Shown piece after piece: positions 1-64,000 of a stretch of DNA of 64,000 nucleotides. The position numbers and the translations under genes were made by a program. The notes under the pieces are model-generated. The model saw only the letters and a list, made by a program, of their open reading frames with translations. It did not search any database and was not told the DNA's origin. Source of the DNA: Membranipora membranacea (taxonomy: Eukaryota > Bryozoa > Gymnolaemata > Cheilostomatida > Membraniporidae); NCBI GenBank assembly GCA_914767715.1, contig OU612066.1:11783001-11847000 (forward strand). The letters run 5' to 3'. Within the stretch, counting starts at the first letter, position 1, and every line of letters begins with the position of its first letter.

Positions 1-177
1 TGCCCTGACTGGGGTTAAGTTCTCTGCTAATCCTACCAGAGCATTGTGCAGGTGCGCAATTCTAAACACTGTGCAGACTGAATTCTTATTACCCAATCAA
101 ACTCTAAAAGTTTAGTTGTCATTGTCCAAATGTAAAATCTGTAGTGGTGTTTTTGTACGTGCCAGCAGTGAGCCTAC

Positions 178-354
178 CTTGAGTGTTGTCTGCGTAATGC
201 TTCCACAATACCCTAGTCTTATCTTTTCCGTTGATCACCCATAGAGTGAGAGGTCTCCCTTCCCTACTGACTACAGTCTCCACATTAAACCCTATTGTTG
301 GTAACACACGGGCAGATTCACCCCACTTAAGTCTGTGCAGGATTGTAGCTTTAC
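178..354 (-). CDS. ARF/ARL-like small GTPase, one internal exon (partial gene)
   Basis: An internal exon runs from an acceptor (CTTTTTAG, start at 354) to a donor (GTAGGC after 178). It encodes about 59 residues matching the first third of ARF-family GTPases. Recognisable pieces are the end of the P-loop (GKATILHRLK), the switch-1 block PTIGFNVETV, which is nearly the ARF consensus, and the stretch through switch 2 ending in LWKHYADNTQ. ARF proteins control vesicle coat recruitment or cilium traffic when GTP-bound. Here the second P-loop Thr-type position is Ala (GKAT, not GKTT). The DVGGQ motif reads VINGK, losing the DxxG aspartate and the catalytic glutamine. GTP hydrolysis, and perhaps binding, should be abnormal. 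The 5' exon and the C-terminal half were not found; the rest probably lies left of base 1. It could be a diverged ARL or a decaying paralogue; the exon itself is open. Confidence 0.7.
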
Positions 355-390
355 CTAAAAAGTAAAGCATATTGATTTACAGTATTATAT

Positions 391-555
391 GGCGGCCCGT
401 AGCGACATATCGGCATGAGACAATGTGAGTTGTAGGCAGTCAACTCGAGATGAACTCGTGATGACAACTCCTAACTCGACGTTATACTGTTATCATCTCG
501 AGTTGACAGACTACATCTCGAGTTGTCTCATCTTGAGATGTCACTATGGGCCGCC
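391..555. mobile_element. 165-bp fold-back MITE-like element
   Basis: The ends are inverted copies of GGCGGCCC(G/A)TAG(C/T)GACAT, and the inverted homology continues inward for most of the element. The arms hold repeated CTCGAG-centred blocks such as CATCTCGAGTTG and CAACTCGAGATG. No ORF in it is credible. Flanking 7-mers are attatat and gttgtat (5 of 7 identical), so a target duplication is possible but eroded. Confidence 0.7.
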
Positions 556-672
556 GTTGTATTTAGGTTTTAACGAGCATCATAGTTTACCAGCGTCTTC
601 CAATGCCTACTACCTTTCCAGTATGACATCTATACAGCCAAGAAACACAAGCGATGTTTAACAAGATTGAAT

Positions 673-689
673 CAAGGAGTAACTCCTTG
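673..689. mobile_element. Micro inverted-repeat element, copy 1 (17 bp)
   Basis: The palindrome CAAGGAGTAACTCCTTG is flanked by attgaat (666-672) and gttgaat (690-696), a 7-bp direct repeat with one mismatch. It shares the CAAGGAGT terminus and flank size with copies at 7190, 15411 and 32469, and more distantly 24425. Confidence 0.65.
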
Positions 690-696
690 GTTGAAT

Positions 697-2225
697 GAAT
701 GCTCACCGGTTGCGTCAAGCCCAAGACATACAATCTTGAGCGAGTCATCTCCATACAACCTGTCAACCATTGAACTCACAGCTCCCATCCTGTATGAATT
801 TAGACCTACACAGATAAGTTACAGTTAGACAGCAGATGAGTAGCTGTTTCCTGTATCATTCAGGTAATAGAGCCACAGTTCCTTTAGTTTGTCAGACTTC
901 ATGCCATGATTCAGTGTTTATAATAGTAAGCTGTGCTAGTATAAGGAAGTATCAGCAGGTTTAGTCACATAAGCCTACATGTAAGTTATGCGTTGGAAAT
1001 TTTAATAATGAGTCTATAGTCATCAATTATTTGATTAGTTGCGTCATTATTACTCAGTCACCTAATTATGTTATTCAGTATCCCACCAATAAAATACAGT
1101 ACACTGATTGGCTTTACTAGACTGTTATAATTCATAGCTCATTGGTCGTACAGAGTAAACCCCAAAAATCTCTGTTTGTTTTAATTATTGAGTCATGTTA
1201 ACGTCATTTTCATACCTCAGGATGTATAGTATCAGATTTAGTTTCAGTTTTGGCCTTTGCACAGCGTCCAAAACGAAGCAAAATCAAGGTAGATAAGGCC
1301 GATTTTAGGGAACCTATTCAGATCACATTCATTTGGCCAAACAAAGTGGCGGCATGGCAACGCTACCATCAAGTACGTTGCTTCCAGGGACTGGGTGACA
1401 AGAAATATTTTCATGTGTTGTTTCCATTCTCTCTTTAATGTATTGTTAACAGCAGTTCTGTTGTCTATGCAAGGTTTTGATGATGTGACAATCACAACAA
1501 ATTATTATTTGTCTCTTCTCAGATACGATTCTTAGTGATGTACAAATGTGATCAATAAGCGAATCTTGATCTCATTTTTTACGTAATATGAAAGTTTTTA
1601 ACATATTTCTCTAGGAGCAATGATTTCTATTGATTCATTTTATGCTTATTTGAACTTTGTAGAATTGAAGAAAGGTTTGATTTGATTCTTTTTAATATCT
1701 ATACCCATTAAAAAGACTTCTATGAAGCCTATACAGTAAACCTGACTAGCTTGGGCAGGCTGTCATGGGTCAGGTCGGGTCCCCCCAACCAAACAAACTA
1801 CCCAGGCTAAAACCTGACAATGATATAAGAGACCCTATGAATGTTATATTTCAATTCAACGATACAGAAATCTTTACATCGGCAAATGAAAAACCTACAG
1901 ATTGTTAAAAAATAATCCTAGAAAAATTAATTAACATATTACTTTATGTATTTCAACAATGGGATTTTGTTTGCCTATACATAACAAAATATACATCTGG
2001 ATTATTTTGTGAAAACAGATAATTGGGACATTATTGTCGTAACTCCACTTGTGTCATGAAGTTCGAAACAGGGAATGCAGGGAATTCAGGGAAAAAATGG
2101 GGATCCTGACAAATGGTACATAGGGATAAACATTATTATAATATTTTCATTGAGAAGACATTATTTACTATGAGTCACAAATTTTCATAGACTACATATA
2201 ATAGAGAAATAATACATGTGTTTGT
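697..2225. other. Intergenic, no gene recognised
   Basis: Short open frames on both strands around 1250-1495 show no family motif and no splice-site support. Sequence near 1110-1150 has ATTGG/CCAAT-like words, but no linked coding exon was seen. The stretch is AT-rich and probably includes the 3' UTR of the minus-strand gene ending at 2226; no clear AATAAA was found there. Confidence 0.5.
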
Positions 2226-5185
2226 TTAGCTTTCGTCAGAATGGCTTTCGTTACTATCAGAGCTAGGGTTATGATGGTGAACTTGCTGCCTCATTTGGTG
2301 AACTTCTTCTTCCGAAGACTGATTCTCTATAACAGATAGTCTTTGGTTGGATAGCTCTAATGAGGTCTCTAAGTCAATAGTTGCGGACTGACTCTCAATA
2401 GAAATTTGCCTGTGGATAGGTTGCAGCTCCTCTGAGCTTTCAGAATCAAAGGGTGAGGACTGACTCTCTAAAGAAGTCTGTCTCTGCTGGTTGGGTTGCT
2501 CTTCAAAACTTTCTGAGCTTGAGCTTTGAGGAATAACAAATGTTGGACCTGCTGTGGGTCCAGGCCTAAACCTCACTGGAGCTGTCGTGAAAACAACAGT
2601 TCTGGGCGTGGTAAACTGTACTTGAGGGGCTCTGGTTCTGATTGGCCTTCTTGTTGTGGTGATTTTCACAGGAGGTCTGTGGTGAGGTTGTGTGGTCCGT
2701 ACTGGTTGTTTGGTGACAGGTCTGGGTGTGGTAAAGTTGACTCGAGGGGGTCTCGTTCTGATTGGTCGTCTTGTTGTGGAGATGATTTTGACTTCAGGCC
2801 TATTTTGTACTGGTTGTCTGATGACAGATCCCCATGGTCTGGCCGAATAAGTTGCTTTTGGTTGCTGGATTGCTATTGGTGATAGAGGAGGTGAGTAAAC
2901 TTTCTGGTTACCGCGTTGTTTCATAGTTGAGCTGTGCTCCAAGCTTTCACTTGACTGGTCATGATGGTTGCTTGTTGAGCTGTCATCATCATCACTGCTG
3001 CTTCCAGAGACCCGTACTTTTACAGGCTTGCCTCTACTCATCCTAATCACGTAACTTCCACTTTCTTCTGAGCTCTCATCTGACTCGGCATGATGGTTAC
3101 CGTCAGTAGAGCTGCTGTCACTGGCACTGCTATCATCAGTACTGTCGACACCAGGTTTGGTATGTTGTCGAGTTGCGGACTGCCAGGGTCTAGCTGACAG
3201 AGCTCCTCTGTGCTGATGAACAGATACTGGTGACTGATACGTCATAATGCCTCTTGATTTGTTGTTGTCTAGAGCTGAGCTTGAGTCGGTTTCCAAGCTA
3301 TCCTCACCACTGCTGTCTCTACCAGAGCTTCCTCCAGCTATAACTGTCTTACCAGGTTTGAATGCTTCTCCAAATTGACTGCTGTCAGCAGAGCTGCCAC
3401 CACTAGCAGGCACTTTCACTCTAACAGGCTTTCCTCTGCTCATCCTGATTACGTAGTTTCCACTTTCCTCAGAGCTTTCGTCAACATTTGATGAGTGTGA
3501 TGGAAGTTGTACTCTCCTATCACTTAATGGTCTTGTTATGTGGGTGTTGCTGGTGTGATAATTTGCCCTGTAGAGTTGTCTGGATGGTGATGGGCTGCTA
3601 ACACTATTTGTCTTTGAGCTCTCAACTGAGCTGTCCTCATATGAACCACTGCCTGATACAGGTACTCTGACTTGTCTGCCTCGACTCATTCTTATGATAT
3701 ATCTCCCACCTTGTTCAGTGCTATCATCGCTATCAATGCTTGACATACTGGGTACTGGAGCTTGTCTTCTTGTGTATGTTGGTTGTGCTTGATATGGTTG
3801 GCGCGGTGCAGGTGGTGGTTGGCTGCGAACAACAGTTGGCACATAGGGCATTGAGGTCCTCCTACTCCCAGTGTTTGTGGATGGTGATATTTGCTGAGAG
3901 CTGTCATCCCCTGAGCTATCTCTTGCTATGGGTACTCTGACTGGCTTGCCTCTGCTCATTCTGATGGTATACCCCTTGTTCTCCTCTGAACTCTCACTCC
4001 TGCCAGCTTGAAAGTCACTGAACTCTCCCAATTGGTACGCCGGTGCCAGATTTCTGTGTATCGTCTTGAGTGACTCCTCTGTAACAGGTTTGCCATCAGC
4101 TGTCACTCCGATCACTGGCTTGCCCATGCTGGTTTTGCCAAACCACCTGTAATGAAAGTCATGAGAAATTGATAGTTGATAATTGCATAATCACGGTAAA
4201 GAAGAATATAATCAAAGGTGGCAAGAGATGCACAGCAATTTGTGAGAAACATTAACATGATTTGTCGGCAAGATACCTAGCATCACAGCATTATGCTGCT
4301 TTGTGAAGACATGATGACAGTTATAGTAAGAACTAGGTAAACAGATTATCTTCAAGATATTTCTATGAGAACAGTTACTAAATATGAGCGCAAGCTGTCT
4401 AATTATTACCGAAAGTCGTGTTCTCTCAACAAATGGAAAGACAACTTGAAAGAAACAGCTTGTTCGTATTCAAGCCACAACGCGCCAATATTTTGCTAAT
4501 CTATGTCTAAAGATGCGCAAGTTGGGGTGTGGCAGTTTGCAGAATATAAATCTTTGATGATGAGACCAAATGCTGTGCCAAAATATAATATTTGATAACA
4601 GAGCCATTCTACGTATCATTAGCCAAAATATCAGCTTCGAACAAAGCCAGCCAACATTTTCTACTTCTTTTTTTCAAATCAGCACGGAACAAAATGCGTT
4701 CAAATTTTTGGAAAATATTTAAAATTACCAGCAGCCTCATCAAATGGCCACTGTCACCTGATGAGCGCCAATCTTAAATTACCTTTTATCACTCAGAGTA
4801 TCACATTAATTGATGATTTTGAATGATAAGCTGTGCTACTCTGGCCCACAAGCCAAGAATTACAAGGTGGTATGATGTGAACCCATGCTCCTGATCGTTC
4901 GCTAAAGAATATTGCCAATTTTCACGGAGAGTGTATGCCATGTAGAATAAACCTCTCAGACTAAAACCAAGCAGGTTGGAATGTTTACCCCGCAATTCTT
5001 GAGCAATAAACTTTGGCAGAGGTTATTTTTACTCACCATGGCTGATTCTGGTTCCCCTGGGATTGTGGTACTGGTATGTTATATGCCTGGCTCTGATGAG
5101 GTATGTGTGAACTACTGTATGGTGGTCTGTAATAACTGGAGACTCCCGACAAGCTAAACGCCAACAGCAGCAAGCTAAACTTCAT
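2226..5185 (-). CDS. Secreted Ser/Glu/Asp-rich protein with RMSRG repeats
   Basis: Two coding exons, 5185-5037 and 4146-2226, join in phase (donor GTGAGT, acceptor CATTACAG) to give 2,070 nt, 689 aa plus stop. The start ATG gives a clear signal peptide, MKFSLLLLAFSLSGVSS, then a Tyr/Pro/Gln-rich stretch. The body has four copies of a block: an acidic (E/D)SSEE-type run, Tyr, (V/T/I)IRMSRG, (K/R)(P/Q)V(R/K)V. Long Ser/Asp/Glu linkers separate them. A basic Pro/Thr/Arg segment follows, containing two RRPIRTR(P/A)P repeats, then a C-terminal SSEE-rich tail. There are very many S-x-E sites of the type phosphorylated by Fam20C-like secretory kinases. No known domain was recognised. By composition it resembles extracellular matrix or biomineral phosphoproteins; that role is inference. 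Confidence 0.8.
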
Positions 5186-5688
5186 TCTGTAAAATAAAAA
5201 ATTTCAAGATATTAGATATAATATAATGATAGGATAACAAAAATCAAGGAATCTTTTTCTATAAACACAAAATAAAAAATTACTTTGCTTTTCTGGAAAT
5301 TGAAGAAACCACAACTCAAATCAAAATGATATAGATAAAAAATCCAAAGCTCTTCAATAGTAAAAAATGAAAGCAATCCTGGATGATGCTATGAGCAAAC
5401 ACTGATGATCAATGTTCATAGTGTAAAATAAGCTTTCAATAGAACAGCCCGCATTGACAAAAATATTTTTGACAAATTCACTTGGTTAGTTTTACCCATA
5501 AACATATAAATATTAAGAGTATTTATATGTTTATGGTTTTACCATTTATTTTTGTTTGTGATGATCTCAAGCGACACTAGATCATATCTTTTTTCATTAA
5601 GTTCAAGTGACTTGTTTGGCAAATAAAATTGGAAAATAGAAAGTCAGAAGTCCAGTTTCTTGTTATGGTGTACAAAATAATAAGTTAC

Positions 5689-5806
5689 CTGAAGGATTGT
5701 ATAGATTTTCGGCAGGTAGATATTTGGCAGGTAGGATTCGGCAGGTAGACTACAGCAGGCGGGTTCTCAACAGGTGCTCCTCAGCTGTCTTGCCTCTTGA
5801 GAGTGA
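5689..5806 (-). other. Probable non-coding first exon (5' UTR) of the RMSRG-repeat gene
   Basis: The donor AG|GTAACT lies after base 5689 and the next acceptor (ATTTTACAG) sits one base before the ATG at 5185, so an upstream UTR exon is needed. The right limit is set about 25 bases downstream of the TATA box. The exon holds several copies of a CTACCTGCC word (GGCAGGTAG on the plus strand). Confidence 0.55.
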
Positions 5807-5830
5807 AGCAGCTCATCCTCAGTGTTCAGT

Positions 5831-5836
5831 TTTATA
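5831..5836 (-). promoter_or_regulatory. TATA box of the RMSRG-repeat gene
   Basis: On the minus strand the sequence reads GGGTATAAAACTG, a near-consensus TATA box. It lies about 25 bp before the inferred first exon, which has a good donor at 5689. A TATA promoter suits a strongly or tissue-specifically expressed secreted product. Confidence 0.6.
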
Positions 5837-6998
5837 CCCACACTTCAGGGTACCCAGGCACGCTGCGGTCCTTGCCCCACCCAGCTGCTTACCAGCTACT
5901 TAATCAGCTCAAGAATGTCCATCACCACCATCGATATTATGACCTCACAACATTCCCAAAGGCAGGTGAATTGGGAAGGCATAGAGGGAGTCATTGGATA
6001 ATCTCAGACACCAACGTCTTCTCTTCCTGCCTCATGCAAATTGATGCTTAGGTCCAAGTAGGGTGGGAAGATTAGAGGTGGGAAAAAAACCACAGCCAGC
6101 CTAAAGACTGCCAATCGTATTAATAGGATTACTGGCTAACGGTAGAGATGTGTCATTTGTGATGAATGGTTTGGGCGGACTATGATCAATGTAGAGAATA
6201 ACAGACTGTATGAATGATAAGGTGAATCTCCTATACTATACAGCATTTGTATACATTGACTGCGATGATGAATAATCTGGCGGAATCAGAAGCAAAAACA
6301 AAGAAAATATCATTAAACCTGTTTTACAACCACAATGACATGTTTTGATGAATGGAAAATCTCCATCTCTTCCTCATCATTAATAAATTTGCATAATGAG
6401 CAGGTCAACAGGTTACCAGGTAACTAAAGCACCTGCTGTTGATATGGTACCGCTTCCTGATCCTTGTGACAGTAAATTTTGCTGCTGGATCCGCTTTTAG
6501 ATGTAAGATGACATCATGGAGCTTTGTCTTCCGAATAACTTACAAATGTCAAGTTTTTGGCCTACTTCTTTTGTTTTGTCATAGTCATTTTGTTCATAGC
6601 AAAAACTAAGATTGAAACTATGTCATTCTCAGGAAACATCACTACGCTGCCATTATTATGCTGTTTCAAAGTTTCTACTTTCAAATGTTATTATATCTCA
6701 GTTTAGACGCAAAATTATCAACATCATATTTCATTTTGTTTGTTTGGCGATGGGAAAATTAATAGCAACAAAAAGCGTCCAGAAAAAGAGATAAAAGCCT
6801 TAGCATTGGGCGCCATGAGTTTCTTGAAAAGCTGAATGGAAAAAAGTATTGACCGATAGATCATAAATTATAAACCACATCAGGATGTTTTGACCACTAT
6901 ATTCTCACATCAGGAAGGGTGAAGAAGTCAAAGCGTCAACTTACCCAGCGAAAATTTACTTATAAATCTGCAATCTGAAAAATCACACTGTCAAAACA

Positions 6999-7078
6999 TG
7001 AGAATCAATTTTTTTTGTTTCTTTACCTTCTCAAGGTTGAGAATCAATTTTTTTTTGTCTCTTTACCTTCTCAAGGTT
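6999..7078. repeat. Tandem duplication, about 40-bp unit, two copies
   Basis: The block from TGAGAATCAATTTT to CTTCTCAAGGT is present twice head to tail, differing by a couple of bases and the length of the T run. Confidence 0.8.
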
Positions 7079-7189
7079 GACAACAAATTTTGGATTCAAT
7101 AATCGCACATGTTATTTTCAAAATACCAATATCAACATACCTGTTCATCATTTCCAATGGATGAAAATCCAACAAGATTTATGTTACAT

Positions 7190-7223
7190 CAAGGAGTTAG
7201 ATACAGGTGTCTCTAACTCCTTG
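7190..7223. mobile_element. Micro inverted-repeat element, copy 2 (34 bp)
   Basis: Ends CAAGGAGTTAGA and TCTAACTCCTTG are perfect inverted repeats around a 10-base centre. The element is flanked on both sides by the exact 7-mer gttacat (7183-7189 and 7224-7230). Confidence 0.75.
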
Positions 7224-7370
7224 GTTACATGTATTGTTTACTTGGGGAGGTAATTTGCGGTGAAATTATTAAGATGAGCATTGTTTTAAAAAGATCTATT
7301 TTTAGCTCAGAAGGATCAGACCAATACATTTTATACAAATGCTACCATCAAACTTTGTCACTCAGCTTAC

Positions 7371-7490
7371 AGGCGTTTCCCCTGTACAAAGGGCAGGCGT
7401 CTACCCTTGTATGGAAGGTGTGTTCCCTTGTATGACAGGTGTGCCCCTCTGTATGGAAGGTGTGACCCTTTATTTGACAGGCATGTCCCA
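7371..7490. repeat. Degenerate minisatellite, about 22-bp unit
   Basis: Roughly five imperfect copies of a unit like AGGTGTG(T/A)CCCTTGTATGG follow each other. The open frames across it are a by-product of the repeat. Confidence 0.55.
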
Positions 7491-7659
7491 TTTAGACAGG
7501 TTAACACCCTGCGCTACCAATAGCTGACCCATATTTAATTATCAGGCTGGATGGATAGTTTGGTCAGTGAAACAATAGTCTAGATTTCTCTAATGAGTTC
7601 CACCTGACCATATGTGTCCACGCCCAGCTTTATCTGCAGCACAATTTGTTCTTGGATGT

Positions 7660-7687
7660 CACAGAGCAAGGAAATCCTTACTCTGTG
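7660..7687. repeat. 28-bp hairpin
   Basis: CACAGAGCAAGGA and TCCTTACTCTGTG form a stem with one mismatch and a 2-base centre. It contains the CAAGGA word of the micro elements but has no flanking direct repeat. Confidence 0.5.
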
Positions 7688-9369
7688 CATTTTACATAAA
7701 ACGTGGCTATTTTTCTGATGATGCCAGTATAAAAATTAATTTATACAATTATGAAGAAGGTAGCACCTAAGGAGGTGTTACACAGGTATCTGGTCATGTC
7801 AAGATTGAATTTCCTAAAGTTAATGACATTGCAGGGTCGGCCCTCGGTTAACCAATCAACTCTACCACAACTCACAAGGAACAATGGGACTGATGCAAAT
7901 TGGTTGACATGGTATTAAAAAGGCACACTCTTCAATCAAGATAATTAGTCTTATCTCGATTTGTCAATGGTGTTAATTTCTTCCTCTATTGTGACCCTGG
8001 AATTTTTAACCACAGAGGCAAAAAATCGTATGTTTTAATGAACCAAAACAACTGATCATTGACAAATTGTAGATTGCTGTAAAAGAAAACATCAAATATA
8101 AGTGATTGCTTCCATTTTTCGTGTCAGCAGAGGCTGGTTGTTGGTTCAATGAACTACCTCTCCCAGAAGGGGGTCTTCGGTTGATTGCAGCCAAAATTTG
8201 AAAACGCTCAAAAACTGCAAGCAACTATTGTGTTGAAATGTTTTTTTTTGTAGTTGCCCTATTCTGGCATTATAAATATCAGTTTTTACGAACCCGGTAT
8301 CAACTTGAATACAAATGGTAGATACAATCTCTTACATTCCCTGATTTTGCTTCGCAAAGTGGTCATTTCACATTCTCTCTTTTCTGGATTGCCTGTCTTG
8401 TGTGCTTTTCTTGCTGAAGTTTTCTCCTAGGAGGGCAACAAAGCACTTTTCCAACGCATGCCCACTCTTGACCATGCACACTCAAAGCCATGGATATAGC
8501 CCTGATGTTGTATTTTGAGTGATGGCATGTTGTGTGGGGCGCCTTCACTCGGATTATTGAGTTTGGAATGACAAAATAAACTGCAAGGGCTCCAGTACAT
8601 TTTTGCTGTTACAGAGTTTGGTGTGAGAGCCCATACCAAAGAGCAAAATTACCATCATTATATTGCTAATGCTCCGTATAAGAGAAAGGGTACCGATGGT
8701 AATTGTAGTCTATCTATACCATACTATCGGCTATTGCCTAATAAGAGATTATAAAATACCATGACAAAGCAAGACTATTTATAAACCTGTATACATGAAT
8801 ATGACTGATAATCTTAAATTAAAGAAATTCTCCCTTTTTTATTGTTTATGCTGTAATATATGTTTAATAAAAAAGGGTTTGGCATATAATTTAATAAGAG
8901 CTGATAGTCCAAAGACTAGAGTGGCGGCTGTCCCAAAGGACAACCATGAAAAGCACCCACACAAGATTATAAGTGGAATTGCAGGAGCCACCACAGCATA
9001 GACCCACACAGGACCTCAACCATGCAGATCAGACCAGATATTGGATTGTTCCCGCATCCTGTCCAAATTTCCAAAAGGAACCAGCTGTACAGTTTCACAC
9101 ATGTGTAAAACAGGGATCTACTTCTCCTGTTGCTGCTAGCTTGAATGCTTTATAGAGATTTTGTTATTGTATTATGATTATTGTCAGTCAAATGTTTAGA
9201 ATCTCTGAGGTTGGATGTGTATTTAAATGTTATTTCAATGTTTGATGTTCATAACACATTTTTACAGGCATACTTTTAAGATGTGTAAAATTTTCGCCAG
9301 ATTTTCCACAAACCCAACTTTTTATAAAATTTTGTATTGGCGTTAAATTTGTTTCACAAGCATGGCCTG

Positions 9370-9830
9370 AAGCTGGGATTCCATAAACTAGCTCGCTGTA
9401 CTACAAATGTTTGTATCATCTGCGAACACAACACAACCCGAATCTGGGGCTACATAAAGAAGATCACTGATGTAGACTGAAAATAGAAGAAGCCCAAGAA
9501 CTGACAGTTGGGGCACATATCAAGATTAACAGTCTGTAATTAAGACTTAGTACCATCTAAGGATACAGATTGCTTCCTGTTCATCAAGCAATCTTTAATG
9601 AGGTTTTAGAATGAATGAATGGATTTTTTCGTAAAGCCATAAAAAGATCATTTTTTAAATTAGATTATCGGGATTAATCCTATCAAAGGTCTTGGGACAA
9701 TCAAATATGACAACCGGAGTAATTTTTCTGCAGGTATTATATTTCTTGTACAACTTCTCCATTATAAAGCCTATAGCATCAGTAGTGCTTCTCATGCTTT
9801 ACTCTATGCTCTACATCATAAATAACAAAT
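9370..9830 (-). pseudogene. Decayed LINE reverse-transcriptase fragment
   Basis: Conceptual minus-strand translation, broken by stops and frameshifts, passes through reverse-transcriptase motifs of a non-LTR element in the correct order. First comes a segment like VVIFDCPKTFDRINPDNLI (the KAFDxxxH block) near 9680, then LMNRKQSVSLDGT. After that come PQLSVLGLLLFSVYISDL and the catalytic box FADDT (minus strand, around 9415-9432). No endonuclease, 3' end or flanking duplication was found, so this is a dead fragment. The clade is not assignable by eye; a CR1/L2/Jockey-type element is plausible. Confidence 0.75.
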
Positions 9831-10005
9831 AAAAATAGTAATAAATAATATTGTCGCGTGTGCGGCGCGTGGTAGTGTAGGCGTTAATGAGTTGATAATC
9901 GATAAGAAAACCCAATCATTATAATACCATATTTACAATCAAAAACAGCAGATATTATCATGTTTTCAGCTAATTGGGTTGGCTGCAAGGGAAATTAGCT
10001 TGTCC

Positions 10006-10055
10006 CATAGACTTAATAATAATTTATTATTCCATGTCTATTCTATTAGTCTATG
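10006..10055. mobile_element. 50-bp hAT-like miniature element with 8-bp target duplication
   Basis: Ends CATAGACTTAATA and TATTAGTCTATG are inverted repeats. The exact 8-mer gcttgtcc lies on both sides (9998-10005 and 10056-10063). An 8-bp duplication and CA...TG termini fit the hAT superfamily, although 50 bp is very short. Confidence 0.65.
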
Positions 10056-10063
10056 GCTTGTCC

Positions 10064-12054
10064 CAATCCATCCATATACTCATAATTACGGAGTCAGAGG
10101 CTCCTTCATTTCCTGCTTATAATGCACTCTTACTAAACAAAGCAAGATGAAGATTCCAGGCACATGGTAGAGAAGCCAGCAAGGCATAAATGAATTACAT
10201 ATTCATAATTGTCATTCCAGCAATTGATTCCAGGTAGTAATCTATTATCACCATCATTACTCCTCGCTGTTTGCTGATTGGCTAATAGGCTAACATCCCA
10301 TGATGTTATTTATTTTGTTTATGAGGGTGGGGGGATTATTTGATAACAATGTTCAAGTGTGATCACCACTACAGATCCTGTATCTGTGCTGAGCTATATT
10401 TAGTGCTTTTATTAGTACATTTAATTGGCTGCCGTAATCATTTCCATGAATTTTATCCGTAAGAAGTCAAATCTCTAAGAGGAAATTTAATTTCAGTAAA
10501 CACAATCAAAGACATCTAAGTCAGAAAAGTTTAACTGAATAAATTAATTTAAATAAGGAATTTGAATAAAACAATGGTTAATTATAGCTGTAATAACAAA
10601 CAACGGGGAAAGTCTTAGCATTTAACATAGTCTGAGCCCCCCAGACTTTTGCCCCTCGCCCAACGGCGACGACGATATTTATATCCAAAATCGCTGATTT
10701 AAATTCTGAATTTGTTTGTCACTATGTAGATTTTTGGTTTCAATTCATTCTCCAAAAGTTAATGGGGTCACATTTTGATGGAGTACTCTCGCTCAATGTA
10801 CATGTATATGAGGTATGTAGGTACATGTACTGATAAGTGTATACATTACCGGCATCCACCTGTACACAGGATCTGACCTCTTCACCAGGTAGATTATTCC
10901 ACAGGGTACACAAAGTGGTAAATCACCATGTAGGGAAAACACTATTGTATCATAGATTATAAATTACCATACAACATCCATGATGCACAATCTAGTTATA
11001 TATACAGTTGAGTTATGGCTGGACATAACCTTATCCTTCATGGATGCTGCTCAACAAAAGATAAAGAGGCAAAATGACGAGTGGCACCAGCAGGCTATAA
11101 CTTGTGTGATATTTCTGCTAATACGCAATGGATATATTTACAAAACATTTGATTGTAATTTTCAAAATTTTCACCCTCACCAAAGCGATGGTGACTATAT
11201 TCAATCAGACAGTATATAGTGAGGAATAGGAGAGATTATGTCACAAAGAGAAAAGAAACACAAGCCGACCGATGACTGAAAGTCTAGCTAGAAGATGTGA
11301 GACAAGAAGACAATAGATGTTTCCTCTGATTCAAACTTGTCAAATTTTACGAGTTGAGATTCCGTTCACACCAAATCTAATTTCCAATAAAAGGTCATGA
11401 ATATCATTAAGAATGTATTGTCACAAAAAACGATCATTTTGGTCAATTAACCCAAAGCTAAAAACAAACACTGGTGTAGTGGGCCACCAACCCTATCATT
11501 CTGCCTGCCACACCTGCCTCCATTAGCACTAGCATGACCTGCTGACCATGAATAGCATTAATGAGGCATCTGAATTAAACTCGAAATTTGACCAACTGTT
11601 GAATAGATATTTGCATTTATTATCAGTTTAAATAACCGGAATAAGATGTTTATGACACATGGTGCACCAAACAATGCTACTCTGCATGCTTATAAGAAAC
11701 TACGGAATTTTACCACCATCAGTGGGTGTTTGACTTATTTTGTTTTGAGAGGAAACTGTAATGAGTTCTTGAAATGAGGGAGCATCGGGTTTTGTCTCCC
11801 AATTTTCACGGCTATGATGAAAATGTCTGTTTTTTTATATTATATAGATATTGGTTGTAAAATATAGTCTCGGTATTATATTTGTTTACACTTTATATTA
11901 TCTTTTTGAGCTGTATAAAACATATCCCATAGCACCATAATTTAAAAGCAATATAAAAATAGCAATATATTTCATAAATTTCTATAATTGCAGGTGACTG
12001 CACACATCTGATATATATGTATAGCAATTAACATGGCTAGATCTAGAGCTAAAT
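10064..12054. other. Intergenic, nothing recognised
   Basis: The stretch is AT-rich and lies downstream of PP1-like unit A. The frame at 10980-11219 on the plus strand has no motif or splice support. Some of the right end may be 3' UTR of unit A. Confidence 0.45.
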
Positions 12055-15000
12055 CTATGATCCCGGGGACTTACTACTTGAGGTATCAGTTGTTTGGTCA
12101 GCTGTCATGGTGTTGATCTTCTCTTGTGAGCCTTTCTCTTTTTCAATATTCCTTACCGGTTCCAGTATCTAAAATTGAGTATAACAGTTAGTTAGTTATT
12201 ATAATATATAGAATATTATGTAATATACTGAATATTCTAATTAAGTAATAACTATTACTATTATACTGTATCTATCATGGTTTAACAGCAGAGTAAGTTA
12301 TGTTACTATTATACTGTCTCTATGGCATAACGGCACTGACTGTCAGAGCAAGAAAATTCCCTCACTCCTCGGTCAGACTGGTCTTCACCAACTTCGTCGC
12401 ACACACAGTTACATGTTGATTACAAATGGCTGATTAAAATCAAGGTGTCTTATCACACGCCACTTCCCGAAGCATGGGCCGCATAATATTAGTAGCCTTG
12501 GGGAGCGGCTGCAATATCTGCGCCAGGTTGCTCTTTGTTTGCAGGCAGGTCGGAGCATACCTGGGGCCAATCAAATCCATATAGTCGATGTACTGCAGTA
12601 GGATTCAAACCCATGACCTGCAAATTTGCATGCCGAAGGAAAGGCGCTCTAACCAACAGAGCCATCTCCTACACAAATGGTAAAACGGCACTGACCGCCA
12701 GAGCAAGAAAGTGCCCTCGCTCGTTGGTCAGTTTGGTTCCCACCAACTTCATCACTCACTCAGATACATGTATGACATTTCAGATATATATTATATTTAC
12801 ATGTGACACTCTCGCTTACCTGAATGGTGTGAGTGAGGTCATGCTCTAATGACAGAATGGCAGCTTTACATCCAAACCCGTGGAAATCAGGGGCTGACAT
12901 GAGAGAAATCAGCTTGTTGTCAGCCATGTATGCGTAGCCATCATAATAATTCTGAAAAAAAGGTCATTATTATTATCATATACCATACATGACAATGAAA
13001 AAGTTCAGCTCCACACTAAATTGTCGTAGATTGTTATGGACGCTGGGGGCTGGAACAATCCACCATCAGTTAGCATGCTTACTATTCACTGCAAGGCGAT
13101 TTGTGCCACACGAGTTGTGGGTTTGAGTCCCATTGGGGAGAATTTAATAGTAGAACTTTCCAGCACCCAGCAATTTAAGGTGTATCTGTCTATTCCTTAT
13201 ACAGGGAAAATACAAACTTTCATGATAAAACATAGTGAAAAAATGTCCACGAACATGTATGCATATATTTTATTTGACAGACAAAACAACAAAATTCATT
13301 TACCGTTCTGCCTAATTGTAGTGCATATTAATTTATGTTTGTTTGTTTATGAGTTCAACAATTTGTTATTTTAATAGAAATCGAGTTATGATAAAAACAG
13401 AAAAGAATAATACTCATATTCGTAGTTGAAGTTGTCCCCTCATGTAATGACTCAATATCAATGGAGTTGGATTTGCTGAGTTGCAATAGCTTCTCAAAAT
13501 TAGACAGAGCTCATAAGAAGTACTAGCAGGGGAGGGGGGATGTTCTTAGAAAATGAATTCATCTTAAGGTGCACATATATACCTGCGGGTGTCTTCCTCT
13601 GACAATTAGACTGAGGTCATGTTTTTGCATGAATTCAAAGACAATATCTGGACCATAGTTGTAGCTTATACCCCGGTCTCCATCTCTGAAGCCTTTCATT
13701 TGCTCATCAGGGTCTGACCATATAAGGTCACAGAATAACCCTTGATCAGGACAGTCAGCAGGGCGTGATATACTTCTTATTGTAACCATACTATCAAACA
13801 CTGGGCTCATACCTGTAACATGGAAAAAACTTTGCAAATGAAATATGATTAAATATATTAGGCAGTAACATCATAATACAGAGAATGGGAGTTACCTTCC
13901 CTTATGGGAGGCACTTCTGCCATTTTTTTTAACACTTTTATTACCATCAAAAATGTATGCCAAGAAGAGCATTGAATCTTTTTACCATGAAAATTTAACA
14001 AAACTTTATCATAAAAGTAACTGCCTGACTATAACATTCAATGGTCTTGGGGTTCCCATTGTTTTAATATTATTCATAAAATTTTTCTGATAACAATCAT
14101 TTGTGGTTAGTTCCTGAAAAGTTAGATCATTATCATCTCTCTTTATTTTTATAATATATTTATTATATCATGCTATATAACACAGATGCAGTGTTTTATA
14201 GTTGCATCTACATTTGTCTGAGGGAGATATGTTAAATAAGCAAACAAATAATAACCAATCAAATAACAGTAAAGTCATATCCGTTATGATTATAGAGAAT
14301 AAGTCATAGACATACCAACCTATCTCTCACAACTGTGCTAAAAATAAGCTGTGATATAGACCAAACTGACTGATTCAACTCTCATACTCTGATGCCAATA
14401 AAAGTAATCAAACAAAATTGGATAAACACAGACCTGCACCCTGACCCAACCCTCATAGTCAAATAAAAAGGCATGAATCTCACTTACCGCCACGACAGCA
14501 GAAGACTTTTTGACCCACCAGGGCAGCAATTGGTAAACAATCAAAGCATTTTTTAGTAAACTCTTTCCAGAGTTTTATACTGAATCGTCTTTTACCTGAA
14601 AAATTCACATTTAACAGTTTCCAGTTATACGTGCAAGCATTCCTACAATTCATCTTTAAACTATGATTCCAAGGACCGTTATAATGATTTAATTCTAGTA
14701 ACTTTTGGATACAGATGCTTTTATAGCTGGCTGAAGATACTCCAAACATACTTCTCTTTGGGCTCATTTGAGGGTTTAGGAACTAAAGGTCGAGATCAGT
14801 CCTCGATTAGACTCTAGGATACTACAATTCATAATGCTTTTCAACGCAATTTGTCACATGACATTGAGGGAATTCCCGTAACGAGTTGACAGCCTTGGGG
14901 ATACCCAATTACATTGTGTTTTTACATACACCATGTATTGTTACCAATGTCTCAACACTGGATGGCAGCAGAGTGATAAAAATTGGTGGGAAAAAGTAAT

Positions 15001-15363
15001 GAAGCATGGTGATTCCAAATCTGGCAACCATTAGTATCTCAACCCATTCCTTGTCAAAAAACCCAAATTTGATTTAATTGACAAAGTGCAAGTGAGATTT
15101 ACACAACAAGAGAGTTAGAAACATTCACTCACATTCATCATAGAATCCATATACTCTGCTGATACTGGAGATCTCGTGTGGGCCTCGAAGTAGGTAGATA
15201 CTGTGCGGATACTTTATCTTGTATGTCATGAGAAGACACATTATCTCAATAGACTGGTGACCTCTGCTCACATAATTACCCAGAAAGAGGTACTTTGTTG
15301 TAGGTGGATGCTCTCCAAGTGTGAATATCCTTAACAGGTCAGGATACTGTCCATGAAGGTCAC
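12055..15363 (-). CDS. PP1-like pseudophosphatase unit A (exons 3-7 only)
   Basis: Exons 15363-15133, 14595-14488, 13812-13583, 12951-12820 and 12168-12055 join in frame (815 nt). They cover PP1 from GDxHG to the C terminus, with no internal stop. PP1 is a metal-dependent Ser/Thr phosphatase. GDLHG is kept, but GDYVDRG reads GNYVSRG, GNHE reads GPHE and FCCHGG reads FCCRGG. The RAHQ region reads VRGRHPQ with two extra residues before the YDGY block. Several metal ligands are therefore lost and catalysis is unlikely. The toxin-binding loop APNYCGEFDN reads [10 protein letters not shown]. The last exon may end at the TAG at 12055 or splice at an internal GTAAGT. No exon encoding the first ~72 residues was found upstream of exon 3. 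It may use exons 1-2 of unit C, start internally, or be a truncated copy. Confidence 0.75.
12326..12771. repeat. Composite repeat: two ~90-bp direct repeats around a tRNA-like SINE head (minus)
   Basis: Segments 12326-12416 and 12681-12771 are direct repeats beginning with a CGGCACTGAC word. Between them, on the minus strand at about 12671-12601, is a tRNA-like head with A box TGGCTCTGTTGG and B box GGTTTGAATCC, each one base off consensus. It lies in intron 6 of PP1-like unit A. It provides an uninterrupted GGTTAGAGCGCC for comparison with the copy at 32.4 kb. Confidence 0.6.
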
Positions 15364-15410
15364 CTGTATTAGTAATTTCAAAGCATTTAAACGAGAATGA
15401 GAAGTTTGAT

Positions 15411-15432
15411 CAAGGAAGTCTTTTACTCCTTG
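15411..15432. mobile_element. Micro inverted-repeat element, copy 3 (22 bp)
   Basis: CAAGGAAGT and ACTCCTTG are inverted ends. Flanks are gtttgat (15404-15410) and gcttgat (15433-15439). The paralogous intron upstream of unit B exon 3 reads straight through AAGTTTGATGGATTG (about 19181-19195), an empty site lacking both the palindrome and the second 7-mer. Confidence 0.8.
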
Positions 15433-16418
15433 GCTTGATGGATTGTCAATATTTCACTATTGAAATGAAACAGTCTGCCAATTGCAGTGTTAAAAAAAAT
15501 AACGAAATGAAAGTAATCTTGATAAATCATTACAATTTTTGAAGCCTGTATAACCATTATGTCGAAAATTGGACAGGCTAATTTTATTATCTCAAGTATT
15601 GTTGACGAGTAAACATATTTTTCGGTATTTCCCTCAACCCCAAGGATACAAAAAGACTCATGATTTATGCTTCTGAATCCCATACCAATATTCAAATGTA
15701 TATATTCAAGCCCTCTACCCATGTGATTCACTGCGAAAACTGCCCAGCACAAAAAGTGAATAACAGATTGAAACTGTAACAGCATTAGCTTTTTTTGGCT
15801 AGATTTAAATACATATAAAAAATCTTCTAACAATCGGTTATGTCACGTTTGAGATATCTGTTTGTGGCCCACCAAATTGTAATGACCTATATTGACATGA
15901 AGCTCAAGAAAGTATTATGATGAGGTTACAACCAACCTAATTTATTGTGCTCAAATGTACTATATTCAAAGTAGGGTTGATTCATTCTGAGCGTACAATT
16001 TTAAAAGGGCCAAACAGACTTGGTCCTTGGCCTAAGAAAATATCAGGTATAAATCTTAAATATAAAACACAGAAAAAGAAGATTAACAGCGTCTAGCAAA
16101 AATCATAAACATGTACGATATATAATGAATCAATCACAGAATTGCTTATTTTGACACATTGTGGCGCAGTATCGTTGACACAGTATGGCGAACATGATAA
16201 AACCAACTCAACAAATCTTTTATATTATGATTTAAAGAAATTTAAACACTTTGAAAGCAAAAAAAAGCTCATCAAACCACTCAACTAAAACTAAAACTTG
16301 GTAAAACCGCATACAATTAAATAAATCCTCTCAAAGAGAAATTTTTCTGACACAAACTGTACAAACTTTCACGTAGCAATGTGGACGGAATTTAATCACC
16401 TGAGTTCGGGGCCATGAG

Positions 16419-18886
16419 CTAATGTGGGGACCGATTTTCATCTCCATGTGAATCGTCTGATCTTTCCTTCTCCTTCGACCCTAACACCTGAATAAATATA
16501 GTATCATTACAACTCAATGTATGCCGGGATGAGCTACAAATTGGACATCAGATTTTGTTGTTTTGATACAAATGGTTGTTGGCTTTTTGCTTTCCTAAAC
16601 ACTTCAAGGTATAAACTCAAACTCATAGCAATGAAAAGAAAAACTAAATCTACTTGCACAAGGACATTATTGAATGATATAATCGACTTCTAAGTGCAAA
16701 AAAAAAAACAGAGTCTAGAAGGGTCTAAAGTATGTTATCTCCCCTGTGACAGATTAGCACAAAATATCTTTGACAAGAATTCCTTTGACCAATACAGTTA
16801 GTAGTTAAAAGTACCTCAATAGAATGAATGAGATCCTGGTCGATTGATAGAATGGCAGCTTTGTTGTTGAACTCTCCATATAAGTTAGGAACTGAGACTA
16901 AACATACTAGTGTACCATCCGGAAAATAAGTAAACCCGTCATCAAAAGTCTGTCAAACACACGCAAAATATATATGACATCAAACTGGCGTGCAGCTAAC
17001 AGAACGGAGCAAGTCTGGAAATATAGTATCCTGAAGTTATCAGGACTAACATATTCTTGTCAAAAATACAGGATATTTTTGCCTGTCTTCTGTTCCTCAC
17101 ATGCTTGTTTTCAGAGCATATGGTATTTATCTATTTTCAGATGAGTCTATTATGTGGTTTGCATGTGGTTTACAAGAACAAGATTGCCAACTGTTCCTTT
17201 CATAAGGTAGCTACTAGCTATATTTGCAGTTCCACCATCAAAAGCACAACTGAATCCGCTACTGTCTGGATAAAAACCCTCATGAATCAGCTGTCAATAT
17301 GGCAAAACTGCTGCACAACTGTTGCACATATTCACAGTTGAGGATATTTATGTATGTTCGTTTGTTTTGTTTTGTTTATGAGTTCAACAAAATTTTAATT
17401 GAAAAAAGTAGAATAACAAAAAATAATTTTCATATTCACAGTTGAAGTTGTCCCCTCATGTAATGTCTCAACATCAAGTGAGTTGGCCTTGCGGAGTTGC
17501 AATAGCTTAGAAAATTACAAGATTAGACAGAGCTCATGAGAAGTCCTGGCAGGGATGGAATTAGAAGAATAAATCTTCATCTTAAGGTGAACATACCTGT
17601 GGGTGTCTACCTCTGACAATTAGACTGAGGTCATATTTTTGCATGAATTCAAAGACAATATCTGGGCCATAGTTGTAGCTTACACCCCTATCTCCATCTC
17701 TGAAGCCTTTCATGTGCTCATCAGGGTCTGACCATAGAAGGTCACAGAATAATCCTTCATCAGGACAGTCAGCAGGGCGTGATATACTTCTTATTGTATC
17801 CATACTATCAAACACTGGGCTCATACCTGTAACATGGAAGAAACTTTGCAAATTAAATAATTATTTAATATGTTATTATTTAAAGACCACCCAGAGACCA
17901 ATGCATGCTAAAGTCAGGTAGTTACATCATATTCCAGAGAATGGGAGTTACCTTCCCTTATGGGAGGCACTTTTTCCACAGTCAATAATTTATGCCAGTT
18001 AGAGCATTGAATTGTTTTTACAATGAAGATCTGACAAAATTTATCATATCAAGTAACTGCCTGACTATACATGCTTGGTCGTTTGGTTTCAATCCTTATA
18101 ATATTATTCGTAATTTCTTTCTGATAACAATCATTTGTGGTCAGTTCCTGGAACTCAACGTTGGATGATTATCATTTCTCTGTATTTTAATAATATTTTT
18201 ATATATTCTTATATTTTATTAATATTATATATATTATATCTAGACCAGCGTGAGATGCTTAGGAATATCTTCTAATTTTTTTCATACCCAAATTTCCCTG
18301 GCTGCCAGATAAAAAAGGGTGATCTGCTCCAACGGTGTTTTATCAGACTTTTATTGACTCTTTACAATGAATGGAAAAGTCAAATAAAAAGGCACAATTT
18401 TCACTTACCACCATGACAGCAGAAGACTTTTTGACCCACCAGGGCAGCAAGTGGTAAACAATCAAAGCATTTTTTAGTAAAATCTCTCCAGAGTTTTATA
18501 CTGAATCGTCTTTTACCTGAAAAAATTCACATTTTACAGTTTACATTTATATACAAGTCTATGGATAAAACCAATCAAGTCCAATTATTAATTCCATCGA
18601 CAAAGTGCAAGGAAGATTTACACAACAAGAGAGGTATAATAGTACATTTGCTCACATTCATCATAGAATCCGGATATTCTGCTGATACTGGAGATTTCCT
18701 GTTGGCCTCGCAGTAGATATATACTGTGCGGATACTTTATCTTGTACGCCATGAGAAGACACATTATCTCTATAGACTGACGACCTCTGCTCACATAATT
18801 ACCCAGAAAGAGGTACTTTGTTGTAGGTGGATGCTCTCCTAGTGTGAATATCCTCAGCAAGTCGGGATACTGCCCATTAAGGTCAC
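16419..18886 (-). CDS. PP1-like pseudophosphatase unit B (exons 3-7 only)
   Basis: Exons 18886-18656, 18516-18409, 17826-17597, 16949-16815 and 16487-16419 join in frame (773 nt) without a stop. Motifs are GDLNG (metal-site His lost), GNYVSRG (Asp lost), GQQE (both Asn and His lost) and FCCHGG (kept). VRGRHPQ shares the two-residue insertion of the family, and [10 protein letters not shown] stands for the APNYCGEFDN loop. The C terminus is a short acidic tail ending SPH. The active site cannot coordinate metals normally, so a binding or scaffold role is more likely than catalysis. Exons 3-5 closely match unit A whereas exons 6-7 match unit C. B is thus a hybrid made by tandem duplication. Exons 1-2 are absent from the spacer. 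The open frame argues against a dead copy. Confidence 0.75.
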
Positions 18887-19890
18887 CTGTATCATAAATT
18901 TCAATGCATTTATGATAATAATAATATCAATTTTATTTGCTGATCAAGTCATAAATGACACATAAAACCGTGCATAAAACAAATGCGCCATGAATTAGGT
19001 GAATTTGTGAAAAATAATGTTATCAAGTAGGGCAGTTCTTTTTAAGGATTGTGATATTCAATAAGAAAAGGTTAGCATGGGAGATCTTCATTTGAGGAAA
19101 TTCCAGCCACAAAACGGAAACATAAGAGCTGTAGATGAACATTTAGTTCATCGAGTTTGAGTATTTGAAGGTGAATGATAAGTTTGATGGATTGTCCGTT
19201 GATAAGTACAAATAGAAAATAATCTTGATAAACCAGTTCAACTTTTGAAGTTTTTCTAACCATATTGTTGAAAATTGAACAGCTCTTTCACTAGGCCCAT
19301 TCTTTTTTATTATTTTATTAATTTAATTTAATTTAAACAGTAAACATTTATTTCAGTACTTTTGCTCGACCCTAACAATCTGACAACTCAAAAAGTCATC
19401 CAGATTTTCTGCTCCTGAATTCCTTATCGATATAAAAATGAAGGGGCATAATCTAAAATCCATATAATTTACTGTAAGAATGGGCCAGCACCAAAATGAA
19501 AAACAGTTTGTAACGGCATTGGTTTATTTTGCTAGACTGGAATCATAAAAAAATTATCTGAGAATTGTTTAATGTCACATCCAAGATATCTGTTTGTGGT
19601 CCCAAAATTCTAATTAGCGCATTGACATCAAGTTCAAGAAAATACTTTATTATAAGGTTTCATTAAACCTTAATTATTGTGCCCACACGTAATATATTCA
19701 AAGCAAGGCTGATTTATTGAGCATATGTTATTTTATAGGCCTAACCAGACTTGGTCATTGGCTAAACAAATATAAGGTATAAAACTATCATATAAAAGAC
19801 TGAAAAGATAAGTAACGGCAACTAACAAAAATCGTGAACATTTGTGATATATCTTGAATTAACCACAGAATCGCTTATTTTGAGATATGC

Positions 19891-19950
19891 AACAGTATCA
19901 TTGACACAGTATGGCAAACATACAGTATCATTGATACAGTATGGCAAACA
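19891..19950. repeat. 30-bp tandem duplication
   Basis: The unit ACAGTATCATTGACACAGT plus ATGGCAAACA is present twice with one difference. The paralogous spacer near 16.16-16.19 kb has a single copy. Confidence 0.75.
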
Positions 19951-20241
19951 TGATAAAACAAACTAAATTAAACTTTTATATGGCAAATTTGAAAAACGAA
20001 AAAAACTTTGAAAGCAAAAAAAGCGCTTCAATCTTGTCAAGTAAATAAAAAACTTGGTGAAACCGCATGAATTGTTAATATACACCCAAAAAGAAAAGTT
20101 TTCCTGACACAAAAGGAATCAATCACATTTACAAAGTGAGGCAGTTTGTAGTTCCTGTATAGCAATTATAAGTTACTTTATAGTAGCAATGATTGTTAGT
20201 TCCTGCATAGCAATGTGGACGGAAATTAATCCCCAGAGTTA

Positions 20242-20565
20242 AGGTGAGTTTATACTAGGATGTCTTTTGGACGTTTTTAGCAGTGCCAATATTTTTTAAT
20301 AGCTCCCCACCAATGCAACGTTTTCTGAAAGTTTTTAAAAATCGCAAACATGTTTGGAAAAGTTTAAAGTTGTCTTCTCTTTTTAATGTCCTCATTGGTC
20401 TTCACCTATTAAGGACAGTGAGAAGACAAATTTTTATTTTCCAAAATTGAAAACTAATAAAAAAGCTCAAAAATCGCATGCTGGGAAGACAACTCTCCAA
20501 AAACACTCAAAAATCGTCACTATTGCTAATAACGTCCGAAAAAGGTCATATTATAAACTTACCTC
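20242..20565. mobile_element. MITE-like fold-back next to PP1-like C stop codon
   Basis: Ends AGGTGAGTTTATA and TATAAACTTACCT are inverted repeats, with looser inverted homology for about 45 bp inward (the GGACGTT..TTAGCA region). The paralogous site beside unit B (about 16399-16413) reads continuously from CTGAGTT to GGGGCC. This insertion is therefore specific to the C side. The flanks suggest a TA duplication but the edge is not certain. Confidence 0.65.
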
Positions 20566-20578
20566 TAGGGGCCATGAG

Positions 20579-23133
20579 CTAATGTGAGGACAGATTTTCA
20601 TCTCTATGTGTATCACCTGATACTTCCTTCTCCTCCAACCCTAACACCTGAATAAATATAGCGACATAAATCAAGCAAGGAGTGATATAAGATGCATTAC
20701 AACTCGATGTATGTCAGATCAAGGCGCTATATCGTTGACTTAAGAAACTTCAAGTTTCTAGCTGAACCAAATCCTTGTTTCAAAGTGGCCTTTTGCAAGC
20801 AGCTTCCCAGTAAAATGGGTGTTAACTGAATTGTAGGCAAATTAGAGCACCTTGATGTAACAAATTAGTACACCTAGTTCCCTCTGTATAACATTTCATA
20901 GTATCTAGTTGTTGACAACACAGCAACAAATTTGGCTGGGTTAATGGTGATTTTTTCAAACACATAGCAGTTGATAAAGGATTGAGTTGAGATTGTCACG
21001 AGGATATCTCCATTTCAGCATATAGTACTGCGTTTAAAGTCACAGTTGTATAATTAATTGTAGTAAGAAATACCTCAATAGAATGAGTGAGATCCTGGTT
21101 GATTGATAGAATGGCAGCTTTGTTGTTGAACTCTCCATATAAGTTAGGAACTGAGACTAAACATACTAGTGTACCATCCGCAAAATAAGTAAACCCGTCA
21201 TCAAAAGTCTGTCAAACACACGCAAAATATATATGACATTAAACTGGAAAGCAGTTGATGGTATGGAACAAATCTGGAAATAGTAGTATTCTCATGTAAT
21301 AAAGACTGCATATTCTTGTCAAAAATATACGAAAAAACTTGGCCTTTCTTATGTTCCTCACATTGCTTACATTCATAGCAAATTGTATCAATCAGCTTTC
21401 CAATGTGTTGTGGTTTGCTTGTGATTTGCAAGAACATGATTGCTAAATGTTCCGGTCATGATGTAGTGACTAGCTATCATTTCAGTTGATCAGTCAAGAG
21501 CCCAACTGAATCCGCTACTGTTATGGATAAAAACCCTTACGCCAACCATGATCGCATTCACAGAATTGTTTTAACGAACCCGAATTTCCAACCAGGTTAC
21601 GATACACCTGAGGACTTACCTCGATGTGCCTACCTCTGACGATCAGGCTTAGCTCATGTTTATGTATGAACTCTGAGACAACATCAGGGCCATACTTGAA
21701 GCTCTTTACATCCCTGTCTCCCTCTGTGTAACCACTTATATCCTCCACTGGCTCTGACCACATAAGGTCACACAACAAGCCTACTTCAGGACACATAACA
21801 GGCTTTGTTATAACTCTGATCTTATCCATACTGTCCAATTCTGAACTCAGACCTGTGAGAGTTTGGCAAACAACATGCGAAACTTTAAGGATAGAATTAT
21901 TCCAAGTTGACCAGGTGTATTTGGTACTACTGTTAGGTAACAAACATATAAAGAATTAAGCTCAGAATGCTCTTCCAATGATGATGAATATTGACAGACT
22001 TTGGTATTCTAAAAGCCACAAAATTCATCGTTACCGACTCTTTGATAGGTCAAAAAGTTTTTTACTAAGTATTATAAGAAGGTTTCCTCTCTTGCTGGCG
22101 TGATATAATGCAGCCTGATTTAAATTTCGATGAATAATATATTCCGTATTTGTAGCTGAGAATGACATTGAACAAATTTTAGAGCAAAAACGATGCAGAT
22201 TTATGGCAGTGGTAATATCACCATAGTGATGCAGTGGAAACTTCACACAAAACATTGGCTGACTCGCGTCAATGTTCGTGACATTTGAATGAAAAAGTGG
22301 TTATAGAGATTTATCCTCTTAACAGTTAGGAGAAGACAACTTCCCAGTGTCAGCATAAGAAAGCTATTGGAAGATTGAGAGATAATCCTACCTACCTCCA
22401 TGACAACAGAAGACTTTTTTCCCAACCAGAGCAGCAATAGACAGATTATCAAAACATGTGGAGTTGAAGTTCTTCCACAGTTTTACGTTATAACGCCTCT
22501 TACCTTAACAATACAAAAGCTTGAGATACTAAATTCATATGGTAAAAGCGCATACAACATATTCTGAATGTACTGAAATAAAACCAGTGCTGGACATTAT
22601 CAGGAGAGAAAACATCGGGAGAGACGCAACCTATATATCTTGTCTCTATAGGCAACTTCAACAGAACTTAATCTAATAGACAAAAAGGCGAAACATGTTG
22701 AGATAGTATTCTCAAATGTCCCTGTCTATTTTTCTACTCATTTCACAGAAATAAATAACGGGATGCCGAGAAGAAAATCTGCGTCTGTTACATCAATATT
22801 TACCAGATATCAAATACAAGTTAGAATCATGCATTGTCAGCAAACTTAATAACAATATTTCCTGTAACTTACATTCATATAAGAATCCAGAATATCGGTT
22901 CACCGTCCTGTTCTCGTTCACACCACGCAGTAGATATATACTGTCAGGATATTTTATTTTGTATGCTAACAGTAAACACATCACATCCACGGATCTATAC
23001 CCGCATGATTTGACATAGTTACCCAGGAAGAGGTACTTTGTGTGTGGGACATCACCTCCGTGTCTGAACACCTCCATGAAATCAATGAACTGACCGTGAA
23101 TGTCACCTGGTTGGTGAAAACACTGATATATAA

Positions 23134-23172
<39 letters not shown>

Positions 23173-24340
23173 CTGTTGCATCTGGAGTATTTGATGTTCG
23201 GTGCATGTCCTATGTCTGAGGAACTTTGTCAGAATAATTGTAATATTTTTTATTAGGCGCAGCGTAAAATATACAATATTCATCATGCCCAGAGAAGAAA
23301 GGCCAGATATTTGTATGAGTTGTGTGCACTTTTGAAAAGTGGAAATAACTCCCATACTGATTTAGTCAGACAGGTCCCTAGATTTGATGTTAGTCAATAT
23401 TATGTCCAGATTTCCTTGTGTAGCATTATGTGGCAATCCAATCAAATAGGGAGGACTTTCCCTTACCTAAAACTATAGTATTTTGATGTGGAATGTGCAT
23501 CAAAAAAGACAAAAATTGTCAGGGAAGGGGAAAAGTACTTTGAATAAATCCACTGTTGCAATGACTTGCGCATTGTAGTTATTTATGATTCAGAGTGAAA
23601 ATTGAATGTGGTTGGCTGATCAAATAACTGATAAGATGTAGGATTCAAAATACGATGGATATAGATACATTAGTTTGTATATATATATGTCCTTCTTTTA
23701 TACAAGGTCATATTGCTAAAAAGAAATCTAAAGACAAGAAGTTGAGAGACTCACAACAGAAGTCGGATACAAAGGACAGCTAATGATGACATCTAATGAA
23801 AAAGATCGGAACATGAAAATTAATGTTTACAATCGGGCATTAGACTGTGATTATGACTTACCAACAATTTTCACAGGTGCATCGATTTCTAGTAAAGTCG
23901 GTTCACTCAGGAGTATTTCCCCGGATCTCCGTATTAGCTCCTTAATCTCATCCAAGGAAACCACCTCCCCTGTATCACCTGGTTTTATACCTGTAACAGG
24001 TATCACATAATTTAGGTACATCTCATGTTGACAGCCTCTCAGGGAGCAAGCTGCTCTTGATTACCATTTTTTCAGAGCCATGCTTTGTATGGTGTTTTGA
24101 AACTGATGGATCTACCATGTTACACTGATGTCTTTCGTAAACAATTATGGAGTTTGACTGTTACCAGAATCATCGACAGAGTAAGCATCTACCCAATCAA
24201 GCATCAAGAAAACAATGAGAGAGAAAAGAATATAACAGTGACAGTGACCTACCATTGCTGCTTATGTTCAGCAGTTTGGTAATGATTCCGTCCAGGTCGA
24301 ACTCTATTTCAACATTGGCATCACCTGCATTAGTAGCCAT
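20579..24340 (-). CDS. PP1-like pseudophosphatase unit C (complete, 7 exons)
   Basis: Exons 24340-24253, 23990-23862, 23106-22873, 22503-22396, 21852-21620, 21208-21074 and 20647-20579 join in frame to 996 nt, 331 aa, the usual PP1 length. The N terminus ([10 protein letters not shown]) and [19 protein letters not shown] align with PP1 up to the first metal motif, which is intact. GDYVDRG is replaced by GNYVKSCG and GNHE by GVNE; FCCHGG is intact; RAHQ is VRGRHIE with a two-residue insertion. Metal ligands Asp92 and the Asn124/His125 pair (PP1 numbering) are lost, so it should be catalytically dead or severely impaired. The overall PP1 fold, including ECKRRYN and KLWKNF, is well kept. The start ATG follows a UTR acceptor at 24365. 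TWNK lies divergently 1.7 kb away. Confidence 0.85.
23125..23172. repeat. (TA)n microsatellite
   Basis: An AT dinucleotide run interrupted by TAAA, lying in intron 2 of PP1-like C just upstream of exon 3. It generates spurious Tyr-Ile frames. Confidence 0.9.
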
Positions 24341-24424
24341 CGTATCAATATTGCAGCACCCAAATCTGAAAAAAATATCAAGAACACAAACTTGATAATC
24401 CTCGATTCATCATATTGATGGCAT

Positions 24425-24450
24425 CAAGGGGTAACAGCTGTTAATCCGTG
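24425..24450. mobile_element. Micro inverted-repeat element, copy 4 (26 bp, diverged)
   Basis: The sequence starts CAAGGGG, ends CCGTG and has the perfect central palindrome TAACAGCTGTTA. It is flanked by exact 7-mers atggcat (24418-24424 and 24451-24457); the match extends to 8 if the terminal G is counted with the target. Confidence 0.6.
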
Positions 24451-25521
24451 ATGGCATGATGCCTACGCTTTGTTTCTAAACTGCTGTCATAAAAAGTGAG
24501 TTTCATATCATGGACCACAGCAAGTTTTTCCAGGTTTGTCAGTTTATGAAAATGGACAGGCTGAAACTAAATCACTTTTATATTTCTTCTTCAACATCAT
24601 GCCCTAATTTCCCAGGGAACTTACTCACTGGACCACTAATACAGCTGCCAAACACCAGGCCTGTGCTGTAGCCACGCATTCAGGCTGCCTCTAACTCTGG
24701 TATTGAATGTCAACATTGTTAGTGATCAGTTTGTTGTGTTCCTAAGTCTGCAATATTTTTTCTTTCTTGATACTGTACAAGCTTTAACAGCAGATAATTC
24801 AAACCTTGCTGAGGCTGTTGTTACTGAAGTGCAGTAGTAGTTCCAGTGGAGCAATGGAGTGACTGTGAGTTTATTCTTGAATTAATTAACAGTGTACTGA
24901 GTAGGAGTTGGTAACTCAATTAAAAATGCATCAGTATCTGATCTTATGAATTCGCGTAAACTGCACTGCTTTGACACAGTTTTGTCTGATGTCTATCATG
25001 CGAGTATATGAGGAAACTAGGGAGCTGTGAAAGAGAGGAAATGAAAACATGACTCATCTGGATTAGGTATGTCAAATTTCATTTCAGTTTGGCATTATAT
25101 TCTCAATGTTTGGGAAATGAGTTTTCCTGTGAAATTCAACCAATGAGGTTGCTACTCCAAAAGTCCAAGAGGTGCAGTTAAAGTTTTTCCCTTTTAAATT
25201 TGTAAACACCAAAACTATTGGCCAAATAGAGTATTCATTTTAGCCCAAATTTGATGGATGCACACATATGGTAGAAATTGTTTAGGTCATATTTATGGAA
25301 AAATCAGCAGCTTTGACTAAGATTAGTTTAGCATGATCCGATCTGGATAGCATGTTAACAAAATCTGTATGAAACTTGTATGAATTGATTTAGTAATGGT
25401 CACATGTGCAGATTAAACTTTCAAACAGTGAATGCAGACTGATGCCATCTCACAAAAAGAATCTATGATTTTTGTATGAAGCAATGCAAGGAAACTCCCC
25501 CAATAATAAGGTAAGTTTATG

Positions 25522-25526
<5 letters not shown>

Positions 25527-25552
<26 letters not shown>
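25527..25552. repeat. (TA)n microsatellite
   Basis: An AT dinucleotide run followed by further AT-rich sequence to about 25620. It produces a false Tyr/Ile-rich frame on the minus strand. Confidence 0.85.
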
Positions 25553-26067
25553 GATGAATATTATATAAAATAAATATATAAACACATACATGTATAGATA
25601 TATATAAATATCATATTTATCAATTATGATATAGATACTATTAGTACATACATACATAAAACCACAGTCACCACCCTGTTGGTCTACTCTATTATGATTG
25701 ATCAATGAATCTTTGGATTGATGGTCCGAATGGGCGTAGAGCAAAAATATTTGCTCTCAACCTGGTAGGATCCAAATGAGAGTTTTGCATCTACTGTGTT
25801 GCGCAGTGGCACTTCGCCCTGTAAACCTATAGCTAAGTGCTATTGGGGCATGTGTCAATGTAGCCTGAGCTGTGATAACGCAACTACTTCTGAAGGATAA
25901 TTCAAAAAGAAGTTAAATTAACTATTTTGTAATTGATATTGCACTGACAGACTGATATACATAACAAATTAACTGAGTGAATGTGGCAAGAATAACAATT
26001 TTTGATATCATCTCCTATGACATCTTTTCTTTGATACAGGCATGCTTTTGATTCATCTACTGATGTC

Positions 26068-29000
26068 ATGTTTGGACTAGAGCGTAGGCTTTGTTCAATC
26101 CTACTCAATAAAGCTACCTGCCGTCTTAGTCCTAATCAAACCTCTAACCGAGGCTTGAAGAATGAGCTGATCATGTCTCAGTCAGAGCCTGTGGACTCCA
26201 GTAAGATTAAGACTTTCCTAGTTGATCACGGTATCCCCCACAAGAAGGGACACGCCTGTCTCACCGCCACATGTCCCAAGTATAGAAAGGGTAAACTCAA
26301 GCTAAAGGCTGTTGATCAGCTCTTCATCAATGAGACCACAGGTACGTTTTGAAGTCAATGTGCATAGGCTGTTTATGTGTATGTCTGATATTGGTGTTAA
26401 ATTTTTTGAACATTGCTTTAATATGCTCTGCCGTTCAAAACAACATGTTTTTGTTTTATTCTCAATTTGAACAGTTAGCTGTTGCTAATTCTTTTAAATT
26501 GGTTGCCACTGTTTTTTTGCAGGTTACTTTCTTTGTCTTTCATGCCAGAAGTCTGGCCCTTGGAGAATGCTGCAAGACAATATAGGAGCATTGACTTTCT
26601 CTAACATCAAAAACCCGTCTAAATAGTAAGTAAACCCTCCTGCCAGTGTTGCTCCTCATTGTGGTGATCACCTAGAATGAATACAGTGTTTTACTCCATA
26701 GCTCCTACAATAAACCTTTACCGCAGTACCGTGAATCGTTTCTGGATTTCCCGAGCGGTGAAAAATTTTCTAATTAGTAACAAAGTTGTTATATACAGGT
26801 ACCCTGCCACATTTAGTTATGTCAGCAGAATCTGTGTGCGGTTTGTACTGACTAATGTTAAAGTGACAGTCCTACTAGGCAATGGTTGGTATGGTTTTAA
26901 AGATCTCAGGCTGAAAAGTCATTAGGGTATACGAAATAAAACAGCTTGTGGACCTAATTGTAGTAAAACTGCTGCAAAGTCTGAAAATTGGGATCATAGT
27001 AGATCATAGTGATTTATTGCCTCCCCCTGACCACTATGATCCACTATGATCCGTGCTAAAATAATTGGAAAAAAAAAATTACTACTTTCCACAATTTTCA
27101 TTTTTTTATTATTTTTATTTGCCCTATCAACTCACAATATCTGATTTACTGGGGTGATAGGCCTATATCCACTTTTCTAATAGTACTCTAATGTATCTCA
27201 TGTCAATTACTTGTTCATTGTAGTGAGTGTTTTCAGAACTGGTCAGATGTCAAACATGTAGAAGATGTGTCTGATGTTGTGACTAAACTTCTGTCTACTT
27301 GCACCAAAGAGCCAGAAGATCTGGATAATTTTCAACAGTTTATAAAGGTGAATAATACTATATTGACTAATAGCTGACCATTTAGCTTAGATTACTTTCG
27401 TGCACTGTTATATGAGTAATAATGTTTTGTTTTGTTCCATGATTCATCATTTGGGATATCATTTGCCTTCTGTAATTCACCAATGTAGGATGATGACTAC
27501 ACAGTTTTCCTGGAACAATTAAAGTTGAATCATGAGCTACTATCAACAACGACAAAGCTTATTTGATTTATGATTACAAATTTGTTGCTGAAACCATGCA
27601 AAAGAATGCCATGTGCAGTTTCCAGGGAGTGGTTTGACCCATGTAAAATAGGGCAGATAACTAGCTCTGTAAGTAATTAAAACGTATGCTTTCTTATCTG
27701 TTAAGGAAATGAATTTGGAGAAGATCACTATCAAGACATTACGTCATTACAAAGTAGAGTTCCTGGCGGATGAAATGGGATTAGTATACCCTGCATGTGA
27801 TACGACTGGGACACCTGTCCATGCTAAGATTGTCAGGAGAACTTTTGCAGGAAAACTTGATACTGAAACTCTACCAAAGTGAGCATCAATCGTATCATTA
27901 AATAGGCATGTGGGAATGTATGTATCTTGCAAAAATGAAATTTTGTCATACCCATGAAAACTTTTTTTATGTCATTATTGTATCCGCAGCCCAGTCAGGA
28001 GTAGTCTAACGGTTAAGGGTACGGATATGTGATCTTTGAGGTCCAGGTTCAATTCCCGGCGCCGGCAGTCATTTGTGATTTGGTTCTGGCACGCCATTCA
28101 TCCTAGCCAGGTCCTTGCGGAACGGGACTAAAAATACCGGTGGTCCGCTGTATGTTTGCACACCCCACACGCAGTAAAAAGAACCCCCTCTCCCTCTTCG
28201 ATAAAGAGTAGCCAAGTTACCGGCGGGCATAAGTAAAGGGTGTAGCATGACTACTATGGGCCCCAGTACCTGTTCCCAAGAGATGATAACTCTCTCCGCT
28301 TCAAAGATGATGATCCCCCCAGGGGGGGGGGAGGTACCAACTGTGATAGAAAATGCTTTGGTGATGCACCACAACAAAATACTGTGGTGTATTTATCTTT
28401 GTTTGTCATCATTAAAAGTCTCAACAGTGCCATCAAAATTTTCTTAGTTGCTGATCAGAATCTTTAGATTTCTGTGTGCTATTGAGCCAAAATATAGTGC
28501 CAACTGCAGAAGTATGAGGGTTCACTTTTTTAATAAAATTATTTTCCAGGAGGGATTATTTGGGATTGTTTGGATTCCATGTGGCGCTCAATCGTAACCA
28601 TGTGATACTGACAGGATCTGAGGCTGATGCCATGGCTGTATATCAGAGTACTGGTGTACCGGCTATAGCTCTACCTCGTGGTATCACAACGCTACCTCAG
28701 GAGGTAAGAGGCACACGCTCTGCTTCCATCTTGTGCACCTTGCCTTAATTAAATGGTTATATTTTTTCATATTCTTTCTTCATACCTTACTGGGAGCAAG
28801 GTTCATATACCAGTTTTGGTGTATTATCTATAATACCATCACCGGCAATGGGCCATTTACTCTGTGCTTCCAATAATCTGACTAACAACACGTTATGCTC
28901 ATATATTTTTATTCCTGTAGGGTACAAATATTGGTGTTGGGTATGGAAAAAGATCCAGCAGAAAATGTATGAATAATTGAGTCAACAAACCTTCCCATAC

Positions 29001-32000
29001 ATATTTATATTATTTAGCGTCTGTTTGTTATCACTGATGGCTCCTTACTTTTGTAGATTCTTCCATTCCTAGAAGATTTTAAAAAGATAACTCTATGGTT
29101 TGAGAACAGTATGATTGCATTTGCTAATGTCAAGCAGTTTGCTAATAAACTTGGTGCTAAAAGATGTTTGGTTGTACGGTAAGCTCCGAATTTTAGCTTT
29201 ATTCTGCGGAAAAAGGCTATTCTTACCATACAATGTCTTGACTGGTGCTGTATACCGCTTATATACACCTTAGTATACAATATAAATTTTTGTCTGTTAA
29301 TACTGGGTGTGAGACTCATCCCCCCCTGCTACAGAATTGTCACCTATGCCCTGCTAGAGCCTTCCTTAGTGAAATTTGTGATGTAGGTCAGCTTCACTTT
29401 TGCTCTTTTTCTCCTGTTCATCATAATATGTTAGTTAGAATTTGCATCGGCAGAAGAACTATTTGCTTTCTTGGACAAATTGTAAATACTGTTTAGCGCC
29501 TTCTTTACTTTACAGACCAGATAAAGACAGCCTTGGTCCACACGAAGCTCTGAAATCAGGAAAGTCACTCAAGGACATCTTGCACCGAGCCACTTCCATA
29601 CAGAATTCTCATATTATACAGTTCAGCGATCTGAGGGATGAGGTCAAGAATGAACTCCTCTGTGCTCCAGATGTGGCTGGAGTTCCTGTAAGCGTTCTCT
29701 TGATGCGGAAGACCTTGTTCTGTTTGTGAAAAGCCTTTTAACAATGTGTCTCTACATAGACATACAGTGGAATTCACTGAATTAAGTGACATAAGAATGC
29801 ATCAAAATCTGGCTGACCAATTCCTTGTCTGAATTAACAGGAGTTCTGAATTATTAAGACTGAATTAACCAGCTTACATTGTATGTATGTTACTTATATT
29901 TCTATGATAGTCATACGCTTGAAGCTACCAATCACTCTCGTACATCATTGTTGATGATGACAGAAGTTTTCAACTAATTGCAGATTAATGCATTCACTTT
30001 CATGGTGGAAACATGGAAGTATATATCAAGATGCAAAGACCCTTGAAGAGAAACCATCTGCAGTTGAGCCAGCTGAGGTTATGATTTTAAAACTTGTAAT
30101 AATACTAAATCTTTCTATCATTCAACAGTGGACTAGGTTTGGTAAGTTAACTGAGATACTGAAGGGACATCGACGTGGTGAGCTGACAGTGTTAACTGGT
30201 GCTACTGGAACTGGTAAAACTACATTTATAGGAGACTACTCACTAGACTTATGTATGAGCGGGGTATGTATCGCCATATACTGTCCGAGGGTGAGCAATC
30301 AACATCTTAAAATTTAGTAAGAAGGAAAATTTCTTGTGAATAGGTATATCATGTAGATCAAGGAATTGATTTGGAGTGAGCATGGTATGATGTTCTAGCT
30401 TTCTTAGGTCTTATGACCCAGTTACCTAAACCATTAAGGAACTATAGTGGTTATTGATAGAAAACAGGAAAAGATACTGCATAAATTTTGACATCCAATA
30501 ACGAAACCAAACCTAAACCAGGCTACATTTATTCTGTTTTAGGAGTTGCGTGCTCGCAACAAAAGAGCAGACAACATGGTTTTCATGAAAACAAACTGCA
30601 TGAAACCCTTGCAAATTGTTTCACATCTCTTGCAGTTTTTTATGACCTTAGCAATAAACTTAACTTTTTTTTATTTTCAAGGTAAACACATTATGGGGAA
30701 GCTTTGAGATATCAAATGTGAGACTTGTTAAGATGATGTTGCAACAATTTGCTCAGTGAGTACAAACAATACCTTTACATTACACTACATCTGTATACAT
30801 GCAATAGGTCTTGATCTTAGACAAATTGTGTCTACAAACTCACCAAGAATGATACACTGGTAATTATACTCACCAAAAAAACTCTCAGTTAGCCTGAGCT
30901 GTTATCCCACCATGTGACGCGATTGGATTGTAGACTTAGACTGACTGGATCGCTCTCACCCTCCTTTTCCAAGGAAGGGGAGGGAAGCAACTCCAAAACG
31001 CTGTAACAATTAACCATGATTGACCTTGTTTGTATACATTATGATTGCAGAAAGAATTTAGCTAAGCATGCAGACAAATTCGATGTTTGGGCGGACCAAT
31101 TTGAATCTCTTCCTATGTATTTCATGAACTTTCATGGCGAAGAGAGTATCAACAAAGTTGTCGAGGTAAATTTAAATCCTATACGCCTTGCTATAGTGTT
31201 TATCCCTAACCCTTCTGGATTATCTAAAACCAAAATACTGATCTCAATATTAAAGGGTCCTTCAATGCATATCAAAGACTATTTGTGTTACTTTGAAGAC
31301 AACTTTGAAAACAAACGACTTATTTTATTACACATTGGAAACATATATAATACTGATTTAAATGTGGCCCTGTCATTTTTCAAATAATGTGATTATAAAG
31401 GTGTCACAGTGAGCCACCTCTTCGCATCTCATCAATTCAAAAACGTCATGTCAACGCTATGAAGTGAGGATGCCCCTTTTTATTACCTTTTTTGAAAACT
31501 TCATTCATTGATCTCCTTGTGTATTTTATATTAACATATTCTCCTGTGTTCCACTTTCAGACCATGTCACACGCTGTGTACGTTTACGATATATCACATG
31601 TAATAGTAGACAATCTTCAGTTCATGATGGGCGCCGGAGATTCTAGAGTGGACCGATTTACTCGCCAAGATCAGATCATTGCAGCATTTAGGAAGTTTGC
31701 CACCACTATGCAATGTCATGTTACTCTCATCGTTCATCCAAGGAAGGTAAGCTCCGCCTCGATGACCCACATAAGCAGTTACATTTATTCAGAATCCTGA
31801 TAATAGTATCCCTGTGTATAAGGTCAAATGAACTCGACTCAGTTGGGATGACCGGTGCAGTGAGCTAACTAAAGTTGTATTTGGTCTGTAAAAATTCATA
31901 ATATAGTTTATTTTATAGTTCTACTATTTGTAGAAGTTGAGTCTGAGTTCCATAACAAGTAGTTGAAAGATAAGTGTGTTATTATATCAACATGTGAGAA

Positions 32001-32717
32001 TCTGCCGTAAATAATGAATGGGAGCCTCTCCTCAAGTCTAACTACAGTGTACAAGTGGGAGGTGAACAGGATTAACCCGATTATTGTATTTTTTTTTTTT
32101 TATAGGAGAACGAAGAACTCCTGACCACTAACTCAATTTTCGGCAGCGCCAAAGTGACTCAGGAGGCTGACAATATTATTATCCTTCAGCGTCTAACTAC
32201 CAGGGATGGTGTAAAGACTAAATATCTACAGGTATGTCCTGTGTGAGACTGTGATAGGCTTCCTGTAGTATTGGTTACCTGTCTTAAAATAAATTTCTCT
32301 CCTCCCGCGGGGGTGAACTACATGCTCTTATAGGCAATGGCAATCGTTGGTATCTTCCTAGACATTTTGCAGAGTTCTGTCGCTATGAGACTAATATTTT
32401 GTGAGGGCTCAGACCACAACTTTCCAAGGACCTTCAACAGTTGTATGTTTGAGGGCAGGCGCTCTAACCAAGGAGTTAACTCCTTGCTCTAACCAACTGA
32501 GCTACCTCCTATTCCTCCTAATGCATGAGACGTTATTAATGTACAGGTCAGTAAGAATAGATTTGATGGTACTCTGGGTATGATGAAGCTGAGATTTAAC
32601 AAGGAGACAAAGAGTTTTTATTCTGCTCAAAGGACTCCGGCCTCCAACTCTTCCCACTCCAGTATCGACTCCAATCCTCCTAGTAATAATAGCAACGATG
32701 ATGAAACTCAGTGGTAG
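26068..32717 (+). CDS. TWNK: Twinkle mitochondrial DNA helicase
   Basis: Thirteen exons: 26068-26341, 26523-26625, 27224-27347, 27706-27878, 28550-28703, 29057-29178, 29516-29687, 30129-30263, 30682-30755, 31051-31165, 31561-31746, 32106-32231, 32547-32717. All have GT-AG borders and compatible phases. They total 1,929 nt, 642 aa plus stop (human about 684). Twinkle is the hexameric 5'-3' helicase of the mtDNA replisome. The basic, acid-poor first 30 residues fit a mitochondrial presequence. Next come a primase-type Zn region with Cys pairs CLTATC and CLSC, and a TOPRIM-like segment ([12 protein letters not shown]). A linker leads to the RecA-type helicase: Walker [21 protein letters not shown], Walker [35 protein letters not shown] and [12 protein letters not shown]. 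The first ATG in frame was chosen; earlier ATGs are out of frame. The C-terminal tail is Ser/Asn/Asp-rich. Confidence 0.95.
26991..27052. repeat. 62-bp hairpin in TWNK intron 2
   Basis: GGATCATAGTAGATCATAGTG and its inverted copy (CACTATGATCCACTATGATCC) surround a 20-base loop, with a single mismatch. Each arm itself is two tandem GATCATAGT words. Confidence 0.8.
27993..28260 (+). mobile_element. tRNA-derived SINE in TWNK intron 4
   Basis: The head has perfect internal promoter boxes: A box TAGTCTAACGG (28002-28012) and B box GTTCAATTC (28047-28055), 34 bp apart. A tRNA-unrelated body follows, beginning near TTCTGGCACGCC and running past CCGGCGGGC. The 3' limit is unclear; a G/C run follows near 28320. 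No intact tRNA cloverleaf was evident, so it is not called as a tRNA gene. Confidence 0.7.
32431..32515 (-). mobile_element. tRNA-like SINE head in TWNK intron 12, interrupted by a micro element
   Basis: The minus strand reads GAGGTAGCTCAGTTGG (perfect A box) then GTTAGAG. It is split by the 18-bp palindrome, after which GTTAGAG is repeated and followed by CGCCTGCCC. The related head at 12.6 kb on the minus strand runs through GGTTAGAGCGCC unbroken. The B-box end is degenerate. Confidence 0.7.
32469..32486. mobile_element. Micro inverted-repeat element, copy 5 (18 bp, perfect palindrome)
   Basis: CAAGGAGTTAACTCCTTG is flanked by ctctaac at 32462-32468 and 32487-32493, an exact 7-bp duplication. 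It sits inside a tRNA-like SINE head whose uninterrupted form exists at 12.6 kb. Confidence 0.85.
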
Positions 32718-34163
32718 GGGTGAGCTCAACATTTCTGCCTAGTATTTATCCGTCAGTGCCAAGTTATGTTCTCATATAATCTCATAGTCTGAGGCTGAGT
32801 GCTCACAAGCCATACATGTAATTTTTGCCTAGCAAAGTTTCGTGTATGCAAGCATCTGGGCACTTGGTGTAATCAACTCATGATCCCTTCTATTTTTCTA
32901 CTGCATTTGATTTGGATACCTGCAGTGACGGGTGATGATATGTTGTCCGTAGTCCATACCCTCTAATCAGTTCTTCCATACAGAGATACAGCTATTATAG
33001 TTATCCCTGTCTTCTGACATCATTGTATTTGATGCACATTCCCGAGCCAGTATTTTCAATTTTTCCTCTTTCAAGACCAGGCCAATATTATTTTCAGTAC
33101 GTGCAATATTTCTTAATTTTATATGAAATTAAGTTAGGTCATTATAAAGCTCAATGCAAGCGGATAATTTATCATCACAGTGGTTATAGTAATGATTTTT
33201 CAATTGGTGCAATGGTCCCATCTCCTCTGTTTTTCTGTACATTTCTATCATTTGATTCTATTGGCTGTTTGTAACAGCCTTGACTGCGATACTCATAATT
33301 GTCCATGACAGAGTTGAATGAAACTTATAGCTGAAAGTATTTTGCATCAAAATATTTTATATATATATTTGTACTTTGTATATATTTGTACAAAATATCA
33401 TAATAGAATAATAGATAATATGTAAATATATGAATTTTATGAGTCTCTGGAATATCACAGTTATTTCTCACTGGAATCAGATTACTAGAAAATTTACAGA
33501 ATATAATTTTGTTACTGACCATGGAAATGTCATGCATGAAGCGCCATCACAAACTGCCGAACCTGGTTTAGTATTCAGTAAAATTTAGTAAAATGCTCAC
33601 TTGCGGATGCTTATGAAAATAGTTATAACAGCTCCATCAGGGGTCCGCTTGTATGATCAGTATTTAATTCCAAAAGTATCACACAGTTTAGATAAATGAG
33701 AGCTTATAAAAATGAAGGAATCCAGTATTTACTGTGTCTGTGTTGAAAACAAAAACAGAATCAAAAATAATTATACATAATACATGTTGACGGAAAAATT
33801 GGTATTTGTTTGGGCTGGTAGTTGTCATATCCCTGCAATTATTGTGCATGATTGTAATTATTAGCCAATGAATTGAGATGAAGATCATGTTTTACCAGTT
33901 ATAGGGAATGATGTTTTAGTGATATAAAATAACATAGGTTTAAATAAAATTTGCATAGTTTGACAAGTGAGCCTCATGTTGGTCATCTGCAATATGCGCC
34001 TAAATATGATAATACTCCATGTTGTGGCTTCAGATTAGAAGTTTATAGAAAAACCATAGATCTTGTCGTGTCTCAAAAACTGCAGCGTCATCAACATAAT
34101 CTAATGTTAAGTGGGCATGTTAAGTTATGTATGTAAAAATTATAATCTTTGCTATGCTTGCGG
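32718..34163. other. Region between convergent TWNK and mucin genes
   Basis: Expected to hold the 3' UTRs of both genes. A plus-strand AATAAA lies near 33942; no clean minus-strand AATAAA was found. A possible extra terminal mucin exon (acceptor near 33990, minus, giving a ~16-residue tail) is conceivable but unsupported. No other gene was recognised. Confidence 0.4.
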
Positions 34164-37100
34164 CTATGTGATTTCACTAGTTGTTGTACCTGGTTGTGTG
34201 TTGATTGATGTACCTGCTGGCATGCTGGTTGTAGTACCTGCTGGCATGCCGGTTGTTGTATCTGCTGGCATGCCGGTTGTTGTACCTGCTGGCATGCTGT
34301 TTGTTGTACCTGCTTGCATGCTGGTTGATGAACCTGCTTGCATGCCGGTTGTTGTACCTGCTGGCATGCTGGTTGTTGTACCTGCTGGCATGCTGGTTGT
34401 CGTAACTGCTGGCATTCTTGTTGTTGTACCTGCTTGTGTACTAATGGTTGTACCAGATTGCATGCTTGTTGTTGTATCGACCGATACCGACCCTGTTGAT
34501 GTAGTTAATATTGTGGTGGTGCTTGAGGATTCTGTGTTAGTGTTTAGCTCATCAGTGGTTGATTGTGATGATGACAGTTGAAGCCTCAGCGACTCTACTA
34601 GTGGGGTGTTCTCGGCAGATGATACTAGTACACTGATCACAGAATCATTGAGATTGTCCACCAGATAGGCTGTTAAAGTACTATCTGTCTCCTCTATTGT
34701 AGCAAAGTCCAGCATTACTATAACAGTGCTGACTGTGACGCTGTCATTCCTGGAAAGCAAAATCAAAATAATATAAATATGTATAATATGTTGTAATTGA
34801 CTTTATTCAACGTTCAACGTTAAATGTTGGTATAGTCTAAGTGCTCAGACAACTGGAAGTGTATGTTTGTGGCATAGCATTCGCTCACCCTACTTATTAT
34901 AGACTCCCACATCAAGTAGCCAAAATATTGCACTAGCTAATAATAGATCACCCCTAGCTAGCTGATCAAAACTCTAGCTAACATTTACGATTTATTTGCT
35001 ATTAGACTATGATGGGTATGACGTATAAGACCATGCATTAATAAAAATTGACCTGTTTATATATGAAAAGTTAAAGCATACTCATGGAGTATAGAATCTC
35101 TCTAATTGGATGAGGCCATGTGAATTGTGCTGGCTCAAATTTTGGATTGGATGAATCTGTTGGAATATTACCTGATTGAATGAACCACACATAGCATGTC
35201 GTCGCCACTGTTGTATGCGTCCAATATAGCTTCGCATACCTCCATCCCAAGTGTCGAGTAAGCGTCACTAGTTGTATTTAGATAGTCCGAGATCCAGCTT
35301 ATATTGAGCGATACATCTACTGTGAATGCATCTGATGATGAAAAGAAACGGTTTCATTTAATTCAATTATTTTTAGGAAGTCATTTTTTTTTAACCAAAT
35401 TATCTAGGAGTGTGGTCACTCGGCTATTGAATATGTCAGCTATTAATCTATGCCTGAGTTTCACCCGTGGTTCACCTTCCGCCAGATCATGGGCTTGAAA
35501 GCGTTCAATATTGTAAGCATGTGTATTTTCTCGAGATTTATAATTGATTCATTTAAGGTAGAGACACGGGGGTCTGCGAATATCAGCTTTCTATACACCG
35601 TTAGAAAGCTGCCGAGCTACTGAACGCTATGAACTCATCGAAGATGGAATTTGATGACGTTGCATCATTTTATCAAGAAAACGAGCCGAAAAAGGCTGTT
35701 TTTAGCAAAGTGGATGGCTGAGCTAATTTGATTGCTAGAAATTTCAAAACAGGTTATACTTATTCTTAGAGACATAGTTCATCCTAATTTATGGTTGAAA
35801 ATAATATATATCATGAGCCCAAAGTGGCTTTTTACGTCACGTCATGTTGTGTGTGATTTTCGAAATATGACGATATAATGTGAACCTTTAAGCAAAGATT
35901 TGAGATAGAATAAATGAGTGAGAGCCATTCCTTTTGCTTTTTTCCACTGAACTGCTGTTTAAATGACATACATCCAAATTTTCAGCAGGGTGAATAATTT
36001 ATGAAGATCAGCACAGACCATTGAAGGTAGATACATTTTACGCCATTTTTTCATAACGCGAAACATGCTGTCAAAAGGTCCATTACTGAGGCCAGAAATT
36101 TTTTTTTTGAAAGTTCCCACATACAAAGCCGCTCTGATGAGGCATAGTACAAACAGGAAATGCCAACAAAATATGGCACTGTGTATCGGTTGTCCCAGAA
36201 TTGCGCATCACAGAATACCCAAAAACACCTTAAAAAGCCCCTAAAATTGGCTGTTTTTGGCGTTCTGTGGTGCGTTATTCGGGAAAAACTGGTAAGTAGT
36301 GACATATTCTGTTGGCATTTCCTGTTTTTATATACTTAATCAAAGCGGCTTCGTATGTGAGAACTTCCAAAAAAAATTTGTCTGGCCTTAGTAATGGCCC
36401 TTTTGACAGCATGTTTGGCATTATTTAAAAATGACGCAAAATGTATCTACCTTCATCGGTCTGTCCTGATCTTGATTAATTTGTTATACTGCTGAGAATT
36501 CAGGTGTGTGTCATTTAAACAGCCCTCTAGTGGAAAAAAGCAAAAGATTTGGGTTTTATTTATTCAATCTATCTCAAATTCATGCTCAAAGTTTCACATC
36601 ATATCTTCAAATTTCAAAAATCACACACAACATGACTTTACGTAAAAAGCTACTTTGGGCTCATGATATATTATTTTCAACCAAATATTAAGATGAACTA
36701 TATCTCTAAGAATAAGTATAACCCGTTTTGAAATTTCTAGCAATCAAATAAGATCAGCAATCCACTTTACTAAAAACAGCCTTTTTGGCCTCATTTCCTT
36801 GATAAAATGATGCAACGTCAACCAATCCTATTTTTTTTGAGCTGTTAGCGATCAGTAGCCCATCAGCTTTCCAACGGTGTATGGAAAGTTGATATTTGCT
36901 GACCCCCGTGTCTCTACCTTAATAGTGGTATTGGGGGTATAAATACTGAGTATTTGCTTAATAAAGACTCAATCATGAGCGTTGTGCCCCACTCACCATA
37001 GTTACAATCTGTTTCATCAGTAGTTGTTGCTTTCAGAGAGGTCGACTCAGGGATAGCAGATTGATCAGTGCTGTATTCTGTATATGAAGAGGTCTCGGTA

Positions 37101-40100
37101 GGTGTGTCAGAGTTTGTAAAGCCCTCATCTGTTGTTGTAATCTGTACACTGGATAAACTTGAGGTTTCTGTACTCGAGTATGCCGAGTCTGTTGTCGACT
37201 CTGTTCCCTGACTTGAACCTTGGCTCGATAGCTCAGTGGGTTCAGTTGATTCTGTTGTCCCCTCTGATTGCTCAGTAGCGGATTCACTTGATGGGTAAGT
37301 ACTTTCAGAAATCTCTATTGTTGAATCAGTTGAGTATGAAGGCTCAGTACTTTCGGAGGTCTTGATTGTTGAGTCAGTGGAATATGAAGGCTCCGTGTTT
37401 TCCGAGGACGCTACTGATGATTCAGTGCTTTCAGAGGTATCTGCTGTAAAGTCAGATGTGTATGAAGGCTCTGTGCTTCCAGAGGTCTCTATTGTTGAAT
37501 CAGTACTTTCGGAGGTCTTGATTGTTGAGTCAGTGGAATATGAAGGCTCCGTGTTTTCCGAGGACGCTACTGATGATTCAGTGCTTTCAGAGGTATCTGC
37601 TGTAAAGTCAGATGTGTATGAAGGCTCTGTGCTTCCAGAGGTCTCTATTGTTGAATCAGTACTTTCGGAGGTCTTGATTGTTGAGTCAGTGAAGTATGAT
37701 GGCTCAGTACTTTCAGAGGTCTCTAATGTCGAGTCAGATGTGTATGAAGGCTCTGTGCTTTCAGAGGTCTCTAATGTCGAGTCAGATGTGTATGAAGGCT
37801 CTGTGCTTTCAGAGGTTACAATTGTTGAGTCAATACTTTCAGAAATCTCTATTGTTGAATCAGTTGAGTATGAAGGCTCCGTACCTTCAGAAGTCTCGAT
37901 TGTTGAGTCAGTAAAGTATGAAGGATCAGTACTTTCAGAGGAGGCTACTGTTGAGTCAGTATTATATGATAACTCAGTGCTTTCAGAGGTCTCTAATGTA
38001 GAGTCAGATGTGTATGAAGGCTCTGTGCTTCCAGAGGTCTCTATTGTTGAATCAGATGTGTATGAAGGCTCTGTGCTTTCAGAGGTCTCTAATGTTGAAT
38101 CAGTACTTTCGGAGGTCTTGATAGTTGAGTCAGTGAAGTATGAATGATCTGTGCTTTCCGAGGACGCTACTGTTGAGTCAGTATTGTATGATGACTCAGT
38201 GCTTTCAGAGGTCTCTATTGATGAATCAGTACTTTCGGAGGTCTCGATTGTTGAGTCTGTGAAATATGAAGGATCTGTGCTTTCAGAGGTCTCTAATGTC
38301 GAGTCAGATGTGTATGAAGGCTCTGTGCTTTCAGAGGTCTCTAATGTTGAACCAGTACTTTCGGAGGTCTTGATTGTTGAGTCAGTGAAGTATGAAGGAT
38401 CTGTGCTTTCCGAGGACGCTACTGTTGAGTCAGTTTTGTATGATGACTCAGTGCTTTCAGAGGTCTCTATTGTTGAATCAGTACTTTCGGAGGTCTCGAT
38501 TGTTGAGTCCGTGAAATATGAAGGATCTGTGCTTTCAGAGGTCTCTAATGTCGAGTCAGATGTGTATGAAGGCTCTGTGCTTTCAGAGGTCTCTAATGTT
38601 GAATCAGTACTTTCGGAGGTCTCGATTGTTGACTCCATGAAGTATGAAGGCTCTGTGCTTTCAGAGCTATCTAATGTTGAATCAGTTGAGTATGACGGAA
38701 CAGTCATTTCGGAGGTCTCGATTGTTGAGCTAGTGAAGTATGAAGGATCTATGATGATTTCAGAGGTCTCTTTTGTTGGCTCATCACTTGTAGAATAGCC
38801 ATCTGTGGTAATAGTATTAGCGGTAAAAGTAGGGAGGTTTGTATTACCTTCTAAGCTGGTCTCAGTGAACGATTCACTTGTCATCTCAGGCGAATAAGTT
38901 GTATCACCTGATGTTTGGCCAAATGTGCTATATTCAAGTGTTGGTGAGAAGCTGAACTCTGCTGTAGTGCTGATTGGGATATTTTCTATGGTGGATTTTG
39001 TGGACAGTTGATCGAGCAATGTACTGATGACATCTGGGTCAGTGATGATAGTAATGGTGAAGCTGGTGAATCCATCCAGGTTGTCTACAAGGTACATTGT
39101 CAGGGTGTTTTCTGTATCCGTGGTGTCAGTCAACTGGGAGAAAATTATTGCAACATCAGCGATAATTGAGCCTTGCCTGCAAACAAACAGATAGAGCATT
39201 GAATTGTGAGACACAATAATACAGAGGTATGAAATAATCTCTTGCTTTACTATGGAATGGTTACCAGTGACCTGACTTGCCACAGGAAGAGTCAGGTACT
39301 AGCTAGGAAAGATTGAGATTCCAATTCTATGCTGTTGGTAAAGTGAAACATTATACTTGTTCACATAATGTTCCTTATGAGTTTTCTTCGGAAATCTGAA
39401 AAAACTCCTATGCTACTTGTAACGGCTCCAGAAAAACACATCTGTGTTACATCGTTGAAACATTGAATTGCACTCATATATGGAAATACACAACAGGTAA
39501 ACGAATCTCGGAATGGACATTGGAAAGATGAAAGGTTGAAATGTTTTGAAGCGCAGAAAATTCTATGTTGAAAGATATGAAGTGGAGAAGGCAAGCTGAA
39601 GCGAAGGCATAACCATCTCACCGATAAGAATGTGAGATGCAAGGTTTGGGTATGGCCGAGAAAAAACTGAAGCTAGTTTGACCTTGGGAATTTGGTGAAA
39701 GCCTGAAGGTGAAATTTCTGGAAAATTGCAAGAAGGTTGAAAGGCTGCCATAAGAGGAGGAGAGGCAAAATTCATACAGGAGAATTAGCATAGCCTTGCA
39801 CCATATTTGAAAAGGAGGCGTGTACAGCATTTGCTTAGCAAGGCTTATGGTATAAGCATGAATCAAAATTAACATGGATAGCCGCAATTTGGAGTCAAGA
39901 CACAGCAGAAGGCGCTAGATTATTGTAACGCTGTGTCATCATTATTTATCAAAAAAAAAGATTGTTGCGTCAACTATATTTTTAAAGCCCCCCTAATGCT
40001 GATCTGTTTGCTGTAGTGAAGGTTTCTTATGTGGGATTGCCTGCATGAAGAAAGTTAGAGGAGTTTTACTCATGCAGGACTATGCTCCAAATTAATTAAC

Positions 40101-43100
40101 AACCAATCAAAAGCTTATATTATTACCTATATTTTGGACCTTTGAAGATTGGAGGTATTGAATGCTGCATTAGAAATGCTAAAGTTCATAAATATCTGTA
40201 GATAAAGGGCGGTGGTAGTTGTCACAATTCAATTAATCCCAGCCAGTTGCAGACGCCATTCATGCTGCGCTCTCTAGATCTCTGGATACTGTTATGAAGT
40301 TCTCTTTGTAGTGAAGCCGTGTTTATACCATATAGGGTTGTGTGCTGTGTCCATGTGTTGCACAAACTAACAATAACTGTCTTATCTGGTGCATTTTTAA
40401 GCCCCTGGAGATTGCAGGATGGTAATGATTTATATTTGCTGATAAGTGAAGTGTATGAATTGTCATTCTGTCCTTGTAATACTGACATGAATTGACTAGA
40501 TTATTGTCTGAGTGGGCAAGGCTGACAACTATAGTTTGGTATTATAATCCTTTCCTTGCTTCAGTTAAGAGCAGCTGCTGCTGATAGTGAATAATGAGTG
40601 AATAACTTCTGCTGGCCTACATCAACATTGGTATCAAATTGATTTTTTTTACTTAGTTATGCTATCTTATGCCAGGACGCTCTCTGTTTCCTATAAGATA
40701 GTTATGACTGCAATATCATCTCCTCTTACTCAGATGTCGTCCTCAAAACATGTCCTGTAGTTGTCTGATTGCCTGAGAAATGAGTGACACCTCTTGTTCC
40801 CTTGGCCTCCGTGACATCACTTCTCTCAGTGAGTGAATGATCAGTAGTAAGGTCAGTATTCCCATCAACCTCTAGTGTTGAGGCCGAACCCTCTTCATTT
40901 GTGGTCAAAACCAATTGGTTGGGATCACTCGTTGATGAACCAAGATCACTTCCAGTTGGTGGAGTAAAACGACCATTCTGATCAGATGAAAATGAAATAG
41001 AGTCAAAATCAGTGGTTAGTTCAGTGAAGGTAAAGTCAGTCGTAGACTGGGATACAACTTTGTCAGTGGTGGAGAATGACCTTCCAGGCTCTGTTGTTTG
41101 TTCAGTAGACCCAACACGATCTTCTTCAGTAGTCAGCAGAGTGGAACCTGAATCAGTGGTAAAATCTGTGGCTGAGGTTTCAGCTGTTGTTTCAGAATCA
41201 GATTCTGCTGTGAATTGACTAAAGCCTTGTTCTCTTCCCGATCCACTCACTTCACTGCCCTCTGTTGAGGATGACAACCTCAGATCAGTTGTTTGGTCGC
41301 TAGTTATATCCTTCTCTGTTGTTGTAGCCACTCCGTCTTCATTAGTGGTTGATACACTCAGACCAGTCTCAACTGAGGTAGCGAAGGGGCCAGTCACATC
41401 AGTGGTAGATGAAATAGAGTCAAGATCAGTAGTTAGTTCAGTGAAGGTATTATCAGTTGTAGACTGGGATACATCTTTGTCAGTGGTGGAGAATGAACTT
41501 CCAGGCTCCGTTGTTTGTTCTGTAGACCCAACAAAGTCTTCTTCAGTGGTCAGCAGTGTGGAACCAGAGTCAGTGGTAAAGTCTGTGGCAGATGTTTCAA
41601 CTGTTGTTTCAAAATCGGATTCTGCTGTTGATTGACTAGAACCTTGTTCTCTTCTCGATCCACTCACTTCACTGCGCTCTGTTGAAGAGGACAACCTCAG
41701 ATCAGTTGTTTGGTCTGTAGTTATATCATTCTCTGTTGTTGAGGCCACTCCATCTTCATATGTAGTTGATCCACTAAGACCAGGCTCAGTTGAGGTAGCG
41801 AAGGGGCCAGTCACATCAGTGGAAGATGCAATAGAATCAAGTTCAGTAGTTTGTTCAGTGAAGGTAATATCAGTTGTAGACTGGGATACATCTTTGTCAG
41901 TGGTGGAGATTGGACTTCCAGGCTCCGTTGTTTGTTCAGGAGACCCAACACGATCTTCTTCAGTGGTCAGCAGTGTGGAACCAGATTCAGTGCTGAAATC
42001 TGTGGCTGAGGTTTCAACTGTTGTTTGAATATCGGATTCTGTTGTGGATTTATTAAAGCCTTGTTCTCTTCCCGATCCAGTTACTTCACTTCCATCTGTT
42101 GAGGATGACAACCTCAGATCAGTGGTTAGGTCAGTTGTTCTATCATTCTCTGTTGTTGAGGACACTCTGTCCTTATTTGTAGTTGATGTACCCAGACCCG
42201 TCTCAGTTGAGGTAGCGAAGGGGCCAGTCACATCAGTGGTAGATGAAATAGAGTCAAGATCAGCAGTTAGTTCAGTAAAGGTATTATCAGTTGTAAACCG
42301 GGATACATCTTTGTCAGTGGAGGAGATTGGACTTCCAGGCTCCGTTGTTTGTTCTGTAGACCCAACAAAGTCTTCTTCAGTGGTCGGCAGTGTGGAACCA
42401 GAGTCAGTGGTAAAGTCTGTGGCAGATGTTTCAACTGTTGCTTCAAAATCTGATTCTGTTGTGGATTGACTAGAACCTTGTTCTCTTCCCGATCCACTCA
42501 CTTCACTGCCCTCTGTTGAAGAGGACAACCTCAGATCAGTTGTTTGGTCTGTAGTTCTATCATTCTCTGTTGTTGAGGCCACTCCGTCTTCATTCGTGGT
42601 TGATGCACTTAGACCAGACGCAGTTGAGGTAGCAAAGGGGTCGGTCACATCAGTGGAAGATGAAACAGAGTCAAGCTCTGTAGTCAGTTCAGTGAAGGTG
42701 ATATCGGTTGTAGACTGGGATACATCTTTGTCAGTGGTGGGGAATGGACTTCCAGGCTCTGTTGTTTGTACAGTAGACTCAACAAGGTCTTCTTCAGTGG
42801 TCAGCAGTGTGGAACCAGATTCAGTGCTGAAATCTGTGGCTGAGGTTTCAACTGTTGTTTCAAAATCTGATTCTGTTGTGGATTGACTAAAGCCTTGTTC
42901 TCTTCCCGATCCACTCACTTCACTGCCCTCTGTTGAGGATGACAACCTCAGATCAGTTGTTTGGTCTGTAGTTATATCATTCTCTGTTGTTGAGGCCACT
43001 CCATCTTCATTTGTAGTTGATCCACTAAGACCAGGCTCAGTTGAGGTAGCGAAGGGGCCAGTCACATCAGTGGTAGATGAAATAGAATCAAGTTCAGTAG

Positions 43101-46100
43101 TTTGTTCAGTGAAGGTAATATCAGTTGTAGACTGGGATACATCTTTGTCAGTGGTGGAGATTGGACTTCCAGGCTCCGTTGTTTGTTCAGTAGACCCAAC
43201 ACGATCTTCTTCAGTAGTCAGCAGTGTTGAACCAGATTCAGTTCTGAAATCTGTGGCTGAGGTTTCGACTGTTGTTTCAAAATCGGATTCTGTTGTTGGT
43301 TGACTAGAACCTTGTTCTCTTCCTGGTCCAGTTACTTCACTGGCATCTGTTGTTGATGACAACCACAGATCAGTGGTTAGGTCAGTAGTTCTATCATTCT
43401 CTGTTGTTGAGGCCACTCCGTCTTCATTAGTGGTTGATGCACTCAGACCTGCCTGAGTTGAGATAGCAAAGGGGCCAGTCACATCAGTGGAAGATGAAAT
43501 AGAGTCAAGATCAGTAGTTAGTTCAGTGAAGGTATTATCAGTTGTAGACCGGGATACATATTTGTCAGTGGTGGAGAATGGACTTCCAGGCTCTGTTGTT
43601 TGTACAGTAGACCCAACAAGGTCTTCTTCAGTGGTCAGCAGTGTGGAACCAGATTCAGTGCTGAAATCTGTGGCTGAGGTTTCAACTGTTGTTTCAAAAT
43701 CTGATTCTGTTGTGGATTGACTAAAGCCTTGTTCTCTTCCCGATCCACTCACTTCACTGCCCTCTGTTGAGGATGACAACCTCAGATCAGTTGGTTGGTC
43801 TGTAGTTATATCATTCTCTGTTGTTGAGGCCACTCCATCTTCATTTGTAGTTGATCCACTAAGACCAGGCTCAGTTGAGGTAGCGAAGGGGCCAGTCACA
43901 TCAGTGGTAGATGAAATAGAATCAAGTTCAGTAGTTTGTTCAGTGAAGGTAATATCAGTTGTAGACCGGGATACATATTTGTCAGTGGTGGAGAATGGAC
44001 TTCCAGGCTCTGTTGTTTGTACAGTAGACCCAACAAGGTCTTCTTCAGTGGTCAGCAGTGTGGAACCAGATTCAGTGCTGAAATCTGTGGCTGAGGTTTC
44101 AACTGTTGTTTCAAAATCTGATTCTGTTGTGGATTGACTAAAGCCTTGTTCTCTTCCCGATCCACTCACTTCACTGCCCTCTGTTGAGGATGACAACCTC
44201 AGATCAGTTGGTTGGTCTGTAGTTATATCATTCTCTGTTGTTGAGGCCACTCCATCTTCATTTGTAGTTGATCCACTAAGACCAGGCTCAGTTGAGGTAG
44301 CGAAGGGGCCAGTCACATCAGTGGTAGATGAAATAGAATCAAGTTCAGTAGTTTGTTCAGTGAAGGTAATATCAGTTGTAGACCGGGATACATATTTGTC
44401 AGTGGTGGAGAATGGACTTCCAGGCTCTGTTGTTTGTACAGTAGACCCAACAAGGTCTTCTTCAGTGGTCGGCAGTGCGGAACCAGAGTCAGTGGTGAAG
44501 TCTGTGGCAGATGTTTCAACTGTTGCTTCAAAATCTGATTCTGTTGTGGATTGACTAGAACCTTGTTCTCTTCCCGATCCACTCACTTCACTGCCCTCTG
44601 TTGAAGAGGACAACCTCAGATCAGTGGTTAGGTCAGTAGTTCTATCATTTTCTGTTGTTGAGGCCACTCCGTCCTTATTTGTAGTTGATGTACCCAGACC
44701 AGTCTCAGTTGAGGTAGCGAAGGGGCCAGTGACATCAGTGGTAGATGAAATAGAGTCAAGATCAGTAGTTAGTTCAGTGAAGGTATTATCAGTTGTAAAC
44801 CGGGATACATCTTTGTCAGTGGAGGAGATTGGACTTCCAGGCTCCGCTGTTTTTTCTGTAGACCCAACAAAGTCTTCTTCAGTGGTCGGCAGTGTGGAAC
44901 CAGAGTCAGTGGTAAAGTCTGTGGCAGATGTTTCAACTGTTGCTTCAAAATCTGATTCTGTTGTGGATTGACTAGAACCTTGTTCTCTTCCCGATCCACT
45001 CACTTCACTGCCCTCTGTTGAAGAGGACAACCTCAGATCAGTTGTTTGGTCTGTAGTTCTATCATTCTCTGTTGTTGAGGCCACTCCGTCTTCATTCGTG
45101 GTTGATGCACTTAGACCAGACGCAGTTGAGGTAGCAAAGGGGTCGGTCACATCAGTGGAAGATGAAACAGAGTCAAGCTCTGTAGTCAGTTCAGTGAAGG
45201 TGATATCGGTTGTAGACTGGGATACATCTTTGTCAGTGGTGGGGAATGGACTTCCAGGCTCTGTTGTTTGTACAGTAGACTCAACAAGGTCTTCTTCAGT
45301 GGTCAGCAGTGTGGAACCAGATTCAGTGCTGAAATCTGTGGCTGAGGTTTCAACTGTTGTTTCAAAATCTGATTCTGTTGTGGATTGACTAAAGCCTTGT
45401 TCTCTTCCCGATCCACTCACTTCACTGCCCTCTGTTGAGGATGACAACCTCAGATCAGTTGTTTGGTCTGTAGTTATATCATTCTCTGTTGTTGAGGCCA
45501 CTCCATCTTCATTTGTAGTTGATCCACTAAGACCAGGCTCAGTTGAGGTAGCGAAGGGGCCAGTCACATCAGTGGTTGATGAAATAGAATCAAGTTCAGT
45601 AGTTTGTTCAGTGAAGGTAATATCAGTTGTAGACTGGGATACATCTTTGTCAGTGGTGGAGATTGGACTTCCAGGCTCCGTTGTTTGTTCAGTAGACCCA
45701 ACACGATCTTCTTCAGTAGTCAGCAGTGTTGAACCAGATTCAGTTCTGAAATCTGTGGCTGAGGTTTCGACTGTTGTTTCAAAATCGGATTCTGTTGTTG
45801 GTTGACTAGAACCTTGTTCTCTTCCTGGTCCAGTTACTTCACTGGCATCTGTTGTTGATGACAACCACAGATCAGTGGTTAGGTCAGTAGTTCTATCATT
45901 CTCTGTTGTTGAGGCCACTCCGTCTTCATTAGTGGTTGATGCACTCAGACCTGCCTGAGTTGAGATAGCAAAGGGGCCAGTCACATCAGTGGAAGATGAA
46001 ATAGAGTCAAGATCAGTAGTTAGTTCAGTGAAGGTATTATCAGTTGTAGACCGGGATACATATTTGTCAGTGGTGGAGAATGGACTTCCAGGCTCTGTTG

Positions 46101-49100
46101 TTTGTACAGTAGACCCAACAAGGTCTTCTTCAGTGGTCAGCAGTGTGGAACCAGATTCAGTGCTGAAATCTGTGGCTGAGGTTTCAACTGTTGTTTCAAA
46201 ATCTGATTCTGTTGTGGATTGACTAAAGCCTTGTTCTCTTCCCGATCCACTCACTTCACTGCCCTCTGTTGAGGATGACAACCTCAGATCAGTTGGTTGG
46301 TCTGTAGTTATATCATTCTCTGTTGTTGAGGCCACTCCATCTTCATTTGTAGTTGATCCACTAAGACCAGGCTCAGTTGAGGTAGCGAAGGGGCCAGTCA
46401 CATCAGTGGTAGATGAAATAGAATCAAGTTCAGTAGTTTGTTCAGTGAAGGTAATATCAGTTGTAGACCGGGATACATATTTGTCAGTGGTGGAGAATGG
46501 ACTTCCAGGCTCTGTTGTTTGTACAGTAGACCCAACAAGGTCTTCTTCAGTGGTCGGCAGTGCGGAACCAGAGTCAGTGGTGAAGTCTGTGGCAGATGTT
46601 TCAACTGTTGCTTCAAAATCTGATTCTGTTGTGGATTGACTAGAACCTTGTTCTCTTCCCGATCCACTCACTTCACTGCCCTCTGTTGAAGAGGACAACC
46701 TCAGATCAGTGGTTAGGTCAGTAGTTCTATCATTTTCTGTTGTTGAGGCCACTCCGTCCTTATTTGTAGTTGATGTACCCAGACCAGTCTCAGTTGAGGT
46801 AGCGAAGGGGCCAGTGACATCAGTGGTAGATGAAATAGAGTCAAGATCAGTAGTTAGTTCAGTGAAGGTATTATCAGTTGTAAACCGGGATACATCTTTG
46901 TCAGTGGAGGAGATTGGACTTCCAGGCTCCGTTGTTTGTTCTGTAGACCCAACAAAGTCTTCTTCAGTGGTCGGCAGTGTGGAACCAGAGTCAGTGGTAA
47001 AGTCTGTGGCAGATGTTTCAACTGTTGCTTCAAAATCTGATTCTGTTGTGGATTGACTAGAACCTTGTTCACTTCCTGATCCAGTTACTTCACTTCCATC
47101 TGTTGAGGATGACAACCTCATATCAGTTGTTTGGTCTGTTGTTATATCATTCTCTGTTGTTGAGGCCACTCCGTCTTCATTTGTAGTTGATGCACTAAGA
47201 CCAGGCTCAGTTAAGGTAGCAAAGGGGCCAGTCACATCAGTGGTAGATGAAATAGAATCAAGTTCAGTAGTTTGTTCAGTGAAGGTAATATCAGTTATAG
47301 ACTTGGATCCATCTTTGTCAGTGGTGGAGATTGGACTTCCAGGCTCCGTTGTTTGTTCAGTAGACACAACAGGATCTTCTTCAGTAGTCAGAAGTGTTGA
47401 ACCAGTGCTGAAATCTGTGGCTGAGGTTTCGACTGTTGTTTCAAAATCGGATTCTGTTGTTGATTGACTAGAACCTTGTTCTCTTCCTGATCCAGTTACT
47501 TCACTGGCATCTGTTGTTGATGACAACCACAGATCAGTGGTTAGGTCAGTAGTTCTATCATTCTCTGTTGTTGAGGCCACTCCGTCTTCATTAGTGGTAG
47601 ATGCACTCAGACCAGCCTGAGTTGAGATAGCAAAGGGGCCAGTCACATCAGTGGAAGATGAAATAGAGTCAAGATCAGTAGTTAGTTCAGTGAAGGTATT
47701 ATCAGTTGTAGACCGGGATACATATTTGTCAGTGGTGGAGAATGGACTTCCAGGCTCTGTTGTTTGTACAGTAGACCCAACAAGGTCTTCTTCAGTGGTC
47801 AGCAGTGTGGAACCAGATTCAGTGCTGAAATCTGTGGCTGAGGTTTCAACTGTTGTTTCAAAATCTGATTCTGTTGTGGATTGACTAAAGCCTTGTTCTC
47901 TTCCCGATCCACTCACTTCACTGCCCTCTGTTGAGGATGACAACCTCAGATCAGTTGGGTGGTCTGTAGTTATATCATTCTCTGTTGTTGAGGCCACTCC
48001 ATCTTCATTTGTAGTTGATCCACTAAGACCAGGCTCAGTTGAGGTAGCGAAGGGGCCAGTCACATCAGTGGTAGATGAAATAGAATCAAGTTCAGTAGTT
48101 TGTTCAGTGAAGGTAATATCAGTTGTAGACCGGGATACATATTTGTCAGTGGTGGAGAATGGACTTCCAGGCTCTGTTGTTTGTACAGTAGACCCAACAA
48201 GGTCTTCTTCAGTGATCGGCAGTGCGGAACCAGAGTCAGTGGTGAAGTCTGTGGCAGATGTTTCAACTGTTGCTTCAAAATCTGATTCTGTTGTGGATTG
48301 ACTAGAACCTTGTTCTCTTCCCGATCCACTCACTTCACTGCCCTCTGTTGAAGAGGACAACCTCAGATCAGTGGTTAGGTCAGTAGTTCTATCATTTTCT
48401 GTTGTTGAGGCCACTCCGTCCTTATTTGTAGTTGATGTACCCAGACCAGTCTCAGTTGAGGTAGCGAAGGGGCCAGTGACATCAGTGGTAGATGAAATAG
48501 AGTCAAGATCAGTAGTTAGTTCAGTGAAGGTATTATCAGTTGTAAACCGGGATACATCTTTGTCACTGGAGGAGATTGGACTTCCAGGCTCCGTTGTTTG
48601 TTCTGTAGACCCAACAAAGTCTTCTTCAGTGGTCGGCAGTGTGGAACCAGAGTCAGTGGTAAAGTCTGTGGCAGATGTTTCAACTGTTGCTTCAAAATCT
48701 GATTCTGCTGTGGATTGACTAGAACCTTGTTCTCTTCCTGATCCAGTTACTTCACTTCCATCTGTTGAGGATGACAACCTCAGATCAGTTGTTTGGTCTG
48801 TTGTTATATCATTCTCTGTTGTTGAGGCCACTCCGTCTTCATTTGTAGTTGATGCACTAAGACCAGGCTCAGTTGAGGTAGCAAAGGGGCCAGTCACATC
48901 AGTGGTAGATGAAATAGAATCAAGTTCAGTAGTTTGTTCAGTGAAGGTAATATCAGTTGTAGACTGGGATACATCTTTGTCAGTGGTGGAGATTGGACTT
49001 CCAGGCTCCGTTGTTTGTTCAGTAGACCCAACACGATCTTCTTCAGTAGTCAGCAGTGATGAACCAGATTCAGTGCTGAAATCTGTGGCTGAGGTTTCGA

Positions 49101-52100
49101 CTGTTGTTTCAAAATCTGATTCTGTTGTTGATTGACTAGAACCTTGTTCTCTTCCTGATCCAGTTACTTCACTGGCATCTGTTGTTGATGACAACCACAG
49201 ATCAGTGGTTAGGTCAGTAGTTCTATCATTCTCTGTTGTTGAGGCCACTCCGTCTTCATTAGTGGTAGATGCACTCAGACCAGCCTGAGTTGAGATAGCA
49301 AAGGGGCCAGTCACATCAGTGGAAGATGAAATAGAGTCAAGATCAGTAGTTAGTTCAGTGAAGGTATTATCAGTTGTAGACCGGGATACATATTTGTCAG
49401 TGGTGGAGAATGGACTTCCAGGCTCCGTTGTTTGTACAGTAGACCCAACAAGGTCTTCTTCAGTGGTCGGCAGTGCGGAACCAGAGTCAGTGGTGAAGTC
49501 TGTGGCAGATGTTTCAACTGTTGCTTCAAAATCTGATTCTGTTGTGGATTGACTAGAACCTTGTTCTCTTCCCGATCCACTCACTTCACTGCCCTCTGTT
49601 GAAGAGGACAACCTCAGATCAGTGGTTAGGTCAGTAGTTCTATCATTTTCTGTTGTTGAGGCCACTCCGTCCTTATTTGTAGTTGATGTACCCAGACCAG
49701 TCTCAGTTGAGGTAGCGAAGGGGCCAGTGACATCAGTGGTAGATGAAATAGAGTCAAGATCAGTAGTTAGTTCAGTGAAGGTATTATCAGTTGTAAACCG
49801 GGATACATCTTTGTCAGTGGAGGAGATTGGACTTCCAGGCTCCGTTGTTTGTTCTGTAGACCCAACAAAGTCTTCTTCAGTGGTCGGCAGTGTGGAACCA
49901 GAGTCAGTGGTAAAGTCTGTGGCAGATGTTTCAACTGTTGCTTCAAAATCTGATTCTGTTGTGGATTGACTAGAACCCTGTTCTCTTCCTGATCCAGTTA
50001 CTTCACTTCCATCTGTTGAGGATGACAACCTCAGATCAGTTGTTTGGTCTGTTGTTATATCATTCTCTGTTGTTGAGGCCACTCCGTCTTCATTTGTAGT
50101 TGATGCACTAAGACCAGGCTCAGTTGAGGTAGCAAAGGGGCCAGTCACATCAGTGGTAGATGAAATAGAATCAAGTTCAGTAGTTTGTTCAGTGAAGGTA
50201 ATATCAGTTATAGACTTGGATACATCTTTGTCAGTGGTGGAGATTGGACTTCCAGGCTCCGTTGTTTGTTCAGTAGACACAACTGGATCTTTTTCAGTAG
50301 TCAGCAGTGTTGAACCAGATTCAGTGCTGAAATCTGTGGCTGAGGTTTCGACTGTTGTTTCAAAATCGGATTCTGTTGTTGATTGACTAGAACCTTGTTC
50401 TCTTCCTGATCCAGTTACTTCACTGGCATCTGTTGTTGATGACAACCACAGATCAGTGGTTAGGTCAGTAGTTCTATCATTCTCTGTTGTTGAGGCCACT
50501 CCGTCTTCATTAGTGGTTGATGCACTCAGACCTGCCTGAGTTGAGATAGCAAAGGGGCCAGTCACATCAGTGGAAGATGAAATAGATTCAAGATCAGTAG
50601 TTAGTTCAGTGAAGGTATTATCAGTTGTAGACTGGGATACATATTTGTCAGTGGTGGAGAATGGACTTCCAGACTCTGTTGTTTGTACAGTAGACCCAAC
50701 AAGGTCTTCTTCAGTGGTCAGCAGTGTGGAACCAGATTCAGTGCTGAAATCTGTGGCTGAGGTTTCAACTGTTGTTTCAAAATCTGATTCTGTTGTGGAT
50801 TGACTAAAGCCTTGTTCTCTTCCCGATCCACTCACTTCACTGCCCTCTGTTGAGGATGACAACCTCAGATCAGTTGGTTGGTCTGTAGTTATATCATTCT
50901 CTGTTGTTGAGGCCACTCCATCTTCATTTGTAGTTGATCCACTAAGACCAGGCTCAGTTGAGGTAGCGAAGGGGCCAGTCACATCAGTGGTAGATGAAAT
51001 AGAATCAAGTTCAGTAGTTTGTTCAGTGAAGGTAATATCAGTTGTAGACCGGGATACATATTTGTCAGTGGTGGAGAATGGACTTCCAGGCTCTGTTGTT
51101 TGTACAGTAGACCCAACAAGGTCTTCTTCAGTGGTCGGCAGTGCGGAACCAGAGTCAGTGGTGAAGTCTGTGGCAGATGTTTCAACTGTTGCTTCAAAAT
51201 CTGATTCTGTTGTGGATTGACTAGAACCTTGTTCTCTTCCCGATCCACTCACTTCACTGCCCTCTGTTGAAGAGGACAACCTCAGATCAGTGGTTAGGTC
51301 AGTAGTTCTATCATTTTCTGTTGTTGAGGCCACTCCGTCCTTATTTGTAGTTGATGTACCCAGACCAGTCTCAGTTGAGGTAGCGAAGGGGCCAGTGACA
51401 TCAGTGGTAGATGAAATAGAGTCAAGATCAGTAGTTAGTTCAGTGAAGGTATTATCAGTTGTAAACCGGGATACATCTTTGTCAGTGGAGGAGATTGGAC
51501 TTCCAGGCTCCGTTGTTTGTTCTGTAGACCCAACAAAGTCTTCTTCAGTGGTCGGCAGTGTGGAACCAGAGTCAGTGGTAAAGTCTGTGGCAGATGTTTC
51601 AACTGTTGCTTCAAAATCTGATTCTGTTGTGGATTGACTAGAACCTTGTTCTCTTCCTGATCCAGTTACTTCACTTCCATCTGTTGAGGATGACAACCTC
51701 AGATCAGTTGTTTGGTCTGTTGTTATATCATTCTCTGTTGTTGAGGCCACTCCGTCTTCATTTGTAGTTGATGCACTAAGACCAGGCTCAGTTAAGGTAG
51801 CAAAGGGGCCAGTCACATCAGTGGTAGATGAAATAGAATCAAGTTCAGTAGTTTGTTCAGTGAAGGTAATATCAGTTATAGACTTGGATCCATCTTTGTC
51901 AGTGGTGGAGATTGGACTTCCAGGCTCCGTTGTTTGTTCAGTAGACACAACAGGATCTTCTTCAGTAGTCAGAAGTGTTGAACCAGTGCTGAAATCTGTG
52001 GCTGAGGTTTCGACTGTTGTTTCAAAATCGGATTCTGTTGTTGATTGACTAGAACCTTGTTCTCTTCCTGATCCAGTTACTTCACTGGCATCTGTTGTTG

Positions 52101-55100
52101 ATGACAACCACAGATCAGTGGTTAGGTCAGTAGTTCTATCATTCTCTGTTGTTGAGGCCACTCCGTCTTCATTAGTGGTAGATGCACTCAGACCAGCCTG
52201 AGTTGAGATAGCAAAGGGGCCAGTCACATCAGTGGAAGATGAAATAGAGTCAAGATCAGTAGTTAGTTCAGTGAAGGTATTATCAGTTGTAGACCGGGAT
52301 ACATATTTGTCAGTGGTGGAGAATGGACTTCCAGGCTCTGTTGTTTGTACAGTAGACCCAACAAGGTCTTCTTCAGTGGTCAGCAGTGTGGAACCAGATT
52401 CAGTGCTGAAATCTGTGGCTGAGGTTTCAACTGTTGTTTCAAAATCTGATTCTGTTGTGGATTGACTAAAGCCTTGTTCTCTTCCCGATCCACTCACTTC
52501 ACTGCCCTCTGTTGAGGATGACAACCTCAGATCAGTTGGGTGGTCTGTAGTTATATCATTCTCTGTTGTTGAGGCCACTCCATCTTCATTTGTAGTTGAT
52601 CCACTAAGACCAGGCTCAGTTGAGGTAGCGAAGGGGCCAGTCACATCAGTGGTAGATGAAATAGAATCAAGTTCAGTAGTTTGTTCAGTGAAGGTAATAT
52701 CAGTTGTAGACCGGGATACATATTTGTCAGTGGTGGAGAATGGACTTCCAGGCTCTGTTGTTTGTACAGTAGACCCAACAAGGTCTTCTTCAGTGATCGG
52801 CAGTGCGGAACCAGAGTCAGTGGTGAAGTCTGTGGCAGATGTTTCAACTGTTGCTTCAAAATCTGATTCTGTTGTGGATTGACTAGAACCTTGTTCTCTT
52901 CCCGATCCACTCACTTCACTGCCCTCTGTTGAAGAGGACAACCTCAGATCAGTGGTTAGGTCAGTAGTTCTATCATTTTCTGTTGTTGAGGCCACTCCGT
53001 CCTTATTTGTAGTTGATGTACCCAGACCAGTCTCAGTTGAGGTAGCGAAGGGGCCAGTGACATCAGTGGTAGATGAAATAGAGTCAAGATCAGTAGTTAG
53101 TTCAGTGAAGGTATTATCAGTTGTAAACCGGGATACATCTTTGTCACTGGAGGAGATTGGACTTCCAGGCTCCGTTGTTTGTTCTGTAGACCCAACAAAG
53201 TCTTCTTCAGTGGTCGGCAGTGTGGAACCAGAGTCAGTGGTAAAGTCTGTGGCAGATGTTTCAACTGTTGCTTCAAAATCTGATTCTGCTGTGGATTGAC
53301 TAGAACCTTGTTCTCTTCCTGATCCAGTTACTTCACTGGCATCTGTTGTTGATGACAACCACAGATCAGTGGTTAGGTCAGTAGTTCTATCATTCTCTGT
53401 TGTTGAGGCCACTCCGTCTTCATTAGTGGTAGATGCACTCAGACCAGCCTGAGTTGAGATAGCAAAGGGGCCAGTCACATCAGTGGAAGATGAAATAGAG
53501 TCAAGATCAGTAGTTAGTTCAGTGAAGGTATTATCAGTTGTAGACCGGGATACATATTTGTCAGTGGTGGAGAATGGACTTCCAGGCTCCGTTGTTTGTA
53601 CAGTAGACCCAACAAGGTCTTCTTCAGTGGTCGGCAGTGCGGAACCAGAGTCAGTGGTGAAGTCTGTGGCAGATGTTTCAACTGTTGCTTCAAAATCTGA
53701 TTCTGTTGTGGATTGACTAGAACCTTGTTCTCTTCCCGATCCACTCACTTCACTGCCCTCTGTTGAAGAGGACAACCTCAGATCAGTGGTTAGGTCAGTA
53801 GTTCTATCATTTTCTGTTGTTGAGGCCACTCCGTCCTTATTTGTAGTTGATGTACCCAGACCAGTCTCAGTTGAGGTAGCGAAGGGGCCAGTGACATCAG
53901 TGGTAGATGAAATAGAGTCAAGATCAGTAGTTAGTTCAGTGAAGGTATTATCAGTTGTAAACCGGGATACATCTTTGTCAGTGGAGGAGATTGGACTTCC
54001 AGGCTCCGTTGTTTGTTCTGTAGACCCAACAAAGTCTTCTTCAGTGGTCGGCAGTGTGGAACCAGAGTCAGTGGTAAAGTCTGTGGCAGATGTTTCAACT
54101 GTTGCTTCAAAATCTGATTCTGTTGTGGATTGACTAGAACCCTGTTCTCTTCCTGATCCAGTTACTTCACTTCCATCTGTTGAGGATGACAACCTCAGAT
54201 CAGTTGTTTGGTCTGTTGTTATATCATTCTCTGTTGTTGAGGCCACTCCGTCTTCATTTGTAGTTGATGCACTAAGACCAGGCTCAGTTGAGGTAGCAAA
54301 GGGGCCAGTCACATCAGTGGTAGATGAAATAGAATCAAGTTCAGTAGTTTGTTCAGTGAAGGTAATATCAGTTATAGACTTGGATACATCTTTGTCAGTG
54401 GTGGAGATTGGACTTCCAGGCTCCGTTGTTTGTTCAGTAGACACAACTGGATCTTTTTCAGTAGTCAGCAGTGTTGAACCAGATTCAGTGCTGAAATCTG
54501 TGGCTGAGGTTTCGACTGTTGTTTCAAAATCGGATTCTGTTGTTGATTGACTAGAACCTTGTTCTCTTCCTGATCCAGTTACTTCACTGGCATCTGTTGT
54601 TGATGACAACCACAGATCAGTGGTTAGGTCAGTAGTTCTATCATTCTCTGTTGTTGAGGCCACTCCGTCTTCATTAGTGGTTGATGCACTCAGACCTGCC
54701 TGAGTTGAGATAGCAAAGGGGCCAGTCACATCAGTGGAAGATGAAATAGATTCAAGATCAGTAGTTAGTTCAGTGAAGGTATTATCAGTTGTAGACTGGG
54801 ATACATATTTGTCAGTGGTGGAGAATGGACTTCCAGACTCTGTTGTTTGTACAGTAGACCCAACAAGGTCTTCTTCAGTGGTCAGCAGTGTGGAACCAGA
54901 TTCAGTGCTGAAATCTGTGGCTGAGGTTTCAACTGTTGTTTCAAAATCTGATTCTGTTGTGGATTGACTAAAGCCTTGTTCTCTTCCCGATCCACTCACT
55001 TCACTGCCCTCTGTTGAGGATGACAACCTCAGATCAGTTGTTTGGTCTGTAGTTCTATCATTTTCTGTTGTTGAGGCCACTCCATCTTCATTTGTAGTTG

Positions 55101-58100
55101 ATCCACTAAGACCAGGCTCAGTTGAGGTAGCGAAGGGGCCAGTCATATGAGTGGAAGATGAAATAGAGTCAAGATCAGTAGTTAGTAGAGTGTAGGTCAT
55201 ATCAGTTGTTGACTGGGATACATCTTTGTCAGTGGTGGGGAATGGACTTCCAGGGTACGTTGTTTGTTCAGTAGACCCAACAAGATCTTCTTGAGTGGTG
55301 AGCAGGGATGATCCAGAGTCAGCGGTAAAACCTGTGGCTGAGGTTTCAACTGTTGTTTCAAAATCTGATTCTGTTGTTGATTGACTTGAACCTTGTTCTC
55401 TTCCCGATCCAGTCACTTTACTGCCATCAGTTGTTAGGTCAGTAGTTCTATCATTCTCTGTTGTTGAGGCGACTCCGTCTTCATGCGTTGTTGATGCACT
55501 CAGACCAGTCTCAGTATAGGTAGCAAAGGGGTCGGTCACATCAGTGGAAGATGAAATAGAGTCAAGATCAGTAGTTAGTAGAGTGTAGGTCATATCAGTT
55601 GTTGACTGGGATACATCTTTGTCAGTGGTGGGGAATGGACTTCCAGGGTACGTTGTTTGTTCAGTAGACCCAACAAGATCTTCTTGAGTGGTGAGCAGGG
55701 ATGATCCAGAGTCAGCGGTAAAACCTGTGGCTGAGGTTTCAACTGTTGTTTCAAAATCTGATTCTGTTGTTGATTGACTTGAACCTTGTTCTCTTCCCGA
55801 TCCAGTCACTTTACTGCCATCAGTTGTTAGGTCAGTAGTTCTATCATTCTCTGTTGTTGAGGCGACTCCGTCTTCATGCGTTGTTGATGCACTCAGACCA
55901 GTCTCAGTATAGGTAGCAAAGGGGTCGGTCACATCAGTGGAAGATGAAATAGAGTCAAGATCAGTAGTTAGTTCAGTGAAGGTAGAATCAGTTGTAGACT
56001 GGGATACATCTTTGTCAGTGGTGGAGAATGGACTTCCAGGCTCTGTTGTTTGATCAGTAGACCCAACAAGATCTTCTTGAGTAGTGAGCAGAGATGAACC
56101 AGAGACAGTGGTAAAACCTGTGGCTGAGGTTTCTTCTGTTGTTTTGAAATCTTGATCAGTTGTGAATTTACTAGAACCTTGTTCTCTTCCTGATCCGGTA
56201 ACTTCATTGCCATCAGTTGTAAGGTCAGTATTTCTATCATTCTCTGTTGTTGAGGCCACTCCGTCTTTATTCGTGGTTGATGCACTCAGACCAGTCGCAG
56301 TTGAGGCAGCAAAGGGGTCGGTCACATCAGTGGAAGATGAAACAGAGTCAAGCTTTGTAGTCAGTTCAGTGAAGGTGATATCGGTTGTAGACTGGGATAC
56401 ATCTTTGTCAGTGTTGGGGAATGGACTTCCAGGCTCCGTTGTTTGTTCAGTAGACTTAACAAGACCTTTATCAGTAGTCAGCAGTGTGGAACCAGAGTCA
56501 GTGGTAAAATCTGTGGCTGAGGTTTCAACTGTTGTTTCAAAATCTGATTCTGTTGTTGATTGACTTGAACCTTGTTCTCTTCCTGATCCAGTCACTTCAC
56601 TGCCATCAGTTGTTAGGTCAATACTTCTATCATTTTCTGTTGTTGTGGCCACTTTGTCTTTATTTGTGGTTGAAATTGATTGAAATGGGTCGCTAGTCGA
56701 TGCACTCAGATCACTCTCAGTTGAGGTGGCGAAGGGGCCATTAACATCAGTTGTTAGGTCAGTGAAGGCAATACCACTTGTTAACTCTTCAGTTGTTGAG
56801 AAACCTATTCTGGGCACTGTTGTAGATTCGGTGGACACTTCACTGTATATTGTGGATGATAAGAGGTATTCTTCTGTGGTGGGCGAATATTGAGTTGATT
56901 TACAATTTAAAACTTCAGATTTGGCTTGTGATATTAGGAATTGGAGCAAGGTCTTGTCTTGGATTTCTGCGACAGATCTTGTAATTTGGTCGAGGACTGA
57001 GACATTTAACTTGATATAAACCTCTAATTGGTTTGTCATGTGATCGGCATCGAAGCTGCTACAGCTTATCAGAGCTAATTTTACCTGAGCTGAAGCATTA
57101 ACACCCCTGAAAACGGTATTGATGATAATCTGCTGATAATAATATTCACACAAAGGGGAAAGGCGTAATTCAAGCAACACAACATGATATCCTTTCAGTG
57201 AAAATTTGAGAGTCAAGCAATAAATGTTGAGTTAGAAACTTGGCACAATTATTCAGAGTTCAAAAACAAAATAATAAAGTAAACACACTTTATTATGAAA
57301 TGATATAGGTCCGTACACCAGGTGCGATTCTTTCGGATATTGCGGGATGCGAAGGAGATAATGCTGGAATGTTGTTCAGGCTGATGGGGAATGCAGGGGC
57401 AACTTTTATTATTATTCATTCAGACGCAGGCATCACTCACCTAAATCCGAGCACAATACATTGTCTGAGGTCAGTGCTCTCCAAAGCTGCTTCTACATTT
57501 CCACATACTTCAGAAGACAGCTGTTGATACTCGTCACTCTCATTATCATCCAAAGCAGTTGTCCACACCCTGTCTAGTGTCACCACAACTTCATAAAATC
57601 CTGTCGAAATAATGCTGAATGATGATAAACGATTACTTGGTGAAATATTATTACTGGTTTACTATTTTGATCATTAGCGCTGATATGCAGTGCAGGAACA
57701 GTTTAATCTCAAAATCATTTAAATTTATACCAACCTAAAGTTGCTTGTTCAGTCGTCGAATCTATAGCTTGTTCAGTGGTGTCAGATGCGCCAGTTGAGT
57801 CACCATCTGTTGTAAAGGCAGATTGGGATGTGTCCTCTGTTGTCGATTCAAAAGATTCAGTTGTAACATCTGTGGTGAATTCGGTGGATGATGGTAAATC
57901 TGTGAGTGCCTCAGATGTCTTGAGGCCTTCTATGGTTGAACTGTACTCAGAAGATGTTGATGACATGTCTGTTGTGACATCAGATTGACCACTCTGTGTT
58001 GTAGAGCCGTATCCAATTGTAGATTCATTAGTTGTTACTTCTTCATATTCAGTAGAAGAAATAAGGCTATCCTCAGTTGTGCTTGGATAGTAAGTTGGGG

Positions 58101-61100
58101 ACTCGTCTGTTGTGAAGCTGGTTGCAGCTTTATCATCTTTCTCATTTGTTGTTGAGAAATCTCTTTCAGTAGTAAACTGTGAGCTGGGGCTTTCACTGTC
58201 CGTTGTTGACACCTCTGGCTGGTCTGTTGAGGAAAGTCTCTCATCAGTGGTAAATTGTGTGAACTCTGATGATGACGGAAGATCTGTGAATGACTTAGAT
58301 GTCTCGAAGTCCTCTATAGTAGAACTGTACTCAGAAGGTGTTGATGAAATCTCTGTCGATAAAGCCTCAAACTGTGTAGAGCTAAAATTAGGGCCATCAC
58401 TGCTTGACTGAACACTCTCTGTTGTTGAGCCATATCCAACTGTAGATTCATCAGTTGTGACTTCTCCATACTCAGTAGAAGAAATAAGGTTATCATCAGA
58501 TGTGCTTGGATAGAAAGTTGACGACTCGTCTGTTGTGAAGCTGGTTGCAGCTTTATCATCTTTCTCATCTGTTGTTGAAAACTCCCTATCAGTAGTAAAC
58601 TGTGAAATGGGGATTTCGCTGTCAGTTGTTGACACCTCTGGCTGGTCTGTTGAGGAAAGTCTCTCATCTGTTGTAAATTGTGTGTACTCTGTTGATGATG
58701 AAAAATCTGTGAAAGACTCAGATGTCTTGAAGTCCTCTGAGGTTGAACTGTACTCAGAAGATGTTGATGACATGTCTGTGGTGACATCAGATTGACCACT
58801 CTCTGTTGTAGAGCCATATTCAACTGTAGATTCATCAGAAGTGACCACTTCATATTCAGTAGAAGAAATAAGGTTATCATCAGATGTGCTTGGATAGAAA
58901 GTTGACGACTCGTCTGTTGTGAAGCTGGTTGCAGCTTTATCATCTTTCTCATCTGTTGTTGAGAACTCCCTATCAGTAGTAAACTGTGAACTGGGGGTTT
59001 CGCTGTCAGTTGTTGACACCTCTGGCTGGTCTGTTGAGGAAAGTCTCTCATCTGTTGTAAATTGTGTGTACTCTGTTGATGATGAAAAATCTGTGAAAGA
59101 CTCAGATGTTTTGAAGTCCTCTGAGGTTGAACTGTACTCAGAAGATGTTGATGACATGTCTGTGGTGACATCAGATTGACCACTCTCTGTTGTAGAGCCG
59201 TATTCAACTGTAGATTCATCAGAAGTGACCACTTCATATTCAGTAGAAGAAATAAGGTTATCATCATCGGTTGTGCTCGGATAGAAAGTTGATGATTCAT
59301 CTGTTGTGAAGCCGGTTGCAGTTTTATCATCTTTTTCTTCTGTTGTTGAGAATTCCCTTCCAGTTGTGAACTGTGAGCTGGGGATTTCGCTGTCAGTTGT
59401 TGACACACCTGGCTGGTCTGTTGAGGAATGTCTCTCATCTGTTGTAAACCGTGTGAACTCTGTTGATGATGGAAAATCTGTGAAAGACTCAGATGTCTCG
59501 AAGTCCTCTGAGGTTGAACTGTACTCAGAAGATGTTGATGACATGTCTGTTGTGACATCAGATTGACCTGTAGATTCATCAGAAGTGACCTCTTCATATT
59601 CAGTAGAAGAAATAAGGTTATCATCATTGGTTGTGCTGGGATAGAAAGTTGATGATTCATCTGTTGTGGAGCCGGTTGCAGCTTTATCATCTTTTTCTTC
59701 CGTGGTTGAGAATTCATTTTCAGTAGTGAATTGTGAACTGAAAATAAGCTCCGTTGTAGACAGTTCTGGCTGGGCTGACGATTGGACTTCAAACTCTGTT
59801 GATGACAGAAAGCTGTCAGTGGTCGCGCTGGAGAATTCAAGTTCTTCAGTTGTGAACTGGGTTTCTTGTGTTGAAAAGTCACCGGTAGATTCAGAGTCTG
59901 TACTTGAGATAAAATCTGCTGTTGACGATGACAAATCAGAGCTTTCGGTTGTTGAGCTATCTCGTGAAGTGAATTCCGTTGATTCTGATTCGATGGTTGA
60001 AATATCAGCATCGGTAGACGTATCCCCCTCCTGGGTGGTTGATTGATACTCCCCTGTGCTGCCAGTTGAGATTTCAAATTCGTCACTCGTGCTGGATGCA
60101 AACACATTTGTGCTAGCTTCAGTTGAAGTCATTTCATCAGTAGTAAAGTCTGTTGGTAGGGTACCAGACTTCTCATCACCATCTTCAGTAGTTCCTCCAC
60201 GATCAGTTGTAAAATTGACTTCAGTTGTAGTCTGTATGCCTGACAAGTTGTCATCTGTTGTACTGGAAGATATTGATTCCGTACTGCCATCCGTGGTGAG
60301 CTCAGGTTTGTCGGTGGTCATGGCATCAGTCGTTGGTTTAGTTGAATCAGCAGTAGAATCAGTAGTCTGAAGTGTTGTTTGAGGTTCTGTAGTTATTTGT
60401 TGAGTGACATCACCGCCAGTAGTTCCTATGACTGTGTCTGTTGTCTGATTGGTGGTATCTATGTCTGTTGTCGGAGAATCGTCTGAAGTGAAAGCCTGTT
60501 CACTTGTAGTTGGGTTTGACGTTGTTGTTGTTGTCATTGTTGTTGTTGTAGAGGTGGTGACAGTGGTTGAGCTGGTTGAAGATGGCTCTGTTGTGGTTAA
60601 ATCTTCAGTAGTTGCACCTTCAGTAGTCCTTGTATCAGTGCTTGAGCCCATCTCCTGTGTTGTTGAGGGCTGGTCAGTGGTCTCAACCGTGAGCATGTCG
60701 TAAAAGACTGATACATCCCCTGCGTCCATAACAGCTGAAATCATGAGAAAATTACGATATATTGCAATTATCGACAAGTCACAAAAACAACACTGTAATT
60801 TCCTTCAGCTGCCATGAGAGAATGGTATATTGCATAACAGTTTATCATTATCGGTAAAGTATTGGTGAACTGCAATATACACTTTTGGTGAAGTTTCAAT
60901 CAAGATAGTGCTATTTGTTCTCAAACTCACGTTCGACGTCAATGGTGTCAATCATAATCTCAGGCTCGAAGATGATGAGGTTGTTGGTGAGGACAGCTAC
61001 CACGAAGAGACCAAAGATGTCAGGGGGTAGAGTGGGTGCAACTGTTGTCATGTTTACAGATGTCATGTTACCATCTGTTGTGGTATTCATTGGTGGAATG

Positions 61101-63737
61101 GTTGTCGTTATTGGCTCTATCTCCACACGAAACACAACAACGAAGTAGACTATCAGTGATCCGTTTCTGCAAACATGATATATCAAGACACCATTAAATG
61201 TCTCAAATACTTTTTTGAGGTACGAATTCTTTCATACACCAAAAGAGCATGGCTTCACAGCAAATTTCTCACGTTATATACTTCATAAACTTGAATCACA
61301 TGAATCTTGTTGATGAAAACATATAGTATGAGGTAAAATTGAAGAGAAGGATACTATACTGGAATTTTGTATCTAGAATTTGCCATGAAAATCATTGTGA
61401 TGATTTGATATGATATAACACAGCTTCTAATGGTCAAAATACCATTTAGATTTATGCAATAAGAACCACACAAGTCTCAAGTACAATGGAGTTCCTTCAA
61501 CAATTTACGTTGAATTGAAATCAACAATGTGATCAACACGGCAGCCTATTTTATAGAAGCAATACAATCACTGAAAGTGAAACCTCCTCTGATTTCAGGA
61601 AAATAGTCTATCTCGCACAGAGAAATCATGGAAATGCGCAGCCGTCTTACAGAAACGACTCTGATGTGATCCATCCATGTACTGTATTTTTTTTATTGGC
61701 CCTCTCTATGAAGGGTAAACTATTATGATACTATCTCCTTGATCGGAATATTACTCACCCACTACTGTTCATTACAGTCCTAACGTACATATAACAAATA
61801 ATCTCAATAGTTTTTACCAAGTTCTTGATGCACATGAGTTGACTACAGAAGATGCATCTTCTTGTTACACGGTGAATATTAAATTTATCAAGCATGATGT
61901 CCAAATTCAGCAACAGTAACTAAAACATGACATTTCTTCATGCAACTAACTAAATTGTTTTAATCGGGAAAACCCTCGGGAAAACCTTACCCAAAGCCCG
62001 TGACGATGCAACCAGCATACTCTTGTGAAATGTTAGCACTGGCATAAGCCTGATCAACATTTCCGCAGAAGTTGTCGGCCTCTTCCTGGAACTCTTCTGA
62101 GTCCGGATCATTCAAAGCTTCAGTAAAATTCTTGTTTATTGATACAGTAGAGTTGAAGGCTCCTACAATAAAGGATGTGTGTGAGAATGTCATGCTCTTA
62201 ATCTCAGATAACAACAACAAAAATCTTTTTCCTAGAAGAAATAGCTGCTGAGCTTAACCAGCCTTTTGAGCAAATGAGAACATCTACGGAGGGTAGGCTA
62301 GAATCCCAACCTTTCTGCTACAATCATAATGTACAATATGGACATGTTTTAGCCCAGAGCTATCTTCTGTGTGCTCAAGAGAGGGTAAATCCGCTCTTAA
62401 AACTCATAATGAGAATCAGAAGCCATTATCTTCTCTGATTTGTATTTTATGCTCTGTGATTAGACAGACATACTTATCACTGCAGGAATAGCAGTTGTTG
62501 TAGGTATGGTAGTTGTTGTTGGTTCAACTGTGGTCGTTGTCTGTGTCACTGTTGTATTTGGCTGAATAGTTGTAGAATTAGCTGTGGTTGTCGGCGCTGG
62601 CGTTGTTGAAGTTGTTGTTGGTAATGTAGTAGTGGTTGGTGTTGTTATTGTGGTGGTTGAGATGGTGGTTGTAGGGATTGTGGTGGTTGTTGGAGTTGTT
62701 GTAGTTGTTGGCGTTGTTGTGGTTGTCGGCGTTGTTGTGGTTGTTGGTGTAGTGGCAGATGCAGTTGATGTTGTGAAAACTGTCACTCCTGTGAAAAGCG
62801 TTAGAATAATCAAATATACAGAGTTTTTTACACCTAAAGAACTTTTTCTTGAGCAATGTGACAAGGCTCAGTTGTTTAATAACACAGTACGGTGTTATAA
62901 CTGGTAAAATTTACTAGCTTTAATCTGGCCTCAGAGCCTCATACTTTGTAGTTATCTTATCTTACCTAAAGCATTATCCTGTACCACAACGCACCTTATA
63001 GCGAGTTTATGCAAATTTACTTATCTTGTCAGTTCGCGGGTTTTTCTCATCCCTTTCATTCTAGACAACTGAAGTGACAAGTCATCTTTTCACAATTCCC
63101 ACCCTCCCGCCCTAAAATACTACCTTATGTTACTATATTTCTCAGTGTGTGAAAGGTGACTTGGGTGCATGTGTAGTTGGTGCTAAATTTTCCGCCTTTT
63201 CTAAAGTATCGAGGCCGAATTTCCTCCTATAAAGTTCTTGCCCTGCCCATGCTGTTCTCCAGCAACTTCTGTACTTACTAAAATGTTTATTTCTAACTTA
63301 TTGGGGGTTAACCAGGAAATGGCGTATTAGTCGCCCCCCTCCTATAGGGGAACCCCCGGCTATCTTGTTAATCATTGAGGTAAGAAAAAATATATAAAAT
63401 ATCGGTTTTGATATACAGTGCAGTTCACTTAATTCAAAGCACTGGGGACCACAAAGATTTGTTCTAATTAAGATGAGTCTGAATTTAGTGAGATTTGGAT
63501 GAACTGCATTTGTAATATGGAAAATATTTTTCTAGAAACAGATTTGGTGACATGAACTTGTTGATGTATTGTAGCTTACCTTCAAATTTTAAGCTGAGCA
63601 GGTCGACATCATATTCACCAAATGAAGATGAATTAACCGCTGATATAATCTCTGTTTGAAATCTGTCTAGGATAAACTGAGTTGTTATATCCCTCCCTGA
63701 GAAATCTATCTGATAGTCTACTATAACACTTCCATCA
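34164..63737 (-). CDS. Giant SEA-domain mucin-like protein (N terminus off window)
   Basis: Eleven exons: 63737-63580, 62788-62474, 62162-61991, 61166-60931, 60734-57735, 57600-57441, 57106-40730, 40438-40226, 39176-36997, 35331-35172, 34749-34164. With these borders every phase matches and the total is 7,851 codons plus stop. The protein alternates SEA-like domains, each split by a phase-2 intron just before the GSxxV strand, with Ser/Thr/Glu-rich, presumably O-glycosylated linkers. Modules are bounded by phase-1 introns, the usual setting for exon shuffling and module duplication. SEA domains are typical of membrane mucins and other glycosylated surface proteins. No transmembrane helix or cytoplasmic tail was seen. 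The C terminus here ends TTSEIT at a TAG, although a weak donor two codons earlier could lead to another exon. It may be a secreted or surface mucin of epithelium or mucus. Confidence 0.8.
34167..34490 (-). repeat. C-terminal 24-27-bp coding minisatellite
   Basis: About a dozen units encode (P/Q)AGTTT(S/G)M and variants. This is a short Thr/Pro/Gly/Met mucin-like tract at the C terminus of the giant protein. Confidence 0.85.
34560..35331 (-). other. SEA-like domain 5
   Basis: First half in the 160-nt exon 35331-35172: AFTVDVSLNISWISDYLNTT...MEVCEAILDAYNSGDDMLCVVHSIR. Second half at the start of exon 34749: NDSVTVSTVIVMLDF...LTAYLVDNLND. The cleavage motif is degenerate (NDSVTV). TAYLVDNLND closely parallels TMYLVDNLDG of domain 4, marking these as the closest pair. 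Confidence 0.6.
35557..36918. mobile_element. 1.36-kb fold-back element flanked by TTAA
   Basis: The ends are GGTAGAGACACGGGGGTC and its inverted copy. The whole element folds on itself around a centre near 36.23 kb, with two ~650-bp arms that look about 85-90 percent identical by eye. TTAA lies directly outside both ends (35553-35556 and 36919-36922). No coding capacity was seen. It sits in the intron between the linker exon and SEA domain 5. Confidence 0.85.
36997..38800 (-). repeat. Ser/Thr-rich linker with short STxxETSESTEPSY repeats
   Basis: Dozens of imperfect copies of 9-14 residue motifs such as DSTIETSESTEPSY and DSTVASSESTDPSY follow one another, with longer duplicated blocks (for example 37362-37480 and 37485-37620). 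The exon ends TDCNY before donor GTGAGT at 36997. The antisense strand shows long open frames that are a by-product of this composition. Confidence 0.85.
39000..40438 (-). other. SEA-like domain 4
   Basis: First half in exon 40438-40226: KTVIVSLCNTWTQHTTLYG...SLQRELHNSI...CNWLGLIEL. Second half at the start of exon 39176-36997: QGSIIADVAIIFSQLT...LTMYLVDNLDGF. The acceptor at 40438 keeps phase with the strong GTAAGA donor at 40730. An acceptor at 40385 would give exactly 160 nt, as in domains 3 and 5, but leaves the phase unmatched. Confidence 0.6.
39177..40225. other. Mucin intron within SEA domain 4
   Basis: Splits the two halves of SEA domain 4. Minus-strand frames near 39.4-39.9 kb have no motif. 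No repeat was recognised. Confidence 0.5.
40980..56720 (-). repeat. About 38 tandem 393/417-bp coding repeats in one 16.4-kb exon
   Basis: The unit encodes 131 or 139 residues with landmarks GSGREQG, ESDFETTVETSATDF, STEQTTEPGSP, TTDKDVSQSTTD, LDSISSSTDVTGPFA and GVASTTEND. The first four or so units at the N-terminal side are 131 aa. Later units carry an extra 8 residues, L(R/W)LSS(S/T)T(E/D), giving 139 aa (417 bp). A few have a two-residue deletion (411 bp). There are no Cys residues in the repeat. Adjacent units group into near-identical multi-unit blocks offset by 2,085/2,502 bp and by 4,164/4,581 bp. Confidence 0.9.
56890..57600 (-). other. SEA-like domain 3
   Basis: The 160-nt exon 57600-57441 encodes FYEVVVTLDRVWTTALDD...SEVCGNVEAAL...QCIVLGF. 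The start of the giant exon (from 57106) gives GVNASAQVKLALISC and a helix-like remainder through LNCKSTQ. The cleavage motif is replaced by NASAQV, so self-cleavage is not expected. Confidence 0.6.
57735..60734 (-). repeat. 3.0-kb linker exon with five ~360-423-bp repeats
   Basis: The exon encodes 1,000 residues that are Ser/Thr/Glu/Asp-rich. The front part is simple TTT/TTE sequence. The rest has five copies of a ~120-140 residue unit marked by STT(D/E)EKDDK(A/T)AT, STFYPST and DDNLISSTEYE, with a QFTTDER..STDQP segment between them. The two middle units (near 58.55 and 58.93 kb) are almost identical. Confidence 0.85.
60931..62162 (-). other. SEA-like domain 2 with Thr-rich insertion
   Basis: Exon 62162-61991 gives the first half (AFNSTVSINKNFTEAL...FCGNVDQAY...GCIVTGFG). 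Exon 61166-60931 gives NGSLIVYFVVVF, then about 35 Thr/Met/Pro-rich residues (ITTTIPPMNTTTDG...), then the helical end (IFGLFVVAVLTNNL...). The cleavage-type GSLIV motif is present. The Thr-rich block interrupts the domain after the first strand of the second half. Confidence 0.6.
61167..61990. other. Mucin intron within SEA domain 2
   Basis: Splits the SEA domain 2 halves in phase 2. Nothing recognisable inside. Confidence 0.55.
62474..62788 (-). repeat. Thr-rich linker exon (TTTTTP repeats)
   Basis: About 105 residues, largely tandem PTTTT and related 5-6 residue repeats, ending AVI. It is a classical mucin-type O-glycosylation segment between SEA 1 and SEA 2. On the plus strand it appears as a GTT/GGT-rich repeat. 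Confidence 0.85.
62789..63579. other. Mucin intron between SEA domain 1 and the Thr-rich linker
   Basis: Phase-1 intron (donor GTAAGC, acceptor TTTTCACAG). No coding frame or repeat recognised inside. Confidence 0.55.
63580..63737 (-). other. SEA-like domain 1, second half
   Basis: The exon encodes DGSVIVDYQIDFSGRDI and a following amphipathic stretch ending SLKFE. GSVIV matches the GSVVV autoproteolysis site of cleaving SEA domains. The first half lies upstream of the window edge. The exon starts in phase 2 and ends in phase 1. Confidence 0.65.
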
Positions 63738-64000
63738 CTGCAACAACAAAAATCGTGATGATAGAATATACAGATGAAACAGAATAATTCACACTCACTT
63801 CCACATTAGCATTTTCACGCAGCCACTTACAAATTTAGACACTCAAGCTGAGTTTATGTTTGGTTACAAGTAAAACAGAAACACAGCCACGACAATATTC
63901 ACCGTAAAGTTTAAAAACCGGTGAATGTGAAGGGTAGCTCAATTCAATGATGAGTTTTTAAAATGACCTCAGAGGATTATATTGAAAACTGAAAGCAACA

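Follow-up and report, generated by a model that had tools for sequence, protein, structure and literature searches.

Short palindromes between 7-bp duplications in the genome of Membranipora membranacea: probable excision footprints of a P-superfamily transposon

Palindromic sites in the analyzed region

The window, a stretch of 64,000 nucleotides from the bryozoan Membranipora membranacea (contig OU612066.1), contains five short palindromes, each bordered on both sides by copies of a 7-bp sequence (Table 1). All five were found where the initial annotation had placed them, and their flanks also proved to be as described, i.e., exact at 7190, 24425 and 32469 and with one mismatch at 673 and 15411. 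Read by eye, the palindrome at 15411 consists of a 6-base stub followed by a 16-base stub, and a similar comparison for the one at 24425 gives approximately CAAGGAGTAACAG joined to CTGTTACTCCTTG, with 3 substitutions.

When the window was scanned for CA..TG inverted repeats (14–60 bp, one mismatch in 8 tolerated) that have exact flanks of 7 or 8 bp, 4 sites emerged, against 0 in each of 60 dinucleotide shuffles. Two of these, at 5497–5535 and 10006–10055, are new and carry 8-bp flanks. The ends of the latter are similar to those of the L026 P element described below. The former is likely a scar from an additional family, of which no intact element copy was seen. The candidate at 12349 is weak and possibly represents a decayed scar.

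The palindrome at 32469 resides within a tRNA-like sequence. ARAGORN called no tRNA at this site, with the scar either included or removed, and we therefore limit the claim to tRNA-like sequence. Apart from the unoccupied relative of this target present in the window, a second short one, also with a single GTTAGAG, was found at L007:8868–8901.

Table 1. Palindromic sites and related sequences in the window (positions from the first base of the window)
Feature	Position	Strand	Flanks	Remarks
Probable 17-bp scar	673..689	.	ATTGAAT/GTTGAAT, 1 mismatch	CAAGGAGTAACTCCTTG
Palindrome, 39 bp	5497..5535	.	exact 8-bp GTTTTACC	CATAAACATATAAAT..; CATAAAC-type
Probable 34-bp scar	7190..7223	.	GTTACAT, exact	17 + 17 bases from both ends
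Probable 50-bp scar	10006..10055	.	exact 8-bp GCTTGTCC	CATAGAC-type P family
Decayed-scar candidate	12349..12371	.	GTCAGAG/GTCAGAC, 1 mismatch	
Unoccupied relative of the tRNA-like target at 32469	12642..12671	-		GTTAGAG once; 90% over 30 bp
Probable 22-bp scar	15411..15432	.	GTTTGAT/GCTTGAT, 1 mismatch	
Probable 26-bp scar	24425..24450	.	ATGGCAT, exact	
Probable 18-bp scar	32469..32486	.	CTCTAAC, exact	CAAGGAGTTAACTCCTTG; within tRNA-like sequence

Genome-wide occurrence and flanking duplications

We found that the pattern CAAGGAGT(0–20)ACTCCTTG, 16–36 bp in length, occurs at 2931 places in the genome (339 Mb, 18 contigs scanned) compared with 4 for the reversed pattern. The proposal that the palindromes constitute one family is borne out. 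A 35–65 bp form of the same pattern is present at 347 places (control, 1); the two counts overlap slightly, in the 35–36 bp range and through nested places.

Flanks were analyzed for 30 exact-ended places of 16–36 bp from the window and loci L001–L024, with L004, which overlaps L003, omitted. The C1 loci were picked for containing listed places and are uninformative on density; their flanks, in turn, are unselected. The 7-bp flanks show no mismatch in 19 places, one in 7 and two to four in 4 (L002, L006, L017, L020), the L002 place being nested inside a 38-bp place with exact flanks. Hence, 26 of the 30 have at most one mismatch, vs. 0.9% with permuted flanks, and the repeats can be regarded as genuine target duplications, as was initially supposed. 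For other flank lengths the minimum number of mismatches among the 30 places is 2 (5 bp), 3 (6 bp) and 4 (8 bp); as 5-, 6- and 8-bp flanks fail to match, the target duplication is 7 bp long. A search for the head CAAGGAG (1 mismatch allowed) in places of 12–70 bp gave 31 with matching 7-bp flanks (one mismatch tolerated) and 0 with flanks of 5, 6, 8 or 9 bp; for six permuted heads the result was 0. For 20 fetched long places (35–62 bp), the 7-bp flanks are exact in 10, have one mismatch in 1 and two to seven mismatches in 9. The flanks conform to a target motif GTNNNAC; when those of 64 sites were symmetrised (128 flanks), 112 had T at position 2. Matching 7-mers are thus in excess at the places read, and the palindromes did not prove to be pieces of a larger repeat that includes the flanks, so that neither of the two objections anticipated in the initial annotation came true.

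Intact elements with the same ends

The presumed transposon sharing the palindrome ends was indeed represented by longer elements. In three intact short copies, of 1179 bp (L071), 820 bp (L072) and 117 bp (L074), the terminal repeat is 29 bp long, CAAGGAGTTARAGACAAGGAGATGCAACA, and the 7-bp target duplications are exact (GGGGAAC, ATTGAAT and CTGTGAC, respectively). All three show the inverted termini, close to 30 bp in length with CA at the start and TG at the finish, that characterize the P superfamily. A fourth end pair (L073) has flanks without a match. The three elements lack the length to hold a P transposase gene and are hence non-autonomous. Longer copies with the same termini, which the initial annotation proposed to look for, thus exist; none that codes for a transposase was found.

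Genome-wide, the 16-base end CAAGGAGTTAAAGACA has 177 matches (control, 0). We fetched 20 places from among 100 listed of these matches, excluding known scars and including three places of the C3 cluster. The match to the longer repeat ends at base 16 or 17 in 15 of the 20 and reaches base 21 in one (L060), in which the bases just past the stub may be copied filler. Full ends were found in the other four (L059, L063, L064, and L065, the last of which has one mismatch, at base 18); L063, L064 and L065 have a common flank and are mutual copies. With up to 3 mismatches allowed, 58 matches to a 28-base end are present (control, 0), and 13 of these ends cluster at C3:21.75–22.51 Mb.

Structure of the scars

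The palindromes retain at most the outer 16–17 bases of each end, and the joints consist of either a 0–2-bp overlap or filler. Among 50 places listed there are 35 distinct sequences. Based on six end prefixes, derived from the same listings that were analyzed, 22 of the 35 can be decomposed exactly into a prefix and a suffix of the end of one subfamily, sharing 0–2 bases, and 13 require 1–11 filler bases. One sequence, CAAGGAGTACTCCTTG, recurs in 6 of the 50 places. Places longer than 34 bp contain filler repeating end pieces (L036, L039, L050; L007:9289–9343). L041 harbors two scars separated by an additional target copy, and in L051 and L058 the second stub is not clear.

P transposases and other P families of the genome

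Scoring of 150 out of 211 candidates gave at least 134 genomic matches to the RNase H domain of P transposases (PF21787). None of the scored matches was tied to CAAGGAGT ends, and no copy with these ends that codes for a transposase was found. In one subfamily, 40 left ends out of 78 candidates were scored, and as judged by eye none of them has a PF21787 match in its vicinity. The transposase near the C3 ends is that of a different P family (L070/L083). No ends were obtained for L028. A 754-aa P transposase (L027/L029) is encoded inside a longer, 99% duplicated segment, the ends of which could not be located.

Two P families, the ends of which differ in sequence from those of the CAAGGAGT family, served as a same-genome control. 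The L026 element (CATAGACC family, ends CATAGACCTACTAATAATAAACC) is 4933 bp long, has 30 identical end bases, contains a PF21787 match and is bordered by an exact 8-bp target duplication, GTTAGATC. In the CATAGAGTTATCCCC family (L070/L083), matching ends enclose PF21787, PF12017 and PF21788, with flanks GGTACAAT/GGTACAAC (by eye). Scars of the control families have exact 8-bp flanks at L005:2082–2108 and L001:1964–1988 and 8-bp flanks with one mismatch at L005:2047–2073. Palindromes of the CATAGAGT type occur at 236 genome places vs. 3 in the control, a count that includes an AT-rich subfamily of which no intact copy was seen; the four places fetched all represent the TATCCCC type, and in each the 8-bp flanks are exact and a 7-bp match is absent. 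Since families with the P domain leave like scars in the same genome, the scar type appears to track the P transposase, and the 8-bp flanks of the control families indicate that flank length tracks the family.

Discussion

We conclude that the palindromes very probably are footprints left on excision by a DNA transposon family of the P superfamily that generates 7-bp target duplications, and that the scars are best read as the result of thousands of excision events independent of each other. On insertion, elements with the 29-bp ends duplicate 7 bp of target, as the intact copies show. The transposase would then nick one strand at the edge of the element and its partner about 17 bases within the terminal repeat; we propose such a staggered cut because of the positions at which the scars stop and because the Drosophila P transposase cuts 17 bp inside a 31-bp repeat, leaving 17-nt tails (PMC7776569). 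Each chromosome end would consequently consist of a target copy and a 3' tail of about 17 bases. These tails would be trimmed unequally and rejoined by 0–2-bp overlaps or by filler copied from nearby, in accordance with the joints observed, presumably through classical or polymerase-theta end joining. The expected product, a palindrome between two 7-bp target copies, would measure at most 34 bp unless lengthened by filler. The two unoccupied relatives of the target at 32469 fit this reading. That 15 of the 20 matches stop at base 16–17 points indirectly to a cut about 17 bases inside the CAAGGAGT terminal repeat, and we infer that the transposase proper to this family is of the P type and makes a 17-base cut. 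Scars would have piled up over time into a genome-wide record, ordinary long-term cut-and-paste accounting for their number, and other P families of the same genome left the scars with 8-bp flanks. The unusual integration mechanism considered in the initial annotation gains no support, as the stub pairs match the leftover expected when the terminal repeats are cut internally in the P manner. The mechanism is a known one; it is the scale that is unusual.

Similar joints have been described in the fly P{wa} system, where they consist, according to PMC2895639, of target, up to 17 bases, a short microhomology, blunt joint or templated insertion, up to 17 bases, and target. The joint layout is the same here and the junction types are near-identical. 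Yet, P{wa} is a laboratory assay that employs repair mutants and one 8-bp target (PMC2895639), whereas our data comprise thousands of natural places with 7-bp flanks and different end sequences. Overlaps of 0–2 bases fit classical and theta joining alike, because 1–3-base overlaps are typical of classical end joining, polymerase theta being required for the long-microhomology class and contributing to complex insertions (PMC2895639). The copied filler, in turn, points toward polymerase theta.

As regards other members of the P superfamily, Galileo also generates 7-bp duplications, and its palindromic target GTANTAC resembles GTNNNAC, but its terminal repeats are very long compared with 29 bp here; footprints are unmentioned in the part of PMC4168063 at our disposal. 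Anopheles P elements and zebrafish Pdre2 have short terminal repeats, as here (27–31 bp and 13 bp, respectively), and the Anopheles P-derived MITEs are short non-autonomous copies resembling L071, L072 and L074, yet both groups differ in having 8-bp duplications (PMC1562414; PMC10983969). In the available text of these two sources, the word "footprint" is absent for Anopheles P and appears once, for a binding assay, for Pdre2. We found no occurrence of five scar and end strings in literature text, nor a genome-wide P scar record among the papers listed on footprints, scars and remnants, as judged by the titles and abstract openings shown.

Two other origins were weighed and appear very improbable. 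According to one, also suggested in the initial annotation, the palindromes are ultra-short non-autonomous elements, i.e., internal-deletion derivatives made of two fused ends and transposing as such. Inverted ends and exact target duplications are present, and some sequences, e.g., CAAGGAGTACTCCTTG, recur, but recurrence is expected anyway from trimming to the common first 8–10 bases. Moreover, the 35 distinct sequences are mostly varied joints of the same stubs, ending at or before base 16–17 of 29, which speaks against mobility of the palindromes as such; bases 18–29 of the terminal repeat are absent, filler is assembled from end pieces, and the copies are not one sequence with both full terminal repeats as micro-MITEs would be. 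We give hardly any more credence to footprints or insertions from another superfamily, such as hAT or Dada. CA..TG-type ends and 6–8-bp duplications are not confined to P, Dada targets small RNA genes, and one scar indeed lies inside tRNA-like sequence. However, long stubs of the terminal repeats are not known from hAT excision, the target motif is Galileo-like, and scars built alike derive from families in which the ends enclose a P-transposase domain.

A variant that accepts P footprints assigns them to an excision-only, tamed P transposase, by which elements are removed and not moved. Scars (2931 and 347 places in the two overlapping counts) clearly outnumber intact ends (58) in what was countable, although the ratio is rough, as the 58 ends represent one subfamily and no fewer than six end prefixes contribute to the scars, so that the subfamily sets differ; the failure to find an autonomous copy is a further point in favor. 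Yet, prolonged ordinary cut-and-paste accumulates scars too, the intact 7-bp-flanked elements indicate that insertion took place, and no such enzyme was identified, which makes the variant unlikely. There is, correspondingly, a small chance that an excision-biased, perhaps tamed P transposase purged several P families from the germline, leaving thousands of scars and few elements. If true, such a purge by cutting would lead to an outcome like that of programmed elimination, the rejoining being error-prone.

Several observations do not agree with the excision reading: matching 7-bp flanks are missing from 4 of the 30 short places and from 9 of the 20 long ones, the match reaches base 21 in L060, the second stub is not clear in L051 and L058, the flanks of L073 do not match, and no CAAGGAGT transposase copy was found. 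The filler required by 13 of the 35 distinct scars, under end prefixes taken from the same listings, also counts against it.

If the palindromes are indeed P excision footprints, one genome would record about three thousand germline breaks that were rejoined from ends of known structure, each scar having arisen from two tails of about 17 bases and bearing a 7-bp tag that proves a former insertion. Natural end joining, the choice of overlaps and copied filler would thereby become measurable across evolutionary time, and the unusual 17-base cut of Drosophila P would be suggested to extend to a family that duplicates 7 bp. Where short palindromes lie between target duplications, they may then be scars rather than elements, and transposition history would have to be tallied from scars plus copies. 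In the present genome, palindromes of the CAATGAAC and CAGGGAGAAT types, for which no intact copies were seen, carry exact 7-bp flanks as well and look like scars from further families.

Additional Probable Scar Families and a Cluster of Full Ends

Palindromes ending in CAATGAAC or CAGGGAGAAT are probably scars left by two additional families. In two loci from the M. membranacea genome (L005:2047-2108 and L041), scars are arranged in series as target-scar-target-scar-target. This pattern would result if the target next to the first scar had taken up another element, or if the target had been copied by repair.

The 58 full CAAGGAGT ends detected in this genome include 13 at C3:21.75-22.51 Mb, every one of these on the + strand. 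Because the three ends read from this region have a common flank, it suggests a large duplicated array. P transposase matches also occur inside the presumed array; they derive from a different family than the CAAGGAGT ends.

Other Repeats

An inner section of the intact 1179-bp element (positions 563-914; L071:601-952) is a separate repeat with further copies in L001, L018 and L021. At L007:8868-8953, a tRNA-like 5' half occurs three times head-to-tail, with a spacing of 26 bp. The longest tabulated open frame appears mucin-like by eye.

Palindromes and repeat-rich open frames
Feature	Location	Strand	Remarks
CAATGAAC-ended palindromes	L007:9415-9440; L024:4650-4678; L004:1400-1420		exact 7-bp flanks
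CAGGGAGAAT-ended palindromes	L009:8493-8510; L001:2671-2693		exact 7-bp flanks
Open frame, 5496 aa	window 40726-57216	-	Thr/Ser-rich tandem repeats
Adjoining open frames	window 36914-39283; 57715-60777		Thr/Ser-rich tandem repeats
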